A DNA stretch of 64,000 nucleotides, taken from Parabacteroides merdae ATCC 43184. Its GTDB lineage: Bacteria > Bacteroidota > Bacteroidia > Bacteroidales > Tannerellaceae. Location: NCBI RefSeq assembly GCF_025151215.1, contig NZ_CP102286.1, positions 4,216,001 to 4,280,000 of the forward strand, in the 5' to 3' direction. The position numbers and the translations under genes are program-made. Positions 1-64,000 of this stretch are shown here, piece by piece. The stretch's first letter is position 1. Each line of letters begins with the position of its first letter. The notes under the pieces are model-generated. The model was given only the letters and a program-made list of their open reading frames with translations, did no database searches and was not told the DNA's origin.

Positions 1-1
1 A

Positions 2-1993
2 TTGAGTGGCGACAACGCATCCGATGTATTGAAAAGTATGCCGGCCAGCTCGATCAAGAACATCGAGGTCATTACCGATCCTGGTTCCAAGTATGATGCA
101 GAAGGGGTTGGAGGTATTATCAATATCATTACGACCAAGAACGCATTGCAAGGATATACGGGAACGATTCGTGCCAATGCCAGTACGCTGGGTAGCTTTG
201 GTGGCGGTGGTTATGTTTCGATGAAGGCAGGAAAGTTCGGTATTACTGCGAATTATGGCTATAACTACCGTAATTCCCCCTGGAATGATACCTATTCGAT
301 GCGAGATGAGGAAGAAGCGAAATACCAGCAGGGTGACGAGACTTTTACCCGTCCGTCTTCTTTGTTGAATGAGCATGGACGCAGCAAAAACAAAGGGCCG
401 TTCCAATACGGTTATTTGGAAGGTAGCTATGAGATCGATACGTTGAACTTATTAAGTGTAGGTGTCAATTTGTTCCGGGGAAAATCAACTAATCTCTCCG
501 AATTGATTGCGGATAAGGTCAATCGGACCGATCTGACAAATGGGGAACCGACAACGATGTATTCTTATAAACGTTATTCGGATTCAAAAGGAACATTCGG
601 CTCTACAGACGTCAATGTCGATTTCCAGCATTCAACCAGTAAGAAGGATGAATTGCTGACTTTGTCCTACCGCTTCAGCCAATCCCCCAATGACAATGAA
701 GGGCATTCCCGGCTTGAAGATCTGGAAGGGGTTTATAGCCAGGCTTACCGCTATCCTAACTGGAATATTAATGATGCTTCAACGACGGAACACACGGCAC
801 AGGTCGATTATACGACTCCTTTGTTTAAAGATCAGACATTGGAAGCCGGTGTGAAATATATAAATCGCCAGAGCAAGAGTAATACATTGGAACAGGTGAA
901 GGATTCTTTAAATGCCTGGCAGGATATTTCGCAGCGTAATAGTGACTTCCGTCATACTCAGCATATTTATTCCGCTTATTTGGGATATATGGTCAAGTTC
1001 AATAAATTCGGGGCTAAAGCAGGTGTCCGTGCGGAAGGAACCAGCTTGAATGCGGAGTTTGCCAAGGCGCCGGAAGAAAACTTCAAAACAAATTACTTTG
1101 ACGTTGTCCCGAATGCGACATTGACTTACCAGTTAGACATGTCTTCACAGTTACGTTTAGGATACAATATGCGTATCCAGCGTCCGGGGATCTGGTATCT
1201 GAATCCGTATTTGAATAACATCGACCCGCAGCGTATCTCGCAAGGTAATCCGAATCTGGATTCGGAAAAGAGTAATAATGTGAACTTCAACTTTAGTAAG
1301 TTTGCACAGAAGTTCAGTATAAATGCAAGTTTGAGCTATACATTTGTTAATAATGCGATTGAAAGATATACAATAATTGCCAACTTCCCGGAATCCGATC
1401 CGCTTTCTCAATATAACGGAGCTTCTTATAGCACTTATGGAAATATGGGAAAACGTCAGCAGGTCGGATTGTTCCTGTATGGCAGTTGGAATCCGGTTCC
1501 TCTGTTCCGTATCTATATGAACGGTGGGTTGGATTATACGAATATCGACAGCAAAAAGTCATTGGGACTGACAAAGGATGGTGTGGCTGGCCGAATCTTT
1601 GCAGGGACACAGTTTAATTTGCCGAAAGATTTTCGTATTAATTTGCATGGTGGTTATTTCAGTCCGTGGATTCAATTGCAGGGAAAACAATCTCCTTTCT
1701 ACTTTGCAGGTCTGAATATCAGTAAGGATTTCCTGAAAAAGAAACTCTCCGTTTCTTTGGGTGCACAGAACCCGTTCTGGAAAACCATGAAGATGGAATC
1801 GACTACGACAGGTGAAGGTTTTGTGGACCGTTCTACTACTTGGCGTCATGCCCGTGAGTTCCGTTTGAGCGTCTCTTACCGTTTCGGTACGATGAAAGGC
1901 CAGATCAAGAAAGTGCGCCGCGGTATCAGCAACGACGATACTAAAGGCGGTGGAGAAGGCAATAACGCCGGTGGCGGTGAACAGGCAATGTAG
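2..1993 (+). CDS. TonB-dependent outer-membrane receptor-like beta-barrel protein (5' end cut off)
   Basis: Outer-membrane receptor of the Bacteroidetes beta-barrel family (PF14905-like). The reading frame enters from the left edge, so the signal peptide, any carboxypeptidase-regulatory domain and part of the plug are missing. What remains starts inside the plug (NIEVITDPGSKYDAEGVGGI, typical of the plug end) and runs through a long barrel of alternating Tyr/Phe-rich strands to about residue 633. A hydrophilic tail of about 30 residues follows, Lys/Arg-rich and then Gly-rich, ending GGGEQAM. That tail is unusual because the last barrel strand normally ends such proteins. There is no SusD partner downstream, so it is not an obvious SusC. 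The substrate cannot be told from the sequence. Confidence 0.85.
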   Translation: MSGDNASDVLKSMPASSIKNIEVITDPGSKYDAEGVGGIINIITTKNALQGYTGTIRANASTLGSFGGGGYVSMKAGKFGITANYGYNYRNSPWNDTYSMRDEEEAKYQQGDETFTRPSSLLNEHGRSKNKGPFQYGYLEGSYEIDTLNLLSVGVNLFRGKSTNLSELIADKVNRTDLTNGEPTTMYSYKRYSDSKGTFGSTDVNVDFQHSTSKKDELLTLSYRFSQSPNDNEGHSRLEDLEGVYSQAYRYPNWNINDASTTEHTAQVDYTTPLFKDQTLEAGVKYINRQSKSNTLEQVKDSLNAWQDISQRNSDFRHTQHIYSAYLGYMVKFNKFGAKAGVRAEGTSLNAEFAKAPEENFKTNYFDVVPNATLTYQLDMSSQLRLGYNMRIQRPGIWYLNPYLNNIDPQRISQGNPNLDSEKSNNVNFNFSKFAQKFSINASLSYTFVNNAIERYTIIANFPESDPLSQYNGASYSTYGNMGKRQQVGLFLYGSWNPVPLFRIYMNGGLDYTNIDSKKSLGLTKDGVAGRIFAGTQFNLPKDFRINLHGGYFSPWIQLQGKQSPFYFAGLNISKDFLKKKLSVSLGAQNPFWKTMKMESTTTGEGFVDRSTTWRHAREFRLSVSYRFGTMKGQIKKVRRGISNDDTKGGGEGNNAGGGEQAM

Positions 1994-1996
1994 AAA

Positions 1997-2057
1997 TTTA
2001 TGAATTCTGATTTATGATTTATGGGTTTCTAATAAATCATAAATCAGAATTCATAAA
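1997..2057. repeat. Perfect 25-bp inverted repeat (intergenic hairpin)
   Basis: The 25 bases at 1997-2021 are the exact reverse complement of 2033-2057, with an 11-base loop. It begins four bases after the receptor stop codon. The arms are AT-rich and each contains GAATTC. There is no T-tract, so it is not a classical terminator, though the length of the stem could end or protect the receptor mRNA. Confidence 0.85.
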
Positions 2058-2069
2058 TCATAAACCTCT

Positions 2070-2093
2070 CCTTAAATTTCCGCTCTCGGACAA
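2070..2093 (+). promoter_or_regulatory. Candidate HTCS operator upstream of the GH2 gene
   Basis: A 24-bp element beginning CCTTAAATTTCCGCT and ending GGACAA. It is almost identical (22 of 24) to 13351-13374 upstream of the lyase gene. Its end lies 52 bp before the GH2 -7 box, against 51 bp in the lyase promoter. Shared sequence at shared spacing in one PUL suggests the site bound by the local HTCS. The binding is an inference. Confidence 0.55.
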
Positions 2094-2145
2094 ATCTATC
2101 CATCCAATTAGACAAATTGTGCCTGTCTTTCTGCCGCCAATCACC

Positions 2146-2153
2146 TACTTTTG
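2146..2153 (+). promoter_or_regulatory. Bacteroides -7 promoter element for the GH2 gene
   Basis: TACTTTTG matches TAnnTTTG exactly and lies 26 bp before the chosen start codon. No clear -33 TTTG is seen at 19-20 bp, as expected for a promoter that needs an activator. Confidence 0.5.
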
Positions 2154-2179
2154 GCTCGTATATAAAGAATTTTGTAAAC

Positions 2180-4216
2180 ATGAAACACACGATCTTTAGT
2201 CTGATACTCTTTTTTATCAGCACTTCAACCTTTGCTACGCGTAAAGAAATCCTGTTGAACGAGAACTGGATGTTTCGTTTTTCCCATCAGGTACAGTTTA
2301 AAAGTGAAGAACGGGTGAACCTGCCCCATACTTGGAACAGTGGCGATGCCCTTTCCGGCAAGCAGGATTACTATCGTGGAATGGGTAACTATACCAAAAC
2401 GCTGTTTGTAAAACCTGAATGGAAAGGCAAACGTCTCTTTCTGCGTTTTGAAGGAGTCAATACAATAGCGAATGTTTTTATTAATGATGTGCATATCGGC
2501 GAACATCGCGGCGGATATGGCGCGTTTGTATTCGAGATTACCGATAAAGTGAAATATGATGCCGACAACCGGATATTGGTGAAGGTCAACAATGCCTTGC
2601 AGCAGGACGTCATGCCTTTAGTCGGCGATTTTAATTTCTATGGAGGTATTTACCGGGATGTGAATCTGATCATAACGGACCCGGTTAATATCTCACTCAC
2701 CGACTATGCTTCTCCTGGTGTCTATCTGATTCAGAATAAAGTGACGAAAGAGCAGGCCGATGTGAAGGCAAAAGTGCTCGTCTCTAACGGAAGCGCGAAG
2801 GTGCAACCCGTAAAAGTGGACATCAAGATCTGGGAGGACGACAAGCTTGTCCAACAGCAGGATATAAAAGTCACGGTGGATGCCAATGACTGGGCTACAA
2901 CCGGAATGGATTTGACAATCCGAAATCCCCGTCTTTGGAATGGCCGTAAAGATCCGTTCATGTATAAGGCCGAAATATCTCTTCTTTCCGAGGGTCAAAT
3001 AATAGATCGGATTGTACAGCCATTAGGCTTGCGCTATTATCATGTGGATGCCGAGAAAGGTTTCTTTCTGAATGGGGAACATCTGAAACTGAAAGGAGTA
3101 TGCCGCCACCAGGATCGGGCGGAAAGGGGAAATGCGCTTTATAAAATGCATCACGATGAAGATGCGGCCATTATGGTCGAGATGGGGGCTAATGCCGTTC
3201 GTCTGGCTCATTATCCGCAAGCGACTTACTTTTATGACCTGATGGATAAATACGGAATTGTCACCTGGGCTGAAATTCCGCAGATCGGGCCGGGCGGATA
3301 CCAGGACCAGGGCTACATCAACCAGCCTTCTTTCCGGGAGAACGGGAAAGAGCAGTTGAAAGAATTGATTCGCCAGCATTATAATCATCCGTCGATCTGT
3401 TTCTGGGGGTTGTTCAATGAGTTGAAGACCATCGGAGACAATCCGACCGAGTATATCGAGGAATTGAACGACCTGGCCCATCAGGAGGACCCGACTCGCC
3501 TGACAACATCTGCCAGCTTCCTTTCTTACGACGATGATATAAATAAGGTGACTGATGTGATAGCCTGGAACCAGTATTTCGGTTGGTATGGCGGTTCTCC
3601 TTCCGATATGAGGAAATGGCTGGATGCCAATCATAAGGCACATCCGGAGTATAAGATTGCCATCAGCGAATATGGGGCAGGGGCGAGCATCTACCATCAG
3701 CAGGATTCCGTGAAACGGGGGATTGCTTCCGGTTGGTGGCATCCGGAGAATTACCAGACTTATTATCATATCGGAAACTGGAAAGCATTGGCGGAACGTC
3801 CGTTCGTCTGGGGTTCTTTCATTTGGAACCTGTTTGACTTCGGTGCGGCTCATCGTGTGGAAGGCGATCGTCCCGGTATCAATGACAAAGGGCTGGTGAC
3901 TTTCGACCGCAAGGTGAAAAAAGATGCTTTCTATTTCTATAAGGCAAACTGGAATACCGAGGAACCGTTTGTTTACATCACGAACCGCCGCCACCGCGAC
4001 CGTTCCTTGGCTGTTACGGACATCATGATCTTTTCTAATCAACCAGAAGTCGAATTGTTTGTAAACGGAAAAAGCCTCGGCCGGCAGAAGCCGGATGAAT
4101 ATGCGACATTCAAGTGGAAAGGGGTTGCTCTGCAGGATGGGGAGAATACGATAGAGGCTCGTTCCACCCAAAAGAAGAATCCAGTGAATGATAAGGTGGT
4201 CTGGACGGTGAAATAA
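2180..4216 (+). CDS. Glycoside hydrolase family 2 (beta-galactosidase/beta-glucuronidase-like)
   Basis: Secreted exo-acting GH2 enzyme, 678 residues. The ATG at 2180 is chosen because it gives a clean signal peptide (MKHTIFSLILFFISTSTFA). Domain order is sugar-binding jelly-roll (about 30-190), immunoglobulin-like domain (about 200-300), TIM barrel (about 310-590) and a short C-terminal beta domain. The acid/base is predicted at Glu414 in FWGLFNEL and the nucleophile at Glu497 in ISEYGAG. Both catalytic residues are present. The specificity (galactose, glucuronate or other) cannot be fixed by eye. Its promoter shares the 24-bp element with the lyase gene, so it is probably co-regulated with the PUL. 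It is convergent with the sulfatase operon, and a strong hairpin separates them. Confidence 0.9.
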   Translation: MKHTIFSLILFFISTSTFATRKEILLNENWMFRFSHQVQFKSEERVNLPHTWNSGDALSGKQDYYRGMGNYTKTLFVKPEWKGKRLFLRFEGVNTIANVFINDVHIGEHRGGYGAFVFEITDKVKYDADNRILVKVNNALQQDVMPLVGDFNFYGGIYRDVNLIITDPVNISLTDYASPGVYLIQNKVTKEQADVKAKVLVSNGSAKVQPVKVDIKIWEDDKLVQQQDIKVTVDANDWATTGMDLTIRNPRLWNGRKDPFMYKAEISLLSEGQIIDRIVQPLGLRYYHVDAEKGFFLNGEHLKLKGVCRHQDRAERGNALYKMHHDEDAAIMVEMGANAVRLAHYPQATYFYDLMDKYGIVTWAEIPQIGPGGYQDQGYINQPSFRENGKEQLKELIRQHYNHPSICFWGLFNELKTIGDNPTEYIEELNDLAHQEDPTRLTTSASFLSYDDDINKVTDVIAWNQYFGWYGGSPSDMRKWLDANHKAHPEYKIAISEYGAGASIYHQQDSVKRGIASGWWHPENYQTYYHIGNWKALAERPFVWGSFIWNLFDFGAAHRVEGDRPGINDKGLVTFDRKVKKDAFYFYKANWNTEEPFVYITNRRHRDRSLAVTDIMIFSNQPEVELFVNGKSLGRQKPDEYATFKWKGVALQDGENTIEARSTQKKNPVNDKVVWTVK

Positions 4217-4252
4217 TAATAGTTAGAATTTTTAAGGGAGGTGCCAAAATTC

Positions 4253-4303
4253 CTCTCTCTTGTCGGGAATTAATCCCCCGACAAGAGAGAGATTTCTTTT
4301 TTT
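4253..4303 (+). terminator. Intrinsic terminator of the GH2 gene
   Basis: A perfect 15-bp stem (4253-4267 with 4277-4291), a 9-base loop, then a T-rich run to 4303. It is placed between convergent genes and works best for the + strand. Confidence 0.85.
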
Positions 4304-4317
4304 GACATTCCCCTTTT

Positions 4318-5868
4318 TTATTCCTTCCCGTAAGGGATCAGCTCTTTCAGTATTTGTTCTTTATACCACGGATCGTCTGCTTCTTTCAGCAAGGGAACCA
4401 TCTGTTTGCATAAGTCGGATACGATTCCCTTATTCTCCTGCCAAGGGAGATTCTGCATCTGATACGGATCTTCCAGGTCATTAAACAAAAGGATGTCCTT
4501 GAGTTCTTTTGTCTTTCGGTCGATTGTGAGTGACATGGTATATTGATGTGTTTTGATCCCTCTCGACACCGGAAAATAAGAAATGACTTTTCCATCGGCA
4601 TCCTTTTCCCCATCGATATTTTTGATGTACAAGGCTCCCTGACGCAAAGGGACGGAAGAATCCTTTCCTGTAAAACGTCCCGCATAATTCCGCCCTTCCA
4701 CAGTGGCCGGAATCTGTTTTTCCAGACCGCACAGTCCGAGTATGGTCGGCATGATATCAGGAGAAGACAACAATAGTTCGCTGTCGATCCGAGGTATTAC
4801 TTTTTCAGGAAAACGAACTATGAACGGGACGTTCATGCTTTCTGCATAAGGTGAGTTTTTGGGATCGTCCGTATTTTGGCTGCACATGGTTTCTCCATGA
4901 TCGGAAGAGAAAATAACGAGGGTGTTCTTGTCCAATCCCTGTTTTTCGAGTTCGTCCAGTATTCGTCCGAAAGCCCGGTCGACACCTGTCACCGATGCAA
5001 AGTAATAACGTACGGATGGTGCTTTTTTCATTTCCCGGTTCGCATTCGGACGAATCAACAGGCTGTCCAGCGGTAGGTCTTTGTATAAGTTGTAATCTTC
5101 CTCCATGCAATCTTCCAGTGAGGCGTACGGACTGTGAGGCGGGTTGAAGCTGACCATCATAAAGAACGGCTTTTCAGGGTCCCGTACGTTCCCCTCATTC
5201 CGCAGATAGGAGATGGCTTTGTCTGCTTCATGTTCGGGCGACCACTCGTTTATCTCATGCTTGACGCCTTCGGTATCCCAATAGTGCGGATGCTTGTGGA
5301 CGTCATAGGTCCCGTACGAATACCAGTAATCGAAACCATGCCGGCGTTCTGCCGGCGTATAGGCATCCCAGGCCGGAACACGGTCTTCCACGTATTTTCC
5401 GGGACGTTCCGGGTCATTGGGAGTCGGGCAGTCGACATGCAGTTTCCCGATATAAGCACAGTTATATCCGGCTTGGCTGAACACGTCGCTAATGCAGGTC
5501 GCATCTTCGCGCAATGAACTGATCGGGCGGTTGGCATTACAGTTCAGAGGTACTCCGCTATGTTCCGGATACATCCCCGTCAACAATATTCCCCGATGCG
5601 GACTGCTCAGCGGGCAGTTGCTCATGGCCGAAGTCAGCACAACAGATTCTTTCGCAAACCGGTCCAGATTAGGCGTATGCACCGGATCTCCCTCGAAATT
5701 CACCGCATCCCGGAATCCTGCCTCTTTCCAGAAACCCATCGCATGGTTACGCATTTGGTCTGGAAAGATGTAGATGACGTTAGGAGTACTTGATTTTTGT
5801 GTTTTACATCCTAGTAAGGAGAATATAATCAAATTACTTAAATAGAAGTAGCGACTTTTATTTTTCAT
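4318..5868 (-). CDS. Ser-type arylsulfatase family lipoprotein
   Basis: Sulfatase of the alkaline-phosphatase fold, 516 residues. It begins with a lipoprotein signal (SLLGC, lipidated Cys21) and so is probably membrane-anchored. The formylglycine motif is S-S-P-H-R at Ser88-Arg92. It therefore needs an anaerobic radical-SAM maturase (anSME), which is not in this window. Metal-binding residues are seen in FPDQMR near the N-terminus and in SSDHGE in the middle. It is the last gene of the susC-susD-sulfatase-sulfatase operon and overlaps the preceding gene by 11 bp, which suggests translational coupling. It likely removes sulfate from an oligosaccharide imported by the locus. The exact sulfate position is not predictable by eye. 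Confidence 0.92.
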   Translation of the reverse strand: MKNKSRYFYLSNLIIFSLLGCKTQKSSTPNVIYIFPDQMRNHAMGFWKEAGFRDAVNFEGDPVHTPNLDRFAKESVVLTSAMSNCPLSSPHRGILLTGMYPEHSGVPLNCNANRPISSLREDATCISDVFSQAGYNCAYIGKLHVDCPTPNDPERPGKYVEDRVPAWDAYTPAERRHGFDYWYSYGTYDVHKHPHYWDTEGVKHEINEWSPEHEADKAISYLRNEGNVRDPEKPFFMMVSFNPPHSPYASLEDCMEEDYNLYKDLPLDSLLIRPNANREMKKAPSVRYYFASVTGVDRAFGRILDELEKQGLDKNTLVIFSSDHGETMCSQNTDDPKNSPYAESMNVPFIVRFPEKVIPRIDSELLLSSPDIMPTILGLCGLEKQIPATVEGRNYAGRFTGKDSSVPLRQGALYIKNIDGEKDADGKVISYFPVSRGIKTHQYTMSLTIDRKTKELKDILLFNDLEDPYQMQNLPWQENKGIVSDLCKQMVPLLKEADDPWYKEQILKELIPYGKE

Positions 5869-7294
5869 AATTATCCCCCCTATTCTCCAATAGCTTTTTG
5901 CTTAACTCTTCTATAATCGCTTTATTCTCTTCTTTTCCTGCCACATTATAATTCTCATCTCCATCATTCGAGTGATCAAATAACATCCGTTCTATGATCC
6001 GTTCGTCTTTGTCCCTCCATTCTGTATAAAAATACTGATCCTGTATAAAAGTGAAACCGTTTGCCCAACGGGAAACCCCATACCCCTTTGTTTTCGCCTC
6101 CGGTGATTTTAACAAAGGAAGCAGGCTGGTCCCTTCCAACTGAGCAGGCCGTTCGATTCCGGCAGCATCGCACATGGTCGGATATAAATCGACAAATTCC
6201 ACAATTTGTTCACAACGGTGTGGTGTTTTTATTTCAGGAGAATTGATTATAAGAGTCGAATGCAAACAGGTATTCATAATGCTATGTTTGCACCAAGTAC
6301 CATGTTCTCCCAAATTCCACCCATGATCTCCAATCAATACGACAGTCGTATTTTTATCGAGTCCTTCTTCTTCCAGGGTTTTTAACAGCCGACCGATCTG
6401 TGCATCCACAAAAGAGACAGAAGCATAGTAACCATGTATCATTAATTTGGCAGTCTCTTCATCCAACGGTCCCTGTTCCGGGATACCGCTATAGGCTCTC
6501 AACTCGGACCAATTAGTCAAAGCACGTTCCGGGATATTGTTTCCTGATTTTAATATATAATTCTCAGGAATCTCAATTTCAGAATGATCGTACATATCCC
6601 AATACTTCTGAGGCACAACAAAAGGCAAATGAGGACGAATAAATCCTACGGCAAGGAAAAAAGGCTTTTCCTGCTTTTTCAGTTTTTTCAAATCCTGTAT
6701 GCTTTTATCAGCGATTTGCCAATCCAGATAGTCCTTTTCAGGAAAATCTCCATGCTCATAAAAATACCCGCGTCGGCCTTTGCCTGTTTTTTGCTGTTTC
6801 TGCATTAAAGCCAAGTTTTCATCCGAATGATATCCCATTGCCGTACCAGGCACGGGAGGCATGACATCATCCCAATATTTCATGGAAGCCTCATCCTGGT
6901 GATGATAAATCTTTCCGTTTGCGATCGTTATATATCCGGCGTCTCTAAAACATTTCTGTATGGTAACTGCGTCAGGAACATCCACATCGGTACGGGCATT
7001 CCAAGTCTGTAACAGATTTTTTGTCGGACGCAATCCGGTTAACAGGCTTGCGCGGGAAGCTCCGGAGACAGCAATATTGCAGTACGCCCGGTCAAATAAT
7101 ACACTCTGTGTCGCCCATCGATCAATATTCGGAGACTTGATCTGCTTCCGGCCATAACAGCCCAACTCTGGGCGAAGGTCATCGCAAACGATAAACAAAA
7201 TATTTTGTCTGTCGTGATTCGTTTTCTGTTGTGACCAAACATTTATAGAAGCCGTAACGGCCAAACCTGTCAAAATAAGATTGCGTTTATACAT
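5858..7294 (-). CDS. Ser-type sulfatase, iduronate-2-sulfatase-like
   Basis: Secreted sulfatase, 478 residues, with N-terminal signal peptide (cleavage near Trp20-Ser21). The metal-site motif CDDLRPELGCYG and the modification motif S-G-A-S-R at Ser77-Arg81, followed by SLLTG, resemble iduronate-2-sulfatases and related uronate 2-O-sulfatases. That fits a glycosaminoglycan target together with GH88 and the lyase. The modified residue is Ser, so anSME maturation is expected. It follows susD after a 97-bp gap holding a terminator-like hairpin, and it overlaps the next sulfatase by 11 bp. The substrate assignment is an inference from motifs. Confidence 0.9.
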   Translation of the reverse strand: MYKRNLILTGLAVTASINVWSQQKTNHDRQNILFIVCDDLRPELGCYGRKQIKSPNIDRWATQSVLFDRAYCNIAVSGASRASLLTGLRPTKNLLQTWNARTDVDVPDAVTIQKCFRDAGYITIANGKIYHHQDEASMKYWDDVMPPVPGTAMGYHSDENLALMQKQQKTGKGRRGYFYEHGDFPEKDYLDWQIADKSIQDLKKLKKQEKPFFLAVGFIRPHLPFVVPQKYWDMYDHSEIEIPENYILKSGNNIPERALTNWSELRAYSGIPEQGPLDEETAKLMIHGYYASVSFVDAQIGRLLKTLEEEGLDKNTTVVLIGDHGWNLGEHGTWCKHSIMNTCLHSTLIINSPEIKTPHRCEQIVEFVDLYPTMCDAAGIERPAQLEGTSLLPLLKSPEAKTKGYGVSRWANGFTFIQDQYFYTEWRDKDERIIERMLFDHSNDGDENYNVAGKEENKAIIEELSKKLLENRGDNYEK

Positions 7295-7320
7295 AATATT
7301 AATATGATATCAGATTATAC

Positions 7321-7372
7321 AAAAAAACGAAGTTACTTTCGGAAAGGCCGAACCCTTCACAAAAGTAACTTC
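7321..7372 (-). terminator. Attenuator/terminator between susD and the sulfatase genes
   Basis: An 11-bp perfect stem (7329-7339 with 7362-7372) has a 22-base loop and, on the minus strand, is followed by seven T. It would end part of the susCD transcripts before the sulfatases, giving SusCD in excess. Confidence 0.7.
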
Positions 7373-7391
7373 TAAAAATCTTAAAAAACTA

Positions 7392-9107
7392 TTACCAGTT
7401 CGGATTTTGTTCTAAAGATCCATTTATTTCGATTTCAGTAGCAGGAATCGGCCACAGATAATCGCGATTTTCACGGAATACACGCGTCAACAACCGTTTA
7501 CCGGTGATACCGTATTCTTCACGGTTTAATAAAGTATGGGATAATTTCCAGCGGCGCAAATCGCTGTCACGAATACCTTCACCGGCTAATTCATAAGCTC
7601 TTTCACGGAAAATACGCTGGAACACTTCATCCTTGCTATTTGCAGCCAGATAAGAAGGACCGCTATTCAACAAAGCAATGCCGGCACGGGCACGGACTTT
7701 ATTGATATATTCGACAGCTTTTGGCTGATTCCCTATTTCATTGTAACATTCGGCCAACATCAGATAAACGTCCGCCAAACGGATGATCGGAAAGTTGACA
7801 GGTGTATGTTCACGGTTCGTAATAGCTCCGTTCCAGTCACCTTCGGGAACAAATTTTCTCCAGAAATAAGTTTCCCAACCCCCTTTATTATTACGCATGA
7901 AACCATTATTTTCATTTACTGCCACAACATCACCTTTCTGGTTCTTTGCAAAGATGAATGTCATTAGACGCTCCTCATTACGATTCCATCCCAGATAAGT
8001 AGTATAAGGAGCAATAACCGTAGCCATCAAACGCGGATCGCGCTGGTCCCACATCTCCAATACTTTATCCGCTTCGACCGGTCTGTCCAGAATTTCGGCA
8101 CCGGCATCATCGACTGTGCATCTGAATACTCGTTCACGAACCTGGTTATCTGTCGTATAACCAGGAAACAATTCGTCCCAATCAAACGGGCGTCCATCTT
8201 TGTATTCGTACATATCCACCAGGTTGACAGAAGGTAACGTATTATTCCAGCAGCTACCGTAAGAATTACGAGTACCGGCATAGAAACACAATGGCATACC
8301 ATAGTCATTGCCTGTACCTCCCAAATTGATAATGGAGAAAATCATTTCAGAACTTGTATGGCCAGTCAGGTTGAACAGATCTGCAAAATTACTGTACAGT
8401 TCGTGCCCGTTTGTTGACTTTTCAAGATTTTCAATAGCCTTTTCGTAGTTCTTATTATAAAGATACACCTTGCCGAGCAATGCCTGGACAGCTGTCAATG
8501 TTACACGGCCATAGTTAGCATCATCCCATTTGTCAGGCAGCCCTGAATTCAGAGCCTTTTCCAGATCACTGATAATAAACGCCCGTGTTTCTTCTGCAGA
8601 ACTTCTGGGTTTCATCAAGTTGTTGAAATCCTGTTCCAGGTTTGTTGTCTCGTCATACAAAGGAAGCCCTCCGAAATAGTCCATCAGATGGAAATAGATC
8701 AACGCACGTAAGAAATGGGCTTCCCCCAACATTTTGTTTTTTGCGTCTTCGGCAATGGGTGCTTCACCAATGCTGCGAATAGCCAGATTGGCACGCTGGA
8801 CGGCATTGTAACCGTTCTGCCATTTGCCATTCAAGAAGCCGGTACGTGGTGTACAAGTACCCAATTGAAGAGCTTCATACTGGTCATAACCAACGGCAAC
8901 ATCAGAATTCACGTCAATCATGAACATCTTGCCATACAAATCAGTATTTTTTAGGGACGCATAAACCCCCATCAAACCAGACTTACATTGATCCTCTGTC
9001 TGCCAGAAGGTTGAAGAACTTAACTGGTCGTAAGGAGCCCTGTCTAAATCATAGCAGCTTGTCAATGCCAAGAGTGCTGCTAAAAAAGGCATAATATATT
9101 TTTTCAT
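7392..9107 (-). CDS. SusD-like glycan-binding lipoprotein
   Basis: Surface lipoprotein that caps the SusC channel and binds the glycan, 571 residues. It has a lipobox LTSC (Cys18), then the SusD N-terminal tetratricopeptide-like region (FLRALIYFHLMDYFGGLPLY, typical of the family) and the SusD/RagB C-terminal domain (FRERAYELAGEGIRDSDLRR). The length is normal for the family. It begins 34 bp downstream of the susC-like gene. The glycan cannot be read from sequence alone, but neighbours suggest an acidic sulfated polymer. Confidence 0.95.
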   Translation of the reverse strand: MKKYIMPFLAALLALTSCYDLDRAPYDQLSSSTFWQTEDQCKSGLMGVYASLKNTDLYGKMFMIDVNSDVAVGYDQYEALQLGTCTPRTGFLNGKWQNGYNAVQRANLAIRSIGEAPIAEDAKNKMLGEAHFLRALIYFHLMDYFGGLPLYDETTNLEQDFNNLMKPRSSAEETRAFIISDLEKALNSGLPDKWDDANYGRVTLTAVQALLGKVYLYNKNYEKAIENLEKSTNGHELYSNFADLFNLTGHTSSEMIFSIINLGGTGNDYGMPLCFYAGTRNSYGSCWNNTLPSVNLVDMYEYKDGRPFDWDELFPGYTTDNQVRERVFRCTVDDAGAEILDRPVEADKVLEMWDQRDPRLMATVIAPYTTYLGWNRNEERLMTFIFAKNQKGDVVAVNENNGFMRNNKGGWETYFWRKFVPEGDWNGAITNREHTPVNFPIIRLADVYLMLAECYNEIGNQPKAVEYINKVRARAGIALLNSGPSYLAANSKDEVFQRIFRERAYELAGEGIRDSDLRRWKLSHTLLNREEYGITGKRLLTRVFRENRDYLWPIPATEIEINGSLEQNPNW

Positions 9108-9141
9108 CTTATAATTCTGTTTATAAATTCAACAAACATGA

Positions 9142-12100
9142 TCAGAATGTTACATTGACACCGATTACGGCTTGTCGCATTGTCGGATATGTAATGCCGT
9201 CGATTTCAGGATCATATCCTTTCCACTTTGTGAATGTAAAGAAGTTTTCCAAACTACCGTAGATTCTGACTCTATCCATATAGGCAACTTTTGTCCATGC
9301 CGAAGGCAATGTATATCCCAACGTAATATTTCGTATTTTCAGATAAGCTTTGCTTGCCACCCAAAAATCAGAATATTGCTCATTACGCGTATCACTATAG
9401 TCCAACAGACGGGGATATTTCGCATCTGTACGGCCTTCGTACCAACGTCCTTCGATTATATCAGCGTTCAACTGATAGCCCTGACGGACTGTTGATTTAT
9501 ACAGGGCACTCAGATATACATCTTTTATACCTGCTTGTCCCTGGAGCAGAGCAGAGAAATCGATGCCTTTCCAATTGAATCCCAAGTTCATACCATATGT
9601 GAATGTCGGGTTTTTACCATTACCGACAACAACACGGTCGTCATCATTTACCAAACCGTCACCATTCAAATCCTTGTAAAGGATATCACCTTTTTGCGGG
9701 GTTCCATATGGGAATACAACTTTACCTTTCACATCCGGATTATCCAACATAGACTGTACCAAAGCCAAGTCTTCATCTGTCTGAACAATACGATCTACTT
9801 CGCGAACATACAACGACCAGATAGGCAGGCCTTCCTTCAACATTCTTGCACCATCATAAGAAGGATCATCCCCTTTGAACTTATCCACGTTATTTTTGAT
9901 ATAGGTAAAGTTGAATCCGATGTTATAAGAGAAATCTTTACCAGCTCTGTCACTCCAGTTTGCAGAGAATTCAAGACCTTTATTGGTTACTTGCGCTGCG
10001 TTTTGCTTGGGGATGGTAGCATTACCGTGTACCATCGGGGCAGGAAGGTCGATCAAGATGCCATCCGTCTTCTTGTTAAAGAATTCAATACTTCCGGACA
10101 GACGGTTTCCTAAAACGTTATAGTCAAGACCGACGTTTGTGATATAAGTAGTTTCCCATGTCAAGGCTGCATTCGCGATAGCAGTTTGCGACAATCCCAT
10201 TGCCACTGCACGAGCCAAGACATAGTTCGTTTGTGCATACAAAGATTGTGAAGTATAGTTGCCATCGTTATCGCGGTTAGAGCCTAACGTGTTGTTCCCC
10301 AGTGAACCGTATGAAGCACGGATCTTCAAGTTATCCAACCAACTGATATTCTTCATGAATTCTTCTTCAGAGATACGCCATGCTGCAGAAAAAGACGGGA
10401 AATACCCCCACCGGTTATCAGCCAAAAAACGCGAAGAACCATCTGCACGTAAGTTTGCTTCAAACAAGTATTTGTCGTCCCATCCTAAATTCAGACGTCC
10501 GAAGTAAGAACGCATAGCCCATTCTGTAATATTACCGGTTGAAGAAGATTCACCGATTGCACCGTCGATCACACCCAATGATGGATCAATAAGATCTTTG
10601 CGTGTTGCACTGAAATATTGGCGTTTATACTGTTCCTGGCTGGCTCCGACCATCAAGTTCGTACTCAAACGATCATCAAAGAAGTTTCGTTCATATCGTA
10701 TAGTCGCATCCATAAAGTTTCTGAAAGTCTTTTCATTATAATTATAAATGCTGGTTTGTCCCACTCCGTCCGTATATAAAGTATTCGTTTGGAAGTTATA
10801 CATCGGAACAAAATTAGGTTTGCTCTCTTTAAACTTATCATAATAATCATAAGTATAAGAACCTTGAATCGTTAAACCTTTCAATGGCGTCAGAATGGCA
10901 TACAAACGGGTTTTCAATGTATTTGTCTGGACATTACCAGTCGTGTTTCTCAGACGATTATAAGGATTGTTCGTTGCATTTTGAGGATCGTCTTCCGCAT
11001 TTGCATTGATACCTAATCTGTTTTGATCATCCAAATATGCAATACCCGGATTTCCACCAGTTAAACCATAAGTATAAATATCTTTGATATTTTCGCTGAC
11101 AGGTGTCGTATTTGCGGTATATCCACTTAGATTAACTCCCAACTTCAACCAATCTTTAATTTGAGAATCAATATTCGCACGGAGACTAAAGCGCTCATAG
11201 CCACAATTTTCAAGGATACCCGGATTATTCAGATAATTGAACGAGGTGTAATAGGTAATCTTCTCTGAACCGCCGGATGCAGACAGATTATGTTGATGAG
11301 AAACACCTGTTTCATAGACATCAAAAATGTCACTGTTCGGGTAAGCCAGATAGTTAGGCATGCCATATTCGTTCAATCCGTTCGGATCTTTCGATTTTTC
11401 ACGCCAAAGATTGATCACATTCTGAGAGAAAGGAGCCGGCTTATTACTATTGGTCATACCTTCATTCAGGTATTCCATATAGCTTGCATAATCGGAAACT
11501 ACATCATAAGGCTTATCCAACGTTTGGAAAGATACATAACCCGTATAATCCAACTTCATTTTACCGGATTTACCGGATTTAGTCGTAATCAAGATAACAC
11601 CGTTGGCTGCACGGGAACCATAGATCGCAGATGAAGCCGCATCCTTCAAGACACTGACTGTTTCGACATCCTGCGGGCTGACACTATTCAGGCTGCCTTC
11701 CACACCGTCGATAATGACCAGAGGCGAAGAGTTGTTCAAAGTACCCTGACCACGCACCTTAATATCTGCATCTCCATTATTGGACGGAATATTGTTGCTG
11801 GACGTGATTTGCACACCGGGAGCAGTACCGGCCAAAGCTGTTGAAATGTTTGTCAATGGGCGGCTTTCTGCCATTTCACTGACATTAACGGATGTAACAG
11901 AACCAGACAGGTTAACTTTTTTCTGCGTACCATAACCTACAACTACAACTTCTTCCAATGCTTGTGAGTCTTCAGTAAGTTTGATAGTAACGGTTTTCTG
12001 GCTATTTACCGGAATCTGTTGTTCTTTGTATCCGATAAATGAAACAATTAAAATAGAGTTAGGCGCGACTTCAAGAGAAAAATTACCATCCATATCGGTA

Positions 12101-12345
12101 ATAGTTCCATTAGTTGTCCCTTTTTCCACCACGTTTGCACCTGCAATAGGTCCAAACTGATCTTCTACCACACCTTTAATAGTGTGTTTTGCCTGTTGAG
12201 GAGAAGCTACAACAGGATTCGGCTCATTTGAGCCAAACGTATCGGTAGAAGGATTAGCGGAGGCCATTCCGATTGATGCCAGGAACATAGTAGCTCCCAG
12301 GAACATCGCTCTCGATACATAAAAGCGTTTAAAATCTTTTGTCAT
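9142..12345 (-). CDS. SusC-like TonB-dependent outer-membrane transporter
   Basis: TonB-dependent importer of oligosaccharides, 1067 residues. It has a signal peptide (about 1-30), a carboxypeptidase-regulatory-like domain (about 55-128), the SusC segment VVVVGYGT at 133-140, a plug domain (DVETVSVLKDAASSAIYGSR), and a 22-strand barrel ending in VIGVNVTF with the C-terminal Phe needed for BAM recognition. It is first in its operon. Upstream lies an 810-bp segment bounded by inverted repeats (see 12451-13260), so expression may be phase variable. The SusD partner lies 34 bp downstream. Confidence 0.96.
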   Translation of the reverse strand: MTKDFKRFYVSRAMFLGATMFLASIGMASANPSTDTFGSNEPNPVVASPQQAKHTIKGVVEDQFGPIAGANVVEKGTTNGTITDMDGNFSLEVAPNSILIVSFIGYKEQQIPVNSQKTVTIKLTEDSQALEEVVVVGYGTQKKVNLSGSVTSVNVSEMAESRPLTNISTALAGTAPGVQITSSNNIPSNNGDADIKVRGQGTLNNSSPLVIIDGVEGSLNSVSPQDVETVSVLKDAASSAIYGSRAANGVILITTKSGKSGKMKLDYTGYVSFQTLDKPYDVVSDYASYMEYLNEGMTNSNKPAPFSQNVINLWREKSKDPNGLNEYGMPNYLAYPNSDIFDVYETGVSHQHNLSASGGSEKITYYTSFNYLNNPGILENCGYERFSLRANIDSQIKDWLKLGVNLSGYTANTTPVSENIKDIYTYGLTGGNPGIAYLDDQNRLGINANAEDDPQNATNNPYNRLRNTTGNVQTNTLKTRLYAILTPLKGLTIQGSYTYDYYDKFKESKPNFVPMYNFQTNTLYTDGVGQTSIYNYNEKTFRNFMDATIRYERNFFDDRLSTNLMVGASQEQYKRQYFSATRKDLIDPSLGVIDGAIGESSSTGNITEWAMRSYFGRLNLGWDDKYLFEANLRADGSSRFLADNRWGYFPSFSAAWRISEEEFMKNISWLDNLKIRASYGSLGNNTLGSNRDNDGNYTSQSLYAQTNYVLARAVAMGLSQTAIANAALTWETTYITNVGLDYNVLGNRLSGSIEFFNKKTDGILIDLPAPMVHGNATIPKQNAAQVTNKGLEFSANWSDRAGKDFSYNIGFNFTYIKNNVDKFKGDDPSYDGARMLKEGLPIWSLYVREVDRIVQTDEDLALVQSMLDNPDVKGKVVFPYGTPQKGDILYKDLNGDGLVNDDDRVVVGNGKNPTFTYGMNLGFNWKGIDFSALLQGQAGIKDVYLSALYKSTVRQGYQLNADIIEGRWYEGRTDAKYPRLLDYSDTRNEQYSDFWVASKAYLKIRNITLGYTLPSAWTKVAYMDRVRIYGSLENFFTFTKWKGYDPEIDGITYPTMRQAVIGVNVTF

Positions 12346-12429
12346 AATAACACCAGATTGATTAATAAATTGATAATAATTCTCATTTCTCTAAATAGGC
12401 ACTTTGTGTTTTTTCAATTGTGTTTTTCA

Positions 12430-12461
12430 CAAAAGTGTGTTACTGATCTAAGTTCTTCAAG
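12430..12461 (-). promoter_or_regulatory. Possible weak promoter for the susC operon
   Basis: On the minus strand, CACTTTTG (7 of 8 to TAnnTTTG; 12430-12437) is preceded after 20 bp by CTTG (3 of 4 to TTTG; 12458-12461). The -33 part falls inside the left inverted repeat of the putative inverton, so inversion would change little of it. It is an alternative to the phase-switch model. Confidence 0.3.
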
Positions 12462-12599
12462 GACTATGGCGTTTCGCCATCATCCGCGAATTGCCTTCAC
12501 CGCTTATGTTTGCCTTCATCAGAGACCAGGTCGGCCTCGGAAGATTCTATATTAAGTGACAATGGGTATGTTTCTGTTGTCAAACAGCCTGGTCATAGA

Positions 12600-12688
12600 C
12601 CTTTTGCCTTTAGTCGAATACCTTTTCGACCAAGGTCAAAAGCCTTTTCGACACTGGTCAAAAACCTTTTCGCCCTTAGTCAAAAAGG
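12600..12688. repeat. Four tandem ~22-bp iterons inside the invertible segment
   Basis: Copies start at 12600, 12621, 12643 and 12665, so the period is 21-22 bp. Each begins CCTTTT and ends near GTCAAAA, and the middle copies read CCTTTTCGAC...GGTCAAA. Each unit is itself nearly dyad-symmetric (TTTTCGAC against GGTCAAAA). Two helical turns per unit would put bound proteins on one DNA face. Confidence 0.75.
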
Positions 12689-12842
12689 TAAGGAGTGGTA
12701 GTAATAGCTGTTAATGCCTGTGTATTTGTTTATTAATCAATATTGTAGTCTCCTTGTTTTTCACTTAATTATATAGATGTGAAACCGAGAGGAACATGAC
12801 CAACCCAAATCAGGACGAGACAGAGTGAAGGCAAATTTTTGA

Positions 12843-12873
12843 GGTGAAGGCAGTCCGGATATCTGCCTTCACC
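12843..12873. repeat. 11-bp perfect hairpin inside the invertible segment
   Basis: GGTGAAGGCAG (12843-12853) pairs with CTGCCTTCACC (12863-12873) around a 9-base loop. Copies of the TGAAGGCA core also occur at about 12826 and, inverted, at about 12491 and 12511. No T-tract follows, so a protein site or structured leader is more likely than a terminator. Confidence 0.6.
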
Positions 12874-13222
12874 CTTGTATGACATGACAATCAAAAGGTA
12901 TCAAAGACGGGTGAAGCTGAATCGGAAATCCATGTTGAACTATCATGATGATAAATCATCATTTATGATTCATATCTGCCAAACTATGAGAATTTGCCTT
13001 AGCTGTATCGTTTTTACACTTCAATGTATACCTATGTGAATATTACAAACTGAATTCTAAATAAATATATTGCCAATTAAGCTTAATTTATATGTTATAC
13101 AAAACATGCAAATCACAATATGTTAATATATAGACATTTAACACATTGCTAAAAACTCACCGTTGGAAGATTAGTGCATATCAAATGGATAAAAATATAC
13201 ATTCATACACATTATTAACATC

Positions 13223-13230
13223 TAAATTTG
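13223..13230 (+). promoter_or_regulatory. -7 element at the right end of the invertible segment, pointing to the lyase gene
   Basis: TAAATTTG matches TAnnTTTG exactly and ends 15 bp before the right recombination-like site. It faces the lyase gene in this orientation and would face susC after inversion. No good -33 box is seen. Confidence 0.4.
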
Positions 13231-13350
13231 CAACGTTTTCATCATAGTTCTTGAAGAACTACGATAAAAATACTCTTTTGTGAAAGGTGCATATAGAAAA
13301 ATGCAAGGTTCCGGTTTTGGAGGATGAGAATTATAATGTGGCAGGAAACA

Positions 13351-13374
13351 CCTTAAATTTCCGCTTTTGGACAA
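13351..13374 (+). promoter_or_regulatory. Candidate HTCS operator upstream of the lyase gene
   Basis: Second copy of the 24-bp element found at 2070-2093 (22 of 24 identical; CCTTAAATTTCCGCT...GGACAA). It ends 51 bp before the -7 box at 13426. Confidence 0.55.
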
Positions 13375-13425
13375 TCCGTGCACATGAATTGGATGAATAT
13401 GTCTCTTTCTCATAGAGGGGACCTC

Positions 13426-13433
13426 TATTTTTG
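13426..13433 (+). promoter_or_regulatory. -7 promoter element for the lyase operon
   Basis: TATTTTTG fits TAnnTTTG and lies 21 bp before the start codon. A small dyad (TAGAGG at 13413-13418 with CCTCTA at 13422-13427) overlaps it. This promoter lies outside the invertible segment. Confidence 0.5.
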
Positions 13434-13454
13434 CGATATTGAAAAATAATACCT

Positions 13455-15383
13455 ATGAGAACACAACGATTCATCACAATCGTGTGCCTGTTGCTTTGGA
13501 CAGTCGCACACTTGCACGCGTATGAAAAACGCGACTTGTTGCAAAAAGAGGTCGATTTTGAGAAAGTCAAATCCGCGTTGATAATGGAGCAGAAGTGGGT
13601 GCCGTATCCTGATTATTCTGACCGGGCCGGTTGGGATAAACTCCTCGGTGATTATAAAGAAAAGTATATCCGGAAAGGAGAAAGTTATCTGGATTATGAG
13701 TGGAAGGTTGTGAAAGCGACCGATTATCTGGAGTTCGGACGAAGTGGTGACCGGGCGATTATGGAGAGTCCGTTCGGTAAAAACAATTCCGCACTCGGAA
13801 GTCTGTTCATGGCAGAGATGGCTGAAGGGAAGGGACGCTTTGTCGATCAGATTATCAATGGTGTTTTTGCAAGTTGTGAAATGACGAGCTGGGCATTGTC
13901 GGCCCATTTGGGATTACAGAAGGTCGGAGGATGCTTTCCGAGCTATGAAGAACATGTGATTGATTTGGGTTCAGGAAATCTTGCTTCCCAGTTGTCTTGG
14001 ATTTATTATTACCTGAAACCTTCGTTCGATAAGGTAAATCCTTTGATTTCAAAAAGGCTGCGGCATGAATTACAGGTCCGCATCCTCGATACCTATATGA
14101 ATGAAGATCATTTCTGGTGGATGGCGTTCAACCTGAAGCCTGGCGGATTGGTGAATAACTGGAATCCGTGGTGTAACTTCAATGTGCTGCAATGTTTCTT
14201 CCTGCTTGAGAATGATCGGGATAAATTGGCAAAAGCGGTTTACCGGACGATGACTTCCGTGGATCATTTCATCAATTATACGCATGGAGACGGAGGTTGC
14301 GAGGAAGGCCCTTCTTATTGGGGACATGCTGCTGGAAAGATGTACGATTATCTGCAGATGCTTTCTGACGGGACAGGTGGTAAAGTCTCCGTATTCGATC
14401 AGCCTATCATTAAGAATATGGGTGAATATATTGCCCGCTCTTATGTGGGGAACGGCTGGGTGGTCAACTTTGCCGATGCTTCTGCCAAAGGAGGAGGGGA
14501 TGCCGATCTCATTTTCAGGTATGGGAAAGCAGTCGAAAGCCCTCTTATGATGAACTATGCTGCTTATCTCAAGAGTCTTTCTGATAAGGACGGTATTCCT
14601 TCCGGTGACCCTTTCCGTCTGTTCCAAACCTTGCTCTCCCGTGAAGAACTGGAAGGAATGAGTGCAGATTATCAGGCTCCCGGCTATTCCTGGTATCCGG
14701 AAACCGAATTTTGCTATATGACCAACAAGAATGGCTTTTTCGTGGCAACGAAAGGAGGCTATAATAATGAAAGCCATAATCATAACGATGCAGGGACCTT
14801 CTCCCTTTACTTGAATACGACGCCTATTTTTATCGATGCCGGAGTCGGGACCTATACCCGTCAGACCTTCAGTTCCGAACGCTATTCAATCTGGACAATG
14901 CAGAGTAATTATCACAACCTGCCTATGGTGAACGGTGTGCCACAGCAGTTCGGTTCGGAATTTAGGGCTACGGATGTGCACTTTGATTCGAGACGTATGT
15001 ATTTCTCTGCAAATATTGCGACAGCTTATCCGGCAGAGGCAAATGTAAAAAAATGGGTCCGTTCGTACCAGTTGGGAAAGAACTCCCTGAAAATAGAAGA
15101 TTCGTTCTCTTTGGACAAGGCGGATAAACCGAATCAAGTCAATTTCCTCACTTGGGGGGAGGTGGATGTGTCGGTTCCGGGAGTAGTCACGGTTGAAGTG
15201 AATGGTGAGAAAGTCCGGATGACGTATAATAAGAGCGCCTTTACACCGACTGTCGAAACGATCCGCCTGGACGATCCTCGCTTGTCGAATGTTTGGGGCG
15301 AACAGGTCTGCCGGATATCGTTGAACGCTAATAAGCAGCCGCTTTCCGGCTCCTATACTTATACAATAACAACAATAAAATAA
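13455..15383 (+). CDS. Heparinase II/III-family polysaccharide lyase
   Basis: Secreted lyase that cleaves uronate-containing polysaccharides by beta-elimination, 642 residues. It has a signal peptide ending near HLHA (about residue 22), an N-terminal all-helical toroid (about 60-400) and a C-terminal beta-sandwich of the heparinase II/III type. The family hallmark NHNDAGTFSLYL begins at about residue 442 (His443, Asp445 visible) and is followed by FIDAGVGTYT. It resembles the PL12/15/21/33 group of lyases, and I cannot assign the number by eye. The GH88 gene starts 8 bp downstream, and GH88 acts on exactly the unsaturated products that such a lyase makes. Heparan, chondroitin or hyaluronan are all possible substrates. 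Confidence 0.9.
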   Translation: MRTQRFITIVCLLLWTVAHLHAYEKRDLLQKEVDFEKVKSALIMEQKWVPYPDYSDRAGWDKLLGDYKEKYIRKGESYLDYEWKVVKATDYLEFGRSGDRAIMESPFGKNNSALGSLFMAEMAEGKGRFVDQIINGVFASCEMTSWALSAHLGLQKVGGCFPSYEEHVIDLGSGNLASQLSWIYYYLKPSFDKVNPLISKRLRHELQVRILDTYMNEDHFWWMAFNLKPGGLVNNWNPWCNFNVLQCFFLLENDRDKLAKAVYRTMTSVDHFINYTHGDGGCEEGPSYWGHAAGKMYDYLQMLSDGTGGKVSVFDQPIIKNMGEYIARSYVGNGWVVNFADASAKGGGDADLIFRYGKAVESPLMMNYAAYLKSLSDKDGIPSGDPFRLFQTLLSREELEGMSADYQAPGYSWYPETEFCYMTNKNGFFVATKGGYNNESHNHNDAGTFSLYLNTTPIFIDAGVGTYTRQTFSSERYSIWTMQSNYHNLPMVNGVPQQFGSEFRATDVHFDSRRMYFSANIATAYPAEANVKKWVRSYQLGKNSLKIEDSFSLDKADKPNQVNFLTWGEVDVSVPGVVTVEVNGEKVRMTYNKSAFTPTVETIRLDDPRLSNVWGEQVCRISLNANKQPLSGSYTYTITTIK

Positions 15384-15390
15384 TTGGTAC

Positions 15391-16602
15391 ATGATGAAAA
15401 ATTTGATTGCATTTGCTTTTTCGGCATTTCTGCTATCTTGTGCAGGTGCCCCTAAAACAGAGGAAAAAAGTTTTATTGACGAGAATATCGATTTTGCCCG
15501 TGCACAAATAGGGAATGAGATCGGTGTGATCGAAGCGAGTGGGAAATGCTTGAATCCGGTGACGCTTAAGACAGACAGTTCTGTCTATTATTGTGGTTAT
15601 GCGGATTGGCGGAGCGGCTTTTTCCCCGGATCTGTCTGGTATTTGTATGAACTGACGGGCGACAGCACGTTGCTGCCGTTGGCCGCCAAATATACGGATG
15701 CCATAGAGGAAGCCAAAAACCTGACTTGGCATCATGATATCGGATTTATTGTAAATTGCAGTTTCGGGAATGGCTTGAGACTGGCAGGGACGCCTTCTTA
15801 TAAAGATGTGATGGTGCAGGCTGCCAAGTCGTTGTCTACCCGCTTCCGTCCGGCTGCCGGGATTATCCAGTCGTGGGATGTGGAACGTGGATGGCAGTCT
15901 GAACGGGGTTGGGAATGTCCGGTTATCATTGACAACATGATGAATCTGGAACTGATGTTCGAAGCGACGCGTCTGTCCGGCGACTCTTCTTTCTATAAGA
16001 TTGCGGTGTCGCATGCCGATCGTACCATGGAGGAACATTTTCGCCCGGATGGAAGTTGTTACCATGTGATTGACTACAGTATCAAGGATGGTAAAGTGCG
16101 CCATCGCCAGACGGCACAAGGATATGCCGACGAATCTATCTGGAGTCGCGGGCAGGCATGGGCTATCTACGGTTATGCGGTATGCTATCGTGAAACCAAA
16201 GACCGTAAATATCTGGATCAGGCATTGAAAACTTTCACAATGATGAAGAATTTGAAGAATATGCCGGAAGATCTGATTCCTTACTGGGATATGTCGGCTC
16301 CGAATATCCCGAACGAACCACGCGATGTATCGACGGCTTCCTGTATCGCTTCCGCGCTTTATGAGATCAGTACGATGGATGTACCGGATGCAGCCGGCTA
16401 TAAAATGTATGCCGACAGTATCATGGTTTCACTTTCTTCTCCGGCCTATCGGGCTGCATTGGGCACAAATGGAAACTTCCTGCTGATGCATTCTGTTGGC
16501 AGCATTCCTCACAATTCGGAAATAGACGTCCCATTGAACTATGCCGATTACTATTATCTGGAAGCATTAAAACGTAAACGGGATATCGAGAAAGGTCTTT
16601 AA
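15391..16602 (+). CDS. GH88 unsaturated glucuronyl hydrolase (lipoprotein)
   Basis: Hydrolyses the unsaturated uronic acid at the non-reducing end of lyase products. It is 403 residues, with a lipobox LLSC (Cys17), and so is probably anchored facing the periplasm. The helical (alpha/alpha)6 barrel carries the family residues: Asp116 in HHDIGF and Asp181 in IIDNMMNLEL, corresponding to the two catalytic aspartates of Bacillus UGL. GYADESIWSRGQAWAIYGY is the typical substrate-site segment. It starts 8 bp after the lyase gene and is co-transcribed with it. ATG codons at 15391 and 15394 are equally possible starts. Confidence 0.95.
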   Translation: MMKNLIAFAFSAFLLSCAGAPKTEEKSFIDENIDFARAQIGNEIGVIEASGKCLNPVTLKTDSSVYYCGYADWRSGFFPGSVWYLYELTGDSTLLPLAAKYTDAIEEAKNLTWHHDIGFIVNCSFGNGLRLAGTPSYKDVMVQAAKSLSTRFRPAAGIIQSWDVERGWQSERGWECPVIIDNMMNLELMFEATRLSGDSSFYKIAVSHADRTMEEHFRPDGSCYHVIDYSIKDGKVRHRQTAQGYADESIWSRGQAWAIYGYAVCYRETKDRKYLDQALKTFTMMKNLKNMPEDLIPYWDMSAPNIPNEPRDVSTASCIASALYEISTMDVPDAAGYKMYADSIMVSLSSPAYRAALGTNGNFLLMHSVGSIPHNSEIDVPLNYADYYYLEALKRKRDIEKGL

Positions 16603-16668
16603 TTAATGAGTATGCATTATGCTTAAATATCTATTTCCCTTATCATTTTTCTTTTTTATATAATATTC

Positions 16669-16842
16669 ATAACTTTGCTTATCCGCGCGTATCGGGACCG
16701 GCAAGGAGAGTTTCCGTCCGATAAACCCTATTATTTGCTGATCGATATGTTGTTGGGTGGAGCTTGTATTGGCGAAGTCGATTCTTTGGCTTTGCCGGTG
16801 GAGATGAAAGTGGGGCAGGTACGATATTATAGGAAGGATTGA
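16669..16842 (+). pseudogene. C-terminal remnant of a GH16-family gene
   Basis: The frame ending at 16842 reads DKPYYLLIDMLLGGACIGEV, then an acidic/Leu stretch and PVEMKVGQVRYYRKD before the stop. This is the characteristic C-terminal strand set of GH16 enzymes (PYYLLLDMQLGG...GEVD...LPVEM..DWVRVY pattern). Only about 55 codons survive, and the catalytic ExDxxE part is absent. It lies between the GH88 and phosphatase genes, so a GH16 gene was probably deleted from the PUL. A 32-codon frame from ATG 16747 remains open but is unlikely to be functional. Confidence 0.75.
16670..16677 (+). promoter_or_regulatory. -7-like element ahead of the phosphatase-fold gene
   Basis: TAACTTTG fits TAnnTTTG and lies at the left border of the GH16 remnant. 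It may be the old promoter of the deleted gene or the present one for 16863. No -33 box is seen. Confidence 0.35.
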
Positions 16843-16862
16843 TATATTTAATTTAAGATAGC

Positions 16863-17762
16863 ATGAAAACAGGAAAGTTGATTTTCGCATTGGTATTTCT
16901 GATGTTGTTTGCCGATGCTTCGATGGCTGCCAAGTGGAAAGCCAAACATGTAGTTTTGATCGGTCTGGACGGCTGGGGCGCTTATAGTGTGAACAAGGCC
17001 GAAATGCCGAATGTGAAGAAGTTGATGGAAGAAGGATCTTATACGTTGAAAAAACGCTCTGTACTTCCGTCTTCCAGTGCCGTAAACTGGGCTTCCATGT
17101 ATATGGGGGCGGGACCGGAACTTCATGGTTACACGGAATGGGGATCGCAAACTCCGGAACTGCCTTCCCGTGTAGTGAATAAGCACGGTATTTTCCCGAC
17201 TGTGTTCAGCTTGCTTCGCGAGTCTGATCCGAAAGCTGAAATCGGCTGTATCTGTGAATGGGCGGGAATCCGTTACGTTGTCGATACGTTAGCTTTGAGT
17301 TATGATAAAAATATTACGGAAAAGCCGCAGAATCCGGCCACTGCCAAATGTGCGGTTGAATATATCAAGCGTGCACATCCGGCATTGGTCAATATCGTTT
17401 TCGACGAACCCGATCATGTCGGTCATGCTGAAGGTCATGACACACCTGCCTACTATGAAAAGCTGAAAGAGCTCGACGGCTATATCGGCCAAATCATTCA
17501 GGCGGTTAAGGATGCAGGTATGTTGGATGAGACTATCTTTATCGTCACAGCCGATCATGGTGGTATCAAGAAGGGGCATGGCGGCAAGACCATGGAAGAA
17601 ATGGAGACTGCCTTTATTATTGCCGGCAAGGGAATCAAGAAAGGATATGAATTCCAGGAAAGCATGATGCAGTTCGACTGTGCTTCGACAATCGCTTATA
17701 TCTTCGGGTTGAAACAGCCGCAGGTTTGGATCGGACGTCCGATGATCCAGGTGTTTAAATGA
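16863..17762 (+). CDS. Alkaline-phosphatase-superfamily hydrolase (phosphodiesterase/pyrophosphatase type)
   Basis: Secreted metal-dependent hydrolase of the type I phosphodiesterase/nucleotide pyrophosphatase family (PF01663-like), 299 residues, with signal peptide (about 1-22). The metal ligand Asp36 is in GLDGWG, the nucleophile Ser is in LPSSSAVNW (about 70-72), and the second metal site is in DEPDHVGH (about 181-188) and TADHGG (Asp231, His232). The family includes phosphate- and sulfate-ester hydrolases. Its place in the PUL suggests it removes a substituent from the glycan, but the substrate is unknown. The end overlaps the convergent HTCS gene by 8 bp. Confidence 0.85.
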   Translation: MKTGKLIFALVFLMLFADASMAAKWKAKHVVLIGLDGWGAYSVNKAEMPNVKKLMEEGSYTLKKRSVLPSSSAVNWASMYMGAGPELHGYTEWGSQTPELPSRVVNKHGIFPTVFSLLRESDPKAEIGCICEWAGIRYVVDTLALSYDKNITEKPQNPATAKCAVEYIKRAHPALVNIVFDEPDHVGHAEGHDTPAYYEKLKELDGYIGQIIQAVKDAGMLDETIFIVTADHGGIKKGHGGKTMEEMETAFIIAGKGIKKGYEFQESMMQFDCASTIAYIFGLKQPQVWIGRPMIQVFK

Positions 17763-20700
17763 CCGTTTTCTTTCTGTATTCAGCCGGGGTAATTTCAAAC
17801 TGGGCTTTGAAACAGCGGGTGAAATAACGCGGAGAACCGAAGCCCAGCCGGTCGGAGATGTCGGCGATCTGTAGATCGGGGTTTTCCGTCAACATGGTTG
17901 CGGCCCGCTTCAGTTTGCAGTTGAGGACAAAGTCATTGGGTGTCATACCTGTCAGTGCCTTGAATTTGGCATACAATGAACTTCGACTGAGTCCCAACTC
18001 GCGGGCCATCATATTCATGTCGAAGTCGATATTATCAAGATTCTTTTCAATGATCGAGTTGACCGTATCCAAGAACTTTTGGTCTATCGGGTTGCTTGCC
18101 AGCGATTGCGCATCGAAATCTTTCTGCTGGCTGAATTTCTTTTGCAGGATAATACGATTACGGACTAGGTTATTGCAACGCGCCAGTAATACCTTTGCAT
18201 TGAATGGTTTGTTTATATAGTCGTCGGCGCCTCGTTGTAAGCCTTCGATATTTTGCTCGGCGGAAGTGAGTGCCGTAAGCAGTACGACCGGGATGTGGCA
18301 TACATCAAAATCATTTTTGATCTTCAAGCACATCTCTGTTCCGGACATTTCCGGCATCATGACATCGCTAACGATGATGTCCGGTCGTTCTGCGCGTGCC
18401 TTTTCCAATCCTTCTTTACCGTTTCGTGCCAGTAGGACGCGGTAGGTCGGTGAGAACAGGGAGTTGAGTATCTGGAGTAACTCTTCGTTGTCTTCGACCA
18501 GTAGGATCGTATGAGGGGAATCGTCTCCTTCGATCAATAGCTCTTTTTGTTCCGTATCGGAAAACTCTTCCATGTGATCGGAAAAGGCGACCGTGTCGGG
18601 AATCAGGCTTTCCGTTTGCTTTTTTTGCTGCTTTTGTGCCAGTTCTTCCTCGGTAAAATGCGTGTAGCCTTTCTGGAGATGGACAATGAAAATACTACCG
18701 TAGCCCGGTGTACTTTCCACTTGTATCGTTCCGTGGTGCAACTCGATTATGCTTTTGGTCAATGAAAGTCCGATCCCCGTGCTGGGAGTCTTGGTGATAT
18801 TCGAGATACCGTTTTCAGCCTGATAGAATCGGTCGAATATTTTGTCTATATCTTCTTTGCTGATACCGATACCGTTGTCGATAACTTTAATGGTAACTTC
18901 ATTTTCTTTGTTTTCCAAAATCATTTCAATGGCTGCATTCGGTTTGGTGTACTTGAAAGCATTGGATAGCAGGTTATAGAAGACTTTTTGCATTTGCTTC
19001 GGGTCGAAATAACACAAAACATTCTCTTGCGGAGCCGTGAAATTGTATGTGATGGAACGGCTGGACGCATATTCATAAAAAGACAGGTAAATCTCTTTCA
19101 GGAACGGGACGATGTCTTGCTCGTACACTTTCAGCTTCATATGTCCCTGTTCCAGTTTACGGAAATCCAATAACTCACTGATCAAGTTCCGCATATGATA
19201 AGTGTTTTTATATACTTTCAGCAGTTTGTTGTATACGGAAGGTGACAATGAACTGCTTTGTAATAAGAGTTCTATCTGGGAGATAATCAGTGTCAACGGT
19301 GTCCTGAACTCATGCGAGATGTTGGAGAAGAACTGTAGTTTTGCCTGATTCAACTCTTCGATCGCTTCTTTTTCCTTCCGTTCCATTTCCAGTGAAGTTT
19401 GCAACATGTATTGTGATTTCTTGAAACGGTAAATGCTGTACAGTATACTAATGATCAAGATGAAGTAGAGGAAATAAGCTAAGTTGGATGCATACCAGGG
19501 GGAATGGATATGAATGTCCATCTTGATGGTACGCGGTTGTTCCTGATTCGGGTCGTATTGTATTTCCCGGACGATGAGCGTGTACTTTCCGGGGTTCAAG
19601 TTCGTATAGAAAATATTGTTGTCTTTGCTGGGTATCCATTTCTTGTCGAAACCTTCCAACATGTATTCGTAAGACGCCTTTTTCAGCGTATTGACATAGT
19701 TGTTCGATGTAAAAGTGAAAATCAGATTATTTTGATTATAGGCCAGCTCTATTTCTCGAGTGAAAGGTAGGGCGGTGGCCAGCACCTTGTTGTGGTCGCC
19801 GGGAGAAACTTGTTCGTTGTTAATGAACAGGTCGGAAAAATATAGTTGGTAGTCTTTGGCGGAGTTGAACAACTGCTGTTCAAAGAATGTCGCCATGCCA
19901 TTGCTGCTGCCGACGAATATTTCTCCGTTTTTGCAGACCAGGATTCCGCAACCGATGTTTATGCCTGTCAGAGGCAGGGCCGTCCCCAGTTCCACGACCT
20001 TGAACAGGTTTTGATCCGGATCGAAAAAGGTAATTCCTTTGTCGCCTGTTATCACTAATTGGTCCAGGGTCGACAAGGTGAGTTCATAGCAGTAGTCACT
20101 GGCGATGAAGCTATTTTCGGTTGTATATCCGATAAACCGTTTGTTCTTCTCGTCATAGTGGAACAGGCCGGAGCCACGGGTTCCGAGGAAGATCCGTCCC
20201 TCTTTGTCTTCGATTATTTGAGATATGGGAAATGTTCCCAATCCGTTTTCACCAGAACGGTATTGTACCTTGTCTTCTTCATTTTCGAGGTTGATCTTCC
20301 AGACACCTTTGCCGTAGGCCAACCAAATGTACCCTTTCGAGTCAATTAGGAAGCAGGTGTTCCCGTAATACTTACCGCTTTTGAACAATGGAGATACTTT
20401 TTCTGTATATAGATTCATTTTGAAGATTCCTTTCGGTCCGGTACAAATCAATTCGTCATTGTAGATTCTCATCTGGTTGATGCGGTCGCCTGCTATTACG
20501 GCATAAGACGGATCTTCGAAATAGGGATTTTTGAACCGTTTGTTTTTGATGTCGTAGATGGATAGTCCTCCGGTATGTGTTCCAATATACAGTTTGTTGC
20601 GTTCAGGGCTGTAGGCTATTGCCTTCAGGTTGTTATGAGCAATGGAGTTACGATTCTCATCGGCCATGAAGTAGGTGAATTTCTTCGTTTTCCGGTCGAA

Positions 20701-21786
20701 AAAGTTCAACCCACCTCCTTCGGTACAGATCCAGATATTATTGTCTTTATCTTCCACCATATTACCGACGAAAGGATAATTCAGGCAATCGTTCCGGCTG
20801 TTGTTAGCTGCATAAACCGTGAAAATATCTGTCTCCGGGTTGAAATAATTGACACCGCCGTAATAGGTCCCCAACCAGATCGTGCCTTGTCTGTCTTTGT
20901 AAACGGGGAATACGGATGAATGGGTCATGCTGCCGGGCAGAGGGTTGCGGGCATAAACTTCGAACTGATTGCTGGTCGGATTATATTTGTTTAGCCCGGT
21001 GAAAGTGCCGAACCAGATGTTCCCGAAGTTGTCTTCCACGAAATCCCGGACCTGGTTGCTCGATATGTTGTTGGGGTTGGAAGGATCGTAACGGTAACGG
21101 GTGAAATTGCCGTGCACGTCCCTTTTGTACATGCCATTCATGCGAATGGATATCCAAAGATTATATTTGGAGTCTTCATATAGGTCGTAAATGTCTTCTC
21201 CCATGATCATACAGGTCAGGGATTTGTCGTCATTCATCTTGAAGAGTCCGTCTGTAGTGCCGATCCAGTACCGGCCGCCGGAATCTTCCAACAAACAGGT
21301 CGCACGCTGGTTCCGATTTTCCAGCCTCGTGACGAAATCGAAATCGTTTTTATCCGGATTCCAGGTGAGTATGGAGTCAGCTATTCCTACCCATATTGTT
21401 CCTTTGATAGAAGCGACGGTATATACGTTTGATTTCCGTAGGCATGAGAATTTCTGTGTCTGGATGTCATAGCGGATCAAGGATTGATCGGAGTCGAAGA
21501 AAACATTTCCATCTTTGTCGCCTGCAATGAAGTGCGTCTGGTTACCTATCGGATTGGCGTTTTGGCGATGAAATTCGGATGGTTTGTATACTTTGGTCTG
21601 TACGCCGTCGTATATGCTGATTCCCTCTTCCGTCCCGAACCACATTCTACCCAAATTATCCTGGTAGATGGCCATGACGGAAAGTTGTGACAGGCCTTCC
21701 TGCATGCCTATATGCTTGAAATATATCGGGTATGTGCCGGAGCAAAATCCTACAAGCAGTATGAGTGATATGATGATTCTTCTCAT
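17755..21786 (-). CDS. Hybrid two-component system sensor/regulator (HTCS)
   Basis: One-protein two-component system, 1343 residues, that senses an oligosaccharide in the periplasm and activates PUL promoters. The ATG at 21786 is chosen because a signal sequence (MRRIIISLILLVGFCSG) follows. Domain order is two seven-bladed propellers of Reg_prop repeats (about 20-660), Y_Y_Y domain (about 690-760), membrane segment (about 769-788), HisKA with His825 in ISHEFRTPL, HATPase (about 925-1040), receiver with phospho-acceptor Asp1141 in VSDVMMPEMSG, and AraC-type DNA-binding domain (about 1243-1340). All catalytic residues are present. It likely controls the adjacent PUL through the repeated 24-bp element at 2070 and 13351. 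Confidence 0.96.
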   Translation of the reverse strand: MRRIIISLILLVGFCSGTYPIYFKHIGMQEGLSQLSVMAIYQDNLGRMWFGTEEGISIYDGVQTKVYKPSEFHRQNANPIGNQTHFIAGDKDGNVFFDSDQSLIRYDIQTQKFSCLRKSNVYTVASIKGTIWVGIADSILTWNPDKNDFDFVTRLENRNQRATCLLEDSGGRYWIGTTDGLFKMNDDKSLTCMIMGEDIYDLYEDSKYNLWISIRMNGMYKRDVHGNFTRYRYDPSNPNNISSNQVRDFVEDNFGNIWFGTFTGLNKYNPTSNQFEVYARNPLPGSMTHSSVFPVYKDRQGTIWLGTYYGGVNYFNPETDIFTVYAANNSRNDCLNYPFVGNMVEDKDNNIWICTEGGGLNFFDRKTKKFTYFMADENRNSIAHNNLKAIAYSPERNKLYIGTHTGGLSIYDIKNKRFKNPYFEDPSYAVIAGDRINQMRIYNDELICTGPKGIFKMNLYTEKVSPLFKSGKYYGNTCFLIDSKGYIWLAYGKGVWKINLENEEDKVQYRSGENGLGTFPISQIIEDKEGRIFLGTRGSGLFHYDEKNKRFIGYTTENSFIASDYCYELTLSTLDQLVITGDKGITFFDPDQNLFKVVELGTALPLTGINIGCGILVCKNGEIFVGSSNGMATFFEQQLFNSAKDYQLYFSDLFINNEQVSPGDHNKVLATALPFTREIELAYNQNNLIFTFTSNNYVNTLKKASYEYMLEGFDKKWIPSKDNNIFYTNLNPGKYTLIVREIQYDPNQEQPRTIKMDIHIHSPWYASNLAYFLYFILIISILYSIYRFKKSQYMLQTSLEMERKEKEAIEELNQAKLQFFSNISHEFRTPLTLIISQIELLLQSSSLSPSVYNKLLKVYKNTYHMRNLISELLDFRKLEQGHMKLKVYEQDIVPFLKEIYLSFYEYASSRSITYNFTAPQENVLCYFDPKQMQKVFYNLLSNAFKYTKPNAAIEMILENKENEVTIKVIDNGIGISKEDIDKIFDRFYQAENGISNITKTPSTGIGLSLTKSIIELHHGTIQVESTPGYGSIFIVHLQKGYTHFTEEELAQKQQKKQTESLIPDTVAFSDHMEEFSDTEQKELLIEGDDSPHTILLVEDNEELLQILNSLFSPTYRVLLARNGKEGLEKARAERPDIIVSDVMMPEMSGTEMCLKIKNDFDVCHIPVVLLTALTSAEQNIEGLQRGADDYINKPFNAKVLLARCNNLVRNRIILQKKFSQQKDFDAQSLASNPIDQKFLDTVNSIIEKNLDNIDFDMNMMARELGLSRSSLYAKFKALTGMTPNDFVLNCKLKRAATMLTENPDLQIADISDRLGFGSPRYFTRCFKAQFEITPAEYRKKTVI

Positions 21787-21857
21787 AGTATTATAGTATA
21801 TAACATTAGCAGTTCTGTTGTTTAAGGGGCTAAGATAAAAAATTTTTCCAAAAGCAT

Positions 21858-21865
21858 TATCTTTG
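21858..21865 (+). promoter_or_regulatory. -7 promoter element directly before the FecCD permease gene
   Basis: TATCTTTG is a perfect TAnnTTTG and ends only 5 bp before the ATG at 21871. Transcription would start at or near the start codon, so the mRNA may be leaderless. Confidence 0.5.
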
Positions 21866-21870
21866 CAGGC

Positions 21871-22905
21871 ATGAAAAAGCAAGTCTTCATTTTTTATCCG
21901 TTTTTGTTAGTTCTCCTGTTGCTGTTGTTTGCCGGCGGACTGGTTTATGGCGCTGTCTCGATACCCGTTGAAAGTGTGGTGAATATATTGCTGGGAGAGG
22001 GAACGGAGCGACTTGCATGGCAGAATATTGTGTTGCAGAGCCGTTTTCCCCAGGCTGTAACGGCTTTGTTAGCAGGTGCTTCGCTGGCTGTTAGTGGATT
22101 GTTGCTACAGACATTGTTCAGGAATCCGCTTGCCGGTCCTTCCATATTGGGAATCAGTGACGGGGCCAATCTGGGAGTCGCTGCGATCATGCTCTATTTC
22201 GGCGGTTCGTTGAGTATGGTGACCGATTTGCCGATCAGCGGTTATCTGGCGGTTATCATGGCCGCATTTAGTGGTGCGGCCTGTATTTTGGGATTGATTA
22301 TTTATTTCTCGGCGAAGGTGAAGAATAACGTCATGTTGTTGATTATCGGTATTATGATCGGTTATCTCGCTTCATCATTGATTTCGGTTCTGAATTATTA
22401 TGCATCGACTGACAAGGTGCATGCATTTGTGATGTGGGGATTGGGGAACTTCTCCGGGGTTTCCTTGCAACAGCTGCCTTATTTTGCCGGTTTTACCTGT
22501 ATAGGATTGCTATTGGCCATTCTTTTGATCAAACCTCTGAATGCATTGCTCTTAGGAGAAATGTATGCTGCCAATTTAGGAATCAAGATCAGGCGGACGC
22601 GTATTCTGATCCTGTTGTGTACAGGATTGCTTACTGCGACTACGACTGCCTTTTGCGGGCCGATCTCCTTTATCGGGCTGGCGGTCCCGCATGTCGCACG
22701 TTTGATGTTGGGCTCATCCAATCATAAGATGCTGGTTCCTGTAACGTTGCTGACCGGTTCTTGCATCGCGTTGCTTTGTAATCTGTTGATGGTATTGCCG
22801 GGTACGCATAACATATTGCCGCTGAATGCCGTGACTCCGATGCTCGGTGCGCCTGTCATCATTTATGTAATTGTGAACCGGAAAAACATCCAATACTTTG
22901 ACTGA
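21871..22905 (+). CDS. FecCD/BtuC-type ABC transporter permease
   Basis: Inner-membrane permease of the iron-siderophore/cobalamin ABC family, 344 residues. It has about ten membrane segments. Family motifs include SGLLLQTLFRNPLAGPSILG near the start and CGPISFIGLAVPHVARLMLG in the coupling loop toward the ATPase. The ATPase gene follows 7 bp downstream. No substrate-binding protein or TonB receptor is next to it, so iron chelate, haem or cobalamin cannot be distinguished. No cobalamin riboswitch fits in the 84-bp gap upstream. Confidence 0.93.
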   Translation: MKKQVFIFYPFLLVLLLLLFAGGLVYGAVSIPVESVVNILLGEGTERLAWQNIVLQSRFPQAVTALLAGASLAVSGLLLQTLFRNPLAGPSILGISDGANLGVAAIMLYFGGSLSMVTDLPISGYLAVIMAAFSGAACILGLIIYFSAKVKNNVMLLIIGIMIGYLASSLISVLNYYASTDKVHAFVMWGLGNFSGVSLQQLPYFAGFTCIGLLLAILLIKPLNALLLGEMYAANLGIKIRRTRILILLCTGLLTATTTAFCGPISFIGLAVPHVARLMLGSSNHKMLVPVTLLTGSCIALLCNLLMVLPGTHNILPLNAVTPMLGAPVIIYVIVNRKNIQYFD

Positions 22906-22912
22906 CCGATAT

Positions 22913-23956
22913 ATGACAAAAGTAGCTGCAATAGAAACAAAAGGACTTTGTATCGGTTACCTGCTGAAAGGCGGTAAGAGGAAAGTGGTCCATGAGGATT
23001 TGAACCTGCAACTCGTTTCGGGCGAGGTGACTTGTTTGTTGGGACTGAACGGTGCCGGTAAATCGACGCTGCTTCGTACGCTTTGTGGTTTTCAGCCTCC
23101 ACTCGGAGGGGAAATACGTTTGATGGGGAAGCCTCTTTCCGGTTATTCGCAGGCAAACTTTTCCTTGACTGTCGGTGTTGTACTGACAGAAAAGACTAAT
23201 GCAGGAGGAATTACCGTCTATGAACTGGTTTCGTTGGGCAGGCATCCTTATACCGGCTTTTTCGGACAGTTGAAGAAGCGGGATCATGTTATCATCGAGC
23301 AATCGCTTGAAGCTGCCGGCATAGCTCATAAAGCCAATAACTATGTCTCGGAGCTAAGTGACGGTGAACGGCAGAAGGCTATGATTGCCAAGGCGCTTGC
23401 CCAACAGTGCCCGATTATCCTGTTGGACGAACCGACCGCCTTTCTGGATGTGACCAGCCGTATCGAAACAATGGTTTTGTTGCATCGCCTGGCAGTCGAG
23501 CAAGAGAAAGCGGTTCTGCTTTCTACTCACGACCTGGACCTGGCTATCCAAATGGGGGATTGCCTTTGGCTACAGGAGAAAGGACGTCCGATGGCTTGCG
23601 GAACTCCCGAAGACCTGATTATGAGTGGAGCTTTTGAATCTTTTTTCGGTAAGGAGGGAATCGTATTCGATCCGGCAACCGGAAAGCTGAATACGGAAGC
23701 TCCTACGTCACCCATCGGTGTGGAAGGCGACTTTCTGACTTCTTATTGGGTAGGGAATGCTCTGATCCGTAATGGTTACCGTCCTTCGCCCGTAAAGGAA
23801 GGGCAGTTGAATATCACTTGCAAGAGCCCGCATGAACTGGTTGTGGCTTTCCCTGAGGGCTGCAAGGAAGAACTCCGGACGGTGGCGGAGCTTGTCTCTC
23901 TTATCGGCATGAGAAAAAGTTTTTATGGACATGGAAACAACGTTTCTCGCTTATGA
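22913..23956 (+). CDS. ABC transporter ATP-binding protein (iron/cobalamin type)
   Basis: ATPase partner of the FecCD-type permease, 347 residues from the ATG at 22913. A TTG at 22898 that overlaps the permease stop is an alternative start. Walker A is GLNGAGKST (44-52), the signature is LSDGE (148-152), Walker B is ILLDEP (Asp172, Glu173) and the H-loop is His206. The last 100 residues or so form an extra C-terminal domain that most FepC/BtuD proteins lack. It contains STYWVGNALI-like and KEELRTVAELVSLIG segments and may be a small regulatory domain seen in Bacteroidetes homologues. Confidence 0.93.
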   Translation: MTKVAAIETKGLCIGYLLKGGKRKVVHEDLNLQLVSGEVTCLLGLNGAGKSTLLRTLCGFQPPLGGEIRLMGKPLSGYSQANFSLTVGVVLTEKTNAGGITVYELVSLGRHPYTGFFGQLKKRDHVIIEQSLEAAGIAHKANNYVSELSDGERQKAMIAKALAQQCPIILLDEPTAFLDVTSRIETMVLLHRLAVEQEKAVLLSTHDLDLAIQMGDCLWLQEKGRPMACGTPEDLIMSGAFESFFGKEGIVFDPATGKLNTEAPTSPIGVEGDFLTSYWVGNALIRNGYRPSPVKEGQLNITCKSPHELVVAFPEGCKEELRTVAELVSLIGMRKSFYGHGNNVSRL

Positions 23957-24012
23957 CAATAAATTTTCCCGGTAGGAAATAAAAGTTTTGTTTAAGATTA
24001 AAAGGAATAAAT

Positions 24013-25365
24013 ATGGCAAACGAAATAACATGGCGGCTGGAGCATGAAAGGATCGGCCGGTTGTTGTTGCATTATGCGATGCCGGCAGTGATCGGTACAA
24101 TGGTGAATGCTCTTTATAATATTGTCGACCGTATCTTTATCGGTCAGGGAGTCGGTCCGCTGGCAATGGCAGGATTGACGCTGACATTCCCTATTCTGTT
24201 GTTCCTCCAAGCGTTTGGAATGCTCATAGGGGCGGGGGCTGCGACGCGTGTCTCCATCTATCTGGGACGGAGGGAGAATGAGATGGCGGAAAAGGTATTG
24301 GGGAATGCTTTCACCTTGACATTCATCATAACGCTTGCGACAGTAGTTCCCTGCATGATCTGGATGAAAGATTTATTACTGGCTTTCGGGGGAAGCGAAC
24401 AGACCATCCCGTATGCACAGGACTATCTGAATATCGTGGTTCCGGGGACGCTCCTGACCTCCCTCAGTTTTGGCTTCAACGCTGTCATGCGTGCTTCCGG
24501 CTATCCGAAGAAAGCAATGTTTACCATGCTGATCGGGGCGATAACCAATGTGATACTTGATCCTATTTTCATTTTCTGGCTGGATATGGGGATTAAGGGG
24601 GCTGCCATTGCGACGATCATCTCGATGCTGCTCTGTACTCTTTTTGTCATGAACCATTTTGTCCAAAAAGACAGTATCGTCCGTTTCCATAAAGGGACGT
24701 TCAAGCTGGAAAAGCATGTGGTATGGAATATCCTGACGATCGGTGTTTCGCCTTTTGCCATGCAGTTGGCGGGAAGTTTGGTGGTGGTGATCCAGAACTA
24801 TGCACTCAAACAGCATGGGGGAGACTTGGCATTGGGGGCAAACGGCATTATCACCAGTGTCGGAATGCTTTTGGTGATGCTGATTATCGGGATCGCGCAG
24901 GGGATGCAGCCGATTGTCGGTTTCAATTTCGGGGCAAAGAAATACGAGCGTGTCCAGGAAACGCTACGTCTGGTCATTATAACCGCTACCATTATCATGG
25001 GAGTCGGCTGCTTTTGTAGCGTGGCGTTTCCGAAATTGATCACCCGTGCCTTTACGAACGATCCTGATTTATTGGATGTGACGGCAAATGGCTTGCGGAT
25101 CAGTTTGCTGGTATTTGTGGTCGTCGGTTCGCAGATCTCGATCAGCCAGTTTTTCCAAAGCATCGGGATTGCTTGGAAGGCTATGTTTTTGAGTTTAAGC
25201 CGCCAAGTCTTGTTCCTGATACCAGCGATGTTGCTGTTCTCCCGCTTTTGGGGGTTGGATGGTGTCTGGTATGCTGCTCCCTTCTCTGATTTTGTTGCGG
25301 CTGTAACTGCTTGGCTCTTTTTGTGGTATCATGTTAAAAACATGAAAAGTAAGAATTCGGATTGA
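24013..25365 (+). CDS. MATE family efflux transporter
   Basis: Multidrug and toxin extrusion antiporter, 450 residues, with 12 predicted membrane helices in two homologous halves. Typical segments are MPAVIGTMVNALYNIVDRIF in helix 1 and GMQPIVGFNFGAKKYERV after helix 7. It resembles the MepA/DinF-like branch common in gut Bacteroidales. The substrate is unknown. It lies 56 bp after the ABC ATPase gene and may be read from the same transcript. Confidence 0.94.
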   Translation: MANEITWRLEHERIGRLLLHYAMPAVIGTMVNALYNIVDRIFIGQGVGPLAMAGLTLTFPILLFLQAFGMLIGAGAATRVSIYLGRRENEMAEKVLGNAFTLTFIITLATVVPCMIWMKDLLLAFGGSEQTIPYAQDYLNIVVPGTLLTSLSFGFNAVMRASGYPKKAMFTMLIGAITNVILDPIFIFWLDMGIKGAAIATIISMLLCTLFVMNHFVQKDSIVRFHKGTFKLEKHVVWNILTIGVSPFAMQLAGSLVVVIQNYALKQHGGDLALGANGIITSVGMLLVMLIIGIAQGMQPIVGFNFGAKKYERVQETLRLVIITATIIMGVGCFCSVAFPKLITRAFTNDPDLLDVTANGLRISLLVFVVVGSQISISQFFQSIGIAWKAMFLSLSRQVLFLIPAMLLFSRFWGLDGVWYAAPFSDFVAAVTAWLFLWYHVKNMKSKNSD

Positions 25366-25428
25366 ACTTTTTAGTATCTTGTTTGTCATACTATATGAAA
25401 GTAGATTGATTAGGTTTCAACTAAAAGA

Positions 25429-26010
25429 ATGAGAAGTATGAAAAGAGTATTATTATTACTGGCTGTCCTGCTATTTAGTGCAGGGACAATGATGGCCCAG
25501 CAGGATAAAGCTGCCGAGAAGGCCGCCAAGAAAGCAGAAAAAGAAGCGAAGAAAGCCGCCGAAGCAGCTGAACAGATGGCCTTGTTCGAACAAGGTGTAC
25601 AAGCACTGAAGGAGAAAGATTTTGTATTGGAAGCCGAACGTGTCGAGTTTAAGCGTGGACAATTCGTCTATGTGACCCCGAGCACGAACTTTGTTTCCAT
25701 GAAAGGTGACCGGGCGACTATCCAGTTGGCTTTCAATACTGCCGCTGCCGGCCCGAACGGGATCGGGGGGATAACGGTCGATGGCAGTGCTTCAAATATA
25801 GAGATGAAAACAGACAAAAAAGGAAATGTCACGTTTAGTATGATGGTACAAGGTGTTGCAGTCTCCGCCAATGTGACAATCCGTATGGTAAAAGGCACGA
25901 ACAAGTGTACGGCAACTGTGAGTCCGAACTTCAACAGCAACCGTATTTCGTTTACCGGTTATCTGTATCCGTCGGATCAGTCCAACGTGTTTAAGGGGCG
26001 TGCCATCTGA
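25429..26010 (+). CDS. DUF4251 domain-containing exported protein
   Basis: Secreted protein of unknown function, 193 residues, of the DUF4251 family widespread in Bacteroidales. The ATG at 25438 (MKRVLLLLAVLLFSAGTMMA) gives an equally good signal peptide. After the signal comes a low-complexity helix of Lys/Ala/Glu (about residues 25-48), then the beta-rich DUF4251 domain with FVYVTPSTNFVSMKGDRA and a C-terminal GYLYPSDQSNVFKGR. It stands alone, with its own terminator. Confidence 0.85.
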   Translation: MRSMKRVLLLLAVLLFSAGTMMAQQDKAAEKAAKKAEKEAKKAAEAAEQMALFEQGVQALKEKDFVLEAERVEFKRGQFVYVTPSTNFVSMKGDRATIQLAFNTAAAGPNGIGGITVDGSASNIEMKTDKKGNVTFSMMVQGVAVSANVTIRMVKGTNKCTATVSPNFNSNRISFTGYLYPSDQSNVFKGRAI

Positions 26011-26032
26011 CGTGTAGATTCTTTTGTTCAGG

Positions 26033-26067
26033 AAAAGCTGCTTTCGGAAAGGAAAGCAGCTTTTTTT
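26033..26067 (+). terminator. Intrinsic terminator after the DUF4251 gene
   Basis: A 13-bp perfect stem (26033-26045 with 26052-26064), a 6-base loop and seven T to 26067. Confidence 0.92.
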
Positions 26068-26082
26068 GTGCAACGTATTTTA

Positions 26083-26090
26083 TATCTTTG
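26083..26090 (+). promoter_or_regulatory. -7 promoter element of the GroES-like gene
   Basis: TATCTTTG fits TAnnTTTG. It lies 29 bp before the ATG at 26120 and just after the preceding terminator. No -33 box at the right spacing. Confidence 0.5.
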
Positions 26091-26119
26091 TCCGTCAAAA
26101 TATCATAAACATAAAAGTC

Positions 26120-26503
26120 ATGCAATTAGCAATAGATCAGAAAGACATAGATAAGTTCCTGATGGTGGGTGACAAGGTGCTTATCAAACCGAAGAACCCG
26201 CAGAGTCAGACAAAATCCGGATTGTATCTGCCGCCTACCGTCCAGCAGGAGAAGATTCAGAGCGGCTATATCATCAAGGTCGGTCCCGGTTTCCCGCTTC
26301 CTTCCCAGAGTGAGGAACATGAAGTATGGGAAAAGAAGAAAGAGGGTGAGGTGCATTATCTTCCTTTGCAGGCGCATGAAGGCGATTTGGCTGTATTTCT
26401 ACAGAATGCGGCTTACGAGATCAATTTTAATGAAGAGAAGTTCCTGATCGTCCCTCATTCGGCTATTTTGATGTTGGTTCGTGACGAAGGTTTGTTCGAA
26501 TAA
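26120..26503 (+). CDS. GroES/Cpn10-like co-chaperone family protein
   Basis: 127-residue protein with a Cpn10 fold: VGDKVLIKPKNPQSQTKSGL matches the GroES N-terminal strand pattern and VGPGFP the following turn. It is longer than true GroES (about 97 residues) because of an insert rich in Glu and Lys around EEHEVWEKKKEGEVHY. It stands alone, without groEL. It is therefore probably a divergent GroES paralogue rather than the main co-chaperone. The ATG at 26120 is preferred over upstream starts because the promoter lies at 26083. Confidence 0.85.
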   Translation: MQLAIDQKDIDKFLMVGDKVLIKPKNPQSQTKSGLYLPPTVQQEKIQSGYIIKVGPGFPLPSQSEEHEVWEKKKEGEVHYLPLQAHEGDLAVFLQNAAYEINFNEEKFLIVPHSAILMLVRDEGLFE

Positions 26504-26548
26504 CTCCTTTTTGTTTGGCAAAATACTGTGCTATCCAGTTTTTTGATG

Positions 26549-26556
26549 TATTTTTG
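26549..26556 (+). promoter_or_regulatory. -7 promoter element of the nfnAB operon
   Basis: TATTTTTG fits TAnnTTTG and is 42 bp before the ATG at 26599. No consensus -33 at 19-21 bp. Confidence 0.45.
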
Positions 26557-26598
26557 CAACCAAATCAACAAGACTAACTATCAATAGTAGCGATTATA

Positions 26599-27396
26599 AT
26601 GAATAAAATTGTAAGTAAAGAACATTTCTCTGCCAACGTAGTGAAACTGGAAGTGGAAGCACCTTTGATTGCTCGCTCCCGTAAGGCAGGCCACTTTGTT
26701 ATCGTGAAGGTGGGTGAGAAAGGTGAACGCATTCCCCTCACCATTGCCGGAGCTGATACGACGAAAGGAACTATCACACTCGTGATCCAGGCTGTAGGAG
26801 GTTCGTCAAAAAAGATATGCGAACTGAATGCCGGTGATTATATTACCGATTTGGTCGGTCCGCTGGGGCAAGCCACCCATATCGAGAAAGTCGGCACGGT
26901 CGTGTGTGCCGGCGGTGGTGTCGGTGTGGCTCCTTTATTGCCGATCGTGGAGGCTTTTCATAAGGCGGGCAACCGTGTGATTGTAGTGCTGGCCGCCCGT
27001 ACGAAGGAGCTGGTTATCTTGGAAGAGCAGATGCGCGCCAACTCCGATGAGGTGATCGTGATGACAGACGACGGTTCTTACGGTACAAAAGGTTTGGTGA
27101 CGAATGGCGTGGAAAGTGTGATCAACCGTGAAAAGGTGGATTTGTGCGTCACGATCGGTCCGGCCGTCATGATGAAATTCGTCTCTGCCCTGACGAAGAA
27201 ATACGAGATCCCGACAGTCGCCTCTTTGAATACGATTATGGTGGACGGGACCGGAATGTGTGGCGCTTGCCGTATTACGGTCGGAGGAAAGACGAAGTTC
27301 GTCTGTGTGGACGGACCGGAATTCGATGCTCACCAAGTAGATTTCGATGAGATGCTGATGCGCCTCGGTGCTTATAAAGATATTGAAAAGAAATAA
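26599..27396 (+). CDS. nfnA: NfnA-like FAD/NAD-binding subunit (ferredoxin:NADP reductase / sulfide dehydrogenase beta)
   Basis: Small subunit of the electron-bifurcating NADH-dependent ferredoxin:NADP oxidoreductase, 265 residues. It has an FAD-binding barrel (about 1-98), a Rossmann NAD(P) domain starting GGGVGVAPLLP (about 109), and a C-terminal [2Fe-2S] loop with the pattern MCGACR...FVCVDGPEFDAH. The next gene is its large partner, 18 bp away, which supports Nfn over a lone dihydroorotate dehydrogenase electron-transfer subunit. The complex balances NADH, NADPH and reduced ferredoxin in anaerobes. Confidence 0.92.
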   Translation: MNKIVSKEHFSANVVKLEVEAPLIARSRKAGHFVIVKVGEKGERIPLTIAGADTTKGTITLVIQAVGGSSKKICELNAGDYITDLVGPLGQATHIEKVGTVVCAGGGVGVAPLLPIVEAFHKAGNRVIVVLAARTKELVILEEQMRANSDEVIVMTDDGSYGTKGLVTNGVESVINREKVDLCVTIGPAVMMKFVSALTKKYEIPTVASLNTIMVDGTGMCGACRITVGGKTKFVCVDGPEFDAHQVDFDEMLMRLGAYKDIEKK

Positions 27397-27414
27397 CGAA
27401 ACCACAGTAAACAA

Positions 27415-28884
27415 ATGACAACAGAAGAACTGATCGCTGCCCGTCGTGCCGAACCGTGGAGAGAAGCACTGCGTAAAAGCAAAAAAAATAAGGAACGTAC
27501 GGATATCCCCCGTGTAGAAATGAATGAGCTGGATGCGGAATACCGCAGCCATACCCGCCTCGAAGAGGTAAACCTCGGATTGACGAAGGAGCAGGCCATG
27601 CAGGAAGCCCAGCGTTGTCTGGACTGTCCGAATCCGACCTGTATGCAAGGATGTCCGGTAAGTATCAATATCCCGACGTTTGTGAAGAACATCGAGCGGG
27701 GAGAGTTTCTGGAAGCAGCCAGAGTGCTGAAGGAAACAAGTGCATTGCCGGCTGTCTGCGGCCGTGTATGTCCGCAGGAAAAACAGTGCGAAAGCAAGTG
27801 CATTCATCTGAAGATGGGTAAACCGGCTGTCGCTATCGGTTACTTGGAACGTTTTGCCGCCGATTATGAACGGGAAAGCGGAAACATTTCCATCCCGGAA
27901 GTAGCGGAGAAGAACGGCATTAAGATTGCCGTTGTCGGTTCAGGTCCCGCCGGCCTTTCGTTTGCCGGTGATATGGCAAAGCGTGGCTATGATGTGACGG
28001 TGTTCGAAGCTTTGCACGAAATCGGTGGTGTGTTGAAATACGGTATTCCCGAATTCCGCCTGCCGAATAAGATTGTGGATGTAGAGATTGAAGGGCTGCG
28101 CAAGATGGGTGTGAAGTTCATGACAAACTGTATTGTCGGTAAGACAATCAGTTATGACGATCTGCATGCGGATGGTTTCAAAGGAATCTTCGCTGCCAGT
28201 GGCGCCGGGCTTCCTAACTTTATGAATATTCCGGGAGAGAACCTGGTCGGGGTGATGTCTTCCAACGAATACTTGACACGTGTCAATCTGATGGATGCAG
28301 CCAATCCGGATAGCGATACGCCTGTCTTGCAGGGTAAGAAAGTGGCTGTCATCGGTGGTGGCAATACAGCAATGGACTCGGTCCGTACTGCTCGCCGCTT
28401 GGGTGCCGAACGTGCCATGATCGTTTATCGCCGTAGTGAAGAAGAGATGCCCGCACGCTTGGAGGAGGTGAAACATGCCAAAGAGGAAGGTGTGGAGTTT
28501 ATGACCTTGCATAATCCGGTCGAATATCTTGGTGACGAACGGGGCCGTGTCAAACAGATGCGCTTGCAGAAGATGGAGCTGGGTGAACCGGATGCTTCCG
28601 GACGTCGTCGTCCTGTACCAGTCGAAGGAGCGATCGAAACAATTGATGTGGATGAAGTGATTGTCAGCGTCGGTGTTTCTCCCAATCCGCTTATCCCGCG
28701 TGCTTTCCAGGGATTGGAAGTAAGCAAAAAGGGAACGATCGTGGTGAATGAAGAAAATATGCGCTCAGCCTTGCCTGATGTATATGCGGGTGGTGATATC
28801 GTCCGTGGCGGTGCAACCGTAATCCTGGCAATGGGTGACGGTCGTAAGGCTGCTGCTGCAATGGATGAAGCATTGAGGGGATAG
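27415..28884 (+). CDS. nfnB: NfnB / NADPH-dependent glutamate synthase small-subunit-like oxidoreductase
   Basis: Large subunit partner of NfnA, 489 residues, often annotated gltA. The N-terminal region has two [4Fe-4S] cysteine sets (CLDCPNPTCMQGCP and CGRVCPQEKQCESKC). An FAD-binding GxGxxG (VVGSGPAGLSFAGDMAKRG) and an NADPH-binding GGGNTAMDSVRTARRLG follow. The order and length match both GltD and NfnB. No large glutamate synthase subunit is present, while nfnA is directly upstream, so NfnB is preferred. Confidence 0.92.
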   Translation: MTTEELIAARRAEPWREALRKSKKNKERTDIPRVEMNELDAEYRSHTRLEEVNLGLTKEQAMQEAQRCLDCPNPTCMQGCPVSINIPTFVKNIERGEFLEAARVLKETSALPAVCGRVCPQEKQCESKCIHLKMGKPAVAIGYLERFAADYERESGNISIPEVAEKNGIKIAVVGSGPAGLSFAGDMAKRGYDVTVFEALHEIGGVLKYGIPEFRLPNKIVDVEIEGLRKMGVKFMTNCIVGKTISYDDLHADGFKGIFAASGAGLPNFMNIPGENLVGVMSSNEYLTRVNLMDAANPDSDTPVLQGKKVAVIGGGNTAMDSVRTARRLGAERAMIVYRRSEEEMPARLEEVKHAKEEGVEFMTLHNPVEYLGDERGRVKQMRLQKMELGEPDASGRRRPVPVEGAIETIDVDEVIVSVGVSPNPLIPRAFQGLEVSKKGTIVVNEENMRSALPDVYAGGDIVRGGATVILAMGDGRKAAAAMDEALRG

Positions 28885-28914
28885 TGTGGTATTTTTTCAA
28901 TATTTTGACTTTTG

Positions 28915-28953
28915 AGGATAGCTTTTCGGGGTTCGGGAAGCTATCCTTTTTTT
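28915..28953 (+). terminator. Intrinsic terminator of nfnAB
   Basis: A 10-bp stem (28915-28924 with 28938-28947), a 13-base loop, then a run of T to 28953. Confidence 0.88.
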
Positions 28954-29085
28954 AGAAACTGTTTTAGTGATTTATTTATACTTGCACCGATGTATGGTTA
29001 TGTGGAATGTTGCTGCAATAAGAAATAAAGTGTATACCAGGACATGAAACATTGCCCAGTTATGTCACAATTCATGGTTATATTT

Positions 29086-29182
29086 ACTGGACGCAGATTA
29101 CGCAGACAAGCGTAGATATATTAATTGACAATATAAAATAAGTCTGCGTTAATTAGCGCATTCTGCGACGTCTGCGTCCAGT
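29086..29182. repeat. Intergenic inverted-repeat element, GACGCAGA type
   Basis: ACTGGACGCAGA (29086-29097) is the exact inverted copy of 29171-29182. Inside are degenerate GCAGA/TCTGCG copies (ACGCAGAC near 29102, GTCTGCG near 29143, TTCTGCG near 29161). It fills most of the 317-bp gap between nfnB and the convergent susD; the rest of the gap (28954-29085) shows nothing recognisable. It is built like the element at 48851-48916. Confidence 0.65.
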
Positions 29183-29201
29183 TTATCTTCTTTATACACT
29201 T

Positions 29202-31211
29202 TTACTCTCCAAGCCAAAATGGGCCTTGAACCAATGTTGGATCCTTATCTATTTCTGATTGATGTATCGGATACCAATAGAATTTGCGAGGATAAACACG
29301 ATCCATGTATTTTGTGCGTTTGAAGAAGGCGTTGTCTCCTTGATCAGTATATTCGGTTCCATAATAATTCATCCCATAATCCGGTCCATTGACACCCCAA
29401 TCTGGATTTTCACCCTGCTCATTTAGGTTTCCGATGCCATAATGGGCTGTTTTCCAGCGACGCAAATCATGGTAACGAACTCCTTCACCCACAAATTCTA
29501 CTCGGCGTTCTTTGTGTATCAAACGTCTTACCTCTTTCTGGTCTGAGAAATTGATCTTAATGCGGGTAAAACCATTCTCATCCGTGCCAGTTCCATATTC
29601 GGCAATACCAGCCCGATGGCGAATCTTATTCAAATTGTCGAGTATTTCTTGTTTGTGGCTCATGCGTTCTGAACTTTCATTTAATGCTTCAGCATAACTT
29701 AGATAAGCTTCTGCCATGCGGAAAATGATAGCCGGACGATAAGGGTGATTGTTATCACGAGGTATATAATCCAATGATACTCGACTACGATTTAAATAAC
29801 CGTTTTGCGGAGCATCGTGTGTTGGTCCTCCGTCCGGTTGTCCATACAAAAAGTTCGTATTACGGTTTTCCCATTTGAACCATTGTCCATTCCATACTAC
29901 AGTCAGGTAAAAACGAGGTTCCCGATGGCAATACATATTAAATGTGTTGGGTTGTACAATCAAGCGTTTCCCGTCTCGTTCCGGTGTAACGTCAGGGTAA
30001 TTACTATCATTGTACCCATCCATTAAATAATAATCGGTTGCCCTATATTCGGGTTTTGTAGAAAATCCCTTCTCACTATATAATGGCGCATTCGGATTGA
30101 TTTTCGGACTACCGTCCGCATTATATCCCAGTATAGGTTCCGTTCCGTCTTCCATAAAGAAAGCATCTACCAGTGATTGAGTAACTCCTAAGCCTCCATT
30201 ACCGCCGCAACCGCGAGGAGTTCCGTGCTGTTCCCAATCTCCGTAATTTCCTTTAGGTCGGAACCAAATGATTTCATTGTTACCCTCTCCTTCTGTTCTC
30301 ATTGTGGCTCCGTAACAGGACATGAAGGGATCCACTTTGCCGTTTTCTTTGTTATTTACGATATACAACCCCTTTCCTTTTTTCTCGGCTTCATCGATCA
30401 GCTGCTTACATGCGTCAGCTGCTTTTTTCCATTTGTTGGCATCATAAGCTTGGCTGAAACGTTCTTCTCCGTCAGAATTTTTAAAGCCGAGATACCATTC
30501 ATTTCCATTTACTAACGGACTTGCTGCAAATAGCAATATGCGGGCGCGAAGCGCCAATGCTGCCAATTTAGTTGCGCGACCACCATACAACGTACTCCAA
30601 CTGTCCGGAAGGACTTTCGACAATTCTAAAAATTGATTATCCAGCCAGTCGATCATCCATTCAAAGCTTTTCTGACCGCGCATTAGATCCGGAGAATCCG
30701 AAGTCATATCATCTTCAAAATAAGGGACTGCTCCATAAGCCAAGGTCATCATCCAATAGTAATACGCAACCATGAAACGACATTCGTTTTTCATTGTCTC
30801 CACGTCACTCTCCGTTACGTTTTGTTTTGGTAAAGCCTTTACGTTATCCATGAAAATATAGGCTTGTCGAATATATTTGGACATTGTCCAATAGGATCCG
30901 CTCCAACCTGAATTAGGTTCCCATTGTCCTACGCGAAATCCTAATCCGCAGTCACTACCCCAATATGGTAACCAGCCTTGCGATGGAGTGATATCGTTTG
31001 CCAGCATCTCGAACGCATCGTAACGCGTATAATCCCAGTATGGATCCCGAATGCCTTGGTATACACCTGCTAGCCAATCTTCCGTACGAGTCTTGTCGTC
31101 GAATATCATGTCTATTGTAATAATATCGTCTGGTGCATTGTCTATAAAATCCGTGCATCCATTTAAGCACATACATAATGTCGCTAAACCAATATACTTG
31201 CTAAATTTCAT
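29202..31211 (-). CDS. SusD-like lipoprotein of the orphan SusCD pair
   Basis: Surface glycan-binding lipoprotein, 669 residues. The ATG at 31211 is used because it is followed by MKFSKYIGLATLCMCLNGC with lipidated Cys19. It has a SusD/RagB fold with the C-terminal signature AEAYLSYAEALNES and RRVEFVGEGVRYHDLRRW. It is about 100 residues longer than the first SusD here. It is 19 bp downstream of its susC. No enzyme or regulator gene is adjacent, so the substrate is open. Confidence 0.94.
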   Translation of the reverse strand: MKFSKYIGLATLCMCLNGCTDFIDNAPDDIITIDMIFDDKTRTEDWLAGVYQGIRDPYWDYTRYDAFEMLANDITPSQGWLPYWGSDCGLGFRVGQWEPNSGWSGSYWTMSKYIRQAYIFMDNVKALPKQNVTESDVETMKNECRFMVAYYYWMMTLAYGAVPYFEDDMTSDSPDLMRGQKSFEWMIDWLDNQFLELSKVLPDSWSTLYGGRATKLAALALRARILLFAASPLVNGNEWYLGFKNSDGEERFSQAYDANKWKKAADACKQLIDEAEKKGKGLYIVNNKENGKVDPFMSCYGATMRTEGEGNNEIIWFRPKGNYGDWEQHGTPRGCGGNGGLGVTQSLVDAFFMEDGTEPILGYNADGSPKINPNAPLYSEKGFSTKPEYRATDYYLMDGYNDSNYPDVTPERDGKRLIVQPNTFNMYCHREPRFYLTVVWNGQWFKWENRNTNFLYGQPDGGPTHDAPQNGYLNRSRVSLDYIPRDNNHPYRPAIIFRMAEAYLSYAEALNESSERMSHKQEILDNLNKIRHRAGIAEYGTGTDENGFTRIKINFSDQKEVRRLIHKERRVEFVGEGVRYHDLRRWKTAHYGIGNLNEQGENPDWGVNGPDYGMNYYGTEYTDQGDNAFFKRTKYMDRVYPRKFYWYPIHQSEIDKDPTLVQGPFWLGE

Positions 31212-31230
31212 TTTTTTATTTTTTTTATTT

Positions 31231-34200
31231 TTAGAAATTAATATCAAAACCTGCTGAAAATGATTTCATTATCGGGTATTTTGTTCCTACGGATGTGTCG
31301 ACTTCAGGATCCCATAAGTCAAATTTTGAGAATGTGAACAGATTACTACCTTTTGCATATAAACGAATGTTCGACAGGCCAATTTGTCGTACCCAAGATT
31401 TCGGGAGCGTATAGCCGATCTCTATATCTTTCACTCGGAGAAAACTCATGTTTTCCAACCACCATGTAGAGTTTCGAACATTATTCTCGCTTTTCCCCCA
31501 TGTCAAACGTGGGTAATATACATCTTGGCTTGGATTTTCAACGGTCCAACGGTCTTGATAGTTAGTCAGGATATTTCCCATGGCCCCCATTGTTTCACCA
31601 GGGGTAAACTTGTTGCTGCATCCTCCTTTAAATCCGTATGTCATCCCATTCCCTTGGAAGAATATGTTAAAATCTAGATTCTTATAGCGAAAATTGGCAC
31701 CGAAGCCGTATACGATCTGAGGGTTGTATGTTCCTCCTATGGCAGTCTCGTCCAATGAACTGACAACGCCATCCCCATTCACGTCTTTATATTTGATGTC
31801 ACCGGGGCGAACCGGACCGAATGTATGGGTAGGAATATCCTCGTTTACAACGTAACCGCCATTCTCGGCAATCAGATAATCTCCGTTGGCATCTTTTTGG
31901 AAATCATCAAAAGTAAACAGGCCTTCGTCGACTAATCCAAATAACTGGTTGACTTTTTCGCCTGTCCGTTGACGATTCGTCCCCATGACGCCTAATGCCT
32001 CATCCTGTTCGATGATTTTGTTCTGGGCGTATGTAAAAGATCCCCGGAAGCCGACGTATAAATCTTTATTGATTTGTTTGTTTACGTTTAATGCTAGGTC
32101 GATCCCCTGATTATTTACTTTCCCATAATTAGCCCATGGTGTATTTCTAAATCCTGCTGATGTCGGAATATTATTTCGTTTCATAAAGATATTATATCTG
32201 TGTTCAAAGAAATAGTCCACTTGGAAGTCGATCATATTCCAGAGGCCCAATTCGAAACCTGCATTTGTTTTCGATACGGTTTCCCATGTCAGATTAGGAA
32301 TTCCGAAATCACCTTCAAAGCGAGAATTCCGATGATAATATTGTCCGTTGGTTCCCCAGTCATAACCCGTTCCGTCTTCTCCCAATGTTGTCTGGTAAGC
32401 AAAGCGACGTCCGTCTAATTGGTCGTTCCCTGTCAAGCCGAATGAACCACGAAACTTGATTTTGCTGAACGTGTCTTTGTATGGTTCCATGAACTTTTCT
32501 TCCGAAAGCAAGTAACCAATTGCTACGGACGGGAAAAATCCGAAGCGATATCCTTTGGCAAAATTCTCTGATCCGTTATAACCGAAATTAAATTCTGCAA
32601 TATATCGATTGTCATATGTGTAAGATGCTCGTCCGGCGATACCCATGCGGCGATAAGGTACGATGTCGTACGATTCTTCAAATTGCTGGTAATCCCGTTG
32701 GTTATACAAGAACAAACCTTCAACCTGATGTTTCCCGAATGTCCTTTCATAATTCAAATTCAGTTCTACATAAGTTGCTTTGTTTCCCCAATCATTATTT
32801 TCGGAAGTGCTCAAAAATTGTTGTCCGTAACTGGATATGTTCAAAATTAAATTACCATTTTCATCGCGTTGGGTAGCCGGTTGATACAAGTCTGGTGTTT
32901 TTGAACGAGTAACGCCTGACCAAGAATAGCGATCAAATGAGAAAATACCCTTTATTTTCAGTCCAGGAGTAATAAATTTCAAATCTTGCTCTAATGCGAA
33001 CAACGATTCGATTTTACTTTGAGAGGTTGTTGCATATCCTTTTTGAGTAACCTGTACGTACGGATTCACTCGTTGATTGACTACTGGAAAATAGATATTA
33101 TCATCTTCTTTATAATAGGCCGGATGTATGAATGGAGGGGTCTCGAATGCTCCCGAAAATGCATCATCGGAAGATATTGCCATTTTATTCATCTCCTGTA
33201 AATAGCCACCGACACTGACTGTCAATTGCGTTGTTTTTGTGATATTGATGTCTACATTCGAGCGTAAGTTGAATTTGTTTAGATGTGTTCCACTGTTCCA
33301 ACTTTGACTCTTGTCGCGTTCGAAAATACCTTGTTCGCCATAATATGATCCGACCACTGCATAGCGTAAAATGTCAGAACCTCCGTTGACAGTAATATCT
33401 GCACGTTGATTCATGGCAAAATCTTTCGTAATCAGATCCATCCAATTTACATCCGGGTATAAATCCGGATCAGTTCGATTTATGTAGTGATCAATGGTTT
33501 CTTGCGAATAGGGAGATTGCTGTTGACCGTTATCTTTTGCTATTTCATTCAATAATGTCAGATACTCTGCTGAACCGATGTATTGGGGTAATTTTGTTGG
33601 TTGAGTAAAACTTTGTTCGAAATGGACATTGACTGTAGGTTTTCCTAATTTCCCACGTTTAGTTTGCACCAAAATAACGCCGTTTGCTCCACGTACACCA
33701 TAAACGGCTGAAGCAGATGCATCTTTTAACACAGAAAATGATTCGATTTCAGCAGGGTTCAAGTCATCGAGTGTTCGTTCGATGCCGTCGACTAATACTA
33801 AAGGACTGGTTCCTGCTCCTTGGAAAGATGAAATACCTCGTATCCAGAAATTGGAACCGTCCGCTCCCGGTTCTCCTGATCGTTGCACGGCAATTACACC
33901 TGCCACATTTCCCGCCAAGTTGTTACTTAAGGCACGTGTTGTCCCTTGGCTTAATACCTGAGGCTCGATTGTTGTAATCGAACCTACTATCGATGCACGT
34001 TTTTGAGAGCCATAGCCGACTACTACCACTTCATTCAAGCCTGTCGAAATTTCGTGCATGTTCAAGTTTATGTTGATTTGGTTACCAACAACAATTTCCT
34101 GCTCTTCAAATCCAATGTAAGTGAATACTAGTATAGAACTTCGACTTGGAACTTCTAAAAAATAGTTGCCATCTATATCTGTTGTTGTACCTATCGTTTG

Positions 34201-34425
34201 TCCTTTTATTACAATATTCACTCCAGAAAGTGGTTCTCCCTGGGAATCTCGTACTGTACCATTTATATGGATCCCTTCTTCTGTGAGTTTTTTAACAGTA
34301 GGGATTATTTCCTTTTCATGTCTATCTAACCATTTGCCATTGGCATGAAGATAATTTGTACCTGATAGCAATGCACACACGATACATGTTAATTGCAATT
34401 TTTGATTTAATTCATTTTTGATCAT
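31231..34425 (-). CDS. SusC-like TonB-dependent transporter of the orphan pair
   Basis: Outer-membrane importer, 1064 residues. It has a signal peptide (about 1-28), a carboxypeptidase-regulatory-like domain (about 52-128), VVVVGYGS at 133-140, a plug with ESFSVLKDASASAVYGVRGA, and a barrel ending KSFSAGFDINF with C-terminal Phe. No promoter-like sequence is seen in the 150 bp directly upstream on its strand. The only good promoter lies in a putative invertible segment at 34573-34864 and points away, so the gene looks silent in this sequence. Confidence 0.95.
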   Translation of the reverse strand: MIKNELNQKLQLTCIVCALLSGTNYLHANGKWLDRHEKEIIPTVKKLTEEGIHINGTVRDSQGEPLSGVNIVIKGQTIGTTTDIDGNYFLEVPSRSSILVFTYIGFEEQEIVVGNQININLNMHEISTGLNEVVVVGYGSQKRASIVGSITTIEPQVLSQGTTRALSNNLAGNVAGVIAVQRSGEPGADGSNFWIRGISSFQGAGTSPLVLVDGIERTLDDLNPAEIESFSVLKDASASAVYGVRGANGVILVQTKRGKLGKPTVNVHFEQSFTQPTKLPQYIGSAEYLTLLNEIAKDNGQQQSPYSQETIDHYINRTDPDLYPDVNWMDLITKDFAMNQRADITVNGGSDILRYAVVGSYYGEQGIFERDKSQSWNSGTHLNKFNLRSNVDINITKTTQLTVSVGGYLQEMNKMAISSDDAFSGAFETPPFIHPAYYKEDDNIYFPVVNQRVNPYVQVTQKGYATTSQSKIESLFALEQDLKFITPGLKIKGIFSFDRYSWSGVTRSKTPDLYQPATQRDENGNLILNISSYGQQFLSTSENNDWGNKATYVELNLNYERTFGKHQVEGLFLYNQRDYQQFEESYDIVPYRRMGIAGRASYTYDNRYIAEFNFGYNGSENFAKGYRFGFFPSVAIGYLLSEEKFMEPYKDTFSKIKFRGSFGLTGNDQLDGRRFAYQTTLGEDGTGYDWGTNGQYYHRNSRFEGDFGIPNLTWETVSKTNAGFELGLWNMIDFQVDYFFEHRYNIFMKRNNIPTSAGFRNTPWANYGKVNNQGIDLALNVNKQINKDLYVGFRGSFTYAQNKIIEQDEALGVMGTNRQRTGEKVNQLFGLVDEGLFTFDDFQKDANGDYLIAENGGYVVNEDIPTHTFGPVRPGDIKYKDVNGDGVVSSLDETAIGGTYNPQIVYGFGANFRYKNLDFNIFFQGNGMTYGFKGGCSNKFTPGETMGAMGNILTNYQDRWTVENPSQDVYYPRLTWGKSENNVRNSTWWLENMSFLRVKDIEIGYTLPKSWVRQIGLSNIRLYAKGSNLFTFSKFDLWDPEVDTSVGTKYPIMKSFSAGFDINF

Positions 34426-34572
34426 GTTTTTTACGGAATTATAGATTTTACGTTAACTGTTGTTACTTTTAACTGTGTTCTTTTTTTGTTTTTATCCCAT
34501 AGGCTATTTTTTATTGATTATGAATTTCTACTTTAAGCATATTATTTAACTAATTATCTAAATGATGTCTCC

Positions 34573-34864
34573 ATAGTCCTTGAGGAACTATGGAACTTAT
34601 ATATAGAAAGAATCTTATTATTCAATGTCTTAAATGTATGAGGAGTGGAAATTGTTATCATTACAATGTCTTTTTTGACATAGGAGAAAATTATTTTATT
34701 CCTATTGTTTTAAATGTTGAATTTATTTTGTAAAAAAAGTTGCTCATGTTAAATGGATTGTTTACGTTTGCAAAAACGTAGTATTTAATATACTCTATTA
34801 TTAAGTTTTTTTTCTGAAAGCTTTTTGTTATTATGGTGGAATTCCATAGTTCCTCAAGAACTAT
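34573..34864. other. Putative invertible promoter segment upstream of the orphan susC
   Basis: The left site AGTCCTTGAGGAACT (34575-34589) and right site AGTTCCTCAAGAACT (34848-34862) both fit AGTYYYN4GDACT. The arms extend to 23 bp (34573-34595 and 34842-34864) with one mismatch, including a perfect 17-bp core. The enclosed 250 bp carries a -33/-7 promoter pointing rightward, away from susC. Size, motif and promoter all match Bacteroides susC phase switches, here in the OFF state. Confidence 0.75.
34739..34770 (+). promoter_or_regulatory. Promoter inside the invertible segment, facing away from susC
   Basis: GTTG (34739-34742), 20 bp, then TACGTTTG (34763-34770), a full -7 match with 3 of 4 in the -33. 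After inversion it would read into susC with a leader of about 240 bases. Confidence 0.65.
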
Positions 34865-35101
34865 AGTTTGTTTATTATAGTGAGATGCAACGTTCTTTTT
34901 TGTATTAAAACCACGTATGTTGCCGGATCACCACATGGTCGGTTGTGCAGATATTTGGCTCTGTACGTCTCTTACCTCCCGAGTTTCGAGAGGCTGTTCA
35001 AGTTGTTTTTAACATTCAATACCTATTTTGCATATATCTGTGTGCGCTCGGTATTTAAAAGATACGCATTCTCTTGTGGCAAAAGCAAATGGTAGGAAAA
35101 T

Positions 35102-35134
35102 AAAAAGCCCCGCTATTCCTAAGAATAACGAGGC
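35102..35134 (-). terminator. Intrinsic terminator of the Gly-Leu-Gly tRNA operon
   Basis: A 12-bp stem (35107-35118 with 35123-35134) forms two G-U pairs on the minus-strand RNA but C-A mismatches on the plus strand, and T5 follows on the minus strand. This fixes its direction. It may also block rightward transcripts from the OFF promoter only weakly. Confidence 0.85.
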
Positions 35135-35146
35135 CTTTTGGAAGCG

Positions 35147-35219
35147 AGCGGAAGACGGGACTCGAACCCGCGACCCTAACCTTGGCAAGGTTATGCTCTA
35201 CCAACTGAGCTACTTCCGC
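35147..35219 (-). tRNA. tRNA-Gly (GCC)
   Basis: A 73-base cloverleaf with acceptor GCGGAAG/CTTCCGC, anticodon loop CTTGCCAAG region with GCC, and T-arm GGTTCGAGTCC. CCA is not encoded. It is identical to 35351-35423. Confidence 0.97.
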
Positions 35220-35244
35220 AAAATATTGTTTGCTCAAACTTGTG

Positions 35245-35329
35245 TACTCGAAGCGGGACTTGAACCCGCACAGCCGCAATGGCCAAAGGATTTTAAGTCC
35301 TTCGTGTCTACCGATTCCACCATTCGAGC
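35245..35329 (-). tRNA. tRNA-Leu (TAA)
   Basis: An 85-base class II tRNA with long variable arm. The acceptor is GCTCGAA/TTCGAGT, and the anticodon loop CTTAAAA gives TAA. Confidence 0.96.
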
Positions 35330-35350
35330 ATCCCTTTCTCTTAAGAGATG

Positions 35351-35423
35351 AGCGGAAGACGGGACTCGAACCCGCGACCCTAACCTTGGCAAGGTTATGC
35401 TCTACCAACTGAGCTACTTCCGC
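35351..35423 (-). tRNA. tRNA-Gly (GCC), second copy
   Basis: A 73-base cloverleaf identical to 35147-35219. It is first in the tRNA operon, just after the promoter at 35452-35482. Confidence 0.97.
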
Positions 35424-35451
35424 ATTGTTGCATTGTTTTCGTTTGCGAGTG

Positions 35452-35482
35452 CAAAGGTAGATGAAATTTTTGTTTCTGCAAA
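35452..35482 (-). promoter_or_regulatory. Consensus promoter of the tRNA Gly-Leu-Gly operon
   Basis: On the minus strand, TTTG (35479-35482), 19 bp, then TACCTTTG (35452-35459). Both boxes are perfect. Transcription should start about 20 bases before the first tRNA. Confidence 0.85.
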
Positions 35483-35518
35483 TATTTGGAATAAAAAAAT
35501 GCAGGGCAACGCATTTTT

Positions 35519-35974
35519 TTAGTTTCTCACAACCCATTCCTGTCTGTCGGACGATACTGGAGTCATGTAATATTTTCTTAATGGAAATTGCGATACGCCC
35601 TTTGTCGGTGCTCCGGTCCCATAGCCGATATCATATTCAGTTCCGCATTCCGGGCAAATTGCTTTTCCTGCATTGTCGGCTTCTATGATGATATTCTTTT
35701 TGGCTTCGTGGGGACAGCACAGATCAAATGCATAGTAGGTCGCATTTCCGTAATTGTCGATTCCGCATACAACCAAAACACCGGAAAAGCCCGTCTTTTC
35801 TCCGGCAGTACGGGCTTTAGTGATGGATTTGTGATTGTATATGCCTACTAGATCTTTGTCGCCGAAGCGCAGGTCTAGTTCTAAATATACCGGTGCATAG
35901 GGTATATCCGATTCTTCGAATTTGGAACACGAACAAACTAATGATATAAGTAAGCAAAATAAAAACCGTTTCAT
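35519..35974 (-). CDS. Rieske-like iron-sulfur lipoprotein, unusual cluster motif
   Basis: A 151-residue exported lipoprotein (lipobox ending CSC, Cys16) with a small beta domain. The potential cluster ligands are C-P-H (Cys87, His89) and, 17 residues later, C-P-E-C (Cys107, Cys110). A true Rieske site is CxH...CxxH, so the last His is replaced by Cys. This would give a 3Cys-1His site or a Zn site. It is last in the pyrE-SRPBCC-argH operon, 6 bp after argH. Function unknown; electron transfer is only a guess. Confidence 0.7.
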   Translation of the reverse strand: MKRFLFCLLISLVCSCSKFEESDIPYAPVYLELDLRFGDKDLVGIYNHKSITKARTAGEKTGFSGVLVVCGIDNYGNATYYAFDLCCPHEAKKNIIIEADNAGKAICPECGTEYDIGYGTGAPTKGVSQFPLRKYYMTPVSSDRQEWVVRN

Positions 35975-35980
35975 CGTTTA

Positions 35981-37318
35981 TTAGGATAACAGCTGTTGCT
36001 CAGCCTCGTTTACTCTATTAAACGCGAAACCGTCCATGATATTTTGCATCAAGGCGGAAATCTGGTCATTGCATAAATTTCCGATACTTCCTTCGTGCGT
36101 ATGGTGAACTTTCTTGACAGGGACGAATTTACCAGCTTCGATGTTCAATCCTACCTGCTTGTAAGCGTCACGGAAAGGCATACCTTCCAAAACGAGGCGG
36201 TTTACCTCTTCCACACTAAAGAGGAGTGCATATTTGTCATCGTCTAAGATCTGCTCGTTCACCTTTACTTCCCGCATCATGTGCGTAACCATGCGGAGGC
36301 AATCCTTCAACTCGTCGAAAGAGGGGAGGAATACTTCCTTTATGATCTGCAGGTCGCGGAAATAGCCTGATGGAAGGTTGTTGCTGATCAGTGTGATCTG
36401 CTGGGGCAATCCTTGCAGCTTGTTGCATTTGGCACGCGTCAGCTCGAACACGTCCGGATTCTTTTTATGCGGCATGATACTGGATCCTGTTGTGAACTGG
36501 TCCGGCAACTTGATGAAACCGAAGTTCTGGCTGTTGAACATACAAGCATCGAAAGCTAGTTTGGAAAGGGTTGCCGCAATGCCGGCCATGGCAAAAGCTA
36601 CGGTACGTTCCATTTTGCCACGTCCCATCTGGGCGTAAACGACATTATAATCGAGCGAGTCGAAGCCGAGCAGATCTGTTGTCATCTGGCGTCTCAGCGG
36701 GAAAGAAGAGCCATATCCGGCCGCAGAGCCCAACGGGTTGCGGTTGCAAACTTTATAAGCAGCCTGCATCATCTGCAAATCATCGGTCAGGCTTTCGGCA
36801 TAGGCGCCGAACCAAAGTCCGAATGATGACGGCATGGCAATCTGTAAATGTGTATATCCGGGAAGCAGCACGTCCTTATAACGGTTACTCTGCGAGATCA
36901 ACACCTCGAACAGGTCGGATACCAACTCTACGATTTCCTGAATCTGTGCGCGGGTGAACAGCTTCAGATCCAGCAGCACTTGGTCGTTACGTGAACGTCC
37001 GCTGTGTATCTTTTTCCCTGTGTCACCCAGGCTGCGTGTCAGCATCAGTTCCACCTGCGAGTGGACGTCTTCCACGCCCTCTTCAATTACAAACCGGCCA
37101 CAGTCGGCAACGGCATAGATATTTTTCAGTTCGGCAAGCAAGATCGTCAGTTCCTCTTTGGTAAGCAGCCCGATGCTTTCCAGCATGGTGATGTGAGCCA
37201 TCGAGCCGAGCACGTCGTACTTGGCGAGATAGAGATCCATCTCACGGTCTTTGCCTACCGTAAAGGTATCCACTTCCTGGTCTACCTGAACATTCTTTTC
37301 CCAAAGTTTCTGAGCCAT
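35981..37318 (-). CDS. argH: Argininosuccinate lyase
   Basis: Splits argininosuccinate to arginine and fumarate, the last step of arginine synthesis. It is 445 residues from the ATG at 37318. The fumarase/aspartase-superfamily signature GSSIMPHKKNPD lies at 278-289. The first conserved regions SGRSRNDQV (about 106) and GYTHLQIAMPSSFG (about 154) are also present. All catalytic segments are intact. It sits in a four-gene operon with pyrE, so arginine and pyrimidine synthesis, which share carbamoyl phosphate, may be expressed together. Confidence 0.97.
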   Translation of the reverse strand: MAQKLWEKNVQVDQEVDTFTVGKDREMDLYLAKYDVLGSMAHITMLESIGLLTKEELTILLAELKNIYAVADCGRFVIEEGVEDVHSQVELMLTRSLGDTGKKIHSGRSRNDQVLLDLKLFTRAQIQEIVELVSDLFEVLISQSNRYKDVLLPGYTHLQIAMPSSFGLWFGAYAESLTDDLQMMQAAYKVCNRNPLGSAAGYGSSFPLRRQMTTDLLGFDSLDYNVVYAQMGRGKMERTVAFAMAGIAATLSKLAFDACMFNSQNFGFIKLPDQFTTGSSIMPHKKNPDVFELTRAKCNKLQGLPQQITLISNNLPSGYFRDLQIIKEVFLPSFDELKDCLRMVTHMMREVKVNEQILDDDKYALLFSVEEVNRLVLEGMPFRDAYKQVGLNIEAGKFVPVKKVHHTHEGSIGNLCNDQISALMQNIMDGFAFNRVNEAEQQLLS

Positions 37319-37329
37319 CAAAAAAACAT

Positions 37330-37740
37330 TTAATAAGGCAGGGATGCCAACATGGTCGATATTTTATCGATCGCATCCTGCAATGGTTTTGATACCATTG
37401 GTTTGATAAACGGATTCAGTTCGGCGCGGACGGTTATTTTCATCCGTGTGTCGTTCTCTTCTACCTGTTTTAGCTGAATCCAAAGGAACAGGGGAACAGG
37501 CGAGTTCGTGGTCGTGAATTTGATCGTCTTGTTCGGTTCACGTTCCACGATCTGGAAGGTTATCTTGCCTACCGGTGCGACGGAAAAACTGCAAGAGTCT
37601 TTATCGAACTCGAAATCTTGAATCTTATCTTGAGGTATGCGGTCCTGCACCTTTCCTAAGTTGGATAGGTCGGACAGCATATTAAAAATACGATCCTCGT
37701 TAAAGGGGATCGTTTTCACTTCGCTAACAAATTCAGTCAT
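37330..37740 (-). CDS. SRPBCC (START-like) family protein
   Basis: A 136-residue soluble protein of the START/Bet v1-like fold, with a hydrophobic-cavity pattern (VPLFLWIQLKQVEENDTRMK) and a long C-terminal helix (PMVSKPLQDAIDKISTMLA). The ATG at 37740 is preferred; a GTG six bases upstream is possible. It lies 6 bp after pyrE and 11 bp before argH. The ligand and role are unknown, although the pyrE-SRPBCC pairing is common in Bacteroidetes. Confidence 0.85.
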   Translation of the reverse strand: MTEFVSEVKTIPFNEDRIFNMLSDLSNLGKVQDRIPQDKIQDFEFDKDSCSFSVAPVGKITFQIVEREPNKTIKFTTTNSPVPLFLWIQLKQVEENDTRMKITVRAELNPFIKPMVSKPLQDAIDKISTMLASLPY

Positions 37741-37746
37741 TTTCAC

Positions 37747-38388
37747 TTACTTTGTTTCGGGATTCCAGTTTGCCGGATCTTTGCGCCATTCCTGAAGGAC
37801 TGCGATTTCGGATTCGTCAATGTAATCTGTACGCAATGCTTCTTCCAGCACGGCATCATAGTTACTTAGAGTCGTCAATGTAACTTTTGCCTCTTTGAAA
37901 GCCTCTACTGCAACAGGGAAACCATACGTGAAAATGGCAACCATACCGGCAACGTCACAACCGAAATTACGGACAGCCTGTACGGCTTTCAAACTACTAC
38001 CACCTGTAGAAACCAAATCTTCTACAATCACTACTTTTGAACCCGGTTTCAGTTCGCCTTCAATCAGGTTTTCCAATCCATGATCTTTAGGAGTTGAACG
38101 GATGTACACGAACGGCAGACCCAGTAGGTCGGCAACTAATGCACCCTGGGCGATTGCTCCGGTTGCAACACCAGCAATAGCATCGGCATTTTCATACTTT
38201 TCGCTGATTGTGCGAGCCAGCTCCAGTTTAATGAAACTTCTGATTTCCGGATAGGAAAGTGTCTTTCTGTTGTCGTTGTAGATTGGTGATTTCCAACCGG
38301 ATGCCCATGTGAAAGGATTGGCCGGCTGCAATTTGACCGCCTTAATCTTTAATAATCTCTCTGCTACTAATCTTTCCAGTGTTTTCAT
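37747..38388 (-). CDS. pyrE: Orotate phosphoribosyltransferase
   Basis: Joins orotate and PRPP to make orotidine 5'-phosphate in pyrimidine synthesis. It is 213 residues. The PRPP-binding motif VVIVEDLVSTGGSS is at 119-132, and the flexible-loop region RSTPKDHGLENLIEG precedes it. The length is normal. It is first gene of the operon, with a -7 box at 38420. Confidence 0.97.
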   Translation of the reverse strand: MKTLERLVAERLLKIKAVKLQPANPFTWASGWKSPIYNDNRKTLSYPEIRSFIKLELARTISEKYENADAIAGVATGAIAQGALVADLLGLPFVYIRSTPKDHGLENLIEGELKPGSKVVIVEDLVSTGGSSLKAVQAVRNFGCDVAGMVAIFTYGFPVAVEAFKEAKVTLTTLSNYDAVLEEALRTDYIDESEIAVLQEWRKDPANWNPETK

Positions 38389-38419
38389 ACAACCTAATAA
38401 AAATGTTTATATCAGTCTG

Positions 38420-38427
38420 CAAAGGTA
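38420..38427 (-). promoter_or_regulatory. -7 promoter element of the pyrE operon
   Basis: TACCTTTG on the minus strand fits TAnnTTTG and lies 31 bp before the start codon. No clear -33 box. Confidence 0.5.
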
Positions 38428-38460
38428 GACAAAGGGAATGAGATAACCTTGTAGTTCTTC

Positions 38461-38489
38461 AAAAAAATAAGCTATACATATTGTATAGC
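38461..38489 (-). terminator. Intrinsic terminator of prmC-recX-comF
   Basis: GCTATACA (38471-38478) pairs with TGTATAGC (38482-38489) around a 3-base loop. A T-rich run follows on the minus strand. It separates comF from pyrE. Confidence 0.75.
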
Positions 38490-38504
38490 AGGTTTAAGGA
38501 GAGT

Positions 38505-39197
38505 TTATGCCACAGCTATGCCTAAAATACTGATCCGGATGCCGGATATGGCTTTCATGGCTTCTGCACAGGCATTCATGGTGGAACCGGTCGTAATAAC
38601 ATCGTCCACCAGTAGAATGTGTTTGTTTTTCAACGTGTCGGTGTTCTCTACACGGAAGATGTCCTCTACATTTTCCGATCGTTCGAATATCTGCTTGCGG
38701 GTTTGACTTTCGGTCTTTTTTATGCGGGACAAGGATGAGGTGTCGACCGCGATTCCAGTGGCGGAACGGATGCCGTATGCGATCCATTCCGACTGGTTAT
38801 AACCTCTTTGCCTCATTCTTTTCGGGTGGAGCGGGACCGGCAAAAGGAGATCGACGGTGTCGAACAGCCCTGTCTCCCGGTAGGTGGTAGCAGCCATGCG
38901 TCCCAGTTCGTATCCGAGTTTTTTGTTTCCATGATATTTTAAGGAATGGATTAGCTTTTGCCCGCTTCCCCCTTTCGTGAAGTGGAGCAGAGCGGTGGCG
39001 GCGACGAAAGATGTTTTTCCCTGTAAAAGCAGACAGACCGGATTCGTCTCCATATCCGTAAAATGCGTGTAGGGCAAATGATTCGAACAATGCAGGCAAA
39101 TATGCTCTTCCCCTTCCACTAAAGACCTCTGGCAAAGCAGGCAGAGGCGAGGATAGAAAAGGTTGAGGAGGTCATTCAAAATCATCCTCGTAGTCAT
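38505..39197 (-). CDS. ComF family protein (phosphoribosyltransferase-like)
   Basis: A 230-residue protein related to competence protein ComF/GntX. N-terminal zinc-ribbon cysteines (CLLCQRS...CLHCSNHLPY) precede a PRTase domain with LLVDDVITTGSTMNACAEAM (about 195-214). It probably supports DNA uptake or nucleotide recycling; the role in Bacteroidetes is unproven. The start overlaps recX by 26 bp (or 14 bp if the ATG at 39185 is used), so it is translationally coupled. Confidence 0.9.
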   Translation of the reverse strand: MTTRMILNDLLNLFYPRLCLLCQRSLVEGEEHICLHCSNHLPYTHFTDMETNPVCLLLQGKTSFVAATALLHFTKGGSGQKLIHSLKYHGNKKLGYELGRMAATTYRETGLFDTVDLLLPVPLHPKRMRQRGYNQSEWIAYGIRSATGIAVDTSSLSRIKKTESQTRKQIFERSENVEDIFRVENTDTLKNKHILLVDDVITTGSTMNACAEAMKAISGIRISILGIAVA

Positions 39198-39663
39198 TCC
39201 CGTTGAACAGTTGTTTCAGGCAGCGGCTTGTTTCCCTTGTTTCGAAACCGCGTCCGGCGGCGAAGCGGAGCAGTTTGGCGTAAACCTCCCGATCGTCCTT
39301 ACCACGGGTTACTTTCTTTTTGCTTTTCAGGAGAGAAAGGAGGATGGAGCGATATTCTTGTTCGTCGATACCTTCCAGTGCTTCCGAGCGGATACTGGAT
39401 GGAATGCCTTTCCGCTGCATCTCGTAGTTGATCTTGACACGTCCCCATTTGTTGAAGCGTAATTTGTCGTTTACGAAATAGCGTGCAAAACGGCTTTCGT
39501 CGATGAAACGTTCTTGTAGCAGGCGGGAGACGATCCGGTCGCTTTCTTCCCCGGCCAATCCCGCCGCTTTGATTTTCTTTTCGACATCCTGGATGCAGCG
39601 TTCGCTGGCAGAACAGTAGGCGGCTGCCCGGTGAAGCATTTCAGATTCACTGATTTGTTTCAT
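39172..39663 (-). CDS. recX: RecX-family regulatory protein
   Basis: A 163-residue helical protein of the RecX family, which usually binds RecA filaments and limits them. It has the three-helix repeat pattern LAAYCSASERCIQDVEKK-like at the start, followed by FIDESRFARYFVNDKLRFNK and WGRVKINYEMQRKGI. recA is not adjacent. It overlaps prmC by 4 bp (ATGA) and comF by up to 26 bp. Confidence 0.9.
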   Translation of the reverse strand: MKQISESEMLHRAAAYCSASERCIQDVEKKIKAAGLAGEESDRIVSRLLQERFIDESRFARYFVNDKLRFNKWGRVKINYEMQRKGIPSSIRSEALEGIDEQEYRSILLSLLKSKKKVTRGKDDREVYAKLLRFAAGRGFETRETSRCLKQLFNGNDYEDDFE

Positions 39664-40508
39664 TTGCGTGCTTTTATAATCCGGTCCTTGCCAGACAAGT
39701 CTTGGATCAATTCGATATTCTTGTAGCCTTCTTCCTCCAGCATCTCAACAACCATATTGCCGCATGCCGCATTGATTTCGAAGTAGAGATGGCCGTTTCT
39801 TCTCAGTTTTTTCTTTCCGAAATGGGCAATATGCCAATAATAGAGCAGCGGGTCGTTGTCCGGGACGAAAAGAGCCAGGTGTGGTTCGTAGTCCAGCACG
39901 TTCCGCTCCATGTCTTTTTTTTCTTCCTCCTTGATGTAGGGCGGATTGCTGACGATGACGTCCAGAATGAACGGAATGTCCATTTCCGCTTTCTCCGGGT
40001 CTAGGATATCTGTCTGGATGAAAGTGACCGTTGTGTTGTTGCGTTTGGCATTCCGGCGGGCGGTCGCGAGCGCTTCCGCCGAAATGTCCGTCGCAATCAC
40101 GCTTGCTTTTTTCAGATGCTTCCGGAGTGTGACGGCTATGCAGCCGCTTCCCGTTCCGATATCCAATATCTTGATCTTTTGGTCTGCATTGTCGAGGATG
40201 ACCTGCTCGACCAGTTCTTCTGTTTCCGGACGTGGTATCAGGACGGACGGGTCTACTTCGAACTGAAGGCTGTAGAAATCGGCCGTTCCTAATATGTATT
40301 GGATAGGCTCCATCTGCTTCAAACGTTCGACTATGTCATGAATTCGGCTTTTTTCGCTTTCTGGCAGTTCTTTGTCTTTACAAAATAAAAAATGATGCGG
40401 CTGAATATTACAAACCCGCTCCATAATTAAACGAACTAGGCTGCTGACCTCGGAGGATGGGTATAGATCCCTCAATGATTCCTTAATGTATGCGATGGTT
40501 TCAGTCAT
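39660..40508 (-). CDS. prmC: Peptide chain release factor N5-glutamine methyltransferase
   Basis: Methylates the GGQ glutamine of release factors RF1 and RF2 with S-adenosylmethionine. It is 282 residues from the ATG at 40508. The SAM-binding loop ILDIGTGSGCIAVTL begins at about 114, and the catalytic NPPY lies at 188-191. It is first of three overlapping genes, with a fully consensus promoter just upstream. Confidence 0.96.
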   Translation of the reverse strand: MTETIAYIKESLRDLYPSSEVSSLVRLIMERVCNIQPHHFLFCKDKELPESEKSRIHDIVERLKQMEPIQYILGTADFYSLQFEVDPSVLIPRPETEELVEQVILDNADQKIKILDIGTGSGCIAVTLRKHLKKASVIATDISAEALATARRNAKRNNTTVTFIQTDILDPEKAEMDIPFILDVIVSNPPYIKEEEKKDMERNVLDYEPHLALFVPDNDPLLYYWHIAHFGKKKLRRNGHLYFEINAACGNMVVEMLEEEGYKNIELIQDLSGKDRIIKARK

Positions 40509-40522
40509 ATTTTGTTTTTGGG

Positions 40523-40554
40523 CAAAAGTAAGCATAAGATAAATTGCAACCAAA
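40523..40554 (-). promoter_or_regulatory. Consensus promoter of prmC-recX-comF
   Basis: On the minus strand, TTTG (40551-40554), 20 bp, then TACTTTTG (40523-40530). Both boxes match. The start codon is only 14 bp away, so the leader is very short. Confidence 0.8.
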
Positions 40555-40658
40555 CAAAGAAAGAATTTTCCGATATCGAAACAAAGGTTTCCAAACAGTG
40601 AAACAAAAATTTTTCTACGGTGAAAATATATTTTCCCGCTGGTTTTTCATAATCTTTG

Positions 40659-40666
40659 TACTTTTG
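40659..40666 (+). promoter_or_regulatory. -7 promoter element of ribD
   Basis: TACTTTTG fits TAnnTTTG and lies 21 bp before the ATG at 40688. No consensus -33. Confidence 0.5.
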
Positions 40667-40687
40667 TTGAATAAAGAACAAAAGAAG

Positions 40688-41731
40688 ATGGTTGTCGAAG
40701 AGAAATATATGGCCCGCTGCATCGAGCTTGCACGGGGTGGAGAAGGCAATACGGCTCCGAATCCGATGGTCGGTGCGGTGATTGTGCATAAAGGGAAGAT
40801 CATAGGGGAAGGGTTTCATCGCAAATGTGGCGAAGCGCATGCCGAAGTGAATGCGGTGGCTTCCGTTCGGGATGAAGCGCTTTTGCGGGATTCTACTATC
40901 TATGTAAGTCTCGAACCCTGTTCCCACTACGGAAAGACACCTCCTTGTGCGGAGTTGATTATAAGGAAAGGTATCCCGCGCGTCGTGGTCGGCACTTTGG
41001 ACCCGTTTCCAGAAGTGTCGGGACGAGGAGTACGCATGTTGCGCGAGGCGGGTATCGAAGTCGTGACGGGTGTGCTGGAAGAAGAGGCCCGTGCCTTGAA
41101 TCCTGCTTTTATGACTTTCCAGATACGGAAACGCCCTTATGTCTATCTGAAATGGGCCCAGAGCGCAGATGGGTTTATCGATATCCGGAGGGAAGATGCT
41201 TCTGTACCTTCGGTGCTTTTGTCTTCAGCCGAGACTCTCCGAAGGGTTCATCGGCTTCGTTCCGAAGTGGCGGCTATTATGGTCGGGACACGTACGGCGT
41301 TGTTAGACAATCCGTCGCTGACTGTGCGGCATTGGGCTGGCCGTTCTCCAGTCCGGGTGGTTCTCGACCGGACGTTGAAGTTGCCGGTCGGTTCGCATCT
41401 GCTGGATGGCGCGGTGCCTACGCTCGTATTTACAGCTGTCGAAGTCGAAAGCCGACCGAATGTCGAGTATGTGCAGATTGATTTCGGGCAGGAGGTCTTG
41501 TCGCAAGTCTTGCAATATTTGTATGGACAGAATTTGAATTCGTTGATGGTCGAAGGAGGTGCGGAACTGCTGGAAAGCTTCCTTGATGCCGGCCTGTGGG
41601 ACGAGGCCTGGGTTGAGACGGCTCCGGTCGTTTTGGGTGCGGGTGTAAAAGCGCCTGCTGTTCCTGGCGTGTTGACCGGTACGGAACAGAGGCACGGACA
41701 TCTTTTGGAAACCTGGAAACAAAAGGCTTAA
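40688..41731 (+). CDS. ribD: Bifunctional riboflavin deaminase/reductase RibD
   Basis: Catalyses two successive steps of riboflavin synthesis: deamination of the pyrimidine amine and reduction of the ribosyl group. It is 347 residues from the ATG at 40688, chosen for family length and promoter position. The zinc deaminase site is His51-Ala-Glu53 with Cys78 and Cys87 (PCSHYGKTPPC). The C-terminal reductase domain (about 150-345) has KWAQSADGFID and LMVEGGAELLESF. Other rib genes are not in the window, and no FMN riboswitch is seen. Confidence 0.95.
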   Translation: MVVEEKYMARCIELARGGEGNTAPNPMVGAVIVHKGKIIGEGFHRKCGEAHAEVNAVASVRDEALLRDSTIYVSLEPCSHYGKTPPCAELIIRKGIPRVVVGTLDPFPEVSGRGVRMLREAGIEVVTGVLEEEARALNPAFMTFQIRKRPYVYLKWAQSADGFIDIRREDASVPSVLLSSAETLRRVHRLRSEVAAIMVGTRTALLDNPSLTVRHWAGRSPVRVVLDRTLKLPVGSHLLDGAVPTLVFTAVEVESRPNVEYVQIDFGQEVLSQVLQYLYGQNLNSLMVEGGAELLESFLDAGLWDEAWVETAPVVLGAGVKAPAVPGVLTGTEQRHGHLLETWKQKA

Positions 41732-41809
41732 AATGAACTTTATAATTCGTAACGACACTAAAATATTATAAATATTCTCCTATATGGGGTATAAAGCAAA
41801 AAATGTTTC

Positions 41810-41817
41810 TACTTTTG
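41810..41817 (+). promoter_or_regulatory. -7 promoter element of the envelope gene block
   Basis: TACTTTTG fits TAnnTTTG and lies 30 bp before the ATG at 41848. No clear -33 box. Confidence 0.45.
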
Positions 41818-41847
41818 TGCCTTTATATGCAACAAACTTATTTTTTG

Positions 41848-43230
41848 ATGAAAAATAGAATAGTACTGTTTATAGCCGGATGTTGTGCTCTGTTATTGTC
41901 GTCTTGTTTGGGTTCGGATGATACGCAATATGAGTTGAGTAAAGATTGTCAGATTCTATCTTTTTCTTTGTCGAATGATTCTATCCCGGGTTTGAAAGAT
42001 GTCGTTTTCACGATTGATCAGGTGGAAGGGAAAATATTTAATATCGATTCAATGCCTTATGGAACAAAGCTGGATGAAAAAGTGATTTGTACGGTTAAGC
42101 TGGCTTCTACGGTGTATACTTGTCAGGTCATGCAGGAAGCTATCAGTGATACGTTAAGCTACTGGAACCTGGAAGACTCGCTGGATTTCTCCAAACCGGT
42201 TAAGTTCGTGAACACATTGTGGGACGGCCAAACGACAAAGACATACATCGCGCAAGTCAATATTCACCAGGTTGTTCCCGACTCGATGGTCTGGGGTGTT
42301 TACAAGGAAGGTATTACGAACGGTGCTGTCAAGGAAGAAAAGGTAGTTGTTTTCGGTGAAGGAAGTGGCGAGTCTTATTATATGTATACGCAGCCTGTAA
42401 ACGTAAACGAAGGCTACCGGTTGTACCGTTCGGCCGTTACGGATGGAAAGAACTGGACGGAACTGTCTGTATCGGGGCTTCCTGCCGGAGAAATCCGTTT
42501 GTCACAGATTACTGCTTATGAAGATGCGTTTTATGCCGTTACGACGAAAGGTATCCTTTATAGTTCAGCCGATGGCCAGACTTGGTCGCTAGTCGAAAAT
42601 GCACCGGTGATAAAAGCCCTTTTGGGAACTATAGATGTGGAAGATGATTTTACGGCAACCGGTAAGCAGCCGTCAGCCCTTAGTGTGGTTATCGACAAGA
42701 ATGGCACGTTGGTTTACGGGTATATGAATGAAGCGAAGGTATGGAACGAAGGAACTCTTCTGAACGAAGGTTTCCCTTTGACCGGATTCGGTAATCTTTC
42801 CTATAATTCGATGTTCCGTGCCCGCTTGTTAGTGGTTGCCGGAAGAGATAAGGATAATAAACTGACGAATACGGCCTGGGCGACGGAAGACGGAAGAGTC
42901 TGGGCGAAGTTGACGGACGATGAAACGGCGCCTTTTGATAAACAGGAGGGGGTCGCTGTAGCGGAATATGACGATAAAATGTTTATGTTGAGTGGTATCG
43001 ATGAAGCAGGTAAGGCCTCTTCTGACATTTACCTGTCACGTGACGGCGGCGTAAACTGGAGTCTGTCGGATACATTGGTTGTAATGCCGCAGGAATTCAA
43101 GGCAAGAGGGTTCTCTTCTATCTACGTGGATAAGGATAATTATATGTATCTTTTCGGTGGAAAAGAAACCAATAGTTCGAATGTATTAAATCAAATCTGG
43201 CGCGGCCGTATTAACCGTCTGGGTTTTTAA
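41848..43230 (+). CDS. DUF6242 domain-containing lipoprotein
   Basis: A 460-residue lipoprotein (lipobox LLSSC, Cys20) of a Bacteroidales family of unknown function. The ATG at 41848 is preferred because it gives the lipoprotein signal. The N-terminal domain (about 25-140) is an immunoglobulin-like strand set. The rest is a beta-propeller-like repeat region with recurring W/SxDGxxW motifs (SSADGQTWSL, ATEDGRVWAKL, SRDGGVNWSL), like BNR/kelch repeats. It is first in the block leading to uppS and bamA, so an envelope role is suggested. Confidence 0.85.
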   Translation: MKNRIVLFIAGCCALLLSSCLGSDDTQYELSKDCQILSFSLSNDSIPGLKDVVFTIDQVEGKIFNIDSMPYGTKLDEKVICTVKLASTVYTCQVMQEAISDTLSYWNLEDSLDFSKPVKFVNTLWDGQTTKTYIAQVNIHQVVPDSMVWGVYKEGITNGAVKEEKVVVFGEGSGESYYMYTQPVNVNEGYRLYRSAVTDGKNWTELSVSGLPAGEIRLSQITAYEDAFYAVTTKGILYSSADGQTWSLVENAPVIKALLGTIDVEDDFTATGKQPSALSVVIDKNGTLVYGYMNEAKVWNEGTLLNEGFPLTGFGNLSYNSMFRARLLVVAGRDKDNKLTNTAWATEDGRVWAKLTDDETAPFDKQEGVAVAEYDDKMFMLSGIDEAGKASSDIYLSRDGGVNWSLSDTLVVMPQEFKARGFSSIYVDKDNYMYLFGGKETNSSNVLNQIWRGRINRLGF

Positions 43231-43317
43231 GTATAAAGAAAGTTCGTGGAGGACCGTATAATTTTATGAGTGATTCGGCGTTAGAAAAGAAGGTATAGAT
43301 TATAACAGAAAACGATT

Positions 43318-44037
43318 ATGACTTCAACTTTCTTTCAGCGCATACTCTTATTAGTCCTTTTGGCCGGTTGCATGACCGGTCTTCACGCACAAGAATATAA
43401 ATATGAGATCGGAGGAATGGCAGGCGGAGCCTTTTATATGGGCGATGTCAACAAGAACGCTTTTTTCAAAGGGTTGAATCCCGCGTTCGGAGCCGTTTTT
43501 CGCTATAATCCCAATTTCAGGTGGGCTTTAAAGACCAATCTGATGTGGGGGCAGGTTTCAGGTACGACGGAAGGGCAGCAGAATGTTTTTCCGGACCATG
43601 CACAAGGTTCTTTCAGTCGGAGCCTGATCGAACTGGGCGGGCAGATGGAGTTCAACTTCTTTCCGTACAGTGATAAATTTGCGTATTCAAACGCAAGACG
43701 TTTCACTCCCTATATTTTTATGGGATTGGGGGTGACGGTAGCGCCGGGTAGCGGGAAGACTTTTGCCGGTCCGAACATTCCGCTCGGTGTAGGTTTGAAA
43801 TACAAGGTTAAGAACAGGATCAACCTGGGATGCGAGTTCTCGTTCCGTAAGCTATTTGGCGACGGTCTGGACGTGACGGACGACAGCAATGCGTTTTTGG
43901 ATGATCCCTACCATATGAAAGGTAGTTTTTTGAAGAATAAAGATTGGTATTCTTTTTTGTTGTTTACGGTTACTTGGGATTTCGGTCCGCGGTGCAGGAC
44001 TTGCAACAATGCGAAGAATATAGATAATATACAGTAG
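43318..44037 (+). CDS. DUF6089-type outer-membrane beta-barrel protein
   Basis: A 239-residue predicted small outer-membrane barrel with signal peptide ending GLHA. It has alternating strands with FYMGDVN and [12 protein letters not shown] and a C-terminal [13 protein letters not shown]. Two Cys in the last 12 residues (CRTC) are unusual for an outer-membrane protein and may form a disulfide or bind metal. It lies 17 bp upstream of uppS. The function is not known, but the order DUF6089-uppS-bamA recurs in Bacteroidales. Confidence 0.82.
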
Positions 44038-44054
44038 TTATAGATGAAAACACT

Positions 44055-44798
44055 ATGTCGCTGATTGAACAAATAGATAAAAATCGATTGCCGCAGCATG
44101 TGGCGATTATTATGGACGGTAACGGACGTTGGGCCAAAGCGAAGGGAAAAGACCGGAGCTATGGACACCAGGAGGGCGTTGTCTCTGTCCGTAAAGTCGT
44201 GGAAGCCGCTACAACCGTGGGTTTGAAATATCTGACGATGTACACGTTTTCGACAGAAAACTGGAATCGTCCGGAGGCGGAGGTACAGGCGTTGATGAGC
44301 TTGCTGGTCGCAGCCATCCATCGCGAGACTCCCGATCTGATGAAAAATAACGTCCGTCTGATGGCGATCGGCAATCTGGATCGCTTGCCGGCAGATGCAT
44401 ATGCCACTTTGCAGGATTGTATTGCACAGACTTCAGCCAATACGGGTGTTACGCTCATATTGGCTTTAAGTTATTCGGCCCGTTGGGAAATAACCGAAGC
44501 CGTGAAACGTCTGGCCAGGGAGGCGGTGGAGAAAAAAATAAACCCTGACGATATAACCGAGGCTGTCGTCTCGGATTATTTGACGACCAAAGGTATTCCC
44601 GATCCGGATTTATTGATCCGTACCGGAGGAGAACAACGCGTCAGCAACTTCCTGCTTTGGCAGTTGTCATATGCCGAATTCTTCTTTACCGATGTGTATT
44701 GGCCGGATTTTAGAGAAGAAGAGTTGTATGGAGCTATATTGTATTACCAGCAGCGTGAACGGCGCTTCGGTAAGACAAGCGAGCAATTAATCTTATAA
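44055..44798 (+). CDS. uppS: Undecaprenyl diphosphate synthase (cis-prenyltransferase)
   Basis: Makes the C55 lipid carrier for peptidoglycan and O-antigen by adding isopentenyl units to farnesyl diphosphate. It is 247 residues. The catalytic Asp21 is in [32 protein letters not shown] near the C-terminus is the second hallmark. It starts 17 bp after the DUF6089 gene and ends 14 bp before bamA. Confidence 0.96.
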
Positions 44799-44812
44799 AC
44801 AATAGCTGTTAT

Positions 44813-47500
44813 ATGTACAAAAGAATAGTGCTGTTTTTCATGTTTCTGGGATTTGCTTTCGGGGCTTTTGCTCAGGAAACTGACACTACCAAGGTTGAAG
44901 AGCCGGCAGAAGTGCCGGTCATTTCCTATTCGTCACCTCCCAAAAAGTATAAAATTGCGGATATCAAGGTGACGGGGATTAAGAATTATGATGATTTCGT
45001 GTTAATAGGCTTTTCCGGTTTGTCGGTAGGGGATGAGGTTACTATACCTGAGCCGGGCGGGGCGATTACAGATGCTGTAAAGCGTTTCTGGAAACATGGA
45101 CTATTCTCGGATGTAAAGATTTTGGCAACTAAAATAGAGGGAGATCAGGTTTGGTTGGAAATCCGATTGAAACAGCGTCCGCGTATTTCGGAAGTCAACT
45201 ATCATGGTATCAAGAAGGGGGAACGTGAAGATCTGGAAGCCCGTCTGGGGTTGCGTAAAGGATACCAGGTGACTCCTAACCTGATCGATCGTGCGACCAC
45301 GCTGATCAAGAAGTTCTTCGATGGCAAAGGCTTTAAGAATGTGGATGTCGAAATCCTTCAGAAAGACGATATCGCACATGAAGGTGAAGTGATCGTAGAT
45401 ATCAACATCAACAAGAACGAAAAGACCAAAATCCACAAGATCCATTTCGAAGGAAACAGTGCGTTGACTGATCGCGACTTGAAAAAGGCGATGAAAAAGA
45501 CGAACGAGAAGTTCAGCCTGTTTAACGACTGGAAGAGCAGTATCTTGGAAGCATTCAGCACGAAGAAATTTACGACTGAAGAATACGAAAACGATAAGAA
45601 ACACATTATCGAGAAATATAATGAAAAGGGATATCGCGATGCTGTTCTTGTGGAAGACAGTGTTGTGAACTATAACGATAAACGTGTGGATATCTTCCTG
45701 AAAGTGGAAGAAGGTGACAAATATTACCTGAAGGATATCAACTTTGTCGGTAATACGAAATATCCGACGGAACAGTTGTTATATATTTTAGGAATGAAAC
45801 CTGGCGATGTTTACAACCAGAAGAAACTGAATGAACGATTGACGACCGACGAGGATGCCGTTTCCAACTTGTATTATAACAACGGTTACATTTTCTTTGG
45901 GGCGGACCCGGTAGAAGTGGATGTCGAAAACGACTCCATCTCTTTGGAAGTACGTATTCAGGAAGGTCCTCAGGCGACTATCAACCGAGTGATCATTAAC
46001 GGTAACGACCGCCTGTATGAAGATATCGTGCGCCGTGAACTCCGTACGAAGCCGGGTATGTTGTTCAGTCGTGACGACTTGATGCGTTCAACCCGTGAAA
46101 TAGCACAGATGGGACATTTCGACCCGGAAAACTTGGTTCCGCAACCAATACCCGATCCAGATAACGGAACGGTGGATATCCAATACAACCTTGTGTCCAA
46201 GGCAAATGACCAGATCGAGTTCTCTGCCGGTTGGGGACAAACTGGTGTGATCGGTAAATTGAGTTTGAAGTTTACGAACTTCTCCATGAAGAACCTGCTG
46301 AATCCGAGTACATATAAAGGCATTATTCCGCAGGGTGAAGGACAGACGCTGACGTTGAGCGGTCAGACAAATGGACGTTACTATCAGGCATACAGCATAT
46401 CGTTTATGGATCCGTGGTTCGGAGGCAAACGACCGAATACATTGTCCGTGAGCGCCTACTTCTCCAAACAGACGGATATCAGTAGTAATTATTTGAGCAA
46501 TAACAGTTATGGTTATAACCCGTATTACGGTTATGGCGGCTATCCATACTATGGCGGCTACGGTGGCTATGGTTATGGCTACGGTTACGGTTATGGCAAT
46601 TATGGTAACTATGAGCTGGCCTATGACCCGGATAAGTCGATCATGATGTTCGGACTTTCTGCCGGTTATGGTAAGCGTTTGAACTGGCCGGATGATTACT
46701 TCCAGTTTATGGCGACTCTGAACTATCAGTTGTATATGATGAAAGACTGGGATTACTTCCTGGTAAATAACGGTAACTGTCATAACATCAACTTGGAATT
46801 GAATTTGCAGCGTAACTCTATTGACAATCCGCTGTACACACGTAAAGGCTCCCAGTTCATGTTCTCGGTTGCCGCCACTCCTCCTTGGTCTTTATGGGAC
46901 GGCAAGGACTATAAGAATATGAGCGATCAAGATGAAGCCAAGTTCCGTATGATCGAATATCATAAATGGAAATTCAAAGCGAAGATATTCTCTCCGCTGG
47001 CTCCTCTGACAGTAAAACGTACGCCGGTATTGATGACACGTGTCGAATACGGATTTCTGGGTTCTTACAACAAGTATAAGAAATCGCCGTTCGAAACCTT
47101 CTATATGGGGGGTGACGGTATGAGTGGATACTCAAGTACCTATGCAACCGAAACGATCGGTTTGAGAGGTTACGAGAATGGTAGTATTGCCGGTAACGGT
47201 GGCTACAATTCCTATGGTTACGCTTACTCCCGTCTGTCGATGGAGTTGCGCTATCCGTTCCTGTTGGAACCGTCTTCGACGATCTACGGTCTGGTATTTG
47301 TGGAAGCGGGTAATGCTTGGAGAGATTTGAAAGATTTCAATCCGTTCCAATTGAAGCGTTCTGCCGGTGTCGGTGTCCGTATCTTCCTCCCGATGATCGG
47401 TTTGATGGGTATCGACTGGGCTTACGGTTTCGACCGTCCTGATGGATACGATCAGAGAGGTGGTAGCAACTTCCACTTCATTATCGGTCAGGAATTTTAG
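44813..47500 (+). CDS. bamA: Outer-membrane protein assembly factor BamA
   Basis: Central subunit of the BAM complex that inserts beta-barrels into the outer membrane. It is 895 residues, with a signal peptide (about 1-20), POTRA domains (about 45-430, for example KIHFEGNSALTDRDLKKAM) and an Omp85 barrel ending FHFIIGQEF. Odd feature: residues 566-600 are almost only Tyr and Gly (with Asn, Pro), inside the barrel where an extracellular loop is expected. E. coli BamA has about 810 residues, so the excess is partly due to this loop. Upstream uppS and downstream Skp-like genes fit an envelope operon. Confidence 0.96.
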   Translation: MYKRIVLFFMFLGFAFGAFAQETDTTKVEEPAEVPVISYSSPPKKYKIADIKVTGIKNYDDFVLIGFSGLSVGDEVTIPEPGGAITDAVKRFWKHGLFSDVKILATKIEGDQVWLEIRLKQRPRISEVNYHGIKKGEREDLEARLGLRKGYQVTPNLIDRATTLIKKFFDGKGFKNVDVEILQKDDIAHEGEVIVDININKNEKTKIHKIHFEGNSALTDRDLKKAMKKTNEKFSLFNDWKSSILEAFSTKKFTTEEYENDKKHIIEKYNEKGYRDAVLVEDSVVNYNDKRVDIFLKVEEGDKYYLKDINFVGNTKYPTEQLLYILGMKPGDVYNQKKLNERLTTDEDAVSNLYYNNGYIFFGADPVEVDVENDSISLEVRIQEGPQATINRVIINGNDRLYEDIVRRELRTKPGMLFSRDDLMRSTREIAQMGHFDPENLVPQPIPDPDNGTVDIQYNLVSKANDQIEFSAGWGQTGVIGKLSLKFTNFSMKNLLNPSTYKGIIPQGEGQTLTLSGQTNGRYYQAYSISFMDPWFGGKRPNTLSVSAYFSKQTDISSNYLSNNSYGYNPYYGYGGYPYYGGYGGYGYGYGYGYGNYGNYELAYDPDKSIMMFGLSAGYGKRLNWPDDYFQFMATLNYQLYMMKDWDYFLVNNGNCHNINLELNLQRNSIDNPLYTRKGSQFMFSVAATPPWSLWDGKDYKNMSDQDEAKFRMIEYHKWKFKAKIFSPLAPLTVKRTPVLMTRVEYGFLGSYNKYKKSPFETFYMGGDGMSGYSSTYATETIGLRGYENGSIAGNGGYNSYGYAYSRLSMELRYPFLLEPSSTIYGLVFVEAGNAWRDLKDFNPFQLKRSAGVGVRIFLPMIGLMGIDWAYGFDRPDGYDQRGGSNFHFIIGQEF

Positions 47501-47533
47501 AAAATTGAATATTGAATGTTCAATATGAGATAG

Positions 47534-47570
47534 AAAAGACAATCGGATTTGTTTCCGGTTGTCTTTTTTG
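47534..47570 (+). terminator. Intrinsic terminator after bamA
   Basis: A 14-bp stem with one G-T pair (47534-47547 with 47554-47567), a 6-base loop and T-tract to 47569. It is preceded by a small palindrome ATATTGAA/TTCAATAT (47509-47526). Confidence 0.85.
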
Positions 47571-47667
47571 CGTTTGGGCATTCTTTGAACCGTACTTGGC
47601 AAGTCTGTTAAATTGTTAATTGTATCTTATTAATTTTCAATTTTCAACTTTCAAATTTCAATTCTCT

Positions 47668-47675
47668 TATCTTTG
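47668..47675 (+). promoter_or_regulatory. -7 promoter element of the first Skp-like gene
   Basis: TATCTTTG fits TAnnTTTG. It follows an AT-rich spacer of TTTTCAA repeats (47630-47660) and lies 33 bp before the ATG at 47709. Confidence 0.5.
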
Positions 47676-47708
47676 CAGTCAGAAGGTGTAACTATAAATG
47701 ACATGTGT

Positions 47709-48224
47709 ATGAAAAAGATTATTGCCTTAAGCTGTCTGTTGTTCCTCTGCTCGTTTGCAGGGCACGCACAAAAGTTTGCATTAATAGATATGGAATATAT
47801 ATTGAAAAATATTCCGGCTTATGAAATGACGAATGAGCAGTTGAGTCAGGTTTCCAAAAAATGGCAGAACGAAGTGGATGCTATCCAGCAGGAAGCGCAG
47901 AACATGTACAAGACTTACCAGAGCGATCTTGTATTTCTGTCTGCCGAGATGAAGTCGAAACGTGAAGAAGCGATCGTTCAGAAAGAACAGGAGGCACAGG
48001 ATTTGAAACGTAAATATTTTGGTCCTGAAGGCGAACTGTTTAAAAAACGTGAAAGCCTGATGAAGCCGATACAGGATGAGATCTACAATGCCGTGAAGGA
48101 AATCTCCGAAGACAAAGGTTATCAGATGGTCATGGACCGGGCGTCGTCAATGAATATCATTTTTGCTTCTCCGAAGATCGATATAAGCAATGAAGTCCTG
48201 ATAAAGTTAGGATATTCAAAATAA
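47709..48224 (+). CDS. OmpH/Skp-family periplasmic chaperone (first copy)
   Basis: Holds unfolded outer-membrane proteins during transit to BAM. It is 171 residues from the ATG at 47709 (signal MKKIIALSCLLFLCSFAGHA). An ATG two codons upstream is possible. The mature protein has FALIDMEYILKNIPAYE, the Skp core start, followed by long coiled-coil arms rich in Gln, Lys and Glu (about 45-120). It is paired with a second paralogue 72 bp downstream, as is common in Bacteroidetes. Confidence 0.9.
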   Translation: MKKIIALSCLLFLCSFAGHAQKFALIDMEYILKNIPAYEMTNEQLSQVSKKWQNEVDAIQQEAQNMYKTYQSDLVFLSAEMKSKREEAIVQKEQEAQDLKRKYFGPEGELFKKRESLMKPIQDEIYNAVKEISEDKGYQMVMDRASSMNIIFASPKIDISNEVLIKLGYSK

Positions 48225-48229
48225 ATGCT

Positions 48230-48237
48230 TACATTTG
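48230..48237 (+). promoter_or_regulatory. -7 promoter element of the second Skp-like gene
   Basis: TACATTTG fits TAnnTTTG and lies 59 bp before the ATG at 48297. The second copy may thus be transcribed separately. Confidence 0.4.
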
Positions 48238-48296
48238 TGCGCTTTAATGAAGCAAATTAAGAATATGATTAATAACAAGTAATATTTTATAGGAAA

Positions 48297-48794
48297 ATGA
48301 AGAAACTGATTATTTTTTTGTTGATGATGCTCCCGTTGGGCGTTTTTGCTCAAGAATCTAAGATTGCGATTGTAAATACGCAGGAAGTGATCCAGGCTAT
48401 GCCGGAATTTGCAACGATGCAGAAACAAATGGCTGATATGGAAGCCAAATATAAAAACGAAATGCAGGTGATGCAGGATGAATACAATAAGAAGTATTCC
48501 GATTTTGTTGCACAGCAGGATTCATTGACAGAAAATATCAAAATGAGAAGAATGCAGGAATTGCAGGATATGGAACAGCGTACACAGAACTTCATCCAGA
48601 TTTCTCAGCAGGATTTCCAGAAGAAGCAGGGTGAGTTGTTTACTCCGATCCAGGACAAACTGAAAAATGCAATCAAGGCAGTCGGTGACGAAAAAGGATA
48701 TACTTATATTCTGGATCCTCAGATTGTTCTTTATCAGGGTAATACTGCTGTTGACGCAACTCAGTTCGTAAAAGCTAAGTTAGGTATTAACTAA
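48297..48794 (+). CDS. OmpH/Skp-family periplasmic chaperone (second copy)
   Basis: A paralogue of the preceding gene, 165 residues, with signal peptide ending GVFA. KIAIVNTQEVIQAMPEFATM is the Skp core start. It is followed by Met/Gln-rich coiled-coil arms (about 45-115) and a core-closing segment ending QFVKAKLGIN. The two copies share design but little exact sequence, so the duplication is old. Followed by its own hairpin. Confidence 0.92.
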   Translation: MKKLIIFLLMMLPLGVFAQESKIAIVNTQEVIQAMPEFATMQKQMADMEAKYKNEMQVMQDEYNKKYSDFVAQQDSLTENIKMRRMQELQDMEQRTQNFIQISQQDFQKKQGELFTPIQDKLKNAIKAVGDEKGYTYILDPQIVLYQGNTAVDATQFVKAKLGIN

Positions 48795-48812
48795 TATAAT
48801 TAGCAAACATAA

Positions 48813-48847
48813 AATAGCGAAGACTGAAGTCCTCGCTATTATCTTTT
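48813..48847 (+). terminator. Hairpin terminator after the second Skp-like gene
   Basis: A 12-bp stem with one mismatch (48813-48824 with 48829-48840), a TGAA loop and a short T-rich tail. Confidence 0.65.
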
Positions 48848-48850
48848 AAG

Positions 48851-48916
48851 GCACGGATTTCACGTATTTACACGGATAAATTTATTTTCTTTCCGCGTTT
48901 TCAGTGAAATCCGTGC
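48851..48916. repeat. Intergenic inverted-repeat element, CACGGAT type
   Basis: GCACGGATTTCAC (48851-48863) is the exact inverted copy of 48904-48916. Inside lies a third, degenerate copy, ACACGGATAA near 48870. The structure is the same as in 29086-29182: terminal inverted repeats plus internal degenerate copies. Confidence 0.65.
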
Positions 48917-48947
48917 TTGAATTATATATAAATAAACAACTTCTCTC

Positions 48948-49784
48948 ATGTTTTCATCAGTACCAGGTCCGATTGGTATCTTCGACTCCGGTTACGGGGG
49001 GCTTACCATTTTTGATAAGATCAGAGCAGCAATGCCGGGGTATGATTATATTTATTTGGGCGATAATGCCCGTTCTCCCTATGGTACGCGTTCGTTCGAA
49101 GTCGTGTATCGTTTTACAAAGCAGGCTGTGGAGACGCTTTTCAATGAGGGATGCCAGCTTGTAATCTTGGCTTGCAATACGGCATCGGCAAAGGCATTGC
49201 GTACGATCCAACAGCGGGACTTGCCACAGTGGGACCCGGCTCGTCGGGTGTTGGGCGTAATCCGTCCGACGGTGGAGCTGATGGATAAGATCAGTAAGAG
49301 CAAGCATGTCGGTATTTTAGGGACGACCGGCACCATTACTTCCGACTCCTATTCGCTGGAAATAAAAAAGATGTTTCCTCATATGACGGTGACGGGTGAA
49401 GCCTGCCCGATGTGGGTTCCGCTGGTTGAGAATAATGAGTTCGATTCACCGGGAGCGGATTATTTCGTGCGGAAGCATTTGGAACATATTTTGGCTGCCG
49501 ATCCGGAGATCGATACGCTCGTCTTGGGCTGCACGCATTATCCGTTGCTGATCGAAAAGATCAAGGCATTCCTGCCTGAGGGAATTACTTTATTCTCGCA
49601 GGGAGAATACGTAGCCGCGAGCCTGACCGACTATCTACGCCGTCATCCCGAAATGGATATCCGTTTGACAAAGCAGGGAAACTGTCGTTTCCTGACCACC
49701 GAGTCCGCTGCCAAATTCTCCGATGCCGCCTCTGTTTTCTTGAATCATCCGGTAGAGGTGGAACAGATTCGATTGGTTGAATGA
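48948..49784 (+). CDS. murI: Glutamate racemase
   Basis: Makes D-glutamate for peptidoglycan, 278 residues. Asp13-Ser14 lie in GIFDSGYGG. The two catalytic cysteines are Cys76 (LACNTAS) and Cys195 (LGCTHYPLL). The length is normal. It ends the envelope block and is convergent with yccF. Confidence 0.96.
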   Translation: MFSSVPGPIGIFDSGYGGLTIFDKIRAAMPGYDYIYLGDNARSPYGTRSFEVVYRFTKQAVETLFNEGCQLVILACNTASAKALRTIQQRDLPQWDPARRVLGVIRPTVELMDKISKSKHVGILGTTGTITSDSYSLEIKKMFPHMTVTGEACPMWVPLVENNEFDSPGADYFVRKHLEHILAADPEIDTLVLGCTHYPLLIEKIKAFLPEGITLFSQGEYVAASLTDYLRRHPEMDIRLTKQGNCRFLTTESAAKFSDAASVFLNHPVEVEQIRLVE

Positions 49785-49860
49785 ATAATCTGCCAATCGA
49801 TGCTTGCACTTGTGTGTGGAAGCACGACTGGACTATCTGGTGATAGACTGTCCTTTTCTC

Positions 49861-50229
49861 TTAAACGATATTTTTTCCGAACGGCGAAAGAGCCAGTGCG
49901 GCCATCTTGAAATGCTGTCTGCCGAAAGGAATGCCGATAATCGTGATGCACAGCAGTAACCCGAAAAACAGGTGTGTCAGGCAGATCCAGAAGCCACCGA
50001 TGAAGATCCAGATCACGTTCATGACCAGGCACAGGCAACCACCTGAATTACCGTTGTCCGTCACCCGGCTGCCGAAGGGCCAAAGGGCCAGCATTCCTAA
50101 TTTCAATGTCTGCAACCCGAAAGGGATACCGATTATCGTAATCATCAGCAGCAAGCTGGATATCAGATATTCCACAGCGGTAAGCAACCCGCCGCAGATA
50201 AGCCAAATGATATTACCCAAAAATTTCAT
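49861..50229 (-). CDS. yccF: YccF-domain inner-membrane protein
   Basis: A 122-residue membrane protein made of two tandem YccF (DUF307) repeats, each ending in the signature ITIIGIPFG (at about 30-40 and 94-103). About four membrane segments. Function unknown. It lies 10 bp after the M23 peptidase gene and is the last gene of that small operon. Confidence 0.9.
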   Translation of the reverse strand: MKFLGNIIWLICGGLLTAVEYLISSLLLMITIIGIPFGLQTLKLGMLALWPFGSRVTDNGNSGGCLCLVMNVIWIFIGGFWICLTHLFFGLLLCITIIGIPFGRQHFKMAALALSPFGKNIV

Positions 50230-50239
50230 AGCATCAATA

Positions 50240-51490
50240 TTATAAATTATTTTTTACTCTCATGCTGTCCAATTCTGCCAACACCGTCTGCTTCACGATG
50301 GCAAAGCTGTCGCGCAGTTCCGGTTTGACCGGCAGCGAAGGCGGAGCTTCCATCTGTAACGGGTTGATCGGCTGTCCGTTCTTATATACCCGGAAATCGA
50401 GGTGAGGCCCTGTCGAAAGCCCTGTCGAGCCAACGTAGCCGATAACCTGTCCCTGCTCGACATGGCTGCCGACTTGTATGTCTTTGGCATATTTGCTCAG
50501 GTGCATATAGGAAGTCGTATATACGGAGTTATGTTTTACTTTCAGCGTATGGCCTCCTCCGCCCATATAGCCTTTGGCGATGACGGTCCCCGCTCCGATA
50601 CTCTTGACTTCCGTTCCGACGGGAGCCGCATAGTCTACTCCATGATGTGCCCGATAGCGTTTCAGGATCGGATGGAAGCGGGCGTTCGTGAAACGCGATG
50701 TGATGCGGAAGAAGTCCAACGGAGCCTTCAGGAAAGCCTTCCTGAGGCTGTTCCCTTCAAGATCGAAATATTCGAAAACGCTATCCTGGGTGAATGGTAT
50801 GGCTGTAAAATCTTTTCCTTGATGCGTGAAGACGGCTCCCTCGATGGAGGTGATATTCAGGGCTGTCGTGTCGTCTATATAGGCAACGTCGTACAACACC
50901 CGGAATGAGTCTCCTTCTTTTACATCGAAAAAGTCGATCTGCCAGGCATATACATCCGAAATCTTGATCGCCAGTAACGGGTCCGCTCCACTTGCCTTGA
51001 TCACGTTCCAAAGGGAAGAATTGATTGTCCCTTCTGTGTAATGGCGTTTGATGGTAATAGGCTTGTTGAATTCGTATGCCAGGATCGAATCGCCTGTCAG
51101 GTCGATGACGGCATAATCGACAAGTGATTTGGCAAAGGCGATATAACGTATATCGGCAACGCTGTCCTGAGTTGTAAATGTATAATAGTTCATACCCGCA
51201 CGGAGTTTGGTCGGGTTCAGAACATGGATGGAGGCTTTCGTAATGCTGTCTGCTTTCAAGGCGGAGAAACCGAGGGCTGAAAAGATTGCGGCGGGATTAT
51301 CGCCGTTTCTCATCTTGTACTCCGTCACGTCCAACGAGTCGATGCAGATGCCATATTGATATACGTGTTGCAGGCTGTCCAGCCATTCGCTGTCGACTCC
51401 TTCTTCTTCGGGTTGTTGTTTCGTATGTGTGCAGGAAAAGCAGGTAAGCAGTCCTGCGAGTAACAAATATAGGACGATGCTCTTATTCAT
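50240..51490 (-). CDS. M23-family metallopeptidase lipoprotein (LytM-type)
   Basis: Zinc endopeptidase that likely cuts peptidoglycan cross-links, 416 residues, with lipobox CFSC (Cys20). The N-terminal two-thirds is a beta-rich region. The LytM domain (about 265-370) holds the zinc ligands His283 and Asp287-region (HHGVDYAAP) and the HLDF motif at 363-366. Its ATG overlaps the stop of the upstream 55-residue gene (ATGA), so translation is coupled. It was first called from motif content, and all ligands are present, so it should be active. Confidence 0.93.
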   Translation of the reverse strand: MNKSIVLYLLLAGLLTCFSCTHTKQQPEEEGVDSEWLDSLQHVYQYGICIDSLDVTEYKMRNGDNPAAIFSALGFSALKADSITKASIHVLNPTKLRAGMNYYTFTTQDSVADIRYIAFAKSLVDYAVIDLTGDSILAYEFNKPITIKRHYTEGTINSSLWNVIKASGADPLLAIKISDVYAWQIDFFDVKEGDSFRVLYDVAYIDDTTALNITSIEGAVFTHQGKDFTAIPFTQDSVFEYFDLEGNSLRKAFLKAPLDFFRITSRFTNARFHPILKRYRAHHGVDYAAPVGTEVKSIGAGTVIAKGYMGGGGHTLKVKHNSVYTTSYMHLSKYAKDIQVGSHVEQGQVIGYVGSTGLSTGPHLDFRVYKNGQPINPLQMEAPPSLPVKPELRDSFAIVKQTVLAELDSMRVKNNL

Positions 51491-51654
51491 TCTCCGGCTT
51501 CTTTTTTCATCTCTGTTAGTTCTTCTACCTGTTTTTGTGACAATTGAAGTGCCTTTTCCAGGTCTTCCACTTTAAATCCTTTTCTATTCATAAGGCAAAC
51601 GAGGTTGCGTCCGTGATGTATGCTGCTGTCGTTCAATAAATCTTTTGTGTCCAT
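51487..51654 (-). CDS. Small HTH-like protein coupled to the M23 peptidase gene
   Basis: A 55-residue open frame from ATG 51654 to TGA 51487. It has HHGRNLVCLMNRKGFKVEDL, then EKALQLSQKQVEELTE, which looks like the first helices of an XRE-type helix-turn-helix domain. The stop overlaps the next start as ATGA, a strong sign of translation. A -7 box lies at 51679-51686. No close family is recognised; a short regulator of the peptidase operon or a structural small protein are both possible. Confidence 0.6.
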   Translation of the reverse strand: MDTKDLLNDSSIHHGRNLVCLMNRKGFKVEDLEKALQLSQKQVEELTEMKKEAGE

Positions 51655-51678
51655 ATCATACTATTTTATACGTTGCAA

Positions 51679-51686
51679 CAAATATA
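51679..51686 (-). promoter_or_regulatory. -7 promoter element of the small-protein/M23/yccF operon
   Basis: TATATTTG on the minus strand fits TAnnTTTG and lies 24 bp before the ATG at 51654. No -33 match. Confidence 0.45.
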
Positions 51687-51765
51687 CAAAATTAATCTGT
51701 AAGCCTTATTAATTGACCAACTCCTTTGTCGGTGGTCCGGATATTGGCGAAGCATAAATGTTGAT

Positions 51766-52375
51766 ACCGGTAAATCATCATTCGGATTATTATTCTACAA
51801 ACTTATTATTGATTGTGAAAACAACTGTCATACTATCATACTTTGCTTTTGGCAGTATGAATATCAATACTTATGTGGAATGATAGTAGGCATGATGGAT
51901 GTTTTTTCAACTATCATACCATCATGAAAACAATAACTTTTTCACATGTAACATATAGCATATTTTCAGCAATATAGTTACATTTTTTTGTCGAGACCCG
52001 GGTGTCAGACGTCTGCAGACCCGGGTCTCAAGACCGCTCAGATGGAGGTGTAAATGGCTCTGATACGGGCATTTTGAGGAAAAAATCTAACGTCTTTCTT
52101 ATAAAAAAGTAACGTGTTCCGGCAAAAAAGGCTTATGCTTTCCTGAAAACATTCTGTTTTTAACACTTTTGGAGTGTATCTGTTTCGGGTAAAACGGCTA
52201 AAATGATGGTTAAACTGCTGATTTATGATAGTTGCATGATAGTTAAAAAGGAAACTGTCATGCCTATATGTTATGATGTTCAAGTTATATACAAGAAACA
52301 TGATAGTATGATAGTTGTTTTTTTTAATTCATTATAGTACTGATAAGTTTGAACCGTAAATGCAGATTTACCGGT
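51766..52375. repeat. 610-bp imperfect inverted-repeat element (MITE-like)
   Basis: Six blocks pair across one centre near 52070-52077: 51766-51776/52365-52375 (11 bp), 51798-51806/52343-52351 (9 bp), 51820-51839/52300-52319 (20 bp, one mismatch), 51887-51895/52258-52266, 51909-51917/52236-52244 and 51921-51925/52225-52229. The arms are about 165 bp. ATGATAGT motifs recur throughout. It holds no credible gene and fills most of the 970-bp gap between the small gene and the META genes. A non-autonomous mobile element, a replication or regulatory structure, or a degenerate invertible segment are possible. Confidence 0.65.
51993..52029. repeat. GC-rich nested palindrome
   Basis: GAGACCCGGGT (51993-52003) pairs with ACCCGGGTCTC (52019-52029), and the space between holds a perfect 10-bp palindrome CAGACGTCTG (52006-52015). 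It is GC-rich within AT-rich DNA and lies off-centre inside the 610-bp element. Confidence 0.7.
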
Positions 52376-52625
52376 GAACTAACGGGTAAGGCTGAACCTC
52401 GTGCCGCAAGCTCTCTTTTGCCGTCTGCTTTAGCTGATGAATAGATGATTGTTCCCGGCTTTGCCGGTTCCTCTGTGGTTTTTTAACCCCTTTAAATACA
52501 ATACAAGCTGTGAATGGGGTGTAAGAATGGTTAATGAATATTAAATAATGAGCTTGTCGGGAACTTTTTGCAATGATTCGGCGTCTTATATTTACGAGTG
52601 ATTATTATAAATGAAAAAGTAAAAA

Positions 52626-53051
52626 ATGAAAAAAGCTATTTTGACACTTTTGATGATTCCTGCTTTTGTCGGGATGTTGTTTTCTTGCTCTGAAGTCAAA
52701 ACGGATGCAAAGAAGTTGGAAGGTAAATGGAATATTGTGGAAGTAAAAGGAGAAAAAATACTGAAAGAAGGTTTGCCCAATATGGAGTTTGATATGAAAG
52801 ATAATAAAGTTCACGGTAATGCCGGATGTAATATCTTTAATTCGACTGTCGTGCTGGACGACCAGGATATTTCTTCCATCACGATCAACCCCGCAGCCAC
52901 TACCATGATGGCTTGTCCGGATATGGAGATCGAAGATGCGATCTTGAAAGCTATGGGAAACGTGAAAGGTGTGAAGGCCGGCCAGTCCGAAAATGAAATG
53001 TTGCTGGTCGATGCTGACGGTAACGTGTTGATGGTTTTGTCAAAAAACTAA
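52626..53051 (+). CDS. META-domain (HslJ-like) lipoprotein, first copy
   Basis: A 141-residue lipoprotein (lipobox MLFSC, Cys21) with one META/HslJ domain. LEGKWNIVEVKGE opens the domain, and GNAGCNIFN and TTMMACPDMEIEDAIL are its hallmarks. META proteins often respond to heat, antibiotics or oxidative stress, but the molecular role is unclear. It lies 10 bp before a paralogue. Confidence 0.9.
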   Translation: MKKAILTLLMIPAFVGMLFSCSEVKTDAKKLEGKWNIVEVKGEKILKEGLPNMEFDMKDNKVHGNAGCNIFNSTVVLDDQDISSITINPAATTMMACPDMEIEDAILKAMGNVKGVKAGQSENEMLLVDADGNVLMVLSKN

Positions 53052-53061
53052 TTGGATAGAA

Positions 53062-53505
53062 ATGAAGAAGTACATGTATCTTTGTCTTGCGGCGTTGAGT
53101 ATCGGTATCTTTGCTTCTTGTAAGGCGAAAAAAGGTGTGGAAGCGACTTTCTCCGACCTGGATGGTAGTTGGAATATTGTCGAATTGAACGGCAAGGTGT
53201 TGAATCCTGCCGAGACGAATCAAGTCATCGAGTTCGACGTGGCTCGCCATTCCCTTTCCGGAAGAGCTGGATGCAATCGGATGATGGGGCAGATCGAATA
53301 CAGCGATTCCCGCAAGAATATCATTAAATTCCCGCAGGTTGCGACAACGCGTATGGCTTGTCCGGATATGAGTGGTGAGCGTGAATTGTTGCAGGCTTTG
53401 GATAAAGTCGTTCGCTTTGATGCAGTAGGTGAGGTGAAACCGGTCAATAAAATCGCTTTATATGGCACGGACAATACCAAATTGATGGTAATTGAAAAGA
53501 AGTGA
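53062..53505 (+). CDS. META-domain (HslJ-like) lipoprotein, second copy
   Basis: A 147-residue paralogue of the preceding gene (lipobox IFASC, Cys20) with the same SWNIVELNGK opening, GRAGCNRMMG and TTRMACPDM-type motifs. The tandem pair probably arose by duplication and is one transcript ending at the hairpin at 53527. Confidence 0.9.
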   Translation: MKKYMYLCLAALSIGIFASCKAKKGVEATFSDLDGSWNIVELNGKVLNPAETNQVIEFDVARHSLSGRAGCNRMMGQIEYSDSRKNIIKFPQVATTRMACPDMSGERELLQALDKVVRFDAVGEVKPVNKIALYGTDNTKLMVIEKK

Positions 53506-53526
53506 CTTTCATTGTGAAATGTTTGG

Positions 53527-53560
53527 AAGGCGGTTCCGGTTGTGACGGGCCGCCTTTTTT
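53527..53560 (+). terminator. Intrinsic terminator of the META pair
   Basis: Outer stem AAGGCGG (53527-53533) with CCGCCTT (53550-53556), further inner pairing, and T6 to 53560. It abuts the stop of the convergent kinase gene. Confidence 0.8.
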
Positions 53561-55463
53561 ATTTCGGCCTGCAAGGGATGATCAGGGTGAAGCGGCTGCC
53601 TTTTCCTTCCTGGGAAGAAAGGGTGATTCGCCCCTCCAGGCGCTCGGCGATGGTTTGACAGATCGATAGGCCCAGTCCGGTACCTTGTGCAAATTCGTCC
53701 ACCTTGAAGAAACGTTCGAACACTTTCTTCTGGGCCTCTTCCGACATGCCTTTTCCTGTATCTTCGACAAAGACATGAACTTCTTTCTCCTCCTTCTTAT
53801 AGACAGCTCCTAACAGGATGTGCCCTTTAGTGGTGAACTTGACGGCATTGTTGATGAAATTCGTAATCACTTGCGTGAACCGGAAACGGTCTACATGAAT
53901 GATAAGTTCCGTTTCTTGGAATTCTTTCAGGAAACGGATATTCGACGGCATAAGCAGGTGATGTGTCTGGTAGATCTCTTCTAACAGTTCGTTTAGAGAG
54001 CAATCGTCGAAAGCGAAAGACATCCGTCCCGACTCAATGCGCGAGAGTTCCAGGATATCATTAATCAGTTTCAGCAGCAGATTACTGTTTTTGTTGATCG
54101 TATTGCGGAAAAGGTCTTTTTCTTCATCGGTCAATTCCTTTTCGTCTTGTAATAGGTTGGTGAAACCGACTATCGCATTTAACGGTGTGCGTATCTCATG
54201 GCTCATGTTGGCGAGGAATGCCGATTTCATCTTATTGGCTTCTTCGGCTCGCTCTTTCTCTTCGATCAACCGGAGTTGCACCTGCCTTTTCCGTTCGCTT
54301 TCGCGGTAGTACATGTAAATGAGGTGAAGGATGATATAGACGATTGCTATGACGAGCAGGATTCCGCCTGCAATAATATAGTTTAGGTAACGGACTTCCA
54401 GTGGCATGTTATAGATGATGCTTCCCTGTGGCAGATCGCTCAACCGTATGTTGAAACGTTGCATCTCTTTCCAGTCGAAAGCAAATGTTTTGGGGCTTTC
54501 TACGATAGGAATGTCATTTGGAGAAGTGCCTTTCAGGATGCGGGCAGCTGTTTGGGCAACACAATCAGCCTGGATTTGCAAGGTAGTGAAATAGCCACCG
54601 GTGATCCCTCTGTTGTCGTTGAACCCGTTGTTAATGACTGTGAAGTTCGGCACATTGGCCAGGCGTCCGACGGTCAGGACATTGAAGTCGAGAATGATTT
54701 GTATGCAGGCGGTGTAAGGCTTGTCTTCAAATACCCAAAGAAGCTGGCGGGCGGTCAGGTTGGCTGTTGAGGTCGTATATAAGGCAGAAGCGCCTTCTTT
54801 GCCGGGCTGGATTTCCGTGGAAGTAGTTTGGGGCCTTGTTTGATACAATCCTTCGTAAACAGCTATTCCATGTCCCTGGATATTGTCCATCAACGTTTCG
54901 AACGCTTTTCTGCCGATGAATTCTTTCGTTTTGAAGATCAGTATTTTTGATCTTCCGTATAGTTTTTCGATCAGTTGTATGTTTTTCAGATATTCAGGCT
55001 TGTCCCAATAACCCGTGAAGTTGGGATGCTGTTCCAATAGTTCCCAGTTGGGAAAGTTGACACCTGAAAAGACAACCGGAATCGTCTTGCCGAGCGGATG
55101 GTTGCAGGCCATTAAAGTATAGGTAGCCTGATCGTCATTGGAAATGATGATGTCCGGTTTGAAACTTAAAGTGTCGAGAAAGGAGTACATCCGGGCTTCT
55201 TCGTCTGTGGCATTATAGCGTTCGCAGTCCAGGTAGAATGTGTGGATGGAAGAGTATATCTGCTTTTCCTCCAGTTCCTCGTGCAGCAGCTTGTCGAACT
55301 TGGAGTAGGCACTCAGGCTTTGATTGTATGACTGTATGACAAGGACATTAAACAGTTCCTTCCCTTTTTTATCGGAGGAACCCTTTGCTTCACGCGGAAA
55401 ACAAAGGGCCAATATCAATATCGCTATGTATATATGTATTTTCAAGGAAGAAGCACTTATCAA
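53559..55463 (-). CDS. Membrane sensor histidine kinase with periplasmic ABC-binding-protein-like domain
   Basis: 634 residues. After an N-terminal signal or anchor (about 1-28) comes a periplasmic domain (about 37-330) resembling ABC-type substrate-binding proteins (DIIISNDDQATYTL, IPVVFSGVNFPN), then a membrane helix (363-386), a coiled linker, HisKA with His422 in NMSHEIRTPLNAI, and HATPase (N box near FINNAVKF, G boxes near DTGKGMS and GTGLGLS). There is no receiver or output domain, and no response regulator is next to it. The start must be TTG at 55463, since a stop lies five codons upstream and no ATG precedes the domain. It likely senses a small ligand. Confidence 0.88.
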   Translation of the reverse strand: MISASSLKIHIYIAILILALCFPREAKGSSDKKGKELFNVLVIQSYNQSLSAYSKFDKLLHEELEEKQIYSSIHTFYLDCERYNATDEEARMYSFLDTLSFKPDIIISNDDQATYTLMACNHPLGKTIPVVFSGVNFPNWELLEQHPNFTGYWDKPEYLKNIQLIEKLYGRSKILIFKTKEFIGRKAFETLMDNIQGHGIAVYEGLYQTRPQTTSTEIQPGKEGASALYTTSTANLTARQLLWVFEDKPYTACIQIILDFNVLTVGRLANVPNFTVINNGFNDNRGITGGYFTTLQIQADCVAQTAARILKGTSPNDIPIVESPKTFAFDWKEMQRFNIRLSDLPQGSIIYNMPLEVRYLNYIIAGGILLVIAIVYIILHLIYMYYRESERKRQVQLRLIEEKERAEEANKMKSAFLANMSHEIRTPLNAIVGFTNLLQDEKELTDEEKDLFRNTINKNSNLLLKLINDILELSRIESGRMSFAFDDCSLNELLEEIYQTHHLLMPSNIRFLKEFQETELIIHVDRFRFTQVITNFINNAVKFTTKGHILLGAVYKKEEKEVHVFVEDTGKGMSEEAQKKVFERFFKVDEFAQGTGLGLSICQTIAERLEGRITLSSQEGKGSRFTLIIPCRPK

Positions 55464-55496
55464 TTGTACCCGTATGTTTTAAAAAACCGTTCAAAG

Positions 55497-56690
55497 TTAA
55501 CGATAATCGGGATATAACAAGTACTTCTTTCTGATTTTCTTATATTTATTTAATGCCGGTTGCCAACTTGCGCGTATTTCGTTCTCCTTTAAGCCGCGGA
55601 CAATCTGGAAACGTAATTCTTTTGTCCCGGCAAGCAGGTCGAACCATTGTGGGCGGGTGAAGAAAAAAGCTTGGTCGTTGCCTGCTTTATTATAGAAATC
55701 AAGGAGGAATTTCAGCGTCAATCCCCCGGTAAAGGGATATTCTCTCAAGTCCGTGCCGTAGCATTCCTTGTCCTTATGCAACGGTTTCGTGTCGAAACCT
55801 GGCAAGGAGGTGGGCGTAAAGGTGAAATCTCCGTATCTGGCATCGGGTGCTCCCAATATCTGGAATGGATAATAGGTCCCGCGACCGACACTGATATTGG
55901 TCCCTTCGAAGAAACAGAGTGAAGGGTAGAGACGGATCGACTGGTCGTTCGGCAGGTTGGGAGAGGGCTTTACCGGTAACCAGTACGGATCTCCGTGACG
56001 CCAGTTTTCCATCTTGACGATATGCAGTTTACAGGTGTCGGGAGTACTTTTCAGCCAACCTTCCTTGTTGATCATCCAAGCCAGTTCGCCAACCGTCAGA
56101 CCGTGCAGTATGGGTAATGGGTCAACGCCGACAAAGGATTCGAATCCTTTCTGGCGGACAGGACCGTCAACGAAGTCGTTCGGGTTAGGGCGATCCAGGA
56201 CGATAAATTCGACATCGTTTTCGGCACAGGCTTCCATCACATAATGCATGGTGCTGATGTAAGTATAAAAGCGGACTCCGACATCCTGAATGTCGAACAC
56301 GACCACGTCCAAGCCGGCCAACTGCTCGGCTGTCGGCTTCTTGTTCTTTCCGTATAGGGATATGATGGGGACTCCTGTTTTTACGTCACGGCTGTCTTTG
56401 ATCTCGGCTCCCGCATCGGCCGTCCCGCGGAAACCATGTTCAGGGGCGAACACTTTCTTTATGTTGATACCCTCTTCCAACAAGGCGTCCAGCAAATGCT
56501 TCTGCTGCTTTTCGAGGATGGAGGTTTGGTTCACTACTAATCCGACCTGTTTGTCTTTCAACAGACGGGTAACGACGTCCATACGTTCGGCTCCCAATTT
56601 TAGAGGGGCTTTCTGTGGAGTGACGGCCTGGATTTCAGACATTAAGAACAGGCTTAACAGCCAGAAGGCATACCTGATAACTGTTCTCAT
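55497..56690 (-). CDS. NamZ-like exo-beta-N-acetylmuramidase (DUF1343, GH171)
   Basis: Releases N-acetylmuramic acid from the ends of peptidoglycan fragments in recycling. It is 397 residues from the ATG at 56690, which opens the signal peptide MRTVIRYAFWLLSLFLMSEI. The DUF1343 signature is seen in FAPEHGFRG (about 85), VFDIQDVGVRFYTYISTMHY (about 133) and LDRPNP (about 166). The family characterised as NamZ defines GH171. It lies 33 bp upstream of the kinase gene in the same direction, and so may share its transcript. Confidence 0.9.
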   Translation of the reverse strand: MRTVIRYAFWLLSLFLMSEIQAVTPQKAPLKLGAERMDVVTRLLKDKQVGLVVNQTSILEKQQKHLLDALLEEGINIKKVFAPEHGFRGTADAGAEIKDSRDVKTGVPIISLYGKNKKPTAEQLAGLDVVVFDIQDVGVRFYTYISTMHYVMEACAENDVEFIVLDRPNPNDFVDGPVRQKGFESFVGVDPLPILHGLTVGELAWMINKEGWLKSTPDTCKLHIVKMENWRHGDPYWLPVKPSPNLPNDQSIRLYPSLCFFEGTNISVGRGTYYPFQILGAPDARYGDFTFTPTSLPGFDTKPLHKDKECYGTDLREYPFTGGLTLKFLLDFYNKAGNDQAFFFTRPQWFDLLAGTKELRFQIVRGLKENEIRASWQPALNKYKKIRKKYLLYPDYR

Positions 56691-56717
56691 AGACTCATTC
56701 CTTACTATTTGTTTCTG

Positions 56718-56725
56718 CAAAAGTA
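56718..56725 (-). promoter_or_regulatory. -7 promoter element of the namZ-like gene
   Basis: TACTTTTG on the minus strand fits TAnnTTTG and lies 27 bp before the ATG at 56690. It is divergent from the HD gene promoter at 56748. Confidence 0.5.
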
Positions 56726-56747
56726 ACGATTCTTTTTGTTTATTGCG

Positions 56748-56755
56748 TATCTTTG
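56748..56755 (+). promoter_or_regulatory. -7 promoter element of the HD-domain gene
   Basis: TATCTTTG fits TAnnTTTG and lies 25 bp before the ATG at 56781. Confidence 0.5.
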
Positions 56756-56780
56756 TCTCTCAATAAAGCGATTGATTGTT

Positions 56781-57323
56781 ATGAACCCTTTAGATATTAT
56801 TGCCAAATATTATCCGGTAGGTTCGGAGGCGTACCGGATTTTGGTTATTCATAGTAGAAGTGTGGCAGATAAAGCTTTGGCTATAGCCCGGATGCATCCG
56901 GAGATGAATCTTGACCTTACCTTTGTAGAAGAGGCAGCTATGCTGCACGATATCGGTATTTTCCGTTGTAATGCTCCCGATATCGATTGTCATGGAGATG
57001 CGGAATATATTTGCCACGGTTATCTGGGGGCCGAATTGATGCGGGCGGAAGGTTATCCCCGCCATGCCCGCGTGTGCGAACGGCATACGGGAACAGGTAT
57101 TACGCTGGCAATGATTGAAGAACGAGGTTTGCCTCTTCCGCACCGGGACTTTATGCCGGAAACCTTGGAAGAACAACTGATTTGCTACGCCGACAAGTTT
57201 TACAGCAAAACGAAACTGGACAAAGAAAAATCTGTCGAAAAGGTAAAACAGGGCCTTTCGAAGTATGGAAACGAAACTGTCGAACGGTTTGATAACTGGT
57301 GTAAACTCTTTTTAGGGGAATAA
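56781..57323 (+). CDS. HD-domain phosphohydrolase-like protein
   Basis: A 180-residue metal-dependent phosphohydrolase of the HD superfamily. The metal ligands are His24 (VIHSRSV), His56-Asp57 (AMLHDIGIF) and later His residues around GYPRHARVCERHTGTG. It resembles the small uncharacterised HD proteins (HDIG type) that act on nucleotides. The substrate is unknown. It is cotranscribed with nothing obvious; lptD follows 65 bp later with its own -7 box. Confidence 0.9.
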   Translation: MNPLDIIAKYYPVGSEAYRILVIHSRSVADKALAIARMHPEMNLDLTFVEEAAMLHDIGIFRCNAPDIDCHGDAEYICHGYLGAELMRAEGYPRHARVCERHTGTGITLAMIEERGLPLPHRDFMPETLEEQLICYADKFYSKTKLDKEKSVEKVKQGLSKYGNETVERFDNWCKLFLGE

Positions 57324-57349
57324 AAAGGGATTGGCTCGCTAAATTGTTA

Positions 57350-57357
57350 TACATTTG
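57350..57357 (+). promoter_or_regulatory. -7 promoter element of lptD
   Basis: TACATTTG fits TAnnTTTG and lies 31 bp before the ATG at 57389. Confidence 0.45.
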
Positions 57358-57388
57358 CCCGCTGTAACACACTGCAAATAACGACGGA

Positions 57389-60154
57389 ATGTTTTTGAAA
57401 TACAAATGCCTGATTATTTTGTTGCTTTTCCTTACTGGAAACATGATGACTGAGGCGCAGGAACTTATAGCCCCGACCGATACCGTGATGGCCGTTGTGG
57501 GCGATACGGTCGTATCTGCCGGACAAGATAGTGTGCTTGCGTTAGACAGTGTACCGAAGAAGCAGACAGGGCTGGACGCTCCGGTTTCTTACCAGGCGAA
57601 AGACTCCATCATCATGACGGGAGCGAACTGGGCTTATCTATTTGGGGAAAGCGATGTGAAATATCAACAAATCGAACTTCAGTCCGAGAAAATCGAGATG
57701 AATATGGACAGTAGCCTGGTGTATGCCACTTTCGGCCTCGACTCGATCGGGGAGGAATTCGGCTATCCTCTTTTCAAAGATGGCGACCAACAGTATGAAT
57801 CCAAGACGATGCGCTATAATTTCGGTACGAAAAAAGGATATATCACAGATGTGATCACGCAACAAGGCGAAGGTTATGTGACGGCCGGACGTACCAAAAA
57901 GATGGACAACGATGTCCTGAATATGAAGGGGGGACGGTATACGACTTGCGACGAGCATGATCACCCCCATTTCTATATCCAGATGACGAAGGCGAAAGTC
58001 CGCCCGAAGAAAAATATCGTGACGGGTCCCGTCTATATGGTGTTTGAGGACGTCCCGCTTTATCCGATCGGTCTGCCTTTCTGTTTCTTCCCGTTTTCGA
58101 GCTCTTATTCTTCGGGCATTATCATGCCCACTTTCGGGGATGAAAGTTCGCGTGGTTTCTATCTGCGCGACGGCGGGTATTATTTTGCGTTGAGCGATTA
58201 TATGGACCTGGCCTTGACCGGTGAAATCTATACGAAAGGTTCTTGGGGACTGTCGGCTCGTTCTTCTTATCGGAAACGGTATAAGTTTTCGGGCAGTTTC
58301 AATGCCTCCTATCTGGTTACCCGTTTGGGCGACAAGGGACTTCCCGATTATAGCTTGTCTAAGGACTTCAAGCTGAACTGGACACACTCGCAGGACCCGA
58401 AGGCAAATCCGTACCGGACTTTCTCGGCGAGTGTGAACTTTGCGACCAGCAGTTATGACCGTAATAACCTGAACAGCTTCTATCCTGGCTCGCAAGGTTT
58501 TGCAGATGCGAACCAGAATACCAAAGGGTCCAGTATCAGTATAACACAGCGTTTCCCGAATAATCCGTTCAGTATTTCGGCTACCATGAATGTGAACCAG
58601 CGTTCGAAAGACTCGACGATCTCGCTGACATTGCCTGATATTACAATTACGATGAGTCGTATCTTCCCGTTCAAGCGGAAGAATGCGGTCGGAAAAGAAC
58701 GTTGGTATGAGAAGATTTCCATGAGTTACAACGGTTACCTGCGTAATAGTATCGATACGAAAGAAGACAAATTGTTCAAGTCGAGCTTGGTGAAGGATTG
58801 GCGGAATGCCATGCAGCACCAGATTCCGGTGAGTGCTACTTTCTCTTTGTTCAAGTATTTGAATATCTCGCCGTCGTTCAATTATACCGAACGTTGGTAC
58901 ACCAATAAGGTGGAAAAAGCATACGACATGCAGAAGAAGCAGGTGGTTGCGCGTGATACGACTTATGGTTTCTACCGCGTATTCGATTACAGCACATCCG
59001 TTTCAGCTTCCACCACGCTATATGGTTTCTATAAACCGTTGCCGTTTTTGGGTGACAAGATCAAGATGATTCGTCATCGTTTCGAACCTTCGGTAACGTT
59101 GAGTTATACGCCTGATTTTGGAGCTTCCAAATATGGTTTCTGGAAAGATCTTATGTATGAAGATCAATATGGACAGACGCAGCAGATCTCTTATTCGCCG
59201 TTTGAAGGCGGTATGTTTGGGACGGCCCCTAACGGGAAGTCGGGGAGCGTGAGTTTTCAGTTAGATAACAATCTCGAAATGAAGATCAAGTCGGATCGCG
59301 ATTCGACAGGTGAGCGTAAGATCAGTCTGATCGATAAGTTGTCGTTGGGGATGAGTTATAATATGGCGGCCGATTCGTTCAAGTGGAGTGACTTGAGTGT
59401 AGGCTTGCGTCTCAAGTTTTCGAAGAGCTATACATTGAACCTGAACGGTACGTTCGATACCTATACCTATGGCTACGATGAAGCGACGAAGACCGTTCGC
59501 CGGTTGGATATTCCGCGTTGGCAGGCCGGTAAAGGATTAGGCCGTTTGCGCCAGACCGGTACGAGTTTCTCTTATACCTTTAATAATGATACGTTCGGCA
59601 AATTGTTCGGCAAGAAAGATAATAACGACGATTCCAACAACCCTCCGACAGACCCCAATGCATCGAACGATCCGGAATTCGAACAAATCTCTTCGGGAGA
59701 GGAAGGGGACCAGCAGGGTAAAATGGAAGGAGGCCGATTGCGTGGTGCCAAGAAAGATACGGGTGAGTTCGATTCGTATGGCTATATGGTCAATAAAGTG
59801 CCCTGGAGCCTTTCGTTCAGCTATAGCATGCAATTGCGTTATGGAGACTTTGACCCGAGCAAGCTCGAATATAAGTACAAGCTTACACATGCATTGAGCT
59901 TTAACGGTAATATCCAGCCGACGAAGAACTGGCGTTTTAACTTTAATGCCACCTATGACTTCGATACGCATAAGATATCCTATATGACTTGCAATATCAC
60001 TCGCGACCTGCATTGCTGGCAGATGACTGCCAGTTTTGTGCCGGTGGGACCTTATAAGTCCTATACCTTCAATATTGCAGTAAGTTCGTCTTTGCTGAAA
60101 GACCTGAAATGGCGCCAGAGCAGCAACTATCGTGACGGGCAGAAATGGGAGTAA
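57389..60154 (+). CDS. lptD: LPS-assembly outer-membrane protein LptD
   Basis: Bacteroidetes LptD (OstA-like), 921 residues, that moves lipopolysaccharide into the outer leaflet. It has a signal peptide (about 1-23), a periplasmic beta-jellyroll (about 60-230, DVKYQQIELQSEKIEMNMDS) and a large barrel. PVYMVFEDVPLYPIGLPFCF and SSGIIMPTFGDESSRGFYLR mark the junction. An acidic Asn/Asp/Pro/Gly-rich loop lies near residues 743-790 (NNDDSNNPPTDPNASNDPEF) and is probably surface exposed. LptE is not seen. Confidence 0.9.
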   Translation: MFLKYKCLIILLLFLTGNMMTEAQELIAPTDTVMAVVGDTVVSAGQDSVLALDSVPKKQTGLDAPVSYQAKDSIIMTGANWAYLFGESDVKYQQIELQSEKIEMNMDSSLVYATFGLDSIGEEFGYPLFKDGDQQYESKTMRYNFGTKKGYITDVITQQGEGYVTAGRTKKMDNDVLNMKGGRYTTCDEHDHPHFYIQMTKAKVRPKKNIVTGPVYMVFEDVPLYPIGLPFCFFPFSSSYSSGIIMPTFGDESSRGFYLRDGGYYFALSDYMDLALTGEIYTKGSWGLSARSSYRKRYKFSGSFNASYLVTRLGDKGLPDYSLSKDFKLNWTHSQDPKANPYRTFSASVNFATSSYDRNNLNSFYPGSQGFADANQNTKGSSISITQRFPNNPFSISATMNVNQRSKDSTISLTLPDITITMSRIFPFKRKNAVGKERWYEKISMSYNGYLRNSIDTKEDKLFKSSLVKDWRNAMQHQIPVSATFSLFKYLNISPSFNYTERWYTNKVEKAYDMQKKQVVARDTTYGFYRVFDYSTSVSASTTLYGFYKPLPFLGDKIKMIRHRFEPSVTLSYTPDFGASKYGFWKDLMYEDQYGQTQQISYSPFEGGMFGTAPNGKSGSVSFQLDNNLEMKIKSDRDSTGERKISLIDKLSLGMSYNMAADSFKWSDLSVGLRLKFSKSYTLNLNGTFDTYTYGYDEATKTVRRLDIPRWQAGKGLGRLRQTGTSFSYTFNNDTFGKLFGKKDNNDDSNNPPTDPNASNDPEFEQISSGEEGDQQGKMEGGRLRGAKKDTGEFDSYGYMVNKVPWSLSFSYSMQLRYGDFDPSKLEYKYKLTHALSFNGNIQPTKNWRFNFNATYDFDTHKISYMTCNITRDLHCWQMTASFVPVGPYKSYTFNIAVSSSLLKDLKWRQSSNYRDGQKWE

Positions 60155-60174
60155 TTCCAATTGTCAATTGATAA

Positions 60175-60837
60175 TTACCAATCTATTGGTGTCTGTCCGG
60201 TTGCGATCAGATAATCATTTGCTTTGCTGAAATGCTTGTTCCCGAAGAATCCGCGGTAAGCGGAGAGGGGAGACGGATGAGCCGATTTCAATATCAGGTT
60301 GCGGGAGGCGTCGATGAAAGCGCCTTTCCGTTGTGCATACGACCCCCACAGGATGTAAACGATATGGCTTCGCTCTTCTGTCAGGCGGTGGATTACGGCA
60401 TCCGTGAATTCTTCCCAACCTTTATTCTGGTGTGAGCCGGCTTGGTGTGCACGAACCGTCAGGGTTGCATTGAGAAGCAGGACGCCCTGGTCCGCCCAAC
60501 GGAGCAGATTGCCGGTTTGCGGCATGGGTTTGCCTAAATCGCTTTCGATTTCTTTGAAGATGTTGACGAGCGACGGGGGAAAGGGTGTCCCGTCTTGGAC
60601 GGAGAAACAAAGTCCGTGTGCCTGTCCGGGTTCATGATAGGGGTCTTGTCCGAGAATGACTACTTTGACTTTGTCGAACGGACAGTGTTCGAACGCACTG
60701 AAGATACAGGGACCAGGAGGATAGACGGTTCTTTGGCGGTATTCTTCTTTAACAAAGGTGATCAACTGGCTGAAATAATCCTTTTCAAACTCAGAACTTA
60801 ATCGTTCTTTCCAGCTCTGTTCTATCTTGACGTCCAT
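60175..60837 (-). CDS. ung: Uracil-DNA glycosylase
   Basis: Removes uracil from DNA, 220 residues, family 1. The catalytic Asp65 lies in GQDPYHEPGQAHG, LLLNATLTV follows at about 115, and the DNA-intercalation loop HPSPLSAYRG has His187, the same residue number as E. coli Ung. The length is normal. An AT-rich repeat region lies upstream. Confidence 0.97.
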   Translation of the reverse strand: MDVKIEQSWKERLSSEFEKDYFSQLITFVKEEYRQRTVYPPGPCIFSAFEHCPFDKVKVVILGQDPYHEPGQAHGLCFSVQDGTPFPPSLVNIFKEIESDLGKPMPQTGNLLRWADQGVLLLNATLTVRAHQAGSHQNKGWEEFTDAVIHRLTEERSHIVYILWGSYAQRKGAFIDASRNLILKSAHPSPLSAYRGFFGNKHFSKANDYLIATGQTPIDW

Positions 60838-60840
60838 AAT

Positions 60841-60957
60841 GGTAATTGAAAATTGAAAATTAGAAATTGGAAATTCTCTTTATTACGCGAATATCAGAAA
60901 TAATTATCAATAATCCATCCTTAATTTTCAATTTTCAATTTTTAATTATCAATTAGA
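60841..60957. repeat. AT-rich inverted repeat cluster between ung and asnA
   Basis: ATTGAAAATTGAAAATTAG near 60846-60865 opposes TTAATTTTCAATTTTCAA near 60922-60940. Similar repeats lie at 47610-47660 and near 60155-60176. No promoter for ung is clear within it. Confidence 0.55.
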
Positions 60958-61990
60958 TCAAGTACATACCGGCAGCACGGGCTTCACGACGCATTTCTTC
61001 CGGCCATATACTTGCTTGAATTTCACCGATATGGGCTTTGCGGAGGTAAAACATACACAAGCGACTTTGTCCGATACCTCCCCCGATACTTAGAGGCAGT
61101 TCGTTGTTTAGCAAGCGTTTGTGGAAATATAGTTCTTTTTTTTCTTCCGCGTTGCAAATCTCCAACTGGCGGAGCAAGGCTTCCTTATCCACACGAATAC
61201 CCATGGAGGACAGTTCGAGCGAACGGTTCAGTACTTCGTCCCAGACGAGCAGGTCGCCGTTTAATCCGACTTGTCCGTTTTCTGCAATTGTCGACCAGTC
61301 GTCATAGTCCGGAGCGCGTCCGTCATGTTTCTCTCCGTTGCTTAACTTACAACCGATACCGATAATGAAAACGGCTCCGTATTCTTTCGTAATCGCATCT
61401 TCCCGTTCTTTCGGCGTGAAGGTCGGATATTTTTGCAATAAATCTTCGGAGTGTATGAAATGGATTTGCTGGGGCAATGTAGGACGGATTTCAGGGAACA
61501 TCTCATAGACCAGATATTCGGTACGTACCATGGCTGCGTAGATGCGACGTACGATTTCTTTCAGAAAATCTACATTCCGTTCTTCGGCTCCCATGACGCG
61601 TTCCCAGTCCCATTGGTCGACATATAAAGAATGTAGGTTTCCCAACTCTTCGTCAGAGCGGATAGCGTTCATGTCGGTATAGATACCGTAGCCTTTTTCG
61701 ATTTGATAATCAGCAAGAGTAAGGCGTTTCCATTTGGCAAGCGAATGGACGATTTCAGCTTTGGCATCGTCCAAATCCTTGATCGGAAACGTGACCGCAC
61801 GTTCCGTTCCGTTCAGGTCGTCATTGATACCCATCCCTTTTAAAACGAACAACGGAGCAGTGACGCGCCGCAACCGTAATTCGGAAGACAGGTTTTGCTG
61901 GAAAAAGTCTTTGATCTTTTTGATACCCATCTCGGTCTGCGATAAGTTCAATAAAGCCTTATATCCTGCTGGTTTAATTAAGTAACTCAT
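60953..61990 (-). CDS. asnA: Aspartate--ammonia ligase
   Basis: Makes asparagine from aspartate, ammonia and ATP, 345 residues. It belongs to the class II aminoacyl-tRNA-synthetase-like AsnA family. Seen: SLYVDQWDWERVM (about 126-138), the active-site VWDEVLNRSLELSSMGIRVD (about 249-268) and LPLSIGGGIGQSRLCMFYLR near the C-terminus, the ATP-binding motif 3. The length is normal for the family. Confidence 0.97.
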   Translation of the reverse strand: MSYLIKPAGYKALLNLSQTEMGIKKIKDFFQQNLSSELRLRRVTAPLFVLKGMGINDDLNGTERAVTFPIKDLDDAKAEIVHSLAKWKRLTLADYQIEKGYGIYTDMNAIRSDEELGNLHSLYVDQWDWERVMGAEERNVDFLKEIVRRIYAAMVRTEYLVYEMFPEIRPTLPQQIHFIHSEDLLQKYPTFTPKEREDAITKEYGAVFIIGIGCKLSNGEKHDGRAPDYDDWSTIAENGQVGLNGDLLVWDEVLNRSLELSSMGIRVDKEALLRQLEICNAEEKKELYFHKRLLNNELPLSIGGGIGQSRLCMFYLRKAHIGEIQASIWPEEMRREARAAGMYLI

Positions 61991-62028
61991 ATACTTGTTG
62001 TGCTTTATGTTTGTGAATAATGCGTGGC

Positions 62029-62059
62029 AAAGATACTAATTAATGGCAAAATAGCAATT
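62029..62059 (-). promoter_or_regulatory. Promoter of asnA
   Basis: On the minus strand, ATTG (3 of 4 to TTTG; 62056-62059), 19 bp, then TATCTTTG (62029-62036), a full -7 match. It lies 38 bp before the start codon. Confidence 0.65.
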
Positions 62060-62145
62060 ATGTGCCTTTTTTTATTTGCAAAATGGAAGTGATTGTCGTT
62101 AGGATGCTTGCAAAATATCAAAAGTAATCTTTTTTTGCCCGTTCA

Positions 62146-62177
62146 TTTGTTTTCCTGCAAGATTATATATACTTTTG
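62146..62177 (+). promoter_or_regulatory. Consensus promoter of tRNA-Arg
   Basis: TTTG (62146-62149), 20 bp, then TACTTTTG (62170-62177). Both boxes are perfect. Transcription should begin a few bases before the mature 5' end at 62188. Confidence 0.85.
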
Positions 62178-62187
62178 CGCTGTCTTT

Positions 62188-62261
62188 GGCTGGGTAGCTT
62201 AGCTGAATAGAGCGTCAGATTCCGGTTCTGAAGGTCGTGGGTTTGAATCCCACCCTGGTCA
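62188..62261 (+). tRNA. tRNA-Arg (CCG)
   Basis: A 74-base cloverleaf with anticodon loop TTCCGGT giving CCG and T-arm GTGGG/CCCAC. The acceptor stem GGCTGGG/CCTGGTC has three G-U pairs out of seven, which is many. CCA is not encoded. Confidence 0.93.
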
Positions 62262-62263
62262 CA

Positions 62264-62297
62264 AAAGGATTTCCAAGTGTTGGAAGTCCTTTTTTTA
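62264..62297 (+). terminator. Intrinsic terminator of tRNA-Arg
   Basis: A 13-bp stem with one G-T pair (62264-62276 with 62280-62292), a 3-base loop, and a T-tract to 62297. Confidence 0.88.
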
Positions 62298-62372
62298 TGG
62301 GGTTACGCGTAAACTTTTCTTTTTTATTTATGTTTTATAAATGAATAACTAATTTAAGAAAGAACAAAGATT

Positions 62373-62813
62373 ATGTCAGTGGTTTATAAATTTCTTTTTC
62401 CTGCCAAGCCGGTAGGAAATGCTTTTTCTCTTTTTTTGTTGGCGTTGCGTATCCTTTTCGGAGTATTGCTGCTTTCGCATGGTATCCAGAAATGGACGAA
62501 TTTTAGTGTCATGTCGGAATCTTTCCCGGATCCATTGGGTGTAGGAAGTACGTTGTCGTTGGGGCTGGCTGTTTTCGGTGAGGTATTTTGTTCCGTAGGC
62601 TTTATATTCGGTGCGTTTTATCGTCTGGCTATGATCCCGATGGTCTTTACAATGGGAATGGCTTTTTTTGTGATACACGGGAATGATCCGTTTGCCGTGA
62701 AGGAACTGGCCTTTATTTATCTGGTGGTATTTGTGCTGATGTACATAACGGGACCGGGTAAATTTTCTATCGATCATGTCATATCTTCTGCATTATATAA
62801 AAAGAAACGGTGA
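62373..62813 (+). CDS. DoxX-family membrane protein
   Basis: A 146-residue protein with four membrane helices of the DoxX/MauE type. It opens with LALRILFGVLLLSHGIQKW, the family signature, and contains ALAVFGEVFCSVGFIFGAFYR. DoxX proteins are linked to membrane redox or thiol stress in other bacteria, but the role here is unknown. It stands alone, followed by a bidirectional terminator. Confidence 0.9.
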   Translation: MSVVYKFLFPAKPVGNAFSLFLLALRILFGVLLLSHGIQKWTNFSVMSESFPDPLGVGSTLSLGLAVFGEVFCSVGFIFGAFYRLAMIPMVFTMGMAFFVIHGNDPFAVKELAFIYLVVFVLMYITGPGKFSIDHVISSALYKKKR

Positions 62814-62854
62814 GGTTCTATAGGGGAAGCTGTTAGGTGTATACGAAAGGAAAC

Positions 62855-62887
62855 AAAAAGGCGGGAATTATTATTCCTGCCTTTTTT
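62855..62887 (+). terminator. Intrinsic terminator after the DoxX gene
   Basis: A 14-bp stem with one G-T pair (62855-62868 with 62873-62886), a 4-base loop, and A-tract/T-tract on both sides, so it can work in both directions. Confidence 0.85.
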
Positions 62888-62952
62888 GTTGTGTTAGCCT
62901 TCTTTTAAAGAATAGTGGGAGAATAAGGTGTTTCTTTGTGTTGGTTGGGAAA

Positions 62953-62982
62953 TAAAAAAAGCAATCATGTAATCATGATTGC
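62953..62982 (-). terminator. Intrinsic terminator of the tRNA-Val operon
   Basis: GCAATCATG (62961-62969) pairs with CATGATTGC (62974-62982). Seven T follow on the minus strand. Confidence 0.85.
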
Positions 62983-62995
62983 TCTTAAAAAAAAG

Positions 62996-63070
62996 TGGGC
63001 GTTGACGGATTCGAACCGCCGACCCTCTGCTTGTAAGGCAGATGCTCTGAACCAGCTGAGCTAAACGCCC
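62996..63070 (-). tRNA. tRNA-Val (TAC), third copy in operon order
   Basis: A 75-base cloverleaf with acceptor GGGCGTT/AACGCCC, anticodon TAC in CTTACAA and T-arm GGTTCGAATCC. CCA is not encoded. It is identical to the next two. Confidence 0.97.
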
Positions 63071-63096
63071 GAATATGAAATCATTTTGGTGATGAG

Positions 63097-63171
63097 TGGG
63101 CGTTGACGGATTCGAACCGCCGACCCTCTGCTTGTAAGGCAGATGCTCTGAACCAGCTGAGCTAAACGCCC
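63097..63171 (-). tRNA. tRNA-Val (TAC), second copy
   Basis: 75 bases, identical to the other two tRNA-Val copies. Spacers of 26-27 bp separate the units. Confidence 0.97.
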
Positions 63172-63198
63172 AAAGTGAAATCAATTCGTTATGAAAGG

Positions 63199-63273
63199 TG
63201 GGCGTTGACGGATTCGAACCGCCGACCCTCTGCTTGTAAGGCAGATGCTCTGAACCAGCTGAGCTAAACGCCC
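63199..63273 (-). tRNA. tRNA-Val (TAC), first copy after the promoter
   Basis: 75 bases, identical to its neighbours. It is closest to the promoter at 63322-63352. Confidence 0.97.
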
Positions 63274-63321
63274 TTTCATTTGTTCATTAAGTTTGATATG
63301 CTCTATCTCTCTAAAGCGCTG

Positions 63322-63352
63322 CAAAGATACGGCTTTTTTTATTACCTCCAAA
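63322..63352 (-). promoter_or_regulatory. Consensus promoter of the tRNA-Val operon
   Basis: On the minus strand, TTTG (63349-63352), 19 bp, then TATCTTTG (63322-63329). Both boxes are perfect. Transcription should begin about 40 bases before the first tRNA. Confidence 0.85.
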
Positions 63353-63412
63353 TATTTTTGCGAAAAAGTAGAAAAAAACTTCATCTCCGCCTATATGTAT
63401 TAAGATTTATAG

Positions 63413-63420
63413 TAACTTTG
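63413..63420 (+). promoter_or_regulatory. -7 promoter element of purB
   Basis: TAACTTTG fits TAnnTTTG and lies 16-22 bp before the candidate start codons. It is divergent from the tRNA-Val promoter. Confidence 0.5.
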
Positions 63421-63436
63421 CAACTCCATATTAATA

Positions 63437-64000
63437 ATGTATATGATATTTTCGACACTGACAGCAATTTCGCCTGTAGACGGGCGATATAGAAATAAAG
63501 CCGAGAACCTGGCGGCTTACTTTTCAGAGTATGCGCTCATTAAATACAGAGTGCAGGTTGAGATCGAGTATTTTATTACTCTGTCTGAATTCTTACCGCA
63601 GCTTCGTGCGTTGACGACTGGGGAGAATAAAGAGGCTTTGCGGAAAATTTACCGCGAGTTTTCGGTTGAGGACGCTACCCGTATTAAAGAGATCGAGAGT
63701 GTGACAAATCATGATGTAAAGGCTGTTGAATATTTTATAAAAGAGAAATTCGATTTGTTGTCTTTGCAGGAATATAAGGAATTTATCCATTTCGGATTGA
63801 CTTCCCAGGATATTAACAATACATCCGTTCCATTGTCTATCAAGGATGCACTGAACGAAGTGTATTTTCCCGGTTTGCAAGAAGTGATCGACATGTTGAA
63901 GAAATATGCCGAAGACTGGGCGGATGTTCCCATGTTGGCCAAGACACATGGGCAGCCGGCTTCTCCTACCCGTTTAGGAAAAGAAGTGATGGTGTTTGTT
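63437..64000 (+). CDS. purB: Adenylosuccinate lyase (3' end cut off)
   Basis: Acts twice in purine synthesis, splitting fumarate from SAICAR and from adenylosuccinate. The window ends after about 188 codons. LTAISPVDGRYRNKAENLAA is the family N-terminus, HFGLTSQDINNTSVPL and LAKTHGQPASPT are the first two conserved regions. The later signature loop lies outside. Starts at 63437 and 63443 (both ATG, in frame) are possible; the second is closer to homologues. Confidence 0.95.
   Translation, partial: MYMIFSTLTAISPVDGRYRNKAENLAAYFSEYALIKYRVQVEIEYFITLSEFLPQLRALTTGENKEALRKIYREFSVEDATRIKEIESVTNHDVKAVEYFIKEKFDLLSLQEYKEFIHFGLTSQDINNTSVPLSIKDALNEVYFPGLQEVIDMLKKYAEDWADVPMLAKTHGQPASPTRLGKEVMVFV

Follow-up and report, generated by a model that had tools for sequence, protein, structure and literature searches.

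The DNA inversions closest to the one proposed here are the SusC/SusD switches controlled by Tsr0667, for which Nakayama-Imaohji 2009 is said to be the original paper. SusC/SusD inversions due to Tsr0667 are described in Bacteroides fragilis (PMC4747536, PMC11852207), and one tyrosine recombinase is reported to act on three SusC/SusD clusters, of the shufflon type, and on nine other invertible regions (PMC4747536). A survey of 39 gut Bacteroidales genomes, P. distasonis among them, found invertible regions within or near SusC/SusD genes (PMC10939037), and another study reported numerous inversion sites in P. distasonis (PMC5903667). The wider picture of inversions is given by PMC12632263 and PMC8748976. 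No description of the present locus was found in the literature on SusC inversion and Tsr0667 or on Parabacteroides invertible promoters, subscription papers being mostly outside reach; likewise, the literature searched yielded no paper on ECF sigma factors and phase variation, and the string AGTYYYN4GDACT did not occur in it. We take AGTYYYN4GDACT to be the recognition motif of Tsr0667.

The window, i.e. the whole stretch of 64,000 nucleotides analysed here, corresponds to positions 4216001-4280000 of the 4.377-Mb single-contig genome of Parabacteroides merdae ATCC 43184. Judging from the sequence, its segment 34573-34864 is predicted to be a phase-variable promoter switch of a SusCD gene pair, one of at least 16 pairs of similar sites, with the gene at genome positions 229951-231117 as the candidate recombinase. 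We would give this reading a probability of about 0.7.

The window contains nine strand-matches of AGTYYYN4GDACT, where 100 dinucleotide shuffles average 0.59 and never exceed 3. A preliminary description of this DNA had reported two sites fitting the motif exactly, placed in inverted 23-bp arms with one mismatch, and our motif and arm scan bore this out. It is silent on another pair that the window holds (12446-12468 / 13243-13265). Each site is near-palindromic and hence matches on both strands, and can be divided into AGTYY, a 5-nt centre and RRACT (Table 1). The arms are 246 nt apart and complementary at 22 of their 23 nucleotides (96%). The lone mismatch falls outside the 5-nt centre, and the right centre is the exact reverse complement of the left one. 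Bacteroidales invertible promoters typically consist of an intergenic segment that is bounded by inverted repeats and precedes a surface gene; the present segment, upstream of susC, has this layout.

Table 1. Features of the SusCD locus and of the second switch, in positions of the window.
Feature	Position	Strand	Remark
Left inverted arm	34573..34595		site AGTCC-TTGAG-GAACT at 34575-34589, centre 34580-34584
Right inverted arm	34842..34864		site AGTTC-CTCAA-GAACT at 34848-34862, centre 34853-34857
Predicted invertible interior, 246 bp	34596..34841		diverged from G012 except weak alignment near promoter
Promoter-like element GTTG-20-TACGTTTG	34739..34770	+	directed away from susC as assembled
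Constant leader, susC to left arm	34426..34572	-	79 nt beside susC 82% identical in G012
susC-like gene, presumed target	31231..34425	-	CarbopepD_reg_2 and Plug domains
susD-like gene	29202..31247	-	SusD_RagB, SusD-like_3
Terminator-like hairpin with T-run	35102..35139	-	downstream of three tRNA genes, between these and the switch
Second switch, left arm	12446..12468		site 12451-12465; upstream of susC-like ORF 9142-12345 (named from translation)
Second switch (P15), interior	12469..13242		aligned parts inverted versus left susC in G012, G014
Second switch, right arm	13243..13265		site 13246-13260; upstream of heparinase II/III-like gene 13455-15383

The SusCD pair had been called an orphan. 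This fits, as no carbohydrate-enzyme gene was seen among the neighbouring translations, which were read by eye, and the neighbourhood downstream of the pair is the same in the close relative G012. On the other side of the segment, from 34864 to 40544, the plus strand has only short ORFs in the ORF list, each facing tRNA genes or a longer ORF of the minus strand, so that no other target for a promoter is evident there.

Between the susC start (34425) and 34900, TACGTTTG at 34763-34770 on the plus strand is the sole exact TAnnTTTG, and GTTG sits 20 bp upstream of it. The promoter scan thereby confirmed both the element pointing away from susC and the absence of an exact TAnnTTTG toward susC, as had been claimed. 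As assembled, the susC strand from 34426 to 34900 offers one poorer match with two mismatches (TAATTTTC at 34693). When the segment is inverted in silico, GTTG-20-TACGTTTG faces susC at 241 nt from the ATG. An element of this quality is not rare because the segment is so AT-rich: it arises in 86 of 500 dinucleotide shuffles of the segment (both strands), and a looser promoter rule is matched on one strand in 450 of 1000 mononucleotide shuffles. The match to the -33 TTTG / -7 TAnnTTTG type, by itself within the range of chance, lines up in G012 with CTTG-20-TAATTTTG at the same spacing and in the same direction. The G012 interior is shorter, and its alignment with ours is weak, with a score of 46 in the same orientation and 28 when inverted, for a maximum of 43 in 200 shuffles.

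How far the missing TAnnTTTG speaks for an OFF state can be judged from relatives without the switch. Seven were scanned up to 900 bp upstream of susC (only about 400 bp in G010), namely the orthologues in G008, G010, G014, G018, G028 and G033 and one paralogue in the own genome. Six have no consensus promoter toward susC, and the seventh, in G028, has one only at -792. In a Massilibacteroides relative (L051), both the switch and a consensus promoter toward susC are absent. Since switch-less relatives mostly do without a consensus promoter, its absence here is weak evidence for OFF. The terminator scan found one candidate (1.1 in shuffles), and the hairpin 35139-35102 surpasses shuffled versions of itself in folding by a wide margin (z -5.4, 0/200); because of it, read-through from the tRNA operon is thought unlikely. 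The earlier statement that the SusCD pair is silent here thus retains the promoter facing away, its co-orientation in G012 and the terminator upstream, and is weakened by a promoter within the range of chance and by the similar situation in switch-less relatives. On these sequence features we consider it plausible, and somewhat better than an even bet, that susCD is OFF in the assembled orientation.

Similar pairs of sites occur elsewhere in the genome. Counted over the whole chromosome, the loose pattern is barely above its reversed control (49/39 versus 45/36) and is uninformative; a stricter palindromic form gives 14 matches versus 3 in the control. Close inverted site pairs were found at no fewer than 16 loci (P1 to P16), which is a lower bound, as they come from the window and 20 regions picked from the site list and from the list of PF00589 recombinases. 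Twelve of the 16 lie beside susC-type genes (that of P15 named by reading its translation). P6, P12 and P14 have ECF-sigma and/or FecR anti-sigma genes as neighbours, and P7 has a DUF4469/HU-like gene, after which comes a Fib_succ_major-type gene. Among the 55 SusD matches in the genome, at least one of them a fragment, 13 adjoin susC genes of site pairs. TAnnTTTG is present in 14 of 15 segments (mean of 6.3 in shuffles, none of 500 reaching 14), and a promoter of the -33 TTTG / -7 TAnnTTTG type in 7 of 15 versus 2.0 in shuffles. P1 is a shufflon-like SusCD locus (L068:4038-11156, genome 218037-225155) with three sites, one of which lies inside a susC coding region.

The P2 segment (L069:3630-4434, genome 265629-266433) separates two susC genes that diverge from it. 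It contains a promoter-like element facing one of the two and could possibly work as an either-or toggle. A seventeenth pair, P17 (genome 2143073-2192411; L077, L078), has sites that share 20 nt and are 49 kb apart. At its two ends, which are the parts that were read, a susC-like ORF lies downstream of one site and a DnaK-like ORF after the other (names given from their translations), and the DNA separating the sites includes an integrase along with other ORFs; P17 is apparently a switch split by an inserted element. At L083:3716-4057 (genome 4132715-4133056), an ECF sigma gene is close by, and the arms enclose the start codon and about 70 first codons of an ORF for a FecR anti-sigma factor. 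In the inverted arrangement, what remains of the ORF follows an open stretch that lacks a methionine codon, both here and in G012. At L072:1050-4272 (genome 954549-957771), the susC-like gene adjacent to the switch is in two frames of 255 and 812 aa, and Pfam domains are found only in the first, 255-aa frame.

Candidate pairs, with at most one arm mismatch over both sites and 60-1300 bp between them, were then collected from the window and the fetched loci of the own and related genomes. Of the 139 pairs, in which orthologous loci are counted separately and which come from regions picked for holding sites and not by their centres, 48 show the same 5-nt centre at both sites when these are read in inverted order, and 2 when they are read in direct order, for about 0.14 expected with equal bases. 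When pairs were judged on arms and context with the centre ignored, the centre turned out to be perfectly matched in 35 of the 40 good ones. At 34573-34864 both centres are TTGAG in the own genome and both are TTGAA in G012, indicating that the sites changed together; P12 likewise has CAAGA at its two sites here and CGAGA at the two in G012. The centre is unchanged between the own genome and G012 at P5, P9, P11, P14 and P15. Strand exchange would need centres that match and change together, and operators would not. The shufflon (223921-225155) and P13 (4161415-4161598) have the centre TTGCA/TGCAA in common, which makes long-range recombination between them conceivable; this is the only sharing seen among the 17 own pairs.

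For the 16 pairs, 41 loci of relatives served as comparison. Apart from the shufflon P1 and paralogous hits (P10 to P9 orthologues, P9 to a P5 orthologue), which were left out, the interior aligned in eight comparisons at five loci. In three of the eight it is inverted relative to susC, twice for P15, which is the second switch of the window (G012, G014), and once for P9 (G020). The other five, P5 in G012 and G014 and P9, P11 and P12 in G012, have the same orientation. For P15 in G012 and G014, the right flank is another susC-like start and not the lyase, and orientation was judged versus the left susC; for P9 in G020, 103 nt of the interior aligned, beside the right flank. Both orientations therefore occur for segments (P15, P9) with the same kind of sites.

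For the segment 34573-34864 itself, only G012 has the pair upstream of susC (SusD 95%, SusC 97%). A search with the segment in 38 genomes of the genus matched five, the own genome included: the match in G012 covers 79 nt of the leader only, and the matches in the other three genomes are fragments, from 28 to about 60 nt long. Six genus orthologues and one own-genome paralogue of susC lack the pair in their upstream region. Among the 17 loci obtained by a scan of genome contigs with SusD, a Parabacteroides locus (L052, 75%; taken as the same contig as G028) likewise has no such sites upstream of susC. No inverted copy was seen, and the promoter points away from susC in both assemblies that have the pair. 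The comparison of relatives for both orientations, which the preliminary description had suggested, has thus yielded a single orientation, and arms conserved in one close relative only. Its proposal of an invertible SusCD promoter segment is well supported, though indirectly, by the like pairs in the genome, by the matched centres and by the inverted sister switches, and is left without a flip at its own locus.

Which enzyme could act on these sites? The PF00589 search gave 23 matches, of which 20 were compared (two matches below the cut-off and a further piece of a gene already listed were left out). Only one of the 20 has any of the 16 close pairs within 30 kb, and the next is 36 kb away. 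This gene, at 229951-231117, encodes a candidate tyrosine recombinase of 389 aa and is located just downstream of the SusCD shufflon P1, at about 5 kb. Full-length relatives with at least 65% identity are found in 18 of 38 genomes. In 9 of these 18, a strict pair is present near the relative, some of the neighbourhoods being short contigs, and none was found in 5 mononucleotide shuffles of each. In G012, which has a copy 98% identical to the candidate, no strict pair was found in its neighbourhood. Motif counts are higher in genomes with the candidate (medians 8 versus 1; p 8e-5, and 0.006 after subtracting control counts), with p-values that are descriptive, as the genomes were treated as unrelated, and with G010 and G011 counted as lacking the gene, their relatives being partial or truncated. 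The control count exceeds the motif count in 5 of the 18 recombinase genomes (G004, G005, G017, G023 and G025). G017 and G025 have the recombinase and no motif match, and G021 has 10 motif matches and no close recombinase homologue. Another tyrosine recombinase, integrase-like (2190777-2192090), lies about 300 bp from one P17 site, and a lone exact site has a XerD-like gene (2962293-2963198) at about 3 kb, so that closeness singles out the candidate less cleanly than the 16 pairs suggest. The product of 229951-231117 is our best candidate for the recombinase of these pairs, an assignment suggested by its position and its distribution. The recombinase at 1606282-1607271 was also considered and rejected: it is found in 7 of 38 genomes (E <= 1e-60) and is absent from the motif-rich G009, G013, G014 and G037.

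In the mechanism that we propose, a tyrosine recombinase would bind the two near-palindromic 15-bp sites, and strand exchange within the matching 5-nt centre would flip the 246-bp interior. In the assembled orientation the promoter faces the tRNA genes on the opposite strand and susCD would probably be OFF. Once flipped, it would drive transcription across the leader and on into susC. The palindromes might instead bind a dimeric regulator, as paired operators between which the promoter region is looped without any inversion; the sites are indeed palindromic and lie upstream of genes of a kind that is often regulated. This is very improbable: some sister segments differ in orientation from their counterparts in relatives, the shufflon has a site of this type within susC coding sequence, and the control on the centres, with 48 inverted and 2 direct identities, led us to reject it. 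The segment could also be a former switch, now locked by its arm mismatch or because the recombinase is not expressed, with SusCD constitutively off or on. The absence of a flipped copy and the single promoter direction in the two assemblies with the pair would agree with this. However, the centres are still identical and have changed together between the own genome and G012, and one mismatch between the 15-bp sites is also found in six other own pairs, among them P15, which is inverted in relatives. We regard a locked switch as improbable, if less so than a pair of operators.

An alternative that carries more weight, though still unlikely in our opinion, is that the element does invert and that the ON/OFF reading is wrong, susC being transcribed from a promoter outside the consensus, of an ECF type or in the constant leader, so that the assembled orientation would be ON or irrelevant. 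The switch-less relatives, with six of seven devoid of a consensus promoter toward susC and the seventh having it only at -792, are compatible with such a promoter, and so are P5, P9 and P10, whose TAYCTTTG box is not accompanied by a TTTG at normal spacing. There is also a sigma-70-like GTAACA-17-TATAAT at 34466-34438 on the susC strand, but it is of the E. coli type and ends about 12 bp from the ATG; the scanned stretch has 7 sigma-70-like sites versus a shuffle mean of 4.9. Further points against this alternative are that the boxes of the segment are aligned and co-oriented in G012 despite the diverged remainder, and that no other target is evident on the plus strand from 34864 to 40544. 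A promoter switch serving susCD is the reading that we retain.

It is tempting to propose, as a tentative idea to which we give somewhat less than even odds, that one recombinase operates a genome-wide switchboard of about 17 pairs, each addressed by its own 5-nt centre, including the SusC beside 13 of the 55 SusD and ECF-sigma/anti-sigma units. Centres would be kept identical within a pair by conversion or selection while drifting between loci and species, and distinct centres would allow the switches to flip independently with the chromosome not scrambled. In one ECF-sigma/anti-sigma unit, a flip would cut off the start codon and the N-terminal region of the anti-sigma gene; if true, this would turn a sensor-controlled system into a phase-variable one. 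The presence of ECF-sigma/anti-sigma genes in the same set of switches would put chance flipping above nutrient sensing. Matched and co-changing centres also offer a rule, based on sequence, by which sites of this type could be assigned to pairs in further genomes.

The read-based surveys cited above resemble our findings in the regions near SusC/SusD genes (PMC10939037) and in the inversion sites in P. distasonis (PMC5903667); neither a description of the present locus nor the identity of the P. distasonis targets was found in them, as far as the available sections go. The Mpi and Tsr19 promoters of B. fragilis likewise have a promoter of the TAnnTTTG type between inverted repeats, and their recombinases serve more than one locus, according to the available parts of PMC4747536 and PMC3090145. 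Unlike here, Mpi is a serine recombinase, and the Mpi/Tsr19 targets described in those parts are mainly capsule and exopolysaccharide loci. The Tsr0667 system shares with ours its SusC/SusD targets, 12 of the 16 pairs being beside susC, and the presence of a shufflon-like locus (218037-225155). The motif that we take to be that of Tsr0667 is moreover exact at both sites of the present segment. The difference from B. fragilis lies in the genus, here Parabacteroides, in the number of pairs, at least 16, and in the inclusion of ECF-sigma/anti-sigma genes. SusCD phase variation as described in B. fragilis would accordingly extend to Parabacteroides, with a candidate recombinase and at least 16 targets. 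The predicted 34573-34864 switch resembles the known Tsr0667 SusC/SusD switches of B. fragilis and would be a new example of this kind of element in Parabacteroides.

Follow-up and report, generated by a model that had tools for sequence, protein, structure and literature searches.

Our results indicate with good confidence that the segment at positions 34573-34864 of the window, by which we mean the whole stretch of 64,000 nucleotides of Parabacteroides DNA that was analyzed, is an invertible promoter switch of the neighbouring SusCD pair, and from the sequence we infer both that this segment flips and that susC is silent while the switch stands, as it probably does in the assembly, in its OFF orientation. 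The type of switch is already known; it is its place at this SusCD locus that is new. The segment is bounded by two inverted arms of 23 nt, the left one on the susC side (34573-34595, plus strand) and the right one at 34842-34864 (minus strand), which pair with one mismatch (96% complementarity) and enclose a putatively invertible interior of 246 nt (34596-34841). Within the arms lie two predicted recombination-site cores of 15 bp, AGTCCTTGAGGAACT at 34575-34589 (plus strand) and AGTTCTTGAGGAACT at 34848-34862 (minus strand), with the same central 5 nt, TTGAG. Both 15-mers match AGTYYYN4GDACT exactly and on both strands, and the arms and sites described in the original prediction were recovered at these positions. 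That prediction also took the motif for a recognition class; both sites fit it, but searches of the open-licence literature turned up no paper that gives the motif. The window holds 9 matches to the motif against 0.59 expected, a number reached by none of 100 shuffled sequences.

SusCD transporters are exposed at the cell surface and set which glycans and peptides gut Bacteroidales cells import. The Pfam domains of both proteins support the pair proposed at 29202-34425, which consists of a susC-type TonB-dependent transporter of 1064 aa (31231-34425, minus strand; CarbopepD_reg_2 and Plug) and a susD-type protein of 681 aa (29202-31247, minus strand; SusD_RagB and SusD-like_3). Judged by its Pfam-tested neighbours this is an orphan pair, having on one side an oxidoreductase (Fer4_20/Pyr_redox) and a DHODB_Fe-S_bind protein and on the other a Lyase_1 protein, with the small ORFs 35055-35537 and 35519-35974 lying outside that test. 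Three tRNA genes, on the strand opposite to the promoter and about 280 nt to the right of the segment, separate it from the Lyase_1 gene. Among named sequences the SusC protein is nearest to one from an uncultured Parabacteroides (83%), and the protein cluster that contains it has 4706 member sequences.

Inside the inverted repeats lies a promoter of the Bacteroidales type, GTTG-N20-TACGTTTG (34739-34770, plus strand), with GTTG at 34739-34742 and, after a spacer of 20 nt, TACGTTTG at 34763-34770, directed rightward and away from susC. Published consensus sequences are TTTG and TANNTTTGY for Bacteroidales promoters (PMC8748976) and TAnnTTTG for the -7 element (PMC4747536); the -33 element found here, GTTG, is a near match of TTTG and not TTTG itself. 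As had been claimed, TACGTTTG points away from susC, being the sole TAnnTTTG on either strand within 34300-35150, and no such box faces the gene: the susC strand of 34426-34864 holds three boxes with one mismatch, none of them with a TTG 19-21 nt upstream. When the interior was shuffled under a Markov model (5000 replicates), some TAnnTTTG arose in a fraction of 0.47 of the sequences, and in 0.056 such a box was accompanied by a spaced TTG, so that the promoter by itself is merely suggestive. With the promoter turned towards intergenic DNA and convergent tRNA genes, SusCD most likely stands OFF. This state follows from the direction of the promoter and the lack of a susC-facing box, and is helped by a homologous promoter that the sister species (G013) carries in this same orientation; to that extent the proposed OFF state is probable. 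Since the far side carries tRNA genes on the other strand, the segment looks like a plain ON/OFF switch.

The argument for inversion draws on a genome-wide set of similar site pairs. The 15-bp motif alone carries little meaning, as it is about as frequent as its reversed control in the genome holding the window (G000; 88 matches versus 81) and in G013 (81 versus 103), and we dropped the motif count alone as proof. Enrichment was present, in contrast to the bare motif, for inverted pairing and for the extended site AGTYCTN3AGRACTAYGGY, which with one mismatch allowed had 24 matches versus 1 for the control in G000 and 22 versus 2 in G013. More than 3 matches to this extended pattern were found in two of 295 genomes sampled across the order, G000 (24) and G059 (8), both belonging to the genus, and at least 11 matches in 8 of the 35 genus members sampled. 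Collecting simple segments from the fetched neighbourhoods of 18 motif-bearing places and from the window yielded at least 13 of them in G000, 183 to 810 nt long and with near-identical inverted cores (L060, with two overlapping site choices, being counted as one segment), in addition to one SusC shufflon pair of 1235 nt. For the dyad-like sites of L062, L065, L068, L069, L070 and L073 a partner within 1.6 kb was not found.

We compared 31 segments, 13 from G000, 12 from G013 and 6 chosen from a second relative (G020), whose site pairs had been chosen for near identity, a choice that favours no particular position of the site. The central 5 nt were identical within the pair in 31 of 31 pairs from the three species and varied among pairs, and the 12 mismatches between paired sites fell at position 4 (10), position 11 (1) and position 12 (1), with none in the central 5 of the 15 positions. 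Strand exchange by tyrosine recombinases requires site centres to be identical. An outward TAnnTTTG starting 28-46 nt from one end was found in 20 of the 31 segments against a mean of 1.09 in 1000 shuffles (sd 1.03, maximum 5), the range having been picked after the positions were seen and cross-species homologues being counted repeatedly, not as independent cases; three of the 31 segments contain no TAnnTTTG at all. The promoter of the 34573-34864 segment is atypically placed: the distance of its TACGTTTG from the end of the segment is 100 nt, and 90 nt for the counterpart in G013, outside the 28-46 nt of most of the set. We also considered the distinct central 5-mers of all 13 G000 pairs as an addressing code and dropped the idea: random draws give 13 distinct 5-mers in 15% of trials when they follow the column frequencies and in 75% when they are AT-rich, so that this distinctness is no evidence for a code.

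Nine of the 13 simple G000 segments are flanked by a SusC-type ORF, which at L063 is 1.2 kb distant. The promoter points away from SusC in six of these nine (L061, L063, L067, L072 and both loci in the window), towards a SusC in two (L060 and L075) and in both directions in one (L071). Genes on the opposite side include a GH78 rhamnosidase (L061), a heparinase-like gene (13455 in the window) and a second SusC (L060), and the remaining members of the set lie by genes for a sigma factor and GH127 (L064), GH2 (L066), a sigma factor and FecR (L074) and a sigma factor (L076). At L063, two minus-strand ORFs (1550-3988, 812 aa; 4005-4772, 255 aa) lie left of the segment at 957909-958281, and the DNA at 4030-4800 is similar to SusC N-terminal regions, which suggests a SusC gene split in two frames and faced by the present promoter orientation. 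The L074 segment (4716-5057; G000:4132715-4133056), which has no TAnnTTTG, overlaps the start of a FecR-type ORF (4845-5792), and its flip would cut or reverse the start of that gene.

Comparison of 18 loci of G013 and G020 with G000 gave 11 with an alignable interior, the counterpart segment being absent for six and present without an alignable interior for one (L190). The interior has the same orientation in eight of the 11 (L182, L184, L185, L186, L187, L189, L192 and L196, with L192 judged through its promoter module) and is inverted in three, at two loci (L191, L195 and L197). In view of these three inverted comparisons we consider that the site class very probably flips. The cleanest case is L197 of G020 against L075 of G000, where an interior of 154 nt is 99.4% identical and inverted between outer flanks that are collinear over about 40 nt (88%) and 108 nt (99%); flipping the G000 segment in silico raised the matching columns against L197 from 259 to 337. 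In the L197 stretch (G020:C4:375500-381000) the L075 segment is present as a copy that has short flanks and is not followed by a SusC ORF. Contig C4 ends at a further site match, and the SusC most like that of L075 begins at the edge of another G020 contig.

The other locus with inverted comparisons lies in the window itself. A second segment of the class (12451-13260, sites AGTTCTTCAAGGACT and AGTTCTTGAAGAACT, plus strand) is flanked on the left by a susC-type gene (9142-12345, minus strand) followed by a susD-type gene (7392-9107, minus strand) and on the right by a heparinase II/III-like gene (13455-15383, plus strand), all three identified by Pfam. Its TAAATTTG, at 13223 on the plus strand, points rightward in G000, away from susC and towards the heparinase-like gene, whereas in G013 and G020 it is directed at the left-hand susC. 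Taken by itself, the interior is inverted with respect to both relatives (comparisons L191 and L195), with 82% identity over 503 nt to G013 and 81% over 185 nt to G020, while the left leader is collinear with that of G013 at 95% over 105 nt and with that of G020 at 86% over 92 nt. The right flank (13261-13337) has a weak likeness to the inverted left leader (68% over 69 nt), and longer matches therefore extend beyond the site. As G013 and G020 share one orientation, this counts as one difference and not two. Two divergent SusC genes flank the segment in G013, and two SusC-like stretches do so in G020, an arrangement that by its layout would make it an either/or switch in these species; right of the segment the window holds no SusCD but the heparinase-like gene instead. 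The window SusC is 79% identical to the right-hand and 57% to the left-hand SusC of G013, and 96% identical over 714 residues to the left-hand SusC of G020; the flanking SusC genes have been exchanged between slots.

At the 34573-34864 locus the two species that carry it agree in orientation. Its leader was found in G000 and G013 only among 38 genomes of the genus, with 82% identity over the first 79 nt in G013 (three further matches of 28-58 nt being ignored). The G013 susC is 97% identical to that of G000, and its arms, which are 29 nt long, 93% complementary and 112 nt apart, enclose a promoter CTTG-N20-TAATTTTG with the same direction as in G000. A flipped (ON) copy was not found in these sole holders of the locus among the 38 genomes, in both of which the promoter faces away from susC. 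Upstream of the susC relatives we found no site pair in 27 named loci (of 28, L010 lying outside the scan) over up to 1800 nt, some stretches being shortened by contig ends, nor in five further stretches (L112-L116), and of the 30 search loci two, this one and its G013 counterpart, have one; G006, whose susC is 84% identical, has no motif match within its stretch. Viral contigs gave no match to one exact 29-base pattern or to the SusC protein, and the matches listed from plasmids (20 of 124 records) and phages (all 18 records) cover only the last 103 of the 901 query bases, at the terminator-like/tRNA end. The switch appears to be of recent origin and restricted to this pair of sister species. 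The proposed comparison with relatives found the arms kept in G013 but in the same orientation, and the site pair missing from the other susC relatives scanned.

A single orientation in both species, together with the atypical offset of the promoter, is what one would also expect of a locked relic, in which the arms once recombined but no longer flip and susC is either silent or read from a fixed promoter in its leader (34426-34572). That leader does contain a susC-facing sigma-70-like match outside the segment (GTAACA-N17-TATAAT, 34466-34438); such matches occur near the chance rate (6 found versus 3.7, sd 1.9), and the sigma-70 consensus differs from the Bacteroidales TTTG/TANNTTTGY reported in PMC8748976. 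Against a relic, the arms have been kept at 96% (G000) and 93% (G013) though the interiors, of 246 and 112 nt, align only over a homologous module of 67 nt (67%, E 3e-6) that holds the promoter, and in this module the -33 and -7 elements are conserved while the n positions of TAnnTTTG have changed (TACGTTTG/TAATTTTG). We therefore regard a relic as unlikely. The common direction in two species and the tRNA genes some 280 nt to the right would likewise fit a promoter meant to read rightward, to make a non-coding RNA or to affect the tRNA cluster, with control of susC incidental. This is very unlikely: the right-hand stretch aligns with G013 only from 35058 on, the tRNA genes are on the opposite strand, the sole plus-strand ORF of at least 90 aa to the right of the segment (35028-35351) overlaps them, and a terminator-like hairpin (35139-35102) is on the minus strand and at the chance rate (1 found versus 0.8). 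Each site is an imperfect palindrome, and the left one folds as single-stranded DNA weakly better than shuffles (z -2.08, 9 of 200 as good), which would suit operators of a transcription factor or hairpin/attenuator elements. That reading of the repeats is most improbable: the near-exact inverted pairing at 13 places, the central 5 nt that are the same within and different among pairs, and the interiors inverted between species all fit recombination sites. Membership in a set with shared site anatomy, with other members inverted between species, leaves the invertible-promoter reading well supported; the claim of a phase-variable promoter made in the original prediction gains from both, and what speaks against it includes the atypical offset, the missing flipped copy of this locus and the lack of such site pairs at the other susC relatives scanned.

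For an invertible promoter we propose that a tyrosine recombinase acting in trans would recognise the two inverted sites, each a dyad AGTYCT-N3-AGRACT to whose inner end AYGG is often joined, and that strand exchange at the central nucleotides, identical in both sites of a pair, would flip the 246-nt interior. In the ON orientation the promoter would drive susC-susD with a leader that by the coordinates is some 235 nt long, and in the present one it would face the intergenic stretch and the convergent tRNA genes. The enzyme is likewise deduced from sequence: G000 has 23 integrase-domain matches, some being fragments of a single gene, and the best candidate for the set is an integrase of 402 aa (L039, G000:229912-231117) that adjoins the SusC shufflon. 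The shufflon, with sites CCAGAGTCTTTGCAGAACT (1235 nt; L181 1922-3156 = G000:223921-225155, and L059), has one site at about codon 68 of a susC ORF and an ORF of 937 aa starting just past the other, and ORFs of SusC and SusD size (by length only) lie near L039 in 14 of 15 stretches, the exception being G006. Of the 8 site-rich genomes 7 have an intact full-length orthologue (no stops, at least 64% identity), as do 6 of the 27 site-poor ones; the Fisher test gives P = 0.0017 and a Mann-Whitney test of the site counts P = 0.019, both inflated by shared ancestry. Among the remaining site-poor genomes four have stops in the L039 match (one of these, G022, has also a second copy, 56% identical, without stops), seven a distant or partial match and ten no match. 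The association has exceptions on both sides: the site-rich G004 has no match at E 1e-60, and L039 is intact despite few sites in G001, G007, G015, G016, G025 and G029. Outside the genus, three of the 295 order genomes have a weaker match, and no NCBIfam model matched L039 above cut-off.

The recombinases profiled against site counts were L039, L037 and L046, several others looking by eye like mobile-element integrases. Integrase L037 (330 aa) was rejected, since among the 8 site-rich genomes only G000 and G013 have a match at E 1e-60, and so was L046 as master enzyme, since 13 of the 14 genomes tested have a related protein (E 1e-80) irrespective of sites. XerC and XerD were named by NCBIfam, XerC slightly below cut-off; as the site-free G006 also has both, by score and length, the presence profile cannot judge them. 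L046 is more than 90% identical only in G013, G021, G023 and G016, and about 300 bp upstream of it, between L046 and a dnaK-like ORF (by eye), lies the class site of L069, adjoined by ORFs that by eye resemble those of conjugative elements. The near-palindromic class sites at G000:2143073 and G000:2192397 (L068 and L069) are in inverted order and 49 kb apart, and could mark the two ends of an integrative element using the same site class.

Inversions affecting SusCD orthologues have been reviewed (PMC12632263), and reports exist of invertible regions near SusC/SusD genes (PMC10939037) and of inversion sites in Parabacteroides distasonis (PMC5903667). A close layout is that of Bacteroides fragilis, in which Tsr0667 acts on three SusC/SusD clusters and a further nine regions, inverting them (PMC4747536), the SusC/SusD inversions that depend on it in strain YCH46 being those of Nakayama-Imaohji 2009, as cited in PMC4747536 and PMC12632263. 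Both systems have SusC/SusD targets and many dispersed regions, with shufflons as well as simple ones, and in G000 related sites occur at the SusC shufflon (one of them in the 5' coding part of susC) and at 13 simple segments; the likeness is between Bacteroides and Parabacteroides and is one of target layout. The shufflon at G000:223921-225155 resembles the intergenic shufflon of region EE in B. fragilis NCTC 9343, whose repeats overlap the ragA/susC starts downstream of an invertible promoter (PMC5729914); 34573-34864, by contrast, is a simple switch that has two sites and one SusCD, with no alternative gene pairs. Inverton group 131 (PMC11892184) also comprises invertible segments beside TonB-dependent receptor and SusD genes, a likeness of target genes, and the main text of that paper does not mention Parabacteroides. 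The capsule promoter inversions of P. distasonis (PMC12118408) are promoter inversions in the same genus, but their 17-bp inverted repeat, GCTACTYRGNRAGTAGC, and their capsule targets differ from those of 34573-34864. Among the matches listed from the open-licence literature (titles and starts of abstracts) we found no description of this locus or of the set.

A wider proposal, which we consider possible but less likely than not, is that one conserved integrase beside the SusC shufflon runs at least 13 promoter switches, several of them two-way (a SusCD operon versus a divergent heparinase-like or GH78 gene, or a second SusCD), and so sorts cells into takers and degraders. If one enzyme serves the set, a single knock-out should freeze all members. 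With at least 13 promoter switches that share a site class, a common gut Parabacteroides would vary in nutrient range from cell to cell without mutation.
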